Shown in pieces: positions 1 to 64,000 of a DNA stretch of 64,000 nucleotides. The stretch's first letter is position 1; each line of letters starts with the position of its first letter. The notes under the pieces were generated by a model, which did no database searches, was not told the origin of the DNA, and saw only the letters and a program-made list of their open reading frames with translations. The translations under genes and the position numbers were made by a program. Source of the DNA: Asterella californica (Eukaryota; Streptophyta; Marchantiopsida; Marchantiales; Aytoniaceae); contig JAYKYS010000008.1 of assembly GCA_036924285.1 (NCBI GenBank), positions 14,121,001 to 14,185,000 on the forward strand, written 5' to 3'.

Positions 1-2121
1 CCTGCAATACATTGAGCAGAAACTCAGCAAACAACTTACTTACAGATCGTTGTCTTTTGCAGGAAGACTAACAATTGTCAAGTACATACTCAAGGTGATG
101 CCTAGCCACTTGTTTACAGAAATTGCACTCCCTAAGTACGGCACTAAAAGGTTGGAGAAAGTGTGTAGGGATTTCGTATGGGACAGAAATAAACAAGGGA
201 ACAAGAAGGTGCCTATGATAGCGTGGAAGGACATCCAAGCGAACAAGGACGAGGGGGGCCTATGCATCACACAATTTGACGAACAAAGCAAAGCGGCGCT
301 GCTAATATAGTGCTCAAAGATCATTAACCATAAGGAGGAAGACTGGATCAAATTGACGGAAGAAATCATCAAGGAGGCGCACCTTAAAAAGAAGAAACGG
401 GATTGGACGCTAAACTTGACTGCACAAGAGTTAATGCTCACCTATCAAGTCAAACACATATCAAAATTCTCGACGATGAAGACAATGATGCAAGCGTGGA
501 CAGTGGCAAAAGGGAAGCTGAAGTGCGAAAACACTCGAAGAGAAACAGAGAGGAACGCACTCGTCTCAAAGATTCTTACCGTGGCGATAGCCGAGGGAAA
601 GCTGGAAGTTTCTAAAGGAGAAGACTAATACAGCAAGCAAAAGCTCACCAAATACTTACTGTCGAACAGATGGTCTTATGGATCAAGGGGACAGCGAGTA
701 GCGAGACCGACGCGGCAATTGAGTGGGTTCCAGGTGCGCGAGCATGGGCTGAGACGATGGAAATAATGAACGAAGACAGAACGCTAGAGACAGAACGGAA
801 TTGGTACTAGGAGATGGATAACAAGAAACTAAAAGGATGGTGCCTACCGACGAAATGTTGGAAAAGGTAATTGCTGATGGAGAGTCGGGATCTGAAAAGC
901 TCAACGGTCGATGAGGGAGACAGGATTCGAAAGCGAGATGGAAGACAAGGTTAAGGAGATTTTGGATCTCTCCGATCACCGAGAAGGACAAGGTGTGGGT
1001 GTGGAAACTCCTCCACCAAGGTTTTTTAACGAATGTCCACTTATCCAAATCCGGAATATGCACAGCGATGTGCGGAAGATGTGGTCAAGAGGCCGAAAGT
1101 ATAATGCACTGTCTATTCACCTGCTCGTACGCGTAGAGAAAATGAAAAATCTGGCTCAAAATCGCAAACGGCTTACAGGGCAAACAATTAGAACCGAGAG
1201 ACACACATACATCTCCTCGATGAACTCTGGCAACCAAAGAGAACACCGAGACAATTTGTTGCGATGGAGCTGATGAAAACAATTTGGCATGAACGCAACA
1301 AGAAAGTGTTCGAAAACAAGACTGTGGACACACTGATCAAAACTATTCTTCAGATGGCACACAAAGTCGCGATAAGTCAACTTACCACCAGAGTGGAAAA
1401 TTCGAAAGGACGTCAAAGAATAGAGCAAAGCGCTTTTGACGGTGCAAACGATGATCATTCGAAGCACGGCGAACGGTTTCAGGTAGGCAAGAAGAAGGAA
1501 TACCTGGACGGAGGAACGGAAGAATCGCGAAGCGAACTGGGATCCGGGAAGACCGAATTTCAGCAGCGAAGCATCAGGGCGTGAAGTCATCACGATCACA
1601 CCGGTGGATGCAGAAACCCCTTAAGATGAATGAGCACAAGGAAGCAAGAAGCACAAAGCAAGACGCAAGGCACAAGAAGCAGAAAAGGACGCATACCAAG
1701 AACAGAGAAGTGGAAGCTCGCAATCGGGAGAACAGCAAGCAGAGGCAATGGAAACGAGCGGATTTTTGCAGTGCTACAAACTAGCATGACAAGTGGATCA
1801 CAGCACGCACGCGGACGAGCCGACAGAAGATGCAAGAAACGAATAGACAATGTAAGTGTAAGGATAGATCTAGGTGGAGGAGTAGGTGGAGGAGTAGTCA
1901 GCAACCGAACAACATGATCTACCTGACGGAGTGGGAGATCAGATACCCGAAGGAGAGTTTGAAAGATAGAGAAGGTAGAAAAGAGTCCAATCGTGCTCTC
2001 AACGGGACTCAGTTTGGGTTCGGTTTTGTCCCTACCGAGGTTGATACTCGGCTCGATGACAAGGCAATAAAGCATTATGAGTCTCGGCTCTTTAATTAAA
2101 AATAAATAAATAAATAAAAAG
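1..2121 (+). mobile_element. Decayed LINE (L1-like), 3' part of ORF2 with tail
   Basis: The 3' end of a non-LTR retrotransposon whose 5' part lies off the left edge. From base 2, frame 2 reads a typical post-RT segment with SFAGRLTIVKYILKVMP, then KLEKVCRDFVW-like and PMIAWKDIQANKDEGGL motifs, interrupted by TAG at 308-310. Further on in the same frame, about 986-1130, is a zf-RVT-like block containing DKVWVWKLLHQGFLTNVHL and a cysteine/histidine cluster (CGRCGQEAESIMHCLFTC). A frame change follows, and 1264-1400 (frame 1) matches the WHERNKKVFENK segment usual after that zinc motif. The element ends in an A-rich (AAATA)n tail at 2092-2121, the normal LINE 3' signature. Several stops and frameshifts make it non-functional. 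Family assignment to the plant L1 clade is by motif memory and fairly secure. Confidence 0.8.
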
Positions 2122-2674
2122 AACTGTATTTTCTACAGCTCTTGGCATTTAGTTCTTGTAGGACTGCCGACAACCAAGCAGTCCCCTCGTATCTGCATAA
2201 GAGGGGGCTCATGAGATAAACCCAACCGAGCTTTCTTTTTTCCCCTCCTTTTTTTTCTGGATTCTTGTGTGTTCCTTCCTTCCAACCGAGCCTTCCATTT
2301 CTCTTTTTTTTCCCTTCTATGCTTCCTTCTAGAGCTCTCCGTTTCTTTTGCTTTTTCCTCACTTGTGCTTCCTCCAAGGCCCTCTATGTGAATTGTTTTT
2401 TTTTTGTGATTGCAAGTCAATGATATTTGCCCCTTGTGCTTTGTTTTTGGATGTAAAGAGTTACCATATTATGAATTATTGATTTTATTTTTCAATTTAT
2501 TTTCTATTATAGATTTTTCTTGTTGATGTTTTCTCATAGAGAATTTTCTCGCTTTCTTTATTTAGTATTATTTATTTATTTTACCATTTCATTTTTAGTG
2601 TAGTCATGTTTTTATTGTGATTTAGGATTATAGTTGTTGTTAGATGTAGTAGAGCTTGATTTTCTATTGTTTGT
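2122..2674. other. AT/T-rich spacer, no gene seen
   Basis: Pyrimidine-rich sequence after the LINE tail. The open minus-strand frames here are Lys/Glu-rich only because the plus strand is T/C-rich. Nothing else was recognised. Confidence 0.5.
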
Positions 2675-2689
2675 GTGGATCTCTGGACG

Positions 2690-4332
2690 GATAGGTTTGC
2701 AGTCCGTCATAAACTTATAGAGTCAATGCTACCTATGGTACATCCTACACACCCCGATTATTGGCATGCACCTATAGGATGTCTGGAGGTCCCGATTGAT
2801 ATGATGAGCGTCTCCGAGAGTTTGCTCCCACAATATGTCCAATTGATGAGGCTCTTGGGACTCGGAGCAGGTCACACTGCAATGTTTAGGTTTCTTTTTG
2901 CCACTGCTGATGTCAAAATTGACGGAATGGCGAGGGAGGCTGAGTAGTGTCAAACTGTCATATACTTCATCTTTGTCATAATAGTTCATGTTCTATGTGA
3001 ATTTTAGAATGATTTTTGACATCATATGTACTTTGGGCGTTGATTATGTTGTTTGGCTGATGTAGTAGAATTCTGATGTTTGAAATTTTAGGACGTCCAT
3101 GCGCATGGCACAAGAGATGCTTATGTTTTGCATTTGCAAGTTCATGAGGATCTAGTTCTAGATTCTCAAATTCTTGATATATGATCACTTGGAGCGGGTG
3201 AGAGTGTAGCTTCTGATCCAATCGATGACCTTCCTTTATATGGATTAGCGCATCTTAGATTGAGGGAGTTCTTTCATATCTTTAGAGTGAGATGTTCTCC
3301 AAAAGATACGAGCATTTGTTTTTGCCTCCCATAGTATCATTTGTTCATCAAAGTTAGTCTTTGAAATTGATTTACCCAGACCGTTACAAGATGAAGAGTT
3401 ATAACAATGTCTCAGATGTCACGCATCGCATGTATAATGCTGTGTTATGTGCTGGTTTAAGATAAACTCAGAGAGGGTTGGCTCTTATGTCTAGACATCA
3501 CTTTTTTACTTTCTAGAGCGGTAAGCACCGCGAGGTTGGATGAATAGAAGCAACCTTGGACACATGGACCAGGGTGAAGGATGAGATGCAGTCCGCAGTA
3601 CTTGCTAGACACTTTCCAGATCTGAAACGAGACACCTGCTGGTGGTTGATATCTTTTTCAGTCTAGTATAATTGCTCTATTGTCAGGTTCATGATATATG
3701 AGAGGACTGATACAAGACCCATGTATACTGAAATCTAATCTTTTTTAATCTTCTATTACTTTCTAATGTAACATGGATTGAACCTATGGATAGATAATTT
3801 TGATGCTGATCTTCGATAGGATTCCACATGGGATGGTTACAATAACACTTGTGCGTTCATCGTGACACATGATGATCGTGTGATTGAGCTGATGAATATG
3901 ACTCGCGTGGAGACTAGTAACAACTCATGGTTGAAAGAAGATCGTGTCTTTGAGGTTGGTATCCAGCAACTGGTCGCTCATGATATCATCTCTGACGAGA
4001 TGGTGCACGACGATAAGTCTTCAGTGGATGTCATATTAGCATGTCATGAAGTTGTTTCACAAAAAGACTTGTGACACAAGTGCAAGAATGTGGTCAAGAA
4101 GTTCTTGACGGGTTCCAAGTGATGTCGAGGATGCAGAGGTGGCAGCTGACTTCGAGTTTTTTACAAAGCGACACTTGGTAACTTGGCTGAGGTCACAAGG
4201 AGCTCCTATCATTGTGAACAAACATATACAACAAGAATTTATAAACTTAGATTTTCAGGTGTTTGAAAGGTATAGGTTTTCAGGTTCCTCAAACTTAGTA
4301 GGTAGTCCAATCAGAATCTCTACACATGACTA
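2690..4332 (+). pseudogene. Degenerate DDE-type transposase, copy A
   Basis: A heavily broken coding region. The readable parts are 2675-2947 (a 90-residue open stretch), about 3385-3510 (a stretch with YKMKSYNNVSDVTHRMYNAV), and 3820-4330. In the last part, an Asp-containing segment (DSTWDGYNNTCAFIVTHDD) is followed by NNSWLKED, then VHDDKSSVDVILACHE and VVSQKDL. The spacing of acidic residues, D..WD, HDD..SVD and KDLWHK-type (the W codon is TGA here), resembles DDE transposases of cut-and-paste elements. I could not assign a superfamily; a Kolobok-like group is one guess. The segment 3940-4300 is clearly repeated at 24890-25200 (copy B). Stops and frameshifts throughout make it dead. Confidence 0.5.
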
Positions 4333-4439
4333 ATTTACCAAAGCAAACTCAAAATCTTATGTGACATATTGAACTTTTCGAAACAAAATAAAAATTGTCA
4401 AGAATACTTCCGAGAGGAGTTGACCCCCTGAATTGGAAC

Positions 4440-6545
4440 TGATTCCAGCAGAAGCTCTTTCCACTCTCACCATTGACACCTACTGTCAATGTGTCCTTGG
4501 GATGAGGAGGCTTGTTGTCCACGAAAACACAAAAGACACAAGGAACAAAAAAAACTGAGATAAATACAATGAACCATGGTACAAAACTTATATGATTCTC
4601 CTAGGGACTCCCAAGTGGTCTGAACCACTGACTGAAGATATGTTGGAAAAAACAGTACGCTCAACATAACCAAAAGAAAATCATTTTGGCTTCACTTCAG
4701 TCTCTGCAAACAAATATGTTACGCAAAGTATTAGCTCCTTCACATCGATGTGTTGCTCTACAGCAAAATAGAACCTCTCGCAAACAAAATCGTCCACAAA
4801 ATGACCTGAACCAGAAAGAAAAAACTTGGTCGTCGAGGTCAAAATGACTGGCCGGATGATCAAAAAGTGCACCTTTGCCAAATAGAAAACGAGTCCGCAA
4901 GAAGGCACAGGAAGGCACAAAATGCAACGGCAAGAAAAATGATATGTGTCTCGATAAACTTTTTTAGCACTAGAATGAAGAAACAGTACGTTCTACACTG
5001 ATTCGCAATAGCCAAGGATTGACAAGTCTTTCATCGATAAAAAACGATTGTTTCAAAAATACGTCTGCAACTCAAAATCACCACCTGCAATGAAAAGCCC
5101 TGACCCAGCAACCCATCGATGTACAAAAAGTCACGACATTGACCAAGACAGTATAGAGTGAAGTCCTCGAGAGAGAACACTCCAGCTAGTCATTTGCAGC
5201 TTTATGCTACAGAGAGTAACTCTGTGACTTCGTTATTATGCAACAGAGACCGGGGTCCCATTTGTTTTACATGAGATTGGTTCATACAGTAAAGAGGATA
5301 GAGCAACTACTGCATGACTGATGAACCCGACTCCTACTTGGTAGAAGCTGTGAAACAACAGGTCGGAAGCAAAGAGCAAAGAGGAGTGAAGCAAAGAGCT
5401 TCGATGTCCACTCCTTGCTTCACTCCTTGCTCTTGACTCCACTCCGACCATGATATTCACGGTCTGATTCTTTGTCGTGTTCAGCAGAAGCATGTGGTTG
5501 CGATTCTCATCGTGCTCTGACTCCCAGATACTGCGTGGTAGAATAGTATAACAATATTCTCTACTCCAGTAGAGATACAAGTTACTAAGTTAGGAGGATC
5601 CCGATTTAGTAGTAGCACAACTTACCGAGGAAATTATGCTCGTATCTAAAATTCTCGACTGTTTACTTCAGCATGCCAAACGTATTCTGAATGATCATCC
5701 GCTCCTGTATTTGCACATCACTGAAAACGCACTCTAGGGAAAATCTTCCTGAACGAACAAAATAAATTTCTCTCCATTTTCTTACAAGCTGGTCTGGTGA
5801 CAGTCTGATCTGGAGCATGAATTTGAACTGTTTAAACCCCCATCCTGGTCAAACAAGAGCTGCTGGATGGAAATTCTCAAAGATTCCTCAATGCATTGAA
5901 TTTCGAATTCGTTCCAACAGACTTTTCTCAGAACTTTGATCTTTATGATACTTGTATTATTCAAGTCATACAGTAAGCAAATGCTAAATTCTCCCAAAAT
6001 GTAGTACTCAATGAGACAAATCCACCCGTATAAAGCGCTCAGAAAACGGTTCAGAAATGACGTCAAGGTGAACTGGCACAATTAACATTCTAGGTAACCC
6101 AAAAAGAAAAGAAAGGTCTGGGTTACCGAAATCCTTTGTACCACGAGAGGGGGTTTAATTTACATGATTACCCAACTTTAGATCTGGACATGAGGCTTTT
6201 CAGTATGCTTGCTTATTTATTCACTTCCATCTGGAGATGGAAGAGTGAAACAAGCTTAAATTAATTATCTAACCCTTCCCACGGGAAGAGTTAAGTAATA
6301 AACTAAAGTAATGATAAAAGTAATCATGTTAGTCAGTAACCGGACGGACTTATATAGTTGGAGGTGCTTTGGTTTTAACTTCACTTCTGGGTTCTCTGGA
6401 CTTTTCTCAGTTCCTGTGCAACTAACATTTAACAGATATATTATTTTTCATTTTCAATAAAGATGAATATAGAATCTATATTTAACCATTATAGTTTTTC
6501 CGATAATAGATATCGAGCAGAAGTTGCACACAGATGTGTAGATGT
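4440..6545 (+). repeat. Non-coding part of large interspersed repeat, copy A
   Basis: Three blocks align by eye with copy B on the same strand: 4688-4990 with about 26000-26730 (B has about 400 bp more inside), 5090-5755 with 26740-28465 (B carries about 1.1 kb extra), and 6205-6545 with 30270-30612. Order and orientation are kept, so A and B are two copies of one element about 4 kb or longer. Termini and target duplications could not be defined. The region between 5756 and 6200 differs between the copies. No credible gene lies here. Confidence 0.65.
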
Positions 6546-6655
6546 TAACTGACAGAAAATTATTCCCCAGCTGGCTCTTTCTCTTTATTTCTTGTAACAT
6601 ACAGTCTTCCCTCGGTCTAAGGAGGCCATTAGTAATTAGGTTTACTTGAGGGGTT

Positions 6656-6676
6656 GGTACAGTTAGCTACTGTACC
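6656..6676. repeat. Perfect short inverted repeat
   Basis: GGTACAGT and ACTGTACC flank a 5-base spacer (TAGCT), giving a perfect 8-bp stem. Similar TACTGTA words recur at about 6768, 6800 and 6840. Function unknown. Confidence 0.6.
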
Positions 6677-7977
6677 CTCGAAAAGTTCCAGACGGAAGAG
6701 TGCATAATACGCACGCAAGAGTCCCACATGTCATTTGCATAGATTTGAGCAAATCTGGATAATTCAGTACTGTAGCAAATAAACGAACATGAACTTTATC
6801 TACTGTATTGGTCACTGTACCGGTTGAGAGGAGTGCACTACAGTACGTTACTGTTTACCAGGAACTGAGTGGAAGGGAAAAACAGGCGAAAGCTACGGTA
6901 TCTCCAGCAGATAGTGAATCATCATGTCCGTTTCTTCTCACTCGTGCATTTATCATGACAGAGTTTTCTCAGGTAACGTATTATAAACATCTACCAGCTT
7001 CAGATACCGCAAAGAACATGAAGAATGTTGGTGGGTTTTTTCCCCATTTACGTTTCGTCTTGTGCGATTCACATTTCACACTGTTTCGCAAGGTTTTAAC
7101 CTTCAAAAACGCGGCGGCCAAGGTCAACACGATCTTAACTCTATTTCCTGCTCTACACTAATCTGTTCGAAACTTCTGTACACGCTTGTATGGTAGATTG
7201 TATGGATGATTCTAAGGTAGCTACTAATTCGTAAATGATGCGATATACTGAATAATGGTGAGTGACGCGCCTGATCATCTGCCCTTGCAATGGAGACCTG
7301 GCTTTAATTTACCCGATCCATAAGTAGTAGTGCACTTAAAGCAGAGACATCAAGCCGATTCTTGTCAGTATACAAGCCAGTCAGCGGAGCACGAACGACG
7401 TCCTGTTTCTAGCCATTTATTGCTGAATGATGCAAGCGATTTCAGCAAAACTTATGCTTTGGAGACTCAGTATTGCACAGAAGGCTGCGATTTGCGTAAG
7501 TGTCACTTGTGCTTGGCATTTTTTTCATGGTACTATCGTCAGTTCATGATTCAGGACCATCCTCAGCACTCCTTCAAACTTTCTATGTCATGGTTACCCG
7601 AGACCTAACGCGTAACAGACACCTCGCCAGAAATGGAAAGCTCAACTCCACTGAACGAACTCGAAGAAGTGGCTGTGGAAGGAAATCTGTTTCTGGCCAA
7701 TTCCAATAAGAAGCAAGATCGGCAATGTTTGCAGCTGATTCTAAGCCCTATTCTGTATGGCATACCGGACAGGCACTGGGTGCGCACAGCCTTACCTATT
7801 TCATATGCTCCAAGCAGGAAAATGTCATCACACGTTGAAATCGTAAGAATTTCCCTTTGCACCCATCTTCTGACTTTCCAGATCAGTAACTTTTCTCTTT
7901 GTGTGTACTTACATGCATGGGCACTCGGCGGGGATCGTGGCTTTCTCAGAAGTCGTAAGAGTTCTTCGGGGCCTTAA

Positions 7978-8007
7978 CACGTGAACCTTTGTACACGCCG
8001 GCACGTG
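7978..8007. promoter_or_regulatory. Pair of G-box (CACGTG) motifs
   Basis: CACGTG occurs at 7978-7983 (context ACACGTGA) and 8002-8007 (context GCACGTGC). In plants these palindromes bind bZIP and bHLH factors. No gene start was recognised nearby, so a regulatory role is only possible. Confidence 0.3.
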
Positions 8008-8019
8008 CACGTAAGTATT

Positions 8020-8054
8020 TGCTGCTATGCACCAACGTGAGGTGCATAGCAGCA
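8020..8054. repeat. Perfect 14-bp hairpin
   Basis: TGCTGCTATGCACC (8020-8033) and GGTGCATAGCAGCA (8041-8054) are exact reverse complements around a 7-base loop (AACGTGA). It is too short for a typical plant pre-miRNA. It lies just beside two G-boxes. Confidence 0.75.
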
Positions 8055-9297
8055 TTGAAAGTGCGAAACAGCGTCAGGTATTTCAGGAAACTATTTCTAT
8101 GACCAATAGTGATGTTAGTGATATTGGTACATAGCAGGAATACAGGAATACAGGAGGAACAAGGTAGCATACTTTATTAAGTCGAACTCGGGAGTTCATA
8201 TAGACTGCCGTTCCTACACCTGATAATTGTCTCGTGGTCTCGTGGTCTGCTAGAGTGGCAACTACTGTAGACTCGGGCAAACCACCATTACCATCGTCCT
8301 TGCTCACGACGAACTCTGACCGGGCCAGCTGTGCTGCTGATCAAACGATTGGTGATTCTGGCAATTTTTCAGTGTAGCTTCCATGATCGTATACCCCGAA
8401 CTTAAATCTGTTTATTCTTTGCTCAGCGATAGTGAAAAGCATATGCTGAGAGTAACGACCTTGACATGTCTATTGCATTACTCATTAGTCATGCATAGCC
8501 CGCTCTTACTTGCCCTGCAGTGCCTTGATTGCGGATGGCGGACTTTGGTTTCCAGTGTTATAACGTGTTGTGAAGTCAGCAAGATCAGGAAATTGTGTGC
8601 GAACCTCGTCAGACAAGAGAATGATTAGAACTCGATCAGCCTCAATTGAGCATGGTTCATCGTTCCAGGTCGTACAGGGCTGTCAGCCTCAGTAAGAGTG
8701 GACGTGTCTTACAAGTGCTGTTGCCACTTCTTTTGGTTTAAACGGTGACGCCCTTGTGGTAACACTGACAGATATACGTGTGGCTGTTTGACTTGTTTGG
8801 TATATAATGAGTGCTCTCGGTTGTGCACCTATCCTGCTGATCAAAGTACTGTTACCAGCAGAGTTCCCAAGCTGTCATGATAAGACATTTTCGACCCAGC
8901 AGTTTCCTCGCACTTTGACACCATTAAACAAAGTTCTCAATCTCCACTTGAGGTAAAATGGGAGGATATGAAGCGGTAAAAAGAATGAATTCAAGTAAGT
9001 CATCTTGTTGGCTTACAGATATCGAAATCAAACTGTATTAACTTCGTTATACGGATGATTGGAACTCGTAAGAGAAGAAGAAAGAATTGGCCTGCTCCGC
9101 AGTGTCAACAAATCTTTTGGATGGATCCATCCGCCACTCTAAAACCTCTTCGAGCTTCCAATAAATTTTTCTACGTAGCGATAGATAAATGGTTCACTCA
9201 GCAATAAGGATCTAGTTTACCTTCTTCTGAATAAATAGCCTGTTGTAGGAGCATCCAACATTTGAAACTTGCTTGTATTAAATAGTAATTTCATATC

Positions 9298-11467
9298 CTA
9301 AAACTGGTAGCTCAATAGCTGCCTGATGTTCATTGGATACGCATCGTCCCCATCCAAAAACTGCCTAGCCAGGACCTGGTTAGCAGCATCAGTCGGATGG
9401 AATGGATCCCAGAACACATTCTTGGACCTGTCTTGGCAGATGCTCACGGTGGGAACGCAAGGTAACAAGCCGTTGTATTGTCCTCCAACTCCACAGCACG
9501 CTTTGCTGGATGTCTCAAACCCTGAAATGAATCCAAACCATCGCCCCCTCTTAGCTTCTATTTGATTATTCACTGCTCTATGAATTTCCGAGTGAACTAG
9601 GTCAGTCCCCTCTCATTCTTCCGATTCTCATGCCCGTTAAAAGTCATATCAGACATAGACCCAGCCTGGATTTCACACGGACAATTTTGGCATCCACTAT
9701 TTGATTCTTGTCGTAATGTCGTCTGTTGCCCAACAATCAACCTACGCAATCGACCAGCTTCGATGGAGTGTAACACAAAACTGAGCAAATGTTAGACTTG
9801 CAGACTTACCGTAAGCGCCTGGATTAGAGACAAGGTCGATGACTATATCGTAAGCGTTGACCAGGATGTAGTGAGGTTTCCCAACTTTGGTGTTGAGTTC
9901 TTGAACAAGGCCCTTCAAACCAGCATTCAAGTTGACGATGAGACTATTTTCGGGATCACACTGGCCATTTTGTCTGAGTCTCACTGTCAGCTGGTAAGGG
10001 ATGCATCCCAGTGGTCCGACTGAAGCGATGACAATTCTCCTGGCTCCGAGGTCATACAGTTTCTGCAGTCATTTGGAATGGTGTCAGAAATGTCTACATC
10101 GATAGACCACCGTAGCTATGTAGTAGATGATGAACATGACTGCCCGGGTGCAAACTTTCCACACCTGCATGCACATAAATTTCGCGAGATAGAACAGATA
10201 GAGAAGTACAGTACCTGCAACTGACCCCTGTACTTGTCGATGATGACGTCTTGGAATTGTTGGGGAGTGAAATTCTTCGCTCTTAAAGAGCCAGGAAGGA
10301 AATAGTTATTGAGGTAGTCGTTCGACCCCATGGTGACGGAGAAGAGAGCGGTGGAGATCAACTCGTCAGCTGCAGCCGGTCCGATGAGCTCAATGATCTG
10401 GTTCTTCGTGTTCTCGAAGTTACTGACCTGTTTGTCCAAAGCAATCACCTGAATCTGCAGGAAGGAGGGAGGAAATGCCCAATCGGCACGAACAGCACAG
10501 GTTAGTAATACAAACATGTGTCGGGGTCTACCAAACAGACAAGTCCATGCCGCGGAGACTAGCTGTAAGTTCCTCTCCCTTGAGGGAACTGTCAGCTGCC
10601 AAATATAAGATGATATCCTGGGGATGTTTGGATATTGACACTTACGAATGTCACACCAGTGTCGTCCAGAATTCCAGCTCCGCCCGAAGCGTAGTTAACT
10701 CCCTTCAAAATTGCTGTTCCTTTCGTTGTTGGGTCCAGATAGGCAGGGGAAAACGGTAAGCCCAACTGTTGACCTGTCAGGTAAACATCATTCCCAGCCT
10801 TCTGTTCTGTTAGGGCCTAGATACTGACACTCGTTACATGTTTACAACCACATTCCTACATCATTCTTTCGGACACTTAGCACCACCATTTGGTAAGTAA
10901 GCACGCCGGTTTAAACCATCCTAAGCCATTAGAATGGGGCCAGTGAATCAATATTATATTTGCAGGTTTACATCTTGGACAGGTTGCATAAGTAGTATGA
11001 GAGTTGTTCACTTCGAAGAAAATTCTTTTACAGTGATTCTTTTGCCAAATTTATTTGTCGTGATCAATTCATTAACTCACAGGAGAACCTGAACGAGATG
11101 AAACTCGAGAACAGCAGCTCAGGTTTTTATCGCCATTATCCATAGTCAAAGTCATGGTGGTTAGCTCAAATTTGAGAAGAACTTCTTGCTCAAACTTTCA
11201 CTTACCAACAATGTCTGGAACGTGGCGACCATTGCAGAAGCGTCCTGTCGCCTTGCCGCCAGGGAAGTCGATCCCATTCGATGCGTAGTTAGCTCGCGCC
11301 AACGAAGGGATGTAGTTGTTGTTGCCGGAATCAACCAGAGAGTCTCCGAACACGAATGAAGCCGGAGGAGCTGTCTCTGCCTGCTGCGCCGTCACAGTCC
11401 TACTTCTCGAGCAGATAGCGACGAGTAGAGTGAACCACAGCACGCACTTCCTGGCACTTAAGCCCAT
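9298..11467 (-). CDS. GDSL esterase/lipase (SGNH hydrolase), five exons
   Basis: Exons read on the minus strand are 11467-11206, 10773-10646, 10454-10215, 10062-9810 and 9521-9298. All joins are GT-AG with matching phases and give 368 residues, the usual size for plant GDSL lipases. A signal peptide is visible: basic MGLSARK, a hydrophobic core CVLWFTLLVAIC, and likely cleavage near TVTAQQ. Block I is FVFGDSLVDSGNNN (catalytic Ser), block II is NYASGGAGILDDTG (oxyanion Gly), block III is TMGSNDYLNNYF (Asn), and block V is DPFHPTDAANQ (catalytic Asp and His). The protein ends LLSYQF. It should be a secreted or apoplastic esterase acting on ester or lipid substrates; the substrate cannot be told from sequence. 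In-frame ATGs also occur at 11476 and 11509; 11467 was chosen because it places the signal peptide best. No frame damage was seen. Confidence 0.93.
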
Positions 11468-11509
11468 GGTGACCATAATACTACACCGGCTGCACACTGC
11501 CTGAAACAC

Positions 11510-14500
11510 ACATTAAAAATGAACGTCATGGGCAGCTAATCGCAGAGGAATGGAGTGCTTGCTTGTGACACGAAGCAAGCACTAGCGGGGCATCCGACTC
11601 CCCCCTCTGCATGGCCCCTGAACAGCTACTACTACGGTAGTGTGTGCGATCAATTCAAAGGGGAAAAGTACTTTTTTCATGTAGTCAGAAGTTATCCAGT
11701 CCGACGAGAGAATGAAGCATACGCATTCATGAGCTGAGGCAAAAGCAAAAGTGCAGAATTTTAACCCATGCAGCGTTCGAGCTCAGTGCAGACCTGAAGT
11801 TAATACTGTCGAGTATAATGCCTCTAGAGGGACCGGCCCTCAGAGAAGAAAACTCCGCGACTTGTTATTCAGACAACGCATGAGTACGTGTGTATGATCG
11901 AATCGAAGTATCGATTCCCCAGGCGAGATGCTGCCCTTGCTATCCAACCATGCTCCAGCAAGCCATTAGCTCAGCTGACCTACACACTCTGCCTATCAAG
12001 TTGAGATGGGCAAGACGAGAGTACCGAAGACACTGCTTTATCGTCGTATAGAGGCGCTGATGATCACTTCACTAGGCTCTCTCGGTCTTATCAGCACCTC
12101 CACGCTCGCATTATAAAAGGAGCTGAGTGTGGGCACCGTGGGGAGTGCTCTACACTGGCTGGGTCCAGGTCTCATACACGAGAACCTCAAGAATGACGAC
12201 TATGTGCACCCGGGGGAGAGGAGGGGGCTGAAAGGGAGTTGGGAGCATTGAAGAAACTTCAATCTTCACGAAGTCACTGCCCATGGTACGTACCCCCAAG
12301 TTGCCCCAGCTGACTTCTAAGAGTTCAGCTGAAAAAATATATATATAAAAAAATATTTGTAAGGCCAACCAACCATGAAAGAGGATGCAGAGTGCCTTAA
12401 TTCCCACGGGCAGGGGGTCAGAAACTGTCTGCAAATTCTGGGACTTGCGGATGGAGTCCAGACTCCAGGGTCCACGACGTGGATGCTGAGTGGTCTCGCC
12501 TCTGGATAGTGAGTAAACATGCGTTCCAGTTACGAATCCTACTAACAGAGCTTGACTAATGTCCTCGCTACTTTAGCTGGCTGTTATCAGGACGCACGAG
12601 TGAGGTTTTATAGAGTTGGTAGCACAGGTCCACAAGCTAGTTCATCATTCATTCATTCCCTCAGGTAACCTTTTGGCCTCGTAACTCCTGTAATTAATCC
12701 CGTCACTCCGATTAATACTCCTCCGAGGTGTACTATACCAACTTCGAATTCAGTTGGTCAAGTCCCTTCCTCGTTCTGATATCCATGCTGCGCTTGTACT
12801 TGCTCAATAACTCCTGTTCTACGCAGTCACAGTTGGAAGAAAAATAACTACAGTATCAACTCGTTCCTACTTCTTCGAGGTAAACGCGAGTGACTATGCC
12901 ACATGGGAACATAAGTACTGTAGTGTGTGCGCGGTGAAAGTGTACCGTGACAGTGGGTTAGGAAACTACCCAAGTGGCTACTTGCAGCATACTGGGTGGC
13001 AAACAGTAACAGCTTTTACCCTACCGTAGTAATTGAGGCGCTTGGTCGCTTTTATTCAGGGTTCTGCGACTTGGTTGCGCAATTCACGGGTTTGTCTGGG
13101 ACAGTGGGGAGCATACCTAGTTCGGAGAAAACCGTGGTTCTTTGTAAGATGAACCGGTTACCGGCAGCATTCATTGACATTGTCCGAAAAGTGCGAGGAA
13201 GCCTCGATTGGCCCTCGAGAAGAGAAAGTTTTACAACCGGATCGTGAGGGAAGAATTCTCACTTCAGACATCGGAAATTTAGCAGCCGCTCGGAAGACGC
13301 TGGGAAAATCGATTTTCTATGCCGTATTTCTACGGTGGATAAATATGCATCCAAAGTGCACTTCTGGGCGAGGAGGAGAAAAAGACAAATGAATTAACAA
13401 AATTATAATATATAATTGGCTGAGAAATTACTTGAGAGAAGTTTAACGAATGTATTTAAAATACATTAGATAAGGACGAATATTCAAAGAGAAGACATGC
13501 TCGATTGTTTTGGAAAATATATTCTGAAAAAGGACAAATTAGTCTAAATTTATTTTGCTATATATAAAATTAAAAATTAAAAATTACTATATTAAGAGTT
13601 TGGTTTCGAATCGCACTCACCAGCCGCTGATCTCTAACGACCAGAGAGACGATGAGTTCTGTGGGGAACAAGAGTGAACATTTTGTCACCCGTTCGTTTT
13701 TTACTTTTGAGAGATTGATGAGGCGACTTCATAGTGGCGTTCCACTTCGACGCTGATGCATGCAGACATGTTATAACTCAGCTAGTTGAAGTTCGATGCC
13801 AGTTAGTGTAAAATACTCTAAACACTTTGATGCTCTTTACTTCGGCACGTACAAATGAGAGACTCATTCGACTCTTGGTTTGACGACTGTCTGGTTTTCC
13901 CTCAACTCCCTTGATCACTTCGATGGATTAATAACTTTGGTAAAACAGAGCTTGATCATAAACCAAAGCGAAGAGAAAGTTTATTCTACAGCATCTTTTT
14001 CCTCTGGATTTATGTTTTCATTCTCTGTTCTTTGGGAGTCTGCATCGAAATGCTCTTGTGTAACAAACATTTTATGATGAGAAATATAAAATAGAATTTT
14101 GTTTCCTTCTTTTCTTCTCAAAGTTTCAGAGTATAAAATTAGATTTCGTTTCATGCTTTCCTTTGGAAAGGTTCGAACTTGAATTGTTTCCTCCTGTTTC
14201 TCTTCCTGTTTATGAAACATCTTTCTTCAACACCTCTTTCTGAATTCTTTTCAGTGCCACCGCAACGAAATTTTCTTGGGGAATAGATTGCCACCAATAT
14301 TACACTCCTTCCGAAATTAGTATGGACAACACTATCTCAGTAGCCTTCAAGAAACATCGTTAATAATCTAGATTTTACTTTAATTCTTCTATCTCTTGAA
14401 CTCCATAAAGTCGATATTAAGCATCCACACGATGCAAATGAAGTGCCCACGAGAAACTTATAACGAGCTCTACCACTTGATGCAGTGAGAATGAATATTA

Positions 14501-15039
14501 AAAGGTTGAATAAAAGATCAAGTTTTTATCCATGGAACAATATTATGCAATCCTAACATTTGTGTTTCATGTAAAATCTATTCTGTGAAATAACAAAGAA
14601 AAAGGTTGCAATAAGTTGTTGCTGAAAAGTCCTAAATGAACAATAGCGATAGATCGTGAACATCCTTAATGACATATGTTGTAATCTGCTAGTTATTTGT
14701 TTTCTCCAATCCGAAGTAATATCTCGGGAGGTACAGTAGTTAATTTAATTGAACATAGATGAGTATTAAGTAATAGTGCGTGTCAAAGCTAGAACCTTTG
14801 GGAAATATTCGTCTCTCGTGGATGAGTGTTATGGCTGTGGTTACTTGCGGAGACATCCGCAGAAACAAAAAGTGGATTGTGATCATCTGCCATCTTCATG
14901 AAACACAAAGGAAAGATGGCAAGTGAGATATTGTTGAAGACAGATGCTACGATCCGGAGGGATACGTGATAGGAGGATCCGATAGAAGCTCTATCAGCAC
15001 ATGCTTATATCGCTAAGAACCAACACGAAGCGTTGTTGA
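11510..15039. other. Intergenic, includes AT-rich tract
   Basis: Upstream flank of the GDSL gene followed by anonymous sequence. No convincing TATA box was found on the minus strand close to 11467. 13400-13610 is very AT-rich. Open frames are short and unrelated to known domains. Confidence 0.45.
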
Positions 15040-17860
15040 AAGAAAAGAGAAGATGAGATTTAGAGGATGTCGGGGAATGAACTTCTTCCAAGAGACAAAC
15101 TTGAGAGGAGAAGGTTCGTCAAGAACTTTGAGATGCGGGAGCTCAAGATCTACCATGGATGATGCTCTTTCTCCTCGAAAGAAAGAGCAAAGGAGTCTCA
15201 TGAAGAGAAAGATAAGCCGGCTGCATACAAACTACAGTCGGACATCGAGACTGCAACAGACTTGAAGGGAGTATTGGAAGATTGCATTCTAAATGCAAAG
15301 GTGGAGTTTATCTTGAAGGAGGTTTTAAGCATTGCTAAGCGTGAGTTTCATGATGTCATCATTGACATCATCAAACAAAAACGACAGATTATGAATGAGA
15401 CTGTCTTATCGCATGCTTTGGATACAAGGGTGTTTGTGGATGAGGAGAGAGAGCTTGCAAAGTGCAATGTATATTCTTCAGAAGAAGAAAAAGATCAAAG
15501 GCGCAAAGTACATTTTGAGGATGAAAAGGAGGATGGGAAGCAAGTCATTACAGTCACACTAATTGGGCTCGACATAGACATTGGTAAAGATTGGAGATTT
15601 AGATGAGCTTGTGGTTGCTCTGATTGATCATGGATCGAAAATCAACATCATGTCGAAAGAGTTATTCAAGAGGAAGAAGTGACCTATCGACACAGAGTAT
15701 GAGAGCAGCAAACAACACAAGAGGATTGTTGTTTACAGAAGGTTGAATCACTGAAAAGAAAAGAACAAAAACATTTGCGTAAGGTTGAGCTAGTGTTGAG
15801 AGCGTTGAGTGAGCTAGAAAGAGATGAATGGATTCTAGTGTTTATGAGGAGGATGAGGTTGGAGGATCCTCTATGAGCGATCACGTCTATTGGATGGGAG
15901 GATATAGATAAAGTTGTGCAAATTCATTCAAAGGATGTCTATTCAGTGTTTCAATCTTTCCGAGCACTTGAGGTTCGGGTTGAGATGAAGTACAAGATAG
16001 TGGATAAGAAGATAAAGCTAGTTGCTGGTCTCTTGTCGGATGACACTAACCAACAGATAGATCGAGCTTCAAGAGAGAAGAGTTTGAGAGATCCTACAAT
16101 GATAAGACATAAGTTCATAGAAGAGACCTTTGAAGAACTAAAGATTAGATCTGATAGGTCCCTTCTATCGGAAGAGAGAAGTGCTTAAAGGAGATGCTTT
16201 AAAGGCATGGGAGAGCATTTGTCTTTGAGCCACATGAGATTGGGAGTGTAGACCCATACGTTATTACCCCGATGGTTTTCTTCACAGTACCGCAAGTGCC
16301 GTGGAATCTGAGACCAATTTTAGTATCGCAAGCTCACTTGTCTAAACTGATGGAGTTGCTGAAGGAAAAGATGCGGATGAAGATCTTGGAGTCGCCGTTT
16401 GCATCGTATTTGAGCAGATGGTTTACGGTGTCAAAGAAGAATGGGTCGCTGCAATTCATCCAAGACATGCAACCGATGAACGCAGTAACAGAAATGCTGA
16501 GGTGAGATCAATTGTGGATGAGTTTGTTGCGGCGTTTGCAAGAAGAGCGATTTACTCAACGAGAGAGCTCTATTCAAGATATGATCAATTTCAACTAAGC
16601 AGAGGAGAGCAGAAGCTTCACTACAATGAGGACACCTTTGGGGTTGGTTAGGATGTGTATCTTATCGTAGGGAGCTACCAACTCGGTAGCACACATGATG
16701 AACAGGATGAATAGAGTTCTAAAGGACTTCATCCTTGAAAAGATGATGTCGTTCTTAGATGACATCCTCATCAAAGGATGAGTGGAGGATGAGAAGGATG
16801 AAGCATTAGATCAGAGGAGGTGTCGGTGATACGTCATCGATCACATCGCAGATTGTGAGAAGATCATATCTCGACTTGAAGAAATTCATCTCACGTTGTC
16901 AGGTACGAAATCTATATTTGGAATTAGAGAAGTTCTGATCGTTGGTCATTTGTGTGGGTCGTTTGATCGGAAGTCAGACCCAAACAAAGTGGATGCGATT
17001 AGGAGGATGAAGGAGGTTTGCAACTCCTTAACAGAAGTAAGAAGATTTTTGGGTGCTTGTGTATTCTATCACATTTGGATTCCTCATTATGTGCATGTGG
17101 AGGATCTATTACATGGTTGTTACGCAAGGGTCATAAGATCAGATAGGAGGAAGAGCATATCGATGCGGTACGAAGTTGAAGTCCTTACTATCGTCTCTTC
17201 CAATTTTGAGAAGGATTGATTACAAGGGTGCTAGGCTGGTGGTTCTTACTATAGATACAAGTCCGATTGCAATCGGATGGGTAGTAAGATAAGATGATGA
17301 GGATGGAGATAGATTTACGGTTAGGTTCGGAGTAAGGTGTTAAGTGCTCGTCAACTTGCATACCCGCAAGTGAAGAAAGAACTATGGGGTATTGTTTCAG
17401 TCATGAAAACTGAGAAAGAGTATTTGATTGGAGTAGCAGTGGTGGTTGAAATTGATTGTTTGTCTTTATTAGAGATGATCTTGAACTGTACGACTCATGA
17501 TATTGTGATGTTACAATGGATCACATATATCAAGTCGTTGAATTCGGAGTTTAGACATAATCGCATGGAAGGATAATCCGAAGATAGATATGTTATCTCG
17601 AGCTCGATATGATGGAGAGTATGAAATGGTTAAAGATACTCACGACGTGGGTGTAAAGTTCTATTCGGTTGCACACACATGAAGAGAAGATGAGTTATTT
17701 GTTGAAGGGTTGTACGATGATGAATTTCTTGACATTGGGAGGTACCTTAGTACGATGGTTAAGCAAACAGGTTGGACGGATGAGAGGTTTGATCTAGCTA
17801 CCTTGAACCCATTGAGACTCCAAACAAGTAATTTGGAGTTCCCCTTGCAAAACTAGGTAA
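15040..17860 (+). mobile_element. Decayed Ty3/gypsy internal region (gag end to RNase H)
   Basis: Fragments appear in the normal pol order. 15210-15600 is a gag-linker stretch (ATDLKGVLEDCILNAKVEF, then REFHDVIIDIIK and ALDTRVFVDEE). About 15606-15680 is the retropepsin active-site region, ELVVALIDHGSKINIMSKEL, where DHGS replaces the usual D-S/T-G. 15990-16190 is a spacer. 16270-16505 is the start of RT (SRWFTVSKKNGSLQFIQDMQ), followed by broken RT. About 17215-17640 is RNase H-like: VVLTIDTSPIAIGWVV, LAYPQVKKELWGIVSVM, and a DMLSRARYDGE end. 17680-17860 continues with DDEFLDIGRYLSTM, which in this family leads into integrase. Many stops and shifts interrupt it, and no intact ORF remains. 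No LTR pair was identified. The same family is present on the minus strand at 22585-24250. Confidence 0.75.
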
Positions 17861-17869
17861 GAAATTTGG

Positions 17870-18546
17870 TTGTAGAAAGCAAAAAAACTGACATAAATCG
17901 ACTCCCTACGGCTCAAACTCGCTCACCACACCCAAACTAACAATCCAGTCCACATACAGTCTTCTCTTATGCGTGGGTGAAGACTCCTTGATCACGTAAG
18001 CATCAAGGAGTGAAGAGCTTGACTCACTGATCATGAAAAACAACCCAACCTCATATCGCTGACGACAAAAAATTGACATAAGCGCTTCTCTACGAGTCAA
18101 TTTCACCCAGAACTCTCAAATCGTCTGATGAAACTTCGTATCATCTTCAATTTCTTGAAGAACTCCGTGTTCTGATCCCGATGGATCCAATGACAACAAG
18201 TTTAGACTCCGGAACGGTATGAACGGTCCAACTCCTCTTCGTAGATCAATGAAGCCCTCCAAATCTTTTCCATGCGTCTCAATTTTTCCCAGAACACACT
18301 CCTTGATCCCTCTCTTCACGAACCGTCTTAACCAAAGCGTAGCATGCATAGAGCTGAACCTAATGACACCTTGTGCGCATGCATTGGACCTCTCAATTCC
18401 TCCATATCTTCCACCGATAGGTTGCAGAGCCGAGTGGTGCATGGACGCTAACTTGTGATTGTGGTTTGCAGGTTAGCGGTGTGAATGTCGTGACCTACTG
18501 AGCAAGAGCTTCCGCTTGCGCAACAAGGCGGTAAGTGCACGAAAAG
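17870..18546. other. Unassigned segment with broken minus-strand ORF and short repeats
   Basis: On the minus strand 18442 to 17906 is open apart from a single TGA near 18117 (about 178 residues in total) but shows no recognisable domain. A motif with core TTGACATAA and CACCC recurs at about 17885 and 18068, suggesting local duplication of roughly 185 bp. Its position just before a primer-binding site makes an LTR or a leftover LTR likely (inference). Confidence 0.35.
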
Positions 18547-19030
18547 TGATATCAGAGCCGACGCTTCGGTGAGCGAACTTGAGATAGTGACTGAAGGCTG
18601 GACGCTTGAGGAGAGACGCGAGACACGAAGCGGATCAAAGTTTCTAGGTGAACACTTGGAGCGATGGCCGACGTAGTGCAAAGTTCCAAGAGGAAGATCA
18701 AGAGATGACTGGCGGCTGACACCGAGATCAGATCGACTCGAGCTAGCCCCGAGGCATAGTCAGGGGACGATAACCGACAACCTTCGTCCCAACGTCAAGA
18801 GAGCCCTGTACCAGCTGCGGCACCGGTGCAGCAAGATGGAGTTTTGTCAACGGTGTCCAATGATTCAGACGTGGGAAGTCAAGGAGCTTTGTATGCGGAA
18901 CTCATCAAGATGATGAAGACCATGCAGGAGGGTATGATCTCCAGGGATAAATGTATCGCTGAGATAGGCCAAGGGAGTTCTTCGTCTACTTGAAAACTTT
19001 GTAAAACGAATTTGCCGACCCCGTTTTCAG
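18547..19030 (+). mobile_element. Primer-binding site and gag N-terminus of a Ty3 fragment
   Basis: 18547-18559 reads TGATATCAGAGCC, one mismatch from the TGGTATCAGAGCC that pairs with plant initiator tRNA-Met, the commonest plant LTR primer. About 300 bases on, 18870-18990 reads SQGALYAELIKMMKTMQEGM and RDKCIAEIGQG, resembling the coiled N-terminal part of gag. The coding region breaks off near 19030. The LTR that should precede the primer site was not resolved. Confidence 0.55.
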
Positions 19031-19051
19031 ATATAGGACGGGCTCGCAAGG

Positions 19052-19276
19052 TTAAGGATTTCTTAACTGAGTCGATAAGACATCCCTGTACATATTTTTC
19101 CACCAATACCTCTCTTTTATTTTTATAAAAGTGGCATAAATTCCTTGATGTCCAGCCCAAAGACTCTCATGAAATGTTGTAAGCAACTTCTGTTGATCTT
19201 CTTTGTCACAAATCGCTCGTAGTGATATTCCACATTTCTGCTTTGGCCGCTTCCAAAGAAATCCATCTTGTAACAT
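19052..19276 (-). pseudogene. Integrase zinc-binding (H2C2) fragment, inverted
   Basis: The minus strand reads MLQDGFLWKRPKQKCGISLR and then a segment with DKEDQQKLLTTFHESLWAGH and KERYWWKNMYRDV. This is the HHCC zinc-binding N-terminal part of a Ty3 integrase; the histidines of HESLWAGHQG are present but the CxxC part is lost after YRDV. It is the piece expected to follow the plus-strand block that ends at 17860, yet it lies in the opposite orientation. That points to an inversion or to a fragment of another copy. Confidence 0.7.
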
Positions 19277-19589
19277 GAAGTTGTAAGTCTTCTTTCGACG
19301 GAGAAGACGGATCTCAGATCAGGCGATTCGTTTGGACGGTGTGCGTGATTCTAAGCCGTAGGAAGGAGTTTTTGAAGGTTCAGTCATCTGTGATAAAAAA
19401 ATTGATGATATCTCGGTTGTCGGAAGTTCCCGACTCGATTTCTTGAGGCAAACCGAGTCGGGAAGGAAGGCCTTATCAACATCTGAAGACGGTTTGGCAA
19501 AAGAAGAAAGTTTCCAGATAGGCTTTTTCTTCTTCGCTACGGTTTTCGTCTTTTTGAGTTTGTTAGAGTTCTAGTTGGTTATGTACACC

Positions 19590-19975
19590 TTGTGATAGCT
19601 AGCTTTAGCTAAGTGCTTGTACATGGATGTTGTTTGGACTTGGGTTTGAATCGTTTGATGCTGGTGCAGCTCTTTTTGTTAACAAAGGGATATTTCTCTT
19701 GCTTTGAGATACGCTTCGATAGTTTTGATCTGGGTTGAGATTCAAGGACTTGTTTTCGGAAGTTTGATGCAGATTATAGACCGCTCCGGTCTGTTTCTCA
19801 GTTTTGTGTTCTTAAGGAAAAAGAACCAGCAGTGTATGTAAATTGAGAGTTGATATATATTATGACATTCATTCTCATACTTGTCTCTCTCTTTCTTGTC
19901 TCTTTCAGCACACGATATCTCCACAGCCAAGAACCTCGTATTTTCTTAGACAACTTTCAGGCAAAATTTGATACG
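19590..19975 (+). repeat. LTR/leader-like repeat, plus copy
   Basis: Matches 24250-23878 on the opposite strand at high identity by eye. Shared words include TTGTTTGGACTTGGGTTTGA, GATGCAGATTA and TCTCAGTTTTGTGTTCTTA. In the minus copy this sequence directly precedes gag, so it is an LTR or leader of that Ty3 family. The plus copy loses similarity after about 19970. Confidence 0.6.
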
Positions 19976-19979
19976 ACAC

Positions 19980-22570
19980 CGGCAGCTTCCGAGTTTCACG
20001 GCACACCCATCAGCCCATCGGGCGGATCATTATTATCTCGCCTAAGAATGGAAACATAACATTTCGATAACTCTTTGCATTTACAGTGCCAATCATTCTG
20101 TTCTAACCAGCTATCATTGTACATGAGAACAATTTAAATTTTGATTTTTCAGAATATTTTGTTTATGTGGCTGTGAAGACACCTAGTTTTCTGAGACAAA
20201 TGACAGACCATCCGATCTCTATGTCACTCGAAGTACGGCTCATTTGAAAGCGTCCTTCTAGTCATTTTGGTACTGGGACGTATACTGAAGATGTATAATG
20301 ATTTGTATAGGAAAAATCACAGATAGAGTGGGCTAGCCTCCCTTCTCTAATCGCACTTTATCCGCGACTAAACTGATTAGCGGTCCCACCGCTAATATAC
20401 CCGAACCTGTGGTTTAAGAACAAATGCAGATGATGTTATGATGCAGTTATCTGGAATGGATTTATGATGATGGTCATAGAGAAACAGATCTTCCTTCAGG
20501 TTTGTCATCTGCGTATGGTACCACGAGTATGACGCTTACTCTCTTCGCAGCTCTTACTCCTACGACTCGTTCACGCTTGATGATTGTGGATTGGCCGTGT
20601 TTACTTTTGAGGCTCACAGACTGCACAGAAGTTGCTCGCTCTCTGTCACTAGTTGGTAACATAGCCACGGACGGGAGGTCTGGAAACTGAAGGAGGGGCA
20701 ACGGACGGAGTTAGCAGAACCTTGATAGTTGAGAGATGAGAACTAATGAAAGGATCTCGTGGAAAGGTCATCCTGCTTTGGTCGATAAGTGAACTGTTGT
20801 ACTGTTGTACGTTGTTGTTAGCCATGCATAAAGCCGGGTAGGAGAGGAGAGCGTCATGGTAAGGTAAAGTGTGCGGTATTGGTCCCAGGGACCCTATACG
20901 GTATCATTTGCTCTTCCTCCTTTATGGTCCATCTCTTGTGGTCCTCGACCGGGCAAGCGATTGATGTCCCAACGTACGTGAACGCACGCACGAAGGCCAT
21001 GAAAAACTCGTTGCTTATGCGACTGGTTGAGTTTTAGGCGATTGTGGGCAGGCCCGTTAAATCTAAGGAGAAATTGTTTGTCTAATTGGAAAAGGTGGAT
21101 TCTAGACGAAATATGATCATCCTGGTAGTTATCTCTATTCTTCCCAAGAATGTACTTGAAAACTAAATTGTGTCATGAGAGAGGGGAGCTGAGCTTTCTA
21201 AGGTTCTAGGCATTCAGCAGAGAGAACAACAACGATGAACTGATCAGGGTCGGCACCTGAACAGATACACAAAGCTGGGAGGAAGACATACACTAGTTAC
21301 GCACACTGCACTACTAGTTCTCCGTGAAAACTATGGCATAAGTTCTTGGGCCAGTACAAGAGAGCACTGGCATCACCATCACTGTGCGCAAAATGTAGTC
21401 GTCATTCATTTCTTGACAGTCGATTGTCCCGAAGATTGTACAACTGCTCAGAACACGCATCTCTGGACTCTGTAAGGAGATTGGTAGAACATGGTACAGG
21501 AGCTTCATGCTCGGCGATTGCAACGATGGAAAAGCGTCCGACTCGAGCTTCACTCTCGAGCTTCGAGGATCGACGTCTATCTGTTAGACAGTCGAAGTGT
21601 CATGAAGATAAAGTTGCCATGAGTTCACGAGCTTCATAATAGCAAATATCCTGTAGATGTTGCATGGGAAGGAATGCAGAGGTTAGTTAGTCGGTCAGAC
21701 AGCCAGCTGTGCTCCAAATTACTCAACAGGAACTCCAACAACCAGCAACTATGCACGTGAAGATCAGCAAGGGCACTAAAATATTGGGCATTTCATCTCC
21801 CTCCACGCAGCATGAACAGAAACAAGAGGATTTGATGTTTTCAGACATGATACGATTGTAATTCATAGACTACGAGGTAATAATCATACGGTAACTTCGA
21901 ATTCCCATATTGATCCAGTGGACAGGAAATGATCAGCTTCCATGCATGGAGCTTCATGAGAGTAATGAAACACACATTTGGTGTTGTACAACCAAACTTA
22001 TACATCAACATATAGTTGGTGTTATATAAAAGTATTATTCTGAAAACATTACGGAAGTGGTTTATGTATCTTCTGATACTTTTTCTTTTTAGATATTTGA
22101 AGAGCACTTCGCCTAACGATCAGATGTTACTTTCAAAGGCTCATTTTGACCTATCTATCTAAAGCACTTATGAGTAAGGTTTTAAATTACGTATCTAGTT
22201 TATAACTTTTATAAATTATTTATATACCGTTGTATGTTTTGTTGCAAAATATGTTTTTAAAATTTTCTGGTTTTCCTGCTTTAATATATCTAAGGAAATA
22301 ATGATATCATATTTTTCCAAAAATATTCCAAAAATTTTACTCTTTGGAATGAAAAACTTTATATTAGTGCGTGTAAGAGCTAAAACAAAAAGTTCTATAA
22401 CGTCCAGAAGGGAAAAGTCTGTAGTTTGTCCAAGGACAGCTTTGTCTAGAGCCCTATATCGCTTAGGTGTCTTCGTATCGCTGTAAGTATTTATTTTTTT
22501 AACTTTTAACTTTTTTGAAAAGTATGGTAAATTTTCTAAGTACTGAATTTACTTACGGCGGAAACATACG
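19980..22570. other. Intergenic, no supported gene
   Basis: Anonymous sequence with short open frames only (for example 21346-21639 and 21841-22107 minus). A perfect 9-bp inverted repeat (ATTAGCGGT/ACCGCTAAT, 3-base loop) lies near 20376-20396. 22110-22560 is AT-rich. Confidence 0.45.
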
Positions 22571-22584
22571 ACTGAACTGAACAA

Positions 22585-23815
22585 AAGATAAATTAGAGAC
22601 ACACATGAAGATTTCTCTCAGCTTGATCTTCAACCCTCGTATCATAGGTTCTAGCCTCCACTATTGCAACTGCTTGTGCTGATAAGTGGTCCTCAACCAA
22701 CTTCTTCATCCCTCCTCTACCAAAGTTGGTCTGAAGAATTACACTGGTATCTCTCAACGCTACTTTTCCATCTTTCTAAAAGATCACTCCTTGTTGTAAT
22801 ATATCAGTGAACTTCTTGCAATCTTTGCGTGGATGATCGGTACCATCGCACCAGATACATCATGGGTCCAACCTTGCTTCCCAAATGGTTTTGTCTCGCT
22901 TGTAGACCCTTGCTCCTCCAATCTTGTGAGCTTGATCTGTAGATCTCGCATAACGCGCATGATCTTCTCAAGGTTTGAATCATCCTTCTTCAAAGATATT
23001 ATAGGTGCTTGGACAACCAGTGGAGCAACTGGTACCATCTGTCTAGCAACAGGAACCACTTGTCGAACCATTGGAACAGATGCTACAGCAGTGCGTGCTG
23101 GTGCTAGTCTCCTAATAAGAACATTCTCAAGTCTTCGCTCTCTCTTGGTAAGCAGACCAACTGCTTCTTCAACTTTCTTCCAACTACTGGTCAATCCATC
23201 ATCTTCCTCCCGATCCTCCAGAAGTACCTCGGCTTCTCTTGCAACTTCTCATCTGTAGCCCGAAGAAATAACTCTGTCTTGTTGGATTGCAACGTTAACT
23301 TTTTCATACTAGTCAATCGAGAAAACTATTTCTCAAACTCCCTGAGTAACTCAGTAGCTTGTAGAACCTTCCTCGATTGCTCAACCCACTCCAAGAATGA
23401 CTTCTTGGTGACCTGATCAGAGTCCTCCAAGAAGAATTCATCCATCAAGGCACGAGCAAACGTTTCCCAATCCTTGTCGAAATGCTTCGTTAGCATTTTA
23501 ACATGATCTCTAATCTCTGGAACTGCTGCCAACTCAAACGTCTCAATCATCTCATCTTCTGATACTCGGTTCAGCTCCATCTCCTTCACATAATGTCTCA
23601 GATACCTTGGGACATCTGTCTCATCAAATTGATCAATCTTGCTGACCACTGCTTGAAGCGCTGCAACAAAGCTATCTTTCGCTCATCAAACTGTTGTTGC
23701 CGTAAGAACAATGTGAATGCTTGAAACATCGGTGCAGTCGCCGAATCCAACTACACCTTCGATAATCCACTCAAACCACTAGCTCCATCTCCATCACCGC
23801 TCCGTCCTCACTCAT
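22585..23815 (-). pseudogene. Ty3/gypsy gag remnant with CCHC zinc knuckle
   Basis: On the minus strand a gag N-terminal stretch near 23760-23650 (FQAFTLFLRQQQFDERKIAL) continues, with frameshifts, into 23649-23326 (VPRYLRHYVKEMELNRVSED, then FLEDSDQVTKKSFLEWVEQS). 23194-22860 follows, with a basic stretch, a Val/Pro-rich spacer and DLQIKLTRLEEQ. In a shifted frame, 22862-22815 encodes CIWCDGTDHPRKDC, an exact C-x2-C-x4-H-x4-C nucleocapsid knuckle. A segment with DGKVALRDTS and GGMKKLVEDHLSA then runs to about 22600. This is the same family as 15040-17860. No protease or RT follows, so the copy is truncated on its 3' side. Confidence 0.78.
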
Positions 23816-23877
23816 GATTACCAATCTCCTCTTCAAAGTTCAAACACAGAAGAAATCTCCATCCCGGACTTTCACGT

Positions 23878-24250
23878 CGCGTTCACCATCTTTGTCATAT
23901 CGGATTTTGTGTGAGGTTGTCCAAGAAAACATGAGGTTCTGGTTGTGGAGATATCGTGTACTGAAAGAGGTAAGAAAGATAGAGACAAGCACGAGAACGA
24001 GCGTCACAATATATACCAACTCCCAATTTACATACACCGCTAGTTCCTTCTCCCTAAGAACACAAAACTGGGAAACTGACCAGAGCAGTCTGTAATCTGC
24101 ATCATACTCCTTAAAACGAATCTCGGAATCTCAATCCAGACCAAAACTACCGAAGCGTAGCTCAAAGCAAGAGAAATATCTCTTTGCTAACAAAAAGAGC
24201 TACACCAGCATCACACGATTCAAACCCAAGTCCAAACAACGTTGTCGTGG
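23878..24250 (-). repeat. LTR/leader-like repeat, minus copy
   Basis: Inverted counterpart of 19590-19975, immediately upstream (in the minus sense) of the gag remnant. LTR ends with TG..CA and a target duplication could not be fixed by eye. Confidence 0.55.
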
Positions 24251-24385
24251 TGAGAGTTTCCTGGGAACGACGGAACCTTCTAGTTGTGATACGATCGTGA
24301 AGACTGTGGTACGTTGTCGTAGCGAGAGTCTTTTCTTTGAGCAAGGGCGTACCTTCTGGCTGTGGTTAGTGATCGATGCACAGCA
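24241..24385 (+). repeat. 72-bp-period partial tandem duplication
   Basis: GTTGTCGTGGTGAGAGT at 24241 and GTTGTCGTAGCGAGAGT at 24313 start two related units. Both also share an ACCTTCTGGCTGTG-like core with the start of the solo-LTR-like element at 50457 (TGTCGGGTTGAGAGTCTTCC), which suggests LTR-derived sequence. Confidence 0.4.
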
Positions 24386-24447
24386 GAGCGACTAGTATCC
24401 CGTAGATTTCTCTCTGACTTCCTCGATAACTAAGCACTTTCTTTCTT

Positions 24448-24873
24448 TCAGTAAAGGGTCAAGATAACTACACGAAAACGTTGGATGATCATGGGCACGA
24501 CAAACGAGATATGCGATGACATGATCTCTCGGTAGTATTCCTCTCCAAAGTTTCTCACTACTAGAGCTTCGTACATGGCTTTGGGTTGACAGATGTATCT
24601 TATCTCGCACTCGGTGTTAAAGTTTACAGGAGGGAGCTGATTTAGATCCATCCTTCGTTAGATGAGGATAAAGACGGTGAGATCCCATTCTTGGCCGTAA
24701 GTGACAACAGGTAAGATCACAGGGACAGACGAGAGCATGACTTGCGCGGTAAAGTTATGCTCGAAGGATCCTATCAGAAACTGTTGAAAATGAACTCGTC
24801 CTATGTACATCAGTTTAATCTGGAAAGGATTTTGAAAAAGAAATCTGGACGGTAAGTAGAGTCCTTCGTCCAT
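24448..24873 (-). pseudogene. Unrecognised retroelement-associated ORF remnant
   Basis: Two minus-strand open stretches, 24873-24658 and 24651-24448, contain GRVHFQQFLIGSFEHNF, VILPVVTYGQEWDLTVFILI, ICQPKAMYEALVVRNFGEEY and HISFVVPMIIQRF. The sequence looks like real protein coding (hydrophobic and aromatic spacing) but I recognise no domain. It lies upstream, in the minus sense, of the LTR-like repeat and gag, so it is probably the 3' coding end of a neighbouring or recombined copy of the same element. Confidence 0.4.
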
Positions 24874-24889
24874 CTCTCACAACATGTGC

Positions 24890-25990
24890 ACTCCAACTTG
24901 AGACTGATATCCAGCGGCTGGTCGCTCGTGATATCGTCCTTGACGAGGTGGTGCACAATGATAAATCTTCAATGGATGTCATATTAGCACGTCACGAGAT
25001 TGTTTCACAAAAAGACTTGTGGTACAAGTGCAAGAATGTGGTCAAGAAGTTCTTGATCGAGTTGCAGACCAAGAAGTGGATTCCACATGGCGTCAAGGAT
25101 GCCGAGGTGGCAACTGACTTTGAGCTTCTTACAAAGTGACACTTGGTAACTTGGCTGAAGTCGCAAGAGGCTCCTATCACTGAGAACAAGCATGTGCTTG
25201 TTCAACGAGCAGTTGAGTTGAGAGGTTTGGAGGAGAGAGACCCCATACGGTCAAGACGGTTCATGTACCGTGAGCTTCAAGAACATGCAGATAAGTTGAA
25301 GGGTTGGATATACATCTATTTTCAGCTGAACTCTCAGAGAATGATTGTGTAGGACCGATATGGACAAGAGGAGGATGATATCTCTACCTTATATCTAGAA
25401 AAACAACAGACCACTAGACAGGAGAGCAGATGTATTATCTTATACTCCAGTGGCAGATGTATTATCTTATACTCCAGTGGCAGATAGGGGTACCTAGACC
25501 TTGCTACAGTGTTCCTGATTTGAACAGACCAGCCTCTGATAAGTATTACAAGAAGGGTAAGTGGAGAGCTGATGCAACACTTTACTTGGTTTAGTTATTT
25601 GTGTCAACTAACTTCTGAATAATTCTAACGAGAGAAGATATTCTCTTTGACATGCATGTTCTCTTACGCATCTAGCCATGGTTGCATTCCTTGACAGAGT
25701 CATTACCTCAGCAAAGCGCAGTTCTATACACGCTAGGGAGAATTACATGTCAGAGACTTTCAACTCAATCATAAACAAGTTTGCGACAAAGTGGGTCGAC
25801 TCTCCTCGGACACTTGAGGTTCGTTTAGCGGCATATGTGATGGATTGGAATGAGAACATAGTTTGAGAGCCAATAAAGATTTATCAGCGTCGTCCACAAT
25901 GTACTTCGTGTCTCATAAGAAAATAATATCGCGTGTGCTACCAGCTCGGACGTCATTGTGGAAAATAGAGTCAAAGGAGCGCTTGTTCGG
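24890..25990 (+). pseudogene. Degenerate DDE-type transposase, copy B
   Basis: 24900-25140 repeats copy A and keeps the tryptophan: SSMDVILARHEIVSQKDLWY, then KCKNVVKKFLIELQ. 25143-25350 is open and anonymous. 25678-25866 reads ARENYMSETFNSIINKFATK and then LEVRLAAYVMDWNEN, a C-terminal arrangement (an N..N/KFA.K motif followed by R..LA..DWNEN) seen in some DDE transposases, where the final acidic residue is expected near the Glu of SETF. Stops separate the pieces. It is dead; superfamily not assigned. Confidence 0.5.
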
Positions 25991-28470
25991 CATTTGCTTC
26001 ATTTCAATCTCTGCAAACGAATATGCTATGCAAAGTATTAGCTCCTTCACATCGATGTCTTGCTCTACAGCAAACTTATCGCAGACTGTACAAAACTCAA
26101 GAAACTTCACTTGTAACTTACCCACAGAGGCAAATTTTCACCATCTGATCCTCTCTTCATCCTCTATACTAGGTCACGAGAGCTTCCACACGTCCTCGAG
26201 AAGAACTTTGAGACCGAGAGAATTCAAGGTGTCTTGTGAGGTGACTCTATGTGACCTTGGTTGAGCTCGACTGCGGCTGACTATGATGAAAATGACAAAA
26301 ATGACAGAAATATTTTGCAGTACAGCCAGATGCAAAAATGAAAAAGAGAAAAGCTAGGCACACAAAATACGAGCAGCAAGAACGTGAGCTCTCAGTTCGC
26401 TAACGAAAGATTCATATCCAAAAGTGACTTCAGAAAAAAGCCTCTGCACCAGTGTCTTCTCACAACGAGAGAAAATAAAGCATCGTCAAATAGAATCTCT
26501 CGCACATTGTGATGGAGACAAAACCGTTCGCAAAATGATCTGAACCACACCAAAAAAACTTGGTCGTCGAGGCCAAAATGACTAGCCGGATGATCAAGAA
26601 GTGCACCTTTGTCAAATAGAACGAGTCCGCAAGAAGGCACATGAAGGCACAAAATGCAACGGCAAGAAAAACGATATGTGTCTCAGTCAACTTTTTTAGC
26701 AATAGAGTGAAAAAACAGTACGCTCTACACTGATTAGCCACCTGTAATGGAAAGCCCCGGCCTAGCAACCCACCGATGTAACAAAAATCACCACAACGAG
26801 CAAGACAGTATAGAGTGAACGTAGGATGAAACTGAATGAACGGGTCCCAGTTCGTCTACGTGCAGGACCAAGACCAAATCCTTGAAGCTACAGAAGTCTA
26901 TAACTAGAAGTTGACAAGCAACTTGAAGCACTCCTGAAACATGGAAACCCTAAACCTTAAAGATCAGAAACCGAAAAGAGTTCCTGAAACAGCTCCGGCC
27001 TGGATCCCTCTCGCTATGTGGCAGGAGGAAAATGACGTGGCATGGGGGAGGGTATATACCCCGACCTGTGGATTAATTCTCAACTTCTGGGCATTCAATC
27101 ATCCAGTTGAAGTAGAAATTACAGCCATCTCTCCCTCCCTCTCTCTCGCTTACGGTGCAGACGGATGTGATCTTATGCGTAAACGTTCTCTTCACTCGTT
27201 CAGGCTCCCGATGCGTGTCATGAGTGAGCTCTGTCCCTTGGATTCAGTTTGGATTATGAAATGTAAAAGAGTCACTCCACCGTTCCATCTCCTCTTGCAG
27301 AAGTACATTCACTGTCACACTTTTCATGTTTCATTTGATTGAAGTCTTCCCCTTACTCTCCCCGCGGCCCGGCTACGAGTTGAAACAGTGGAGAGATGAA
27401 AAGTTGTGCAGGAAGCAAGCAAAACAACAAACGAGAAGCTCAAGCTCATCAATAGGTATCACTTCTAGTTACTGCGGGCAGTGCCAGGGCCCCACGCGAA
27501 GACCGACAAGAGTCGTAATGAGTCAAAAGTCGAGTTAGATCATTGCTGTTCCGAAGTCTGGTCCTAGCGATGCGTCGGAAACGGGGACTCGTGGGAGCCT
27601 TCATTACTGACATCAGGTGAAAGAAAAGTGACTTTACGCCCAGCAAAGATCTTGCTCTCAGTTTGACGAGACCAAATTTGACGTCTGTGCTGTTCCGCAT
27701 ACCTGGAGCAGAGATTGAACTCCATGCAGTTGGATAAAGATATGTCTGCATTTAGATACCGCCAGATTTTGCACCACCTTGTCTACTGTGCCTTCCCCTC
27801 GGGAGAAAATGTGTTCGTACATAAACAGAATTGAAGCTCTTGCCCTCGAACAAGCCGAGGAATCCTCGTCAGCCACACTGTTGTTGTTCGCACGAGGGAA
27901 ATTCAGTTCGCGAAAGTCCTCGAGAGAGAACACTCCAGCTAGTCATCTGCAGCTTTGTGCTACAGAGAGTAACTTTGTGACTTCGTTATTATGCAACAGA
28001 GACCGGGATACATACAGTAAATAGGATAGAGCGACGACTGCATGACTGATGGACGCGACTCCTACTTGTCAGAAGCTGTGAAACAACAGTTCGGTCTCTA
28101 CGTGGAGGCAAAGAGCTTCCATGTCCACTGACTCCACTCCGACCATAATATTCACAGTCTGAATTTTCTGATTCCTTGTCGTGTTCAGCAGAAGCATGTG
28201 GTTGCGATTCTCATCGTGCTCTGACTCCCAGATCCTGCACGGTAGAATAGTGAAACAATATTCTCTACTCCAGTAGAGGTACAAGTTACTAAGTTAGGAG
28301 GATCCCAACTTAGTAGCAGCACAACTTACCGAGGAAATAATGCTCGTATCCAAAATTCTCGACTTTTTGCTTCAGCATGCCAAATTTATTCTGAACGACC
28401 ATCCGCTGCTATATTTGCACATCACTGAAAACGCACTCTAGGGAAAATCTTCCTGAACGAACAAAATATT
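25991..28470 (+). repeat. Non-coding part of large interspersed repeat, copy B
   Basis: Collinear with copy A (4688-5755). Relative to A it has extra sequence at about 26070-26480 and at 26818-27913. High identity is seen at 26580-26730 (CGAGTCCGCAAGAAGGCACA) and 27915-28300 (GAGAGAACACTCCAGCTAGT). Confidence 0.6.
26818..27913. mobile_element. About 1.1-kb segment present in copy B only
   Basis: Copy A is continuous (AGTATAGAGTGAAGTCCTCG at about 5150), whereas copy B is interrupted after AGAGTGAA and resumes at AGTCCTCGAGAG. Either an insertion in B or a deletion in A would explain this. The bases GAA stand at both edges but are too few to prove a target duplication. An open frame at 26941-27342 shows no known domain. 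Confidence 0.35.
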
Positions 28471-28639
28471 CTGTATCAGTCACTTCTGTAACTGATACCC
28501 AAGTCGCTTAGTATGTAACGGTGCAGTAGGTAATCATTAATTCGAAAGACCGGTCTCGCCAATATCTCCCCCAGATTGCATCCGCTGATAGAATTCTAGA
28601 ATTTCACGACAACTTCTTATCATTTACATATCCCCGCTG

Positions 28640-28990
28640 ACTGCAATACATGTCAACAATAAAAATTGCTCTCGTGAGGCATTATCTCTTGCTCTTGCAT
28701 GAAGAGTGAAAAGAAACTTTTTCTGTTGTAGTAGTCTGGTACTATTTCGTTTCCAGAAGGTGCTTTGATCTGAATGTGTGTTCTGTCAATAGCAGATCCT
28801 GTATATTTGGTAGTCCACAAAGACAATAAAGTCCTTCACTCATCATTTGCATCTTGTAGTCCAAAGGCCACTGCAAATGTCACAATCTCAACACTAATAT
28901 TATAACTTGCACCCCTTCTTGGACAATTCGTTTCATTGTGGACTCTCCCACCTCGAATCATTCTCCTATCAAAAAATTATATAGAACATG
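28640..28990 (-). pseudogene. PIF/Harbinger transposase fragment
   Basis: The minus strand encodes, in two frames, a segment ending LYCLCGLPNIQ and then GSAIDRTHIQIKAPSGNE with YYNRKSFFSLFMQ. Together these match the first catalytic-Asp block of Harbinger (HARBI1-like) DDE transposases, whose consensus is a GLPN..GaIDgTHI.I..P segment followed by NRK...S...Q. A one-base shift separates the halves and stops occur upstream, so this is a relic. It lies inside the larger repeat copy B and has no counterpart at the same place in copy A. Confidence 0.7.
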
Positions 28991-30269
28991 AGCTAGTCTG
29001 TACACTATCATAGCCCATCGCTTCTTCAAGAAGATAACTCTTTGTATTTTGCTAATAACACTTATGAGTCAAGAGGTATTTTAATATTTCTAGTTTTTTT
29101 AAATATCTTATTTTATAAATAAAAGAGATTTTTCATAAAAAGTATATTCTTTTTTGATATAAAATATTCTTTTTCACAAAAAATATTTAAAAACTAAAAT
29201 AATATAATTTAGTTTTATAGATCTTTAAAGTGTTATTTAAAATTAAAATATATTATATTTTCTTATCACTTGTTTATAACAAAATCCTTTAGTGAACCCC
29301 TGAGATCGCTTCTAAACCAGAACCGCTCTATGAAAAAACTATATATATGCGCTCTAACCTAAGGCCTACATGTTCTAACAACCAGAAGAATGAAGTTTTT
29401 TGCGTTAGCAAAGATTCACTTCGTCTTTCTTGAGAGAGGAAAGAATACATTTCACTTATACACTCAAAAGTTAACTGGAACGAAAACTGCCGAGCTGAAG
29501 CAATGCCCCACTGACCAAAAGACACACCTCTCCCAATGAATGAACACACAGTTGCAAAACCAAAACCCTGACTCACTGAAACTGTCCTTCAATGGAACTT
29601 GTCATTCCAATCTTCCAACGAAACGATCGAAGACTCCAACCATGCGACTTAACTCAATAAGTCTTAATGGCAATTAACGAAAAAGTTACCCTCTAAAGTT
29701 ATTTATTGCCACCATCTTTATGTTTCATACGCATATTTTCTACAAACACTCCATTCGTAATTTTAGTTCTTACATTGACATGATTAAACAAGTAAACTAC
29801 AGTTTGCACATGAAGGAAGTCTTGCACTACTTGCTATTTTATAGACTTGCACATTTTCACTTTCTTCGAAGATCGAGAAGGGTTAGGTAATAAATTAATA
29901 TCCTCATTAAATTAATATTTATTTGGTGATAAAGCCTAGGTTTATTTTCTGAAGCTCATTTTGGTACACTAACATTATGAATTATATGTGGAAACTCTGC
30001 AAAAATTACTGCGATTTTTGTTAACACTAATAGTTATTTTACATTTCATTGTTTCCATTGACTCGTCTAGAATGTATATATAATATTTATATATTCTGAT
30101 AGAAAAACTAGAAAAGATTTCTCTCATCTATGAACCAAGTATAACTCCTCTCGCTGTGACAAGCACGAGTCCCAATTTGCAGTTTCTATCTTATTTCGTG
30201 GCTTGCTTCTTCCATTCCTCTGGCCAGAAGCTCATGTCTCATGCATATTTATTACATTACTTGCTTGTT
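28991..30269. other. AT-rich sequence, no gene seen
   Basis: Strongly AT-rich between about 29090 and 29290. Nothing recognisable. Confidence 0.45.
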
Positions 30270-30612
30270 GTGAAGCTTGCTTATTTATTCACCTCTTCCA
30301 TCTGAAGACGGAAGAGGGTAGAATGCTTATTTTGTTCCTAATTTTTTTTGGGGGAAAAGTTATGTAATATATTAGAATATTTATTAAAATAATCTTTTTG
30401 ATTATTTTAATAACCGGCTTGACTTATATTGTTGGAGGTGCGTTTGTATGGGTTTCACTTATAGGTTCTTTGGGATGTTTCCCCAGTTCTCTGAATAGCT
30501 AGCATTTAATAGTTATATATTATTTTTGATTTTTAATAAACTTTAATGTAAAATTTTTGTATAACAGTTATATCTTTTCTGATAACAGATACTGAACAAA
30601 AGTTCCCAAAGG
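30270..30612 (+). repeat. Terminal block of interspersed repeat copy B
   Basis: Aligns with 6205-6545 in the same orientation (GCTTGCTTATTTATTCAC, GTTGGAGGTGC, AGCATTTAATAGTTATATAT against related words in A). It probably marks the right end of the element. Confidence 0.55.
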
Positions 30613-32555
30613 TGGTTGAGCATGCTAATTTATTCACACTACTTGCTATATCAAGTTTATTTTCCTTCCTTTTCTCCCCTCAGCCATCATCATATCATTA
30701 TAAGCAATGCTTTTATTATCCTCATCTCAACCAAGTTCTATGTAGATTCTGAAAAATTCTTTAATAGAGGGATGAATCTGAGATTCAGTAGGTCGTGTGA
30801 GCACATACTATCAGTGTCATGACCTTACTCAACTTTGTGCGCGATCATCAGATGAAGGAGCTACTCCTCTTGCAATTTAAAACGAGATGACAAAAAGTAA
30901 AGTTTTACTTCGACAATCCTCCAAAGTTGTTCAGTACTGTTAGGCTTCGTTATAAGGTAGGATTCGTGCCTTCTACTGCCCTTCCCAGAATCACTTTCCT
31001 GCACATTGAATGAGATACTTCTCTAGATACAGACTCGAATACAAACGATTGTGTTCCCGTCTTAAATCTGTTGGACGAAATCCTTCTAAAGGCTATTTAT
31101 AGACTTGACTTTTCTTTTGTGATGATACGACGAGCAAAAAGTATCATTCTCCTATGATCATTCGATGTTTACCCATCATATCCCCTTCATATCTAGTGCA
31201 CTTTCTGCGTTCCGGATAGCTAGAAAGTCCACACAGAAACCATGTGGAGTAACAAACATGGCTTTTGGTTTATTAATAGAGGCTGAATAGAAGCTGATCT
31301 AAAAATGCATTTGGTGTAGTTTCCTTCATTTTAGGTACAGTTTTGAGTTCACTTAGCCTCTCTCAGATTATACAGTTTGAAAATTTTTCAGAAATCCTCC
31401 CCGTATTACACCTGCAACTTTAAGTTCTTGCTGAGATGGAAGCGAGTAAATGTCTAACATGCACATCCTAGCACGTTCCTCCTCCAAACTGCACATATGA
31501 AACTGAAAATGACCTGACCAAAACTTCTATCCGAAATTATACGATGCAACTCTAACCCTATTCGTGAAATTGAAACTATACGCAGTCTAGGTTACTGCTT
31601 ATTACGAACCCTGTACCACATGTGAGAATTGCCTTCTGCAGTTTTGAAGCGGTTGTGCGTTTCAACTCTTAGATCACATTAACTGTACAAGAGTAGAACA
31701 TAATTACCAGCAGAGGTTCGAAAGGCTTCAGCCTTTCAATCTTCATAACAATGAAGTTCTCTAGAGACTCATGAGTTCCTTCGTCCTACTACTTTTGGAG
31801 CTGCATGAGTTAATTGATCTACAATGTTTTATTTGCGCTACTCAAACTTCTCCCTGTAACAAAAGTTACAAGATACAGATAAAAAGACTTAAATCTGAAA
31901 TATCAGACTGTGTCAAGAACTGCAATACGTTTCTAGACATCTGATTCAAACGTTTTCAACGATGTTTAGGAAATCACATTACGTCCAGTGACTAGTTCAG
32001 GAGATCACTCGTCCGTGAGCTAGTTGTGATATAACTTTTTTGGTAATAACTTCGATAGTAAAGCATACCATTTGACAAAAGGAGCTTACGATTTATAAAT
32101 TACTATGTGAAAAACATTCTAAAAAGTATCGTTAGTTACGATTCTGAAGGCTACCTATGACGATTACCACTTTGCTTCACGTTCTCTATCTCTTGTGCAT
32201 CTACTCTCATACATCTTCTTTCTAGAATCGTCATCCGGGTTTGCAGAAAGATATCTTTTCTCTCATTAAAGTTTATACAAACCTTCCTTAGAGAGAATCC
32301 TCAGAATGTATTTCTATCGTGTACTCATGAAACTGATCACAACTAAGTGAGAAAGAACTCATGTGCACTATAAACAGATAGGTTTGTAATGCAGTATGTA
32401 CCTCCTAGAAACCAGGTAGTGAGACTCTCGCAAGAAATGTGTTTCATTTTACTCAATGATGAACACTGATAAGAGTTAAAAATAACATGGATCCATGGAC
32501 TTCTAATAAAATAATCATATTCGTTAATCTGTAAACAGTGGATTCCGCAGAAGAT
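30613..32555. other. Intergenic, no supported gene
   Basis: No domain, RNA gene or repeat recognised in about 1.9 kb. Confidence 0.4.
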
Positions 32556-32559
32556 TAGA

Positions 32560-33768
32560 AGATGCACCAGATGGACTTCAAGAACACCTTCCTCAACGGT
32601 GATCTTGAAGAATTGATCTACATGCAGCAACCTCCAGGTTATAAGGATCCTAAGTTTTTTTCTCGTGTGTGTAAGTTACGGAAGGCTCTTTATGGTATGC
32701 AACATACACCAAGAGCATGTTATGCAAAGATCACTTCTTACTTGTAGTCTCTTGATTACCATCTTTGTAGTTCAGACTCTACCTTGTATTCATTAAGAAT
32801 ACGAGATCGGATTGTTGTGATCACTATCTGTGTTGATGACTTGACTTTACCGATAACTATGAGGAGCTTATTTCCCATATCAAGGATCATTGTCGAGTTC
32901 GAGATGATGGACTTAGGAGCACTGAAGTACTTCCTTGCTGTGGAGTTCATTAGAGATGAGAAGAATGTTTGGCTTCTACAGCGACAGTATGTTCTCAGTA
33001 TGCTTGAGAGATTTGGTATGCTTGACTGCAAATCCATTGCTACGTCATTAGAGCAAGGGGTAAAGCTAACAACAGAGGATGATGAGTTACTTGATGATCC
33101 ACGCATGTACAAATAGATGAGAGTTGAGAGTCTTATCTATCTGACTGTCACCAGATCAAACTTGAGCTATGCCGTCAGTCTGATCAGTCAACTTATGCAA
33201 TCATCACAGAGATCATATTAGGAGGCTCTCAAGCTGAAGTTCTCGATGCAGTACGAACTTCACAATCGATACGGTGGATCATTGTTGTTACATGACTACA
33301 CCGATGCTGATTGGACAGAGAGTGCTGACAGGAGATCCACGTCATGTTATGCTTTTGGACTTGGAAGCGCTGCTATAAGCTAGGCTTCTAAGAAGTAACC
33401 TACGATTGTTTTGTCATCCACAAAAATAAAATACCGAGGAGCGATAAATGCAACATGCGAATCGATTTGGCTTTCTTGTCTGCTTGCTGATACTGGTGTG
33501 GAGTGTACATATCCTGTTGTTGTATATACGGAGAACATTAGCAGCATGAAGTTAGCTAGTAATCTTGTTTTCCATGCTAGGACGAAGCACATTGAGGTGC
33601 ACTATCATTTCATTAGAGAGAAGGTTTTTGCAGGAGAGATTGAGCTCAATTATGTGAGCACAAGAAGTCAGGTTGCAGATATCTTTTACTAAGGTATTGT
33701 CTACAGATAAGTTTGATGTTTCAGACATTGTCTAGGAGTACAAGATGTAGAGTCGAGCTTGAAGGGGA
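32560..33768 (+). pseudogene. Ty1/copia pol fragment (RT and RNase H)
   Basis: Frame 3 reads continuously through a few stops (TAG at 32745, 33114 and 33220, among others). RT begins at MDFKNTFLNGDLEELIYMQQ, then KALYGMQHTPRACYAKI, and the catalytic block ICVDDL (normally YVDDL), followed by MDLGALKYFLAVEF. RNase H follows with LHDYTDADWTESADRRSTSC, IVLSSTKIKYRGA, and DTGVEC...VYTENISSMKLASN. The end reads HFIREKVFAGEIELNYVSTR. Gag, protease and integrase are missing, so the copy is 5'-truncated at about 32560. A GAAGGGGAG polypurine tract follows at 33761-33769. Confidence 0.88.
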
Positions 33769-33925
33769 GTGTTGATATAGTCCCAAGCTCTAGTAGATCA
33801 ATGGCTAATATAAGCTAGAGTGGTTAAGATAGTTGTCTATAGTTAGTTAGAGGACTAATCCACCATTAGAATTTTCCTTGAACTCATCTCCACTATATAT
33901 ACATGGAGAGGTGTAACACACGAGA
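33761..33925 (+). repeat. Copia polypurine tract and partial 3' LTR
   Basis: GAAGGGGAG directly precedes TGTTGATATAG at 33770, the classic copia PPT/LTR junction. The LTR fragment includes CTATATATACATGGAGAGG (a TATA-like core near 33892). No right end or matching 5' LTR was found. Confidence 0.6.
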
Positions 33926-34960
33926 AAACCAAAAGATGCTTGAAGTAGTAGTTTAAGGATCGAATCCACAGAGATGCAAGTAAAGATCATCCAAAAGTAG
34001 TAAACATGTGACAAAGGTGATTCTTTATGATTTTCTTTTATTCTCACGGGTAGAAATCAGTCCCGGTAGAGATCAAACTCAGGTCTATCCAACAAGATAG
34101 AGTTTGATAATCCTGACAAATAACATAACATGTACTAAACAGGTCAGGGACCTCAAGAAAAAGATAAACAACAGAGATACAGAGCCACTGATGGAAATGT
34201 CTCAATGAAGAAGTACTACTGAGTGCTACTAAGTAGCTTCTAACATCATAAAACGCTAAGTATCTTCACACTAAGTTATCTTTACTACTACTGCTCTCGG
34301 AAAACTCTGACGAAGAAGACTCTTCTTCTGCCGAAGTACAAGGTTCAACTTCTTCTAAAGTGTCTTCACCAAAGAACAACTTCCTCTAAAGAGAACTTCG
34401 TCCAAAAACTCTTTCGTAGTAAACTAACTCCGTAGATGCTGGTCTATTCTCAAGCTTCGGCGCAAACTCCCTACTCTGATTTCAGCTGTAAACATGCAAG
34501 GCCTTCGTCACCCAGACTAATTCTTACCACAGCAAACTACGAGACTTCGTAGGTAAATCCTCGAAGAAGACAAACACATAATGACTGCGTAAACTCAAGA
34601 AATAGAAAATTGAAAATAACAAACACATAGAGGTCCCGAGCACAAACAACACAACGCTTATACACAATTTTCTCCGAAGATGGCGGATCTTCTTCTTAAG
34701 AAGTCGGATGTACATAGGTATCGATGGATGAAGGTCTTGTACTCGGAATGACACCAAGTATCACACCGGATCTTATTCGTTAACTCCCTAGCTATCTCGC
34801 TAACCGAGAACTCAATAGTCGTTCTAACCTCTCGGAGCTCTTAACTACTCTCTGACCTAACCTAGCTACTCGGTTCTTCATCGAAGAACCCTCTATATCT
34901 GTTACCCCTAGCTCATGCCTAATCTCTTGAAGAATCTTTAGCTTCGAAGTATCTAAGTTG
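33926..34960. other. Spacer upstream of the methyltransferase retroelement
   Basis: No coding region recognised. It may contain the missing 5' LTR of the following element, but no LTR pair could be matched. Confidence 0.35.
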
Positions 34961-34964
34961 ATGG

Positions 34965-35730
34965 TGAAGTGGACGAGGTGGAGGAGCTCAGGGAGGCCGT
35001 GGTGGTCGAGCTGGAGGTAGAGGTCCAGCACCTGAGAGAGGACTAGTCGGACCACCGCCTGCTACGACATCGGAAGCAGGTATGGCTGCTCAGATTGAGC
35101 AGTTGGAGCAGAGGATAGCTAGTATAGCTATGGCTCAGCGGAGATCTGGTGGAACAGAAGCTTCCACATCTTATGGAGGAGACGGAGGAGACTTCGATTT
35201 CATGACATGTGTGGCGCAGACTCGAGGTGCAGTACGTGCCTCTGAGCCACGAGGTGCGTCAGTGGAGTTGGATCCACAGGTCAGGCTGGGGAGGCTGGTA
35301 GACAGGTCAGGCTTCCTCAGTCATTCGCGTTATCGGAGACGTTGAGGACCACGTCTATGGTTCCTAAACGACCTATCGATGGTGCAGTGGGGTTGGAGGC
35401 ATCGACATCCAGGAGTGGAGGTGATGCGAGTCAACCCTCGACGTCTGTAGATGCGACGTCGAATCTGATATTGGGAGCGACTACTGCAGTTTTGCGAGCC
35501 TCATTATTCTCAGCCACGGATATGAAAGCATTGGGAGTCAACTTGGCTCTAGTGTTTCAGTTGGCGGTCACGCTCAGTGAGAGCGAGGATGTAGTTACCT
35601 CTAGTGCTGAAGTGGTTCAGCGAGAGGCGGTAGACGTGTCCATGGAGTCGAAGATCAGGACAGCTACCAGTGGTACTTGGCAAGCGGCAGCTGCTAGGTA
35701 AGATGAGTTACCAGCGAGACCGGCGATTGA
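34965..35730 (+). pseudogene. gag-like region with RGG-rich stretch
   Basis: In frame 3, about 34965-35080 reads as a Gly/Arg-rich tract (GRGGGAQGGRGGRAGGRG) followed by MAAQIEQLEQRIASIAMAQ, a short coiled coil. Such RGG tracts serve as nucleic-acid-binding tails in some retroelement Gag proteins. 35342-35701 continues in the same frame after a stop at 35343-35345 and contains low-complexity Ser/Thr/Val. No CCHC knuckle was seen. Assignment rests partly on position ahead of protease. Confidence 0.5.
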
Positions 35731-35739
35731 CCGTGCTGG

Positions 35740-36200
35740 TTGGTGTTGTTGGACAACAGAAGTGATATCTTCTGTTTGGTGGCACCTTCAGGAAAGGTGT
35801 ATCGACCACAGAAGGTCTTGTTAGACTCTAGAGCCCAACCGTTGATGTTGGAGAAGGCGGCGTGTATTGGTTTGGGTCTGAAGAAGTCCGAGGTGAAGAG
35901 ATGTCCATTCCAGTTGCAGACATCTCTACTGGGGTCAGGGGATACAGCTCTACACATGACACGCGAGATGTTGACGGTGAGAGTTCGACCAGATCATCCC
36001 ACGGATGGCTCCATGGTGAGGGCCAAGGTCATCGTTACAACCGCAGAGTCTTATGATGTATTGGTTGGAGATGTTGTGTTATACCCTATGGGGTTCGTGA
36101 TCGACTATTGGACGGAGACATCATCTTACAGATTAGGTTGGCAGTCCAGTGAGGGACGAGTGAGCCGCTTACCAGTGCGGTTCAGTGCTAGAGTTGGGAC
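35740..36200 (+). pseudogene. Retropepsin-like aspartic protease domain
   Basis: N-terminal third of a 393-residue open frame (35740-36921). VLLDSRAQPLMLEKAACIGL at about residues 26-45 is in the place of the D-[ST]-G-A active site; the Gly is Arg here (AGA at 35830, one G-to-A step from GGA), so catalysis would be lost. VIVTTAESYDVLVGDVVLYP and FVIDYWTETSSYRLGW match the later LxG and C-terminal parts of retroviral-type proteases. Confidence 0.65.
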
Positions 36201-36529
36201 GACGGAGCTTACACCAGGGACGATGACATCCGTTGCAGGGTTCAGTTCGATCATCACTTGGTCGGGTGAGTTGTTAGAGAGCAATGTCCATGCGGAGGAC
36301 ACTCCGGTCTTTGAGGAGGTGGAGGACATGCCTAACATGTCCACGTTAGTACCATCTGCTTTGGATGTTCCACTCTGGAGTTCGAGTGGGGAGTTGCAGC
36401 AGTATGCTGATCGGTTGGTGCACCAGGCTTGGAGTGAAGCCTTTGTAGCACCAGTAGAGGAACAAAAGGTTGTTTCTGCTACTGACCATGTGACCTTATC
36501 ACCGTTGGATACGACTCTCATTGTATGGC

Positions 36530-37560
36530 AGTATCTAGAGGAGGTTGTGTGTGTGCTGGAGCTGTTTGGAGAGATCAACACAGGTTTGGCTGCGGTATTG
36601 CATGCATGCATACAAGTACAACGATACTTGTACGTGGAGAGAGATGAAGTTGCGAGACGCATCTCATTGCGTCATGTGGCACGTTTGGTGCAGAGATATC
36701 CTAAGTTGTTACCCATATCCGTTGTTAGAAGATACCAGCAAGCATTACCGTCAGATATTTCGCTGTTGGGGGTGCAGGATCTCACGTTTGTTGGCATCAT
36801 TCACTTGGTGATAGCGGGGTGGTCATGTCAAGGTCACACGTGTGCGAGGAGAGATCAGGGATTACATGACCTGCGATCTAAGATGTTTTGGGAGATGTTA
36901 CGGATCTTACGACATCTCTAGATGCATCAGGTGGATTCTCCAGCGTACATCTTGGAGAACGTTCTTTTGTTGGGTGATGCTTGTGCACAGATGATGACGA
37001 GTGTGCACCAGGTGTAGTCCTGGATCGGACCGGCAGTGTTGTTAGATGCAGCGAGAGTGGGATCTCCTGCACATCATCCATGATTGTGATGGACGAACTT
37101 GTTACCGAGGGAGGTGCTCAAGCGCACACACGATGTAGTGAGACGACCAGCGCACCTCACAGTTGATGACATTTTGGATGCAAGGCGACGATCTCAAGTA
37201 GTGAGAGTCGTCGATAGGTCACTCATGGCAGTGGTGAACCTAGTGAGACGGTCCATGGCAACGTTGCTCACGTTGGTGAGCTTTCTAGCGTCACATGCTT
37301 ACAGAGATGGAGGACATGGGCTTGTGTGGGATGCTCGGTTACAACAATTGGTGGAGCCCAATGTCGATGAGCGAGAGCGAGCGATGGGTTTTCCTATGGG
37401 TACGACGGCAGTAGCTTCGATTTCAGAAGATTCACGTCATCAGGTGTTGGGTCAAGCAATGGACTTGAACTGCTTGACATGGATTGTTAGTCTTAGATTG
37501 GCTGAGCAGCGTCGATTGCGATCGACGGGTGTTACTGCTCAGACACTCTTGAGCTCTTTG
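36530..37560 (+). pseudogene. C5-cytosine DNA methyltransferase-like domain in a retroelement pol
   Basis: All in frame 1, collinear with the protease. Motif I (AdoMet site) is LELFGEINTGLAAVLHACIQ at 36556, with the motif II acid in YLYVERDEVARR. Motif IV is LVIAGWSCQGH with the catalytic Cys at 36826-36828 (normally PCQ; TCA for CCA is one C-to-T step), followed by QGLHDLRSKMFWEMLRILRH. After a TAG at 36919, motif VI is AYILENVLLLGD (ENV at 36955; normally ENVP). Motif VIII lies near 37048-37098, with two TGA codons before WTNLLPRE. Motifs IX and X are ERAMGFPMGTTA (about 37375) and VLGQAMDLNCLTWIVS (about 37440). The order I-IV-VI-VIII-IX-X is that of Dcm/DNMT enzymes, so the call is firm. 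The copy is inactive. In life it would have methylated cytosines, perhaps on the element itself. Confidence 0.85.
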
Positions 37561-37793
37561 TCTACCGGGTCGGTGGAGACAAAGACTGGGGACGAGGCAC
37601 GTGGAGTTTGTCATCCTTGGACATCATGGGATGTCGTAGGAGAGAGTGTGGAGCTTGCAGCTAGAACTGCAGAAGTTTTTCGCACAGTAGCGGTGGAGGT
37701 TGTTGGTGGTGAGCAGAAGGAAACTGCTCCAGAGGCTGCAAGATAGTAATCAACGACTTCATCTTCTACCTCTAGCATGGTGACAGAGGATAA

Positions 37794-39262
37794 TTGAGGT
37801 CGGAGATTGGACCCAAGCTTATAGGAGAGGAGAGACGAATAGTTCAGAGATTCTTGAAGAGCTACATGAATTGTTTTATCTTTAGTATGAAGGATTTGGG
37901 TACCTTGAAAGGACCAGGTATACGGATCGACTTGGCTAATGACACGTCAATCTTTAGACGTCTTTACAAGTACAAGAGCCTTTATCCAGAGTAGGACTCA
38001 AGACTTGTTGGAGGTTGGGTTGGTGGAGATATCGCATGGAGAGTATGCGTCTGTCACAGTTATGCCAGCAAAGAAAGATATGTATGGCAACTACACGGAT
38101 AGACGGATGTGTGGAGACTACCGTCCTATCAATCGGCAGACGAAGTCCGATAAGTATGTCATGCCGACACCTGAGGAGATCTTTGATGCAGTGGAGCATG
38201 TGAAGGTCTTCAGTACTTTAGATCTTCGAGCAAGGTATCATCAGTTGTCGGTGAGAGAAGAAGATAAGTCCAAGACAGCATTCTGAGGAATTGACTCTCA
38301 CGGCAAGGATTGTTTGTACCAATGACGGTTCTTACCATTTGGGTTGAAGAACGTCCCTGCTGAGTTCCAAAGGGTGATGGACAAAATCCTAGCAAGATTG
38401 GATTTCTTCAGATGTTACATTGACGACATCTTAGTCTATAGTGCTACAATGGAGGAGCACGAGAGACACTTACAGGATGTGTTCGAGCGGTTGAGAGCTC
38501 ATGGGTTGAAGTTACACCTTGGAAAGTGTAAGTTCTTCCAAGAGTTGGTAGAGTATCTGGGCCACACCATCTATCCAAGTGGGTTGGATGTTCAACAGAC
38601 GTAGGTTGAAGCTATTGCACATATCCCACGTCCCACAGATGTGAGTCGAGTTCGAACATTTGTTGGTTTGACAAACTTCTATCGTCGATACGTGAAAGAG
38701 TTCAGTGCAATTGTGAAGCCGTTGACCAAGCTGATGAAGGTGGACCAGGAATGACAGTGAGGAGATGAGCAGGAGCGAGCTTTCATAGAGCTCAAGGATA
38801 GGTTGACATCTGCTCCCATCTTGAGGAGACTCGTTAGAGGGCGTCCTTTCCAACTGCACACCGATTGGAGTATGTTGGGACTTGGAGCAGTGCTGACTCA
38901 GCATGATGATGAGAAAAAAGAGTTCGTGGTGGCGTATGCCAGTTGCTCCAACAATTCAGCGGAGACGAGGTATAGTTCGTATGAGAGAGAGTGTTGACGG
39001 CAGTGTGCACATTTTTGATGTTATTTGTTTGGGACCCCTTTGCTCTCATCACTGATCACCAGTCGCTCAAGTGGTTGATGGAGTCCGACAAGCTTACAGA
39101 GAAGCTTGCACGATGAGCTCTGATCTTACAGGAATATGACTTCCAGGTAGTACATAGACTTGGAGTTACAAACCTAGATGTCGATGGGTTGAGTCGCAAC
39201 CATGCAAGAGTCAGCAGGATCAGACAGGGGCTCGATGACATGACGAGGTTGATGAGGAGATA
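37794..39262 (+). pseudogene. Ty3 reverse transcriptase and RNase H
   Basis: RT begins with a KDLGTLKGPGIRIDLANDT segment, then GLVEISHGEYASVTVMPAKK, CGDYRPINRQTKSDKYVMPT, FSTLDLRARYHQL, FGLKNVPAEFQRVMD and the catalytic YIDD at 38416-38427. Connection and RNase H follow: RPFQLHTDWSMLGLGAVLTQ (catalytic Asp), FVVAYASCSNNSAETRYSSY, FALITDHQSLKWLM and QEYDFQVVHRLGVTNLDVDG. Stops include TGA at about 38284, TAG at 38602 and TGA codons near 38752-38760 and 39113. The domain ends just before the nested insertion at 39348. Confidence 0.88.
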
Positions 39263-39347
39263 GTGTCAAGGTGGCATACATCTGCTTTTCTTTGTGTGTT
39301 GGCCATGAATTCTAGTATGGAGAGCCAAGTCATATCTTTCTCTGGTC

Positions 39348-40262
39348 TATAAACCCTCCGCGGTCCTATCGATCAACTACCCCCCCGATCTCTCAACCTC
39401 CACGATCGTCATCCACGAATCTGCAACCTGTCGGGCCTGTCTCTCACTCAGGGGTCACCTCTGATGGGTTTGATGGAAGCACACCATGAACTTGAAGGAA
39501 AAATGCTGAGTTCACTCATTCATACACCCACAAACTTATCAACTAAAAATCTCCTTAAACACATCAACTAAAATCCTCCATTCTAACGACGTCTCTCAAG
39601 TTCTCACATGCAAAAAAATATCCCACACTCTCTATATTACTCAAGTTGTCATTACGACAATGTGAAAACAAGGATGAGGAGCTCTTCTCTACTCCTCTAT
39701 TTATACATTCTAGGTTTTTACTTTGGTATCCCCTGGTAACTCAACCGTAACTACTTTTACCGGGTTTTACTAAGATATTACTTAAGGTAAAAGCATTGAT
39801 CACATGGGCTTTTTACCTTTTCACATGGGCTTATACCTTCAAAGTCAACAACTTCTAGAAGGATTCTATAATATTCTCAAGGAATCTCGAATTTCCACCC
39901 CTCTCTACACTAGGACCCACTAAAAAGGAAACATGTGGAATCTCTTCTTGTTTTTAATGCCCACAAAGTCCACAACTTTAATCCAACCACTAATATCAAG
40001 TCAAAAAGGAGATAAGGGATACTTTCCACCTCCTTTCTACCTTTTAGACAAGATGACAAGATAGTAGTGCTCACTCTTTAACAAATATCTGAATTCTGTC
40101 AAAAGTACAGCTAAGTTTAACCATAACTAACTTTTAGCTAGTCATGACTAACTTGATACATCCTTAAAGTACTTTGGCAGCCAATAAACATTCTCAACAC
40201 TTAGTTATAACTAAACACCTTACTAATAGACAAACTTCCTATGTGTAACATAGGTCGTTACA
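39348..40262 (-). repeat. 3' LTR of nested element
   Basis: Ends are TGTAACGACC and (in the sense orientation) GGAGGGTTTATA; the last CA has become TA (plus strand TATAAACC against TGTAAACC in the other LTR). Partner of 47202-48115. Confidence 0.92.
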
Positions 40263-40282
40263 TTTAACCCCCGGACTAAATT
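40263..40282 (-). promoter_or_regulatory. Polypurine tract
   Basis: On the minus strand AGTCCGGGGGTTAAA abuts the 3' LTR start (TGTAACG), the expected place for plus-strand DNA priming. Confidence 0.6.
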
Positions 40283-40314
40283 TTCGCTCCGTCCTCGGAG
40301 TGAAGAGAGAACTT

Positions 40315-41679
40315 TCATCGATGAAACAACTTCAACTTGTCATGATTTACTCGATCAAATCTCCTTCCTCCCAGCTCCTGAAGGTCATATGTGAAGTTGC
40401 TCCACACCTTATCTACAACAAAAGGACCAAAATATCTCGGAAGAAACTTCTTCCTAGCCCTCTTGAATCCGATAGCATCATACAACATAACCCAATCTCC
40501 GACTTGAAAAGGTTTTACCTCCCTCTTGCCCAACCGTTTGTCGTAAATCTTCTTTTGATACGCCTGAGCTCGTTCCATCCGGATCATTGCTACCGCTCGG
40601 GTCTCTTCCAACTCCATGAGTTGCTCCCTTCTTGATCTGACCACGTCTTCTCCTCTCGACCTCTTCAACTTTCGTTGAATAGTTTGAAAAGTATCCAATT
40701 CGAATTGGATCGGCAACTTAGACTCCACTCCATAAACCAGTCGAAATGGGGAGTATCCAGTAGAAGTCTTTGTTGTCGTTCGGTACTCCCATAAGATGGC
40801 ATGTAGCCTCTTATCCCAAGTATGTTTCGCAGTTTCAACATCAGCATCTTTGGCGAGCATCATACAAAGTGTAAGATTGGTCTTCTCCGCAAGCCCATTA
40901 GCATTTGGTTTGTATGAGGTCGTTACTCGTGGCTTGATAGAAAAGTGTTGTAGCATAGTAGTAGTCATGCTCCCTACAAACTCTCCTCCTCTATCTGAGA
41001 CCAACTCTAACGGACATCCAAATCTCGTGATGATCCTCTCTCATAGGAATCTACCGACTTCTGTTTCATTGGTCTCTCTCAAAGGTCTAGCCTCTACCCA
41101 CTTGGTACAATAGTCAGTGGCGACTACAATGTATCTATTGCCTCGAGGTGTCTTATTAAGAGGACCTACAAAGTCAATACCTCATTTCTCAAATGGCCCT
41201 AATACTGGAATTGATCTTAACGGAGGTGTTCTAGTAGACTTTAGAGCAAATGCTTGACATACGTCACAAGTTTTGCAATAGTCTAAACACTCTTTGAAAA
41301 TCCCTCTCCAGTGATAACCCGCATCCAAAATCTTGAAGGTTGTTATCTTACCAGCAAAGTGACCTCCGCAAACAGTTCCATCGTGAAACTCGTGCATTAG
41401 CTTGAATGCCTCCTTCTGACCAACTGGTCTCCTTAGTAACCCATCTGCTCCTTGATGAAACATAATTCCCTCCACCATGGTGTAAGGTTTGCATCTCTTG
41501 ATCAACGCGTTACGTTCTAGGGTATGCATACCTTCTGGAAAGGAGCCATCTGCAAGGAAACTCCAGATTTCCTTGTACTCGTCCGGTATCTCCTCAATGC
41601 TTGTGATGATCATCAGATGCTCGTCTGGAAATGAATCATCAAATGGTTCTTCTCCCTCATCATCATAAGCCCTCGACAA
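40315..41679 (-). pseudogene. Integrase of nested Ty3 element (two TGA codons)
   Basis: The N-terminal zinc domain is at 41475-41260: HEFHDGTVCGGHFAGKITTF, then YCKTCDVCQ (HHCC). The catalytic core has Asp in GIDFVGP (about 41170), Asp in LVSDRGGEF (about 40998) and Glu in GLAEK, with exactly 35 residues between the last two (D-35-E). The C-terminal part holds FQVGDWVMLYDAIGF and RYFGPFVVDKVW, an SH3-like DNA-binding fold. TGA interrupts after PFEK (about 41181) and after RFL (about 41043), both one transition from sense codons. The frame is offset by one base from gag-pol. No chromodomain follows. Confidence 0.9.
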
Positions 41680-44600
41680 AAGATCAACATTGCATGCTTT
41701 TTCCCTGGTCTATCTTCGATCACGTAGTCGTATTCTGTTAGAAGGATCTTCCACCGAGCAATACGACCTTCGACATTAGGCTTATTAAAGATATACTTTA
41801 AAGTCTTGTGATCTGTGACTATGGAAAATTTCCCTCCTAGCAAGTAGTGTCGGAATTTCTTCAATCCAAAGATCACCGCTAATCCTTCTCGTTCAGTCAC
41901 GGAATAATTCTTCTCCGCTGGCACCATCTGCCTACTAGCATATGCTATAGGATGATCATGCTCATCTTTATCTAACTGACTTAATGTACACCCGATAGCT
42001 ACACTGGAGGCATCCGTATACAGAATAAATGCTTTACTCCACTCAGGTTTAGCAAGTATAGGAGCTGTCACCAATGCCTTTTTCAGCTCCTCAAATGCTT
42101 CCTTTGCCTTCTGATCATGCACTATCAAGTCAAAATCAACTCCCTTCTTCATGTACATAGTCAAAGCTATTGCTTTGTTTGAGAAGGAAAAGACAAACCT
42201 ACGATAATATCCAACCATGCCAAGAAACTGCCTCAACTTTGTCAAGTTGATCGGAAATGGAAGATCCACAATCTTCTTCACCTTCTCAGGATCTACCGCA
42301 ATTCCATTCTTGGAAATGATGTGCCCTAACAGCAGACCTTCTTCGCAGCCAAAGATGCACTTCTCTGGATTTAGAGAAGCGTTGGCTTGCTCCAACCGCT
42401 GCAAAACTTTGATCACATGATCAAAGTGGTCCTCCTTTCGTCCGTACACATAGAAATCGTCAATGAAATCCCGAACAAACTTCCCTATGAATGGTTCAAA
42501 CACCTTGTTCATGAACCTTTGAAACGTGACCGGAGCATTACACAATCCGAATGGCATCACCCGAAATGCAAATGTTCCCCAAGGAGTAGTGAAAGTAGTC
42601 AACTGTTGATACTCTTGTGCTATCTTGATCTGATTATACCCACTATAACTATCACCAAAGCTGTACCACTCATGACCAGCAACTTCCTCCAAAATCTCAT
42701 CTATAAATGGTAGAGGATAATAATCCTTCTTGGTAACTGCATTCAGCTTCTTATAGTCTATGCACACTCGCAGCTTACCATTCTTCTTCTTGACAATCAC
42801 AATGGGTGAAACCCGTTCTGAGTTCTCCACCTCGTAGATGAAACTCGCCTCCCTCAACTTGTCTATCTCCTCCTTGACCATCATTGCTGTTGTAGGATTG
42901 ACCCTTCTCTGCTTCTGTCGAACTGGTCTTGCGTTTTCCTCCAATTCGATTTGATGAGTCTCGAGAGTCACCTCCTTCAAATCCTTGTAGCTGAAAGCAA
43001 ACACATGGATATATTTTCGAAATATATCTAGGAATCTACTTTTCTCCTCTTGAGTGACATTGATACCAAACTTCAGGGTAGAGAGTCTTCTCACAATCTC
43101 TGCCTCACTCAACTCTTCTTTGTCAGAATCTTTCTCCACTGCTGGTCGAGGCAACAAGTCAATAGCACTAAGCTGATGTAATGATTCATCTCGACCAAAT
43201 CCTTCGTCCTCAGACGAGGATTCTTGATCATAAGAATCTCCGGTATCTACTTCTGAGACACTCTGATCGTCCTCCGTATCAGATTCCCAGTAGTCACTAG
43301 TGGGTCTATCAGAGTCAGAAGTCACAACTCCAACACCCGAGAGAGGAACTATCACTCTATGATCTCTAGGCCCAATCCGTAAGTATCCCTTGTGCCACCT
43401 ATCCGTGGTGCGCACAGCTCTCAACCAAGGCCTACCTAGGAGCAAATCATAACTAGAGTCCTTTAACACTTGAAAGGACATCAATGTTTGAACTCCCATC
43501 ACAGACACGACCACCTTCTCTAACACACCAAGAGGTCTTACCCGTTGCTTGTTAGCCATCCCCACGACAATGCTAGCCGGGCGAGTTGGTTCCATCCCCA
43601 ACTTCTTCATCAACCTCTCCGATATGGCGTTTACAACCGACCCTCCATCCACCAATACGTCAGAGACGTAGTGACCATTAAACCAAACTTCAATCTTTGA
43701 AGCCCTAGTGCATACCTCTGAAGCATGCACATCCACCACACCAACTCCCACAGACTTTGATGTCTTGCTCTTGGGTTTCTTCTTCTTGCTTCTCTTAGAA
43801 CTCAGTCCTCCTCTGAGTTCCCTTCGTAAGCTGGGATTAAGTGCGATCAGTTGTCCAACAGTGATGTTGGCTTTCTGAGCACCCACATCTTCAACCACAT
43901 CATATCCCGCTTGGGAAGATGAAATGGTGAAATCCGTCATCTCCAGCTTCCTTCTTGGCTCCCTTGGTGTACTCGAAACATTACTCGAACGAGTATTTCT
44001 ACTAGCTGATTCCTCCATGAAAACCGGTTCATCAGAAAATCGAGTTCTTTTCCTTTCTTGAGCTAAAAGCTCCACTGGTGCATGAGAAGAGTTTGAACTC
44101 TCTCCTTTCTCGTAGATGGGATCTCGCACGACATCGATAGTAGCCACCCCCTTGTCTCGTCCTTGTGATGGATTTCCTCCACCCACATTCATTCTGATAG
44201 CTTCGGCACCTCTTGCTCCGTTGTTAGGACAATTTCGCTGGAAATGAGAACCTCCACACGTCCAACAAGTGATTCCTCCAAAGTTACCTTGGTTGCCTCC
44301 AAAGTTACCTTGATTTCCTCGGTTGGGATTGTTATCGTAACCTCTTTGACCTCCTCCTCCACCTTTGTTCCTCCATTCTCGTAACTGCATCACGTTTATC
44401 TTGAGATCCGCAAGAGTATCGGTGATGCTCTTCAGCTCGGCATGAAAATCAGAGGTGGCAGTAGACATCGTTGTTGGGACAAACGGTCTTGGCACCACCG
44501 TCGGAGTAGGAGCTGACGTTGAAGCAATCACCAATTGTGATGGTGCAGGTGCGATCGTTGTGACTACACTAGGAGTCGGAGTTGACACCAGAGCAGCATG

Positions 44601-45161
44601 ATGAGGTTGGATGATATCTCCTTCATCCAAACTCTCTTCCATATTTGTCGCAATCTTGATGGCCTCCGCTTTGGTTGCTGGCTTCTCGTACCTCACTTGG
44701 GTTCGAATTGAAGGCCTCAACCCTCCCACCAAGTTCTTGGTCAGCATTGCTCCAATCCCTGCCATCGTTAGTTCCACATTGTCTCCACTCTTCCGTAGGA
44801 CCGTCCGAAACCGCTGCTCCAACTTATCCACCCTTTCGGCATATTGCCGAACTTTCTCGTCGTCACGTTGCTTCAAATGAGTAAGCTCCACCATGAGCTT
44901 CTCATAACTCTCTTCTGGAAGAAATTCTTCGATGAGTGCATTACTCAACGTCTCCCATGTGTCCTCAACTGCACCAGGTGTCTGGCTCTTCACTCGGTCT
45001 TCATACCACGTAAGAGCAAAATCTTCTAAAAACTCTGGCAGTAACAACACCCATTCTTCCTTCCTTCTCACGTTGTTTCTGATGCAACCCCTTTTGAAAC
45101 CTCGAACAAACGGTTCTACATCTTCATTGTCCTTCCCATGAAACACAGGTAGCTTTCCCAT
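41613..45161 (-). CDS. Gag-Pol polyprotein (gag, protease, RT, RNase H) of nested element
   Basis: 1182 residues, uninterrupted. Residues 1-200 are capsid-like (retrotransposon gag: WVLLLPEFLEDFALTWYEDR, ALIEEFLPEESYEKL). A Gly/Asn-rich linker follows, then the knuckle CWTCGGSHFQRNC (about residue 300). The retropepsin active site is VLVDGGSVVNAI at about residue 505. RT runs from about 775 to 950, with YKKLNAVTKKDYYPLPFIDE, FGDSYSGYNQI and the catalytic FIDDFYVYG. RNase H is at about 1045 (FILYTDASSVAIG) through HYLLGGKFSIVTDHKTLKY. The frame is lost near 41700 by one missing base (RPGKKHAMLIFC...), so integrase is in another frame. Gag and pol share one frame, as in many plant Ty3 elements. 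The F-x-DD box is like Tat/Athila-type lineages. Confidence 0.92.
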   Translation of the reverse strand: MGKLPVFHGKDNEDVEPFVRGFKRGCIRNNVRRKEEWVLLLPEFLEDFALTWYEDRVKSQTPGAVEDTWETLSNALIEEFLPEESYEKLMVELTHLKQRDDEKVRQYAERVDKLEQRFRTVLRKSGDNVELTMAGIGAMLTKNLVGGLRPSIRTQVRYEKPATKAEAIKIATNMEESLDEGDIIQPHHAALVSTPTPSVVTTIAPAPSQLVIASTSAPTPTVVPRPFVPTTMSTATSDFHAELKSITDTLADLKINVMQLREWRNKGGGGGQRGYDNNPNRGNQGNFGGNQGNFGGITCWTCGGSHFQRNCPNNGARGAEAIRMNVGGGNPSQGRDKGVATIDVVRDPIYEKGESSNSSHAPVELLAQERKRTRFSDEPVFMEESASRNTRSSNVSSTPREPRRKLEMTDFTISSSQAGYDVVEDVGAQKANITVGQLIALNPSLRRELRGGLSSKRSKKKKPKSKTSKSVGVGVVDVHASEVCTRASKIEVWFNGHYVSDVLVDGGSVVNAISERLMKKLGMEPTRPASIVVGMANKQRVRPLGVLEKVVVSVMGVQTLMSFQVLKDSSYDLLLGRPWLRAVRTTDRWHKGYLRIGPRDHRVIVPLSGVGVVTSDSDRPTSDYWESDTEDDQSVSEVDTGDSYDQESSSEDEGFGRDESLHQLSAIDLLPRPAVEKDSDKEELSEAEIVRRLSTLKFGINVTQEEKSRFLDIFRKYIHVFAFSYKDLKEVTLETHQIELEENARPVRQKQRRVNPTTAMMVKEEIDKLREASFIYEVENSERVSPIVIVKKKNGKLRVCIDYKKLNAVTKKDYYPLPFIDEILEEVAGHEWYSFGDSYSGYNQIKIAQEYQQLTTFTTPWGTFAFRVMPFGLCNAPVTFQRFMNKVFEPFIGKFVRDFIDDFYVYGRKEDHFDHVIKVLQRLEQANASLNPEKCIFGCEEGLLLGHIISKNGIAVDPEKVKKIVDLPFPINLTKLRQFLGMVGYYRRFVFSFSNKAIALTMYMKKGVDFDLIVHDQKAKEAFEELKKALVTAPILAKPEWSKAFILYTDASSVAIGCTLSQLDKDEHDHPIAYASRQMVPAEKNYSVTEREGLAVIFGLKKFRHYLLGGKFSIVTDHKTLKYIFNKPNVEGRIARWKILLTEYDYVIEDRPGKKHAMLIFCRGLMMMREKNHLMIHFQTSI

Positions 45162-45375
45162 CTTGTAACTACTCTTTCTACTCTTCTAATTTTTGTGCAA
45201 TAACTACTCGCTTAAAAGAGTACGAACATCACCAATTCCATTCGCGAATAATCTACCATAGGTAAAATGAAAGGAAATGGTTGTAACAACACCTCTTGTG
45301 CCATCTCTTCTCCCAAGGTAATCATGAGCCTGAGTCGCATCACCGTCTTCTCCACCATCCGAATGACGATCTCCA

Positions 45376-45867
45376 TCACAACTCAGCCGAGTCCTCTTTT
45401 GAAGTTGACAACTTCTCCGTCTCAGCTCTTTGAGTCTCGTCCAACTTCTCGACTACTGACGTAAGTAGGACGGCCACATCGACGCACTTGTGTCCTCTTG
45501 ATAGATCACCCACTCCACAACTTGGACAAGGATCTTCGTCTAGTAGATGAATTGGCGCTGGTGACGATGGACCCACTCGAAGACTTACATCAGTAAACTC
45601 CCGCTTCCCTTTAGCTCTCTCGGTTCTGATTCTAGTTGGACAATTCACTACTTTGTGTCCCAACCCTCTACAGAAATAACACCACAAGTCGGTTTCTACT
45701 CTTCTCCTCGGAGATTCTACTTGAGGTTTAATACTAGGGTTTTCAAACTCGACGATAATCTCTCTCAAACTTTCTCCGACACTTACTATGACATCTAAAC
45801 CTTGAGGAAGGTTTCTAAGTCTAACCTTCCAATCTTTTGAATTTCCACTCATGTTGCACCTTCTCAA
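45376..45867 (-). CDS. ORF2 of nested element, CCHC zinc-knuckle protein
   Basis: 163 residues upstream of gag-pol on the same strand. It contains CYFCRGLGHKVVNC, an exact C-x2-C-x4-H-x4-C knuckle (about residue 67), in a basic context, then CPSCGVGDLSRGHKC, a second Cys/His cluster. The N-terminal half (VRLRNLPQGLDVIVSVGESL) is anonymous. A separate knuckle-bearing ORF ahead of a Gag that already has its own knuckle is unusual. It may be a split-off gag part or an accessory nucleic-acid-binding protein. Confidence 0.65.
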   Translation of the reverse strand: MRRCNMSGNSKDWKVRLRNLPQGLDVIVSVGESLREIIVEFENPSIKPQVESPRRRVETDLWCYFCRGLGHKVVNCPTRIRTERAKGKREFTDVSLRVGPSSPAPIHLLDEDPCPSCGVGDLSRGHKCVDVAVLLTSVVEKLDETQRAETEKLSTSKEDSAEL

Positions 45868-45990
45868 CCATTAAGTGGACAAAATATCATAGAGGAAAAT
45901 AATTCTACATCACTTTCTTAACTCTTCCGAGCTTTATACTGAAAATCGTGTATTATACATTCTATACACGAAATAAAATCTAATCTAAAA

Positions 45991-46431
45991 TTAACTATCG
46001 AAGATATGATCCTCCTCACCATCGTTTGTAATAATCACAACAGACATCTTGAACTCACTCTTGTAAGGATCCAACTCTACTTCACCAGGAGCATTCGTGA
46101 CCTCCACAGTGAATGATGCTTTAAACTCGGCTTTCTTCAAATCTGTGTCAATGGTCGCGGAAGCTTCTTCGTATAGGGTAAAGAGGGCACCCCAAGTGCT
46201 ATAGATGCGGGTTCGTAACTCATCTATACTTAACTTGGGCTTCTCCGTCTCTGTTCGAACTCCTAAACGTCTCTTCTTCCACCTCGTCATTCGAACTGGA
46301 TTCCCCATGAAGTATCTTCGAGACCTCCTTGTATGCCGAAACGTATATCTCTTAGTTCGTAAGAGATCTCTCCAAGATTTTTGTGGTCTCCAGTAGCTCA
46401 ACCTCCAAGCTACTAAATCATGAAGTTTCAA
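45991..46431 (-). CDS. ORF1 of nested element, unknown
   Basis: 146 residues, first ORF after the leader. The N-terminal part is strongly basic (RTKRYTFRHTRRSRRYFMGN, TRWKKRRL) and the C-terminal part acidic (VELDPYKSEFKMSVVIITND, EEDHIFDS). No domain recognised. It may start further upstream or be partly untranslated leader. Confidence 0.45.
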   Translation of the reverse strand: MKLHDLVAWRLSYWRPQKSWRDLLRTKRYTFRHTRRSRRYFMGNPVRMTRWKKRRLGVRTETEKPKLSIDELRTRIYSTWGALFTLYEEASATIDTDLKKAEFKASFTVEVTNAPGEVELDPYKSEFKMSVVIITNDGEEDHIFDS

Positions 46432-46559
46432 CAGAAACTTCTCTAATCAGAAGAGATGGTGATGACTGTACAAATTTTCACAGAACTGAAATTTGTATAT
46501 TTTTACTTCCCTCATGGTTGTCAACCCCCTCCACTTTGAAAAATTCTTTCTCCCTCTTC

Positions 46560-46840
46560 AGACCTCATCTTCTCATGATTTCTTTTGTCCTGGATAGCTT
46601 ATCAGCCACTCTAAAACACTAGAAAGTTTCTCAGGAAAATAAAATTCACAGAAAATCTGACAATGACTGTAAATTTTTTCCAGATAACAGAATTCCTCAA
46701 CTCTCACGAATAGACCCACTCAACTTTGAAAATTCATTGCTCCCTCTCTAGACCACCTTTTCCTATGATTTCTTTTGTCCTAGATAGCTTATCAGTCAAT
46801 CTAAAACACTGGAAAGTGTCAGCCAATCTAAAACACTGAC
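46560..46840 (-). repeat. About 190-bp tandem repeat in leader of nested element
   Basis: TGATTTCTTTTGTCCTGGAT at 46576 and TGATTTCTTTTGTCCTAGAT at 46766 begin two units, each followed by AGCTTATCAG and CTAAAACAC. A third partial unit (CAATCTAAAACACTG) is at about 46826. Leader repeats of this kind are common in long plant Ty3 elements. Confidence 0.65.
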
Positions 46841-47149
46841 AGCGACTGTACAAATTTTCCAGAGAGCAGAATTTCTAAACTCACAAATTTATCTCCTCTA
46901 ATAACTTTTCTCTCCTCCTTTCTCTACAACTCTTGTTGCACCCTCTTTCAACTCTCCTCAAACTCTTTCTAAGTGAACAAGATGTAAAGAATGACTTCGA
47001 ACGCGTCATATATCACTACGGGATACACGAAAGGTTCTAACGTTGCTAACATCGCGTTAGCTCTCTCTCCTCTCAACATTCTCTCCATGTGCTCTCTCAT
47101 AATCTCTTTTTGTCGAATATAGAACTGAACTCTAAACATCGTTCAACGA

Positions 47150-47193
47150 TCCCTTCAAGTGAGGTCCCGTTGCCGGGACCTCACTTGAAGGGA
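47150..47193 (-). ncRNA. Perfect 20-bp stem-loop with GNRA tetraloop at the primer-binding site
   Basis: CCCTTCAAGTGAGGTCCCG (47151-47169) and CGGGACCTCACTTGAAGGG (47174-47192) are exact reverse complements; a T-A pair (47150/47193) extends the stem to 20 bp. The loop is TTGC on the plus strand, that is GCAA in the sense (minus) RNA, a stable GNRA tetraloop. It begins 8 bases after the 5' LTR. The sense sequence TGGTTCCCTTCAAG starting at the LTR junction is where a tRNA primer would bind, so the hairpin overlaps the primer-binding site. Confidence 0.85.
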
Positions 47194-47201
47194 ACCAAAA
47201 A

Positions 47202-48115
47202 TGTAAACCCTCCGCGGTCCTATCGATCAACTACCCCCCCGATCTCTCAACTCCACGATCGTCATCCACGAATCTGCAACCTGTAGGGCCTGTCTCTCAC
47301 TCAGGGGTCACCTCTGATGGGTTTGATGGAAGCACACCATGAACTTGAAGGAAAAATGCTGAGTTCACTCATTCATACACCCACAAACTTATCAACTAAA
47401 AATCTCCTTAAACACATCAACTAAAATCCTCCATTCTAACGACGTCTCTCAAGTTCTCACATGCAAAAAAATATCCCACACTCTCTATATTACTCAAGTT
47501 GTCATTACGACAATGTGAAAACAAGGATGAGGAGCTCTTCTCTACTCATCTATTTATACATTCTAGGTTTTTACTTTGGTACCCCCGGTAACTCAGCCGT
47601 AACTACTTTTACCGGGTTTTACTAAGATATTACTTAAGATAAAAGCATTGATCACATGGGCTTTTTACCTTTTCACATGGGCTTATTCCTTCAAAGTCAA
47701 CAACTTCTAGAAGGATTCTGGAATATTCTCAAGGAATCTCGAATTTCCACCCCCTCTCTACACTAGGACCCACTAAAAAGGAAACATGTGGAATCTCTTC
47801 TTGTTTTTAATGCCCACAAAGTCCACAACTTTAATCCAACCACTAATATCAAGTCAAAAAGGAGATAAGGGATACTTTCCACCTCCTTTCTACCTTTTAG
47901 ACAAGATGACAAGATAGTAGTGCTCACTCTTTAGCAAATATCTGAATTCTGCCAAAAGTACAGCTAAGTTTAACCATAACTAACTTTTAGCTAGTCATGA
48001 CTAACTTGATACATCCTTAAAGTACTTTGGCAGCCAATAAACATTCTCAACACTTAGTTATAACTAAACACCTTACTAATAGACAAACTTCCTATGTGTA
48101 ACATAGGTCGTTACA
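47202..48115 (-). repeat. 5' LTR of nested element
   Basis: 914 bp, TGTAACGACC ... GGGTTTACA in the sense orientation (proper TG..CA ends). Partner of 39348-40262; followed outside by the GGTC duplication. Confidence 0.93.
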
Positions 48116-49468
48116 GGTCATAGAGTAGATGATGAGTCTCCGGATCCTAAGGGTGGAGATGGTGTTCCAGACCACCGAGATATCTAGACGATGTGACCGT
48201 GATGGAGTATCTACGTACTGGTATGGTGGTAGACACAGTAAGTGCCAAGGTGCGAGATCGTGTCTTTCAACGAGCGAAGAGATTTCGACGAGAAGGACAA
48301 CATGTACTTCGAGTGTGGGGTGATGGAAGAGTACGAATAGTGTCACATCCATCCCAGAGGACACAGTTAGTACGACATGCCCATGAGGAGTTGGGACATT
48401 TTGGAGTGAAGCGTACGCATAGCTTACTCCAAGAACAGTATTGATAGCGTGGTCTGCACGTCGATGTGCAACAGTTTGTTGCACGATGTGTGGTTTGTGA
48501 TCGATACGAGCATCGTTTAATGCTCCTACTCCACAGTTACACCCCTTACCGATTATGGGGTTGGGTTACCGTTGAGTTTGGATTTTGCGGGACCTTTACC
48601 GTTGACGGTATGTCATCACCGATATGTGTTGGTGATGATGGAGCACTTCTCCAAATGGATTGAGTTGGTGGCATTACCGGACAAGACGAGTGAAGGGACG
48701 GCGTAGGCGTTCTTAGATCAAGTGCTGAGTCGTTTTGGAGCACCAGCTGAAGTGCTGACAGACCAAGGTACTGAGTTCCTTGGTGAGTTTCGGGTCTTGT
48801 GTGATCAGGGACTGATTGATCATCGGACTACATCTCGAGATCATTTTGAGACAGATGATTTGACGGAGAGGGTAGTTCAGACGGTGAAGAGAAGATTGCA
48901 CAAGTATGGCTTGCAGAATGACCACTTGGGAGACTGAGATGTGCAGTTACTATGGTTGGCTATGGATTATCGTTTCAGTCGCTTGTCTTCCTTCTCACCG
49001 TATTTTCTATTGTATGGCCGAGATCCAGATCTACCTTCGGTCATTCGTCATGATTCTATTGAGGTGCTGAACCTTGATGACCCGGATATGTGGATGAGAG
49101 TATGTTCTCAACGAGCAGAGACATTTCGAAGAGTTATGCCCATGGCTTTTGAGAACCTAGCGATTGCTCAACATAGAGACACGTTGCGATATGCAACTAT
49201 CCGAGGAGGAGGTTATCGATCGTCGATTCGCAGGTTTCGTCCTGGCGATTATATCTATCTACAGCAGACCGCATCGACGACGTTGGATGTGATCACAGGG
49301 TGCACTATTTTACGAGTGCGTGAGGTGTTACCTTCTGGAATACTTATGTTAGAGAGCCGTGATGGTGTTGTTTGGAAGGACCATGTGCGTAATTGCACGC
49401 CATGTCATCTTCTCAACATCGATGATACCGTTGACCCAAGCTTGGCAGTTGTACGCGCGGGCTTGAGG
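48116..49468 (+). pseudogene. Integrase of the methyltransferase retroelement
   Basis: Resumes directly after the nested element. The zinc-binding part is at 48378-48500: LVRHAHEELGHFGVKRTHSL, then VQQFVARCVVCDR (HHCC). The core has Asp in LDFAGP (48581), Asp in LTDQGTEFLGEF (48761) and Glu in TERVVQTVKRRLHKYGL (48866); spacing is 60 and 35 residues, canonical for Ty3 integrases. 48941-49468 is open: SPYFLLYGRDPDLP, RRFRPGDYIYLQQ (GPY-like/SH3 region) and LRVREVLPSGILMLESRDGV. Frameshifts separate the zinc part from the core and a TGA lies at about 48936. Confidence 0.88.
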
Positions 49469-49599
49469 TGTATGTTGTGTGGGTCTGCTGGTAAAGCAGC
49501 TCGTATGTTGGTGTGTGATGGTTGTTCGAGAGGTTGGTACATGTCATGTTTGACACGGTCTCTCTTACTGGACGGTGGGTTTGTCCTCGATGTATATAG
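49469..49599 (+). pseudogene. PHD finger at C-terminus of integrase
   Basis: CMLC, then 11 residues, CDGC, then SRGWYMSC, in the integrase frame; a one-base shift then exposes WVCPRC and a stop at 49597-49599. This is the Cys4-His-Cys3 layout of a PHD zinc finger, with the His changed to Tyr (TAC). The duplicated copy at 51800-51940 still has CAC (His) at that place and the same terminal CPRC and stop, which confirms the motif. PHD fingers bind histone H3 tails; at the end of an integrase it would be the counterpart of a chromodomain that targets insertion (inference). Confidence 0.82.
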
Positions 49600-50456
49600 T
49601 AAGGATAGCCGATTAGATCTTTGCGTGGTATGGATTGCAGACAAGCGACTAACGATGGGACGATGTAGCACCCGGCCTCCTGATCCTTACACCCATGAAG
49701 GTGTATATCACGTAGTGAGATATGGAGCTATCTGGAGTTAGAGGGACCTAACTGCCAGTTAGGGAGACGATTGTGATACACTTGGGTATGTGTATGACAT
49801 CATCCATGTGTTATGTGTATGTGTGGTGTATCTTTGACAGCGATGTATGTTGTGTAGCGATGTGTATGCGCACGACAGCTGTCACGTCAGTTTGGCACCT
49901 CGGTTAAGTTGACCGAGTGCGAAGTGATGAATCCTGGTAAGGCCGTTAGTGACGTTAGGACGAGTTGGTGGGAGAGTCCACTAGGGGTATACTTCGCAGG
50001 TAGGGCTTGGAGACCTTAGTTCTTCGAGTTGAGCCTTCAAGTTCTTGGCTATGGTGGATAGTCTTGGTGAGTGATATCTGGATTCTCTTCGAGCACATAG
50101 TGGATTTGACTCGACTTTAGTGATTGTATAGTGCCCGTTGGCATGGTGGAGTGAGTACATACTATTTATCATTGTGGTACACTTGAGTATGTGTATGACA
50201 TCGTCCATGTGTTATGTGTATGTGTAGTGTACCTCTGACAGCGATGTATGTTGTGTAGCAATGTGTATGCGCACGACAACACTGACGATGTTGGATGTGA
50301 TCGCATGGTGCACTATTTTACGAGTGCTTGAGATGTTATCTTCTGAAGTACTCATGTTAGAGAGACGTGATGATGTTGTTTGAAAGAACCATGTGCGTAA
50401 TTGCACGTCATGTCATCTTCCAAACATCGATGATATCATTAACCCAAGCTTAACGG
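49600..50456 (+). repeat. Element 3' flank with partial duplications
   Basis: A segment starting GTATGTGTATGACATCATCC (about 49784) recurs at about 50185 and 52124. 50280-50455 repeats the integrase C-terminal coding stretch 49273-49447 with many changes (TTGGATGTGATC, GTGCACTATTTTACGAGTGC). It is thus a rearranged second copy of the element's 3' end. Confidence 0.75.
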
Positions 50457-51775
50457 TGTCGGGTTGAGAGTCTTCCTGGGAAGGGCGAACCTTCTGGCTG
50501 TGATATGAGCTTGAAGGCTGTGTTCAATCTACTAAGGGAAGCGTTGGGCTTCAGACTGTGGCTGGTTTCCTCAAAGGATAGGCTTCAGGTCTCAAGGTGA
50601 TACTGAAAAATACTCATATAAGTCTCTTGGTTCTTCTGATATGTTCAGGAAGCAAAGTTCAGACTTAACTAGCAATGATAAGATCAGATGGCGAACTTTG
50701 ACACTCAGGATTGAGAAATATGTGAAGGTGCAGACTACAGAACTCCTCCTACATGTCAATAAGGTCCTACTGGATACACATATGAAGTTTCAGCTTCAGA
50801 TCAATTCAGAGCACTAAGATATGAGTAGAAACTTTCTGAGTAGAGAAATTACGGCAATTTCTGATACCCATACAGCTGTTTCGACCTAGAACAACGAATT
50901 GGCTCGATCACTTTGGGAAATTCTTACAGGATTTGCAGTACACAGCTTGCTGAACACTCCTGTGAAGTTGGGCCTCCTGATTCCACACAGAACTCCAGAT
51001 CTCGCTCTCTGAAGTTGCTATTCCAGATTGAGAGCTTTTCGGACCCCCTCTACTTCAGCGGTCGCCCTGAATTACTCAGTAACTCAAATCACTTGAAACT
51101 TTTTTGACAATCGTAGCCCGGCTGACAGTGAACGCAACCACAAAGGTTTGAAGCGATTTCCTCAATTCTGCTGCAATTGGCACTCAAAACCCCAAAATCA
51201 ACAAAAGTGATGCAGTTTTGGCACAATCCAAACTTCAATTGGGCATAACTCCTTGTTTATTGATCCAAATCGATCAAGAATTTCACTGACAATGCTTGGC
51301 TCGACGAGCTCTATCTCTCTGTGCTCTCAGATTTTACAGTGTTTTCACAAATTACTCGAAATCCACTCTAGAGCTCTGTTTCTAAACTTAGAGTTTAACA
51401 GAAGACAAAAATGGACCAATGGGAGTTCATAGCTCCATTTGGTTGTCATTTTGTGCCTTAAACTACCTGGTAACTTATCTGCACTCATAGGCTACCACGT
51501 CAAGCCCCCTAGAGTGTCAACGTAAAACCTAAACTACCTAAAACGGCACGCAGCCCTGAAAGTAACTTGAAATCAGCTAGAAAGCGTGCATGGGCGACAC
51601 GCAAATACAACCCATGAGCTTAAATCCTATCGACATGATAATCAACCTACTAAGACTCAAAATATATAACATCTTTCAAAAATGGACTTCTCTGAGGTCT
51701 TAACTTCACTCAGAGAGACTAACGCCTGACAGAGAAGTGAATCATTTACTATGTGAAATGATTCACATCACGACA
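50457..51775. mobile_element. Solo-LTR-like insertion, about 1.3 kb
   Basis: Interrupts the second copy of the integrase tail. Ends are TGTCGGGTTG and ATCACGACA (TGTCG..CGACA inverted termini). ACGG flanks both sides (4-bp duplication), or AACGG if the element ends one base earlier. There is no coding capacity, as expected for a solo LTR. Its first 50 bp resemble 24241-24295. Confidence 0.65.
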
Positions 51776-51940
51776 ACGGTTGTACGCGTGAGCTTGAGGT
51801 GTATGTTGTTTGGGTCTATTGGTGGAAAAGGTCGTATGTTGGTGTGTGATAGTTGTTCGAGAGGTTGACACATGTCGTGTTTGACTTCATCTCTCAGTGT
51901 CGTTCCTACTTGATGGCAAGTTTGCCCTCGATGTATATAG
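51776..51940 (+). pseudogene. Second copy of PHD finger coding segment
   Basis: Continues the duplicated 3' end after the solo-LTR-like insertion. It keeps Cys-rich LVCDS and HMSC (His intact, but TGA replaces the preceding Trp codon) and ends in VCPRC plus TAG at 51938-51940. The first C-x2-C reads CMLF, so a ligand is lost. Confidence 0.7.
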
Positions 51941-52490
51941 CAAAGATAGTCGATTAGATCTTTGCGTGGTATGGATTACGGACAGACAACTAATGATGGG
52001 GCGATGTAGCATCCGGCCTCCTTATCTTTGCATCCACGAAGATGTATATCACGTAGTTGGGATATGGGACTATCTGGAGTTAGATGAATCTAACCGTCAA
52101 TTAGGGAGCGATTATGGTACACTTGTGTATGTGTATGACATCATCCATGTGTTATATGTATGTGTGGTGTATCTATGACAGTGATGTATGTTGTGTAGCG
52201 ATGTGTACACGCAAGACAACTGTCACTTCAATTTAACACCTCTGCTAGGTTGACCGAGTGCGTAGTGGCTAGTCCTGATATGGTTGTTAGTGCCGTTAGG
52301 ATGACTTCTTGGGCTAGCTCCACTAGGGATATACTCCGCAAGTATGACTTGTAGGCTTCAGTCCTTCGAGTTGAGTCTTCAAGCTCTCACTATGGTAGAT
52401 AGTCTTGGTGAGTGCAACTTGGATTCTCTGTTGCGTAGAGTGGGTGTGACTCGACTTTAGTGTTTGTGTATTGTCGGTCAAGTTGTAATC
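51941..52490 (+). repeat. Second copy of element 3' flank
   Basis: Parallels 49600-50150, including GTGTATGACATCATCCATGT and TTCGAGTTGAG...CTTCAAG. Similarity ends near 52490, which may be close to the element end. Confidence 0.65.
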
Positions 52491-55400
52491 TGAACTTCGA
52501 CAATCTATTGCTCTCAACTCAAATTTCCAATTGGTCTCAAACTTTACAAGAAATTCTCTTTGACTCTTCACTACTATCCATTGAAATTTCCTCTCCAGAT
52601 CCCAAACCATTTGTTTGAAATGGACCAAGCCTTTTATTTGTGTTAACTTATGAGCTTAACATACCCGGTAGCTAAAATCCACGACCTCAACATATTCTCT
52701 TAATTAAAATAGTTATAGGCCGATAGTACACACTTGAATATTGAAGATTTTCATTCATAGATTCGACCCAATGCTCATGAAACAACTCATCTTTGAATCC
52801 AAGCAAAACGACTTTACTTTATCTCTCAAATGTTACAACCAACTTCTATTGACCATTTCGAGGTCAAACCCCACCCAAACGTAAAACTAATTTACATCCG
52901 TGCAACCAGCATAGCGTCGACTATCTAATCTCTTTGACAAAACCGAAAAATCATCTCTTATACTCTAGAGGCACTCAGAAATGTGACTCGAGATACTGAT
53001 TTGACATTTGGCTATTTTTCTCTATGAGCGTCTTTGGAGCAAAAATATGAAACTTTAAATTTCTATTTTCAAGTAGAAGTTAATACTCGACACGACACCG
53101 TTGAAAAAACACCTTTGATGAGGTGTCTCCTTGGACAAGATGGTGATCTCGAGTCCATAAGCGGATCTTGTGCGCTTGGATGACCTCAAGTTGACGAACT
53201 TCTCGACCTAGTTGATGATAGTGGTCGGGTTGAGTGGAATTGGAGATGCAGCCAACTACTACCAGTTGTTGACATTTGCATTCGAGGAGAGACAGTTGAG
53301 GTATCAACTTGTATTGAGCATGTTTGATGGTAGAGCATAGAGAAAACCAAACCGTACATACCAGTTAGTACTAGAAGTAGCAGTTGCAGAACCGAAGATA
53401 GCTCACCAAGTAGTCCAAAGTTGTGCTTGGGGCCGTGGCTACTGGAGCACCTTGAAGTCTGCAGTGAAATAAGTTGAACGGGAAACTGATAAGGAACAGA
53501 GGTAGAAGAGGATAGAAATTGATAGACGATCACTAATTCAGAAGTCACTGTGGTGTGCAACTGTATGAAAAGCAGTGTGGTGTTGCGGCGGAGAGGCGTT
53601 AACTGCTAATTAACTGTTTTTCCCTTACCCACTCACAATGGCAAAAATATCAAGAAATTTACATATTCAAAAGATGTGTTTTGAAACACATATGAACGCT
53701 CGACTCTTTAATGCATCTCATCTCTTAACAAAACACTCATACTACTGAAATAACGATATCTTATTTCGAGTAGGTGTTGTTCGGGGGCAGATGTCTCACC
53801 TCATTGAGATCTTCCTGCGTGTACGAAGATGGTAACAAATGCAAGATCATCATCTGCAGCGAGGTTTCTCGGAAATAAAGACGTATGGTCTTTCATTGCT
53901 CTATTCAGATTTTAAAACCTACCAATTGTATCTTGTTCTCTCAAAGATAAGACTTTTTGAAAATACTCACAAACCTCTCAAAACTCTGACTAGAAACTTT
54001 ATTTTAGCAAAAGCTTTACTCTCACAAAATCATTATCATAACTGCTTGACGGCAATGCACAATAAACAATTGGCTCAAGATGCAAAAGTATCCTATATGG
54101 GAAATAAAATAATAACGAGCATGTTTTATATAATATGGTCAAACTTTGTATATGAGATTGATAAATCTTCCATCAATTTTGAACCCAATTTTCTCGAATA
54201 CATTTTTGAAAGAAAATGAGACCTCCTTAAAAGAATAATATAAACACCCAAAGTGCTGCAAAGAAACTGTTACTTAATATTTTAATAATCAATATACTTT
54301 TAATATAAGGAAGTCGAAGGTTGATATCTCAATTCTGCTTTAAATCTAGAAAATGTTCTTAAAAAGAATCCAAATGATATATTCAGTTTCTGGTAACCAG
54401 CAATCTGTATCCTTCTTCATAATTGTTCTATCTCTCCCCAAAATAAATTAAAATGATAACCATGTTTGCATAATATTTTGGAGATTTAAAGGATCTTGAT
54501 AGGATTATGTTTCTATTATTCGTAGTAGAATTTCAGAAATATTTTCAGCTGAAGAAGTTCCCATATCGGTAGTTCACAACTAGAGAATTCAAGGGCGGTC
54601 ACATGCAAGCGCACAAACCAAAAGAAGATTTGGCAAGCATACTGCAGAATTCAAAGGCGGGGCACATCAAAGCACAACTATCAAAAAGATGATGGACAAG
54701 CTTTCTAGACCCCAACCCGGAACAATATCAACATTTTGCCAAAACATATGTCAAACTCAGTAATTATCATAAGTCCAAGGAAGAAATCTTTGTATACGAA
54801 TGGGTATTCTTATTACTGGTGGAAATGTTGCTTAAACAACTGATGCCTAGACTATCATCACATTATTTCTATAATCATGTCTACCGTTCACGAGCTCATA
54901 ACTGATGAATGTGATAGATGAGCATCAGTTGCGATGAGATATATTTGATGAGATCCAATACCGCGTGAGAAGACATGTTAAACCATAAGAAATTGGTTCT
55001 TTTAAAGGAACAGATTTAAGGAACATACAAACTGCCCGTAATCTCCTTAACACCGGGAAGGATCCACATTCCAGTTCCCATCTATTATGATGGTGCTAAG
55101 AAAAATGGTGAAAGCAAAATTATCAAATTCACCCTTCGCACATGCATTTCGGGTGAATATAAGAGTAATGTTAACCATGCCACTTTATTACACTACACAA
55201 ACAAATGCACAGCACTTGATCCCAGCATGGATCAACGAAGCACACGACACAAGGTAGACAAAGTGTCCAAGAAAAGGAGAGTTGCACGTCAAGGATGGTA
55301 GCACGTCCAGGGGAAGGTGTCATCCACGGTCCCTAAAAGCCATTTCAACAACCTAAACCGCAAAGGGTGATGCTACTGAGCATGGATAAACAAAGATTTG

Positions 55401-55753
55401 GGGACATAGAGAAGCAGACGTGTTACACAGTTAATTAAAGGTAAATTAAGGGTACTCTTCAAAGGTGAGGTTTAGGTTTAGCGCAACCCATACAAAGGGA
55501 TTCAGAAAATCGTACTCCACAAAAACATTACATCCTGATGCGCTTACCATGCAAGTCATCCGTACTGGAAACGCAAATAGTGTTAAGTACTTAACCTCTG
55601 CCGTCAAAGTTGGCCCATAGTATCAGAAGGAACAATCATGTAGGGCATATCTTTTTCTCCTAAGTTATCAAACTGCCTTAAAGCCTCCTTGCTTCTGTCA
55701 TTTCATGAGCACAACGATGAAAACACGAAACCAGATGCAATCCAATCAACTCG
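52491..55753. other. Intergenic, no supported gene
   Basis: Open frames at 53186-53560 (minus) and 53839-54219 (plus, 126 residues) have no recognisable domain. The rest is anonymous and partly AT-rich. Confidence 0.4.
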
Positions 55754-56011
55754 TTCTCCGAAATTGCTTGGCAATCAAGCTTACTTTTGCCTACTATTAC
55801 TCACAGTAACTGCAATACATACTGGAGCTGTACCACATTTGACTTGCAATATAACCAAAAGTCTTTTCAAAACGAACGACTGTTCTCCGAAATTGCTTGG
55901 CAATCAAGCTTACTTCTGCCTACTGTTACTCACAGTAACTGCAATACATACTGGAGCTGTACCACATTCGACTTGCAACAGAACCAAAAGTCTTTTCAAA
56001 ACGAAGGACTG
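55754..56011 (+). repeat. 129-bp direct tandem duplication
   Basis: Two adjacent units, 55754-55882 and 55883-56011, both beginning TTCTCCGAAATTGCTTGGCA and ending AACGA..GACTG, with only a few differences. Because 129 is a multiple of three, an ORF (55689-56117) runs through both and repeats a 43-residue stretch with a hydrophobic core (YFCLLLLTVTAIHTGAV). Coding status is unproven. Confidence 0.85.
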
Positions 56012-57313
56012 TAGAACGAAAACAAGCCACCTATGGAACAGAAACAATCCGAGAACGCAGAACGTACAAACTCAAACCTCAAAAGTTCACTCCCATAGAA
56101 GTGGCTCTTGCAAATGAGAACTCTCGACAGCACTAACTAGTTCAGATTGCTGTGGACTAAAGGCATGTAACACGGGAAAGGGTAGATTCCCGGCCTTAAC
56201 TTTCAGGAAGGTAAATGGCATGATATTCTCCACAACATTCGCCACAGGACTTGCACGGATATGACCTAGGCTTATGTGGATTTTCCTGTGGCGCAGGTTA
56301 AATTGACCTCAAAGTACCAAAAAGAGGTAGCCATAAGACTGAGGTCCAGAACAGGGCGGGACCCCAACCCAAGTCCTCTTCGTCAGTTCCAGTTCGCCGG
56401 AGGTAGTCAAAGTTACTGTACTATCAAACCCTGTAAACAACGTAGACTAATCATGGGAGAACTCACTGACAGAATCACAGCTCCATTACTACTCGCAGAT
56501 AAGCTTCTTTACCTACATGACTTACAGCAACCTCACATAGCAATAACACTAATGACGAGATTGATCTGACAATCCGTGACCAATACTGGCCAAACGACTA
56601 CAACCTGCAAACAACAGTAGGATGAGTGGCAACGCATTCATAAACGGATCATGGCCATGCACTTCTAATCTCCATAGATAACTCACAATGCTGAGTTGTG
56701 ACCGAGGAAGAATAAATATATTAGAGCCAGCTGTTAGTCTGTCCTGAATACTAGCGTGATTCTGGAGACTGTCTGGCCTAGGATCCTAAGAGCCACTTAT
56801 GATTTCATCCTGAATACACTCTTTGTAGGCACTTCCCAATTACAGATAAGAACTTCTAGGTAGGCTGGTCGGGTGGTGCCTCCCATCAGAAAACCCAAAA
56901 TAAACTTCTTGGAAATCCTCCATGATTTGACAAAGTGATCGGCCAATTGATTCTAAAGACCTTGCAGCTACTGGAAATACACGGGTTCGGTGACATTGGA
57001 TATGTAGAGAAACTATTCCTCAACAGGGCCAGCTTTACGAGGCCCACACATGCCAATAATGCTCTCCGTAACCACTGGGGGACAATGTACAATGCTCTCC
57101 ATAACCGCCCGGGACAATGTACATGTTCACCTCTGTAAAAGAGCCAGGCCTACCACATATGCTCCCTTCCCTATCATCATTTCCCTCATGGCTCGTTACT
57201 GGAGCAAACAATAGGCGGTTACTTACCCCTGCCAATATCATGTGGACACAAAATCAATAGGCGGCTTGTTCACAGATGTGCATCCATTGCACCAAACATA
57301 ACAACCAAAATCT
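56012..57313. other. 3' flank of CUL1; includes a 32-33-bp tandem repeat
   Basis: Probably holds the CUL1 3' UTR (minus strand). 57058-57090 and 57091-57122 are two units starting AATGCTCTCC and ending GGACAATGTAC. No separate gene recognised. Confidence 0.45.

Positions 57314-64000
<6,687 letters not shown>

What the first reader, a model, noticed from the sequence alone, without database searches (positions are those of the whole stretch)
36530..37560. A Ty3-type retroelement that encodes a C5-cytosine DNA methyltransferase domain
Between protease and RT, in the same frame as the protease, the sequence shows motifs I, IV, VI, VIII, IX and X of Dcm/DNMT enzymes in canonical order, including the catalytic Cys (GWSCQGH), ENV, and ERAMGFP...LGQAMD. 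Retroelements normally have no methyltransferase. From memory, C5-MTase-bearing retrotransposons have been reported in a charophyte alga and in dinoflagellates; I am not aware of such an element being described in a land plant. It suggests an element that marked its own copies, perhaps to hide from or temper host defence, or to persist harmlessly.
Basis: partly seen in the sequence, partly recalled or inferred. Interest (0 to 1): 0.92.

Follow-up and report, generated by a model that had tools for sequence, protein, structure and literature searches.

The report
Retrotransposon carrying a DNMT3-type DNA methyltransferase
A decayed retrotransposon, probably in a moss or liverwort genome judging by its relatives, encodes a DNA-methylating enzyme of the DNMT3 type together with a histone-reading PHD finger; relatives with open reading frames exist, so one can test whether such elements methylate their own DNA copies.

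Summary
Window 36541-37512 (+) is a degraded C5-cytosine methyltransferase (MT) domain in a Ty3/Gypsy element ordered gag tail-protease-MT-RT-RNase H-integrase-PHD finger. Pfam is sub-threshold on this broken copy, but a profile of relatives built without the window row gives 484 bits; block shuffles reach at most 3.3. Homologs, about 48-72% identical, occur in liverworts (Marchantia, Calypogeia, Riccia) and Sphagnum. A relative folds confidently like DNMT3A/B; motif order is not that of DRM.

A younger Ty3 element (39348-48115) splits the MT element, hiding its integrase and PHD finger at 48187-49591. A metagenomic contig (L001) shows an open-frame version: ORF1 gag-protease-MT, a UAG-CAA-UCA stop matching the tobamovirus readthrough consensus, then ORF2 RT-RNase H-integrase-PHD in the same frame. 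MT would thus be made at Gag level. In five other relatives MT stands directly before integrase-PHD instead.

DNMT3-bearing Gypsy elements are known from the alga Klebsormidium nitens, so this is a new variant of a known kind. I found no earlier report of land-plant occurrence, the PHD partner, the Gag-level layout or two MT positions (ten searches, open-licence papers only). Self-methylation of cDNA is plausible but untested.

The parts
35040..35737 (+). C-terminal part of gag and linker, 5'-truncated and frame-shifted (frames 3 then 2)
   Evidence: tblastn of Marchantia P0193 and P0203
35803..36117 (+). aspartic protease region; catalytic DSG reads DSR at about 35824
   Evidence: tblastn of P0199 with protease placed by phmmer in P0199; no Pfam protease match in the window; coordinates approximate
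36541..37512 (+). DNMT3-like C5-cytosine methyltransferase domain, motifs I to X in canonical order, four internal stops
37744..37752 (+). TAG at the end of the methyltransferase frame plus next six bases; in L001 the equivalent site is TAG CAATCA, the type I readthrough consensus; the window copy departs from that consensus by one base
   Evidence: consensus passage in PMC5382211
37806..39247 (+). reverse transcriptase and RNase H, broken by stops and frame shifts
   Evidence: tblastn of P0199; three-frame translation
39348..48115 (-). younger Ty3 element nested in the methyltransferase element (LTRs 39348-40262 and 47202-48115, 98.6% identical; GGTC at both edges, 39344-39347 and 48116-48119)
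48187..49464 (+). spacer and integrase of the methyltransferase element: zinc-binding part, core, C-terminal part
   Evidence: tblastn of P0199, P0073, P0113, P0226; homolog search
49469..49591 (+). PHD finger at the end of the integrase ORF, damaged after the first half
   Evidence: PF00628 E=3e-4, 21.2 bits, below the cutoff of 24; homologs with PF00628
50284..52473 (+). second partial copy: integrase tail 50284-50451, an interruption, then PHD and 3' region 51779-52473

Best explanation
The feature is a dead copy of a bryophyte-type Ty3/Gypsy retrotransposon family that captured a DNMT3-like catalytic domain. SHOWN (sequence): MT lies in frame after the protease region; the element continues as RT-RNase H-integrase-PHD; nearly all relatives examined keep the catalytic residues; in the open-frame relative L001, MT ends ORF1 and ORF2 follows in the same frame after one UAG in a leaky context. 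INFERRED: Gag-protease-MT is the abundant product, packaged many-fold over RT and integrase, which arise by occasional readthrough; the protease frees MT inside the particle; MT methylates cytosines (probably CG) of the double-stranded cDNA before integration, or of neighbouring chromatin after entry; the PHD finger on integrase reads the histone H3 tail, most likely unmodified H3, and steers integration to silent or tolerant chromatin. The element would thus arrive already methylated, which would lower its cost to the host or shield its cDNA, and persist as a silent passenger.
Against: No activity, expression or methylation data here. The same paper saw no activity for the KnitGypsy-Dnmt3 domain in yeast and called it inconclusive. 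CpG in this element is not depleted against the window. MT tends to be less conserved than RT: RT is the more similar in 23 of 31 comparable pairs, the C-terminal MT half in 8; between window and L001 MT is 41.5% identical, RT 62.8 and integrase 64.9%. The readthrough site is read in only two DNA sequences, and the window has one mismatch (43 of 1695 TAGs in the window do as well). The 63 of 75 count sees protein ends, not stop codons: some may be contig ends. Gene models P0044, P0060, P0199, P0201, P0220 and P0066 join MT to RT, RNase H or integrase, possibly over predicted introns, and metagenome proteins P0223, P0228, P0237 run from MT into RT with no stop.
Confidence: 0.52

Rival explanations
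1. The methyltransferase acts mainly on the host: it methylates competing elements or host defence loci, or methylates invading DNA, rather than the element's own cDNA.
For: A defence role for transposon methylases is argued in PMC6338049 (passages). A Gag-level layout would also allow release into the cell.
Against: No targeting signal or host effect was tested; nothing here speaks for it directly.
Confidence: 0.15
2. MT is retained for a non-catalytic role (nucleic-acid binding or particle structure).
For: Some relatives have altered motif IV (ECQ in 3 rows, ECK in 1, PYQ in 1 of 52); RT is more similar than the C-terminal MT half in 23 of 31 pairs and MT is less conserved than RT between window and L001.
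Against: Catalytic Cys in 51 of 52 and motif VI Glu in 50 of 52 rows is hard to explain without catalysis.
Confidence: 0.16
3. The element methylates RNA (its own genomic RNA or tRNA primer), as DNMT2 does.
For: C5 methyltransferase folds include DNMT2, which acts on tRNA; DNMT2-type chains are weak matches.
Against: They score far below DNMT3 (E 0.001 to 0.005 against 6e-17).
Confidence: 0.06
4. A host methyltransferase gene or a chance insertion lies next to unrelated retroelement fragments.
For: The window copy is broken and split by another element.
Against: Same frame as the protease region, and the same protease-MT-RT order in Marchantia P0199 and Sphagnum P0220; whole element in L001.
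Confidence: 0.01

Closest known systems
KnitGypsy-Dnmt3, LTR Gypsy element of Klebsormidium nitens (de Mendoza et al. 2018, PMC5890265; abstract, section 9 and passages read)
   Same: DNMT3 without DRM rearrangement inside the polyprotein of a Gypsy element of a streptophyte
   Different: Found here in a bryophyte clade; MT in ORF1 before a stop in L001; PHD finger on integrase (the word PHD does not occur in that paper's main text); repeats of KnitGypsy are described as DIRS-like; sequence relation to the alga's element was not tested
SymbioDIRS-Dnmt3 and SymbioLINE-Dnmt of Symbiodinium (same paper, passages)
   Same: Retroelement-borne C5 methyltransferases; SymbioDIRS domains shown active on CG in yeast
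   Different: Other retroelement classes (tyrosine recombinase DIRS, LINE); dinoflagellate hosts
Bryophyte host DNMT3 (PpDNMT3a/b; PMC6453930, passages read)
   Same: DNMT3-type methyltransferase domain in non-seed plants
   Different: Host genes carry a C-terminal DUF3444; none was listed at E<=0.01 for the eight retroelement proteins scanned
Chromoviruses (chromodomain Ty3/Gypsy; recalled)
   Same: Chromatin-reading module at the end of integrase, idea of targeted integration (title of Gao et al. 2008 seen in a reference list)
   Different: PHD finger instead of chromodomain; MT present

Membership tests
Ty3/Gypsy LTR retrotransposon | domain order protease-RT-RNase H-integrase | tested here: met
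   by similarity to relatives; whole order also in L001 by ORFs and motif patterns
Ty3/Gypsy LTR retrotransposon | pair of long terminal repeats | tested here: inconclusive
   no matching pair around the 5'-truncated element in the window; L001 is a contig with 127-base identical ends, consistent with collapse onto one repeat but no proof
C5-cytosine methyltransferase (PF00145), window copy read alone | score above Pfam's gathering cutoff | tested here: not met
   18.7 bits against 22, so the window copy is called a decayed remnant, not a member in working order; relatives P0193, P0199, P0204, P0205, P0228 pass, P0231 does not (19.9), P0226 and P0220 are not listed
C5-cytosine methyltransferase | motifs I, IV, VI, VIII, IX, X in canonical order | tested here: met
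   motif I and IV degraded in the window copy
DNMT3 family | closest solved relatives and fold are DNMT3A/B | tested here: met
   sequence; model of relative P0004
DNMT3 family | placement in a DNMT tree with host DNMT3, DNMT1, DRM and bacterial enzymes | not tested
   reference sequences were not on hand
DRM | rearranged motif order (VI-X before I-V) | tested here: not met
   order canonical; DRM matches are crossed: query end to chain 166-243, profile front to chain 226-349
KnitGypsy-Dnmt3 | sequence kinship with the Klebsormidium element | not tested
   no Klebsormidium protein was named among the rows (120 of 281 listed) or 37
active methyltransferase | DNA methylation activity | not testable with these tools
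   none

The most novel reading that the evidence does not exclude
MT sits at two places in the polyprotein across the wider lineage, so it was moved or captured more than once.
Probability: 0.3. Interest if true: 0.87.

Novelty: new variant of a known kind. Interest (0 to 1): 0.7.

Why it matters
Plants silence transposons by DNA methylation. An element that brings its own de novo methyltransferase and a histone reader would be a parasite that silences itself, or shields its DNA. Relatives are annotated as proteins in Marchantia polymorpha, a model plant, so the open question of what retroelement methyltransferases do could be tested there. It also warns that DNMT and PHD gene counts in bryophyte annotations may include retroelement polyproteins.

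Tried and rejected
Chance or frame artefact: rejected. Host gene beside a fragment: rejected. DRM capture: rejected by motif order. Element-specific CpG loss as a trace of self-methylation: not seen. A first structure model from an alignment of mostly shorter family proteins was poor (pLDDT 59.2); a more diverse alignment gave pLDDT 90.8. DNMT1 and CMT chains were not among the 55 sequences (E<=10); an absence in one search only. Viral contigs: the bryophyte alignment, the MT-integrase alignment and L001 ORF2 gave no relatives; the alignment of L001-like relatives gave 16 loci that match only part of the MT domain, not used further. Rfam on the window: no match at gathering score. LTR search for the MT element by comparison of its two sides found no pair. 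Literature: 10 of 10 searches used; by titles and abstract starts, none listed a paper on methyltransferase-bearing retroelements in bryophytes, but only openly licensed PMC papers are held. Of eight papers opened, the abstract, one section and passages were seen for PMC5890265 and passages only for PMC12344493, PMC6338049, PMC9033089, PMC6453930, PMC8616336, PMC5382211 and PMC11244446.

Rows dropped: the MT tree used 52 of 119 sequences (118 homologs and the window; MT stretch of 290 residues or more), so no named Sphagnum row and neither P0235 nor P0239 is in it; the integrase tree left out P0201; PHD counts cover the 120 listed of 281 hits plus 5 others; the motif X tally covers 75 of 118 homologs; P0229 was left out of the MT-RT pair counts.

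Full report
Check of the observation. Frame +1 of 36481-37746 contains C5-methyltransferase motifs I to X in canonical order, interrupted by four stops. It is overruled by relatives: 71 proteins at E<=1e-3, and a profile built from 51 relatives without the window row scores 484 bits at this place against at most 3.3 bits in 20 block shuffles.

What the element is. Mapping relatives onto the window gives gag tail 35040-35737, protease region and MT 35740-37728, RT and RNase H 37806-39247. Pfam finds no protease in the window; that label comes from relatives. The sequence is then interrupted by a younger Ty3 element, 39348-48115, whose two repeats are 98.6% identical over 914 columns and which is bordered by GGTC on both sides. 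Beyond it the older element resumes: integrase 48187-49464 and a PHD finger 49469-49591. A second partial copy of the integrase tail, PHD and 3' region lies at 50284-52473. No repeat pair of the MT element itself was found in the window; its 5' part is missing.

Relatives. Named hosts in the MT searches are the liverworts Calypogeia fissa, Marchantia polymorpha and Riccia sorocarpa and the mosses Sphagnum troendelagicum, S. tenellum, S. jensenii and S. fallax; one hit is filed under a bacterium (P0207) and many are unnamed metagenome proteins. Identities of the named plant hits to the window run from 48 to 72% over the parts that align. P0199 (Marchantia) holds protease, MT, RT and RNase H in one protein; P0220 (Sphagnum fallax) holds protease, MT, RT and integrase pieces. 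In a tree of 52 MT domains the window copy lies in a 19-row clade (support 100/97; root by midpoint) with the Calypogeia and Marchantia rows.

An open-frame element. One scan of prokaryote genomes found a single relative, L001, a 9285-base contig in a cyanobacterial metagenome bin, taken here as eukaryotic contamination. Its ends overlap by 127 bases. By ORFs and motif patterns, ORF1 encodes a CCHC motif, protease with DSG, and MT with LFAG, PCQ, ENV, HRPR, ERERAMGF and GQAID; ORF2 encodes RT with YIDD, an RNase H motif, integrase with HHCC and a D-35-E-like pattern, and a complete PHD finger. ORF2 is in the same frame, separated from ORF1 by TAG followed by CAATCA. UAG-CARYYA is the type I readthrough signal of tobamoviruses and others (PMC5382211, passages). 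The window has TAG at the homologous place with one departure from that consensus. A full match follows 2 of 190 TAGs in L001, and at most one mismatch follows 43 of 1695 TAGs in the window, so the coincidence is suggestive and not proof. Of 75 relatives that reach motif X, 63 end within 14-204 residues with no further domain found; 12 continue into RT, RNase H or integrase. Protein ends are not seen stop codons, and some may be contig ends. Gag-level production of MT is the favoured layout in the window's group, on this evidence.

Two positions of MT. Five proteins (P0226, P0231, P0234, P0235, P0239) have MT followed by integrase and PHD with no RT between. RNase H before MT was detected in P0231; the starts of P0226 and P0229 read by eye as the end of RNase H, although phmmer labelled a short stretch of P0229 as RT. 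The four of these in the MT tree (P0226, P0229, P0231, P0234), with P0227, form one side of a branch supported 100/99, but their own unity is weak (50/31). In the integrase tree nine rows including the window, L001 and P0220 form the other side of a branch supported 99/99; the MT position of most of those nine is not known, and the five MT-integrase rows are not clearly one clade. Either MT was moved within the polyprotein or it was captured twice; this was not resolved. PHD was found in all five of the proteins listed first.

Constraint. The catalytic Cys is kept in 51 of 52 and the motif VI Glu in 50 of 52 near-full rows. MT and RT are equally similar between window and Marchantia P0199, but over all comparable pairs RT is the more similar in 23 of 31 and the C-terminal MT half in 8, and MT is less conserved than RT and integrase between window and L001 (41.5, 62.8, 64.9%). 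Third codon positions differ most in all three domains. A proper dN/dS needs more DNA than I could fetch.

PHD finger. Among the best solved relatives are PHD fingers of CHD4, an MLL3 homolog, PHF12, KDM5B, DPF3, PHF21A, ATXR5, UHRF1 and AIRE (60 of 81 shown); several of these read unmodified H3 (recalled). In my pattern test 61 of 125 proteins have a complete C4HC3 set; short or truncated rows and variant spacings fail it.

What is known. De Mendoza et al. 2018 (PMC5890265; abstract, section 9 and passages read) described SymbioLINE-Dnmt, SymbioDIRS-Dnmt3 and KnitGypsy-Dnmt3, showed de novo CG methylation by SymbioDIRS domains in yeast, and found the KnitGypsy test inconclusive. Its main text does not contain the words Marchantia, moss or PHD; bryophyte occurs once, for host DNMT3. 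A 2025 study (PMC12344493, passages) repeats that DNMT3 occurs in retroelements of streptophytes and dinoflagellates. A 2019 opinion (PMC6338049, passages) says such elements are not present in land plants such as tracheophytes. My ten literature searches listed no paper on bryophyte elements of this kind, within an openly licensed library only.

Verdict. Real, and a new variant of a known kind. The self-methylation mechanism is the most likely of the readings weighed, but it is inferred throughout.

Noticed in passing
window 39348-48115 (-): Nested Ty3 element with a 1190-residue open gag-protease-RT-RNase H frame and repeats 98.6% identical, so it inserted recently relative to the decayed methyltransferase element.
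   Followed up: partly
window 49872-49886 and L001 7049-7063: An identical 15-base block with a palindromic core lies downstream of the PHD finger in both distant elements, within a 41-column stretch 80% alike (E=1.5e-4 in a local comparison); role unknown.
   Followed up: partly
window 33000-33800: Remains of what looks like a Ty1/copia polyprotein upstream of the element; recognised by eye only.
   Followed up: no
window 50459-51775: About 1.3 kb interrupts the second partial integrase-PHD copy; probably another insertion.
   Followed up: no
window 55753-56012: Two tandem copies of a 131-base unit, 95% identical.
   Followed up: no
window 10116-10694 (-): Open frame with a weak GDSL lipase match (E=0.017, below cutoff), possibly a host gene exon.
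   Followed up: partly
L001 1-9285: A record filed as uncultured Synechococcales holds a eukaryote-type retroelement; likely contamination. P0207, filed under Candidatus Obscuribacterales, looks like another such case.
   Followed up: partly
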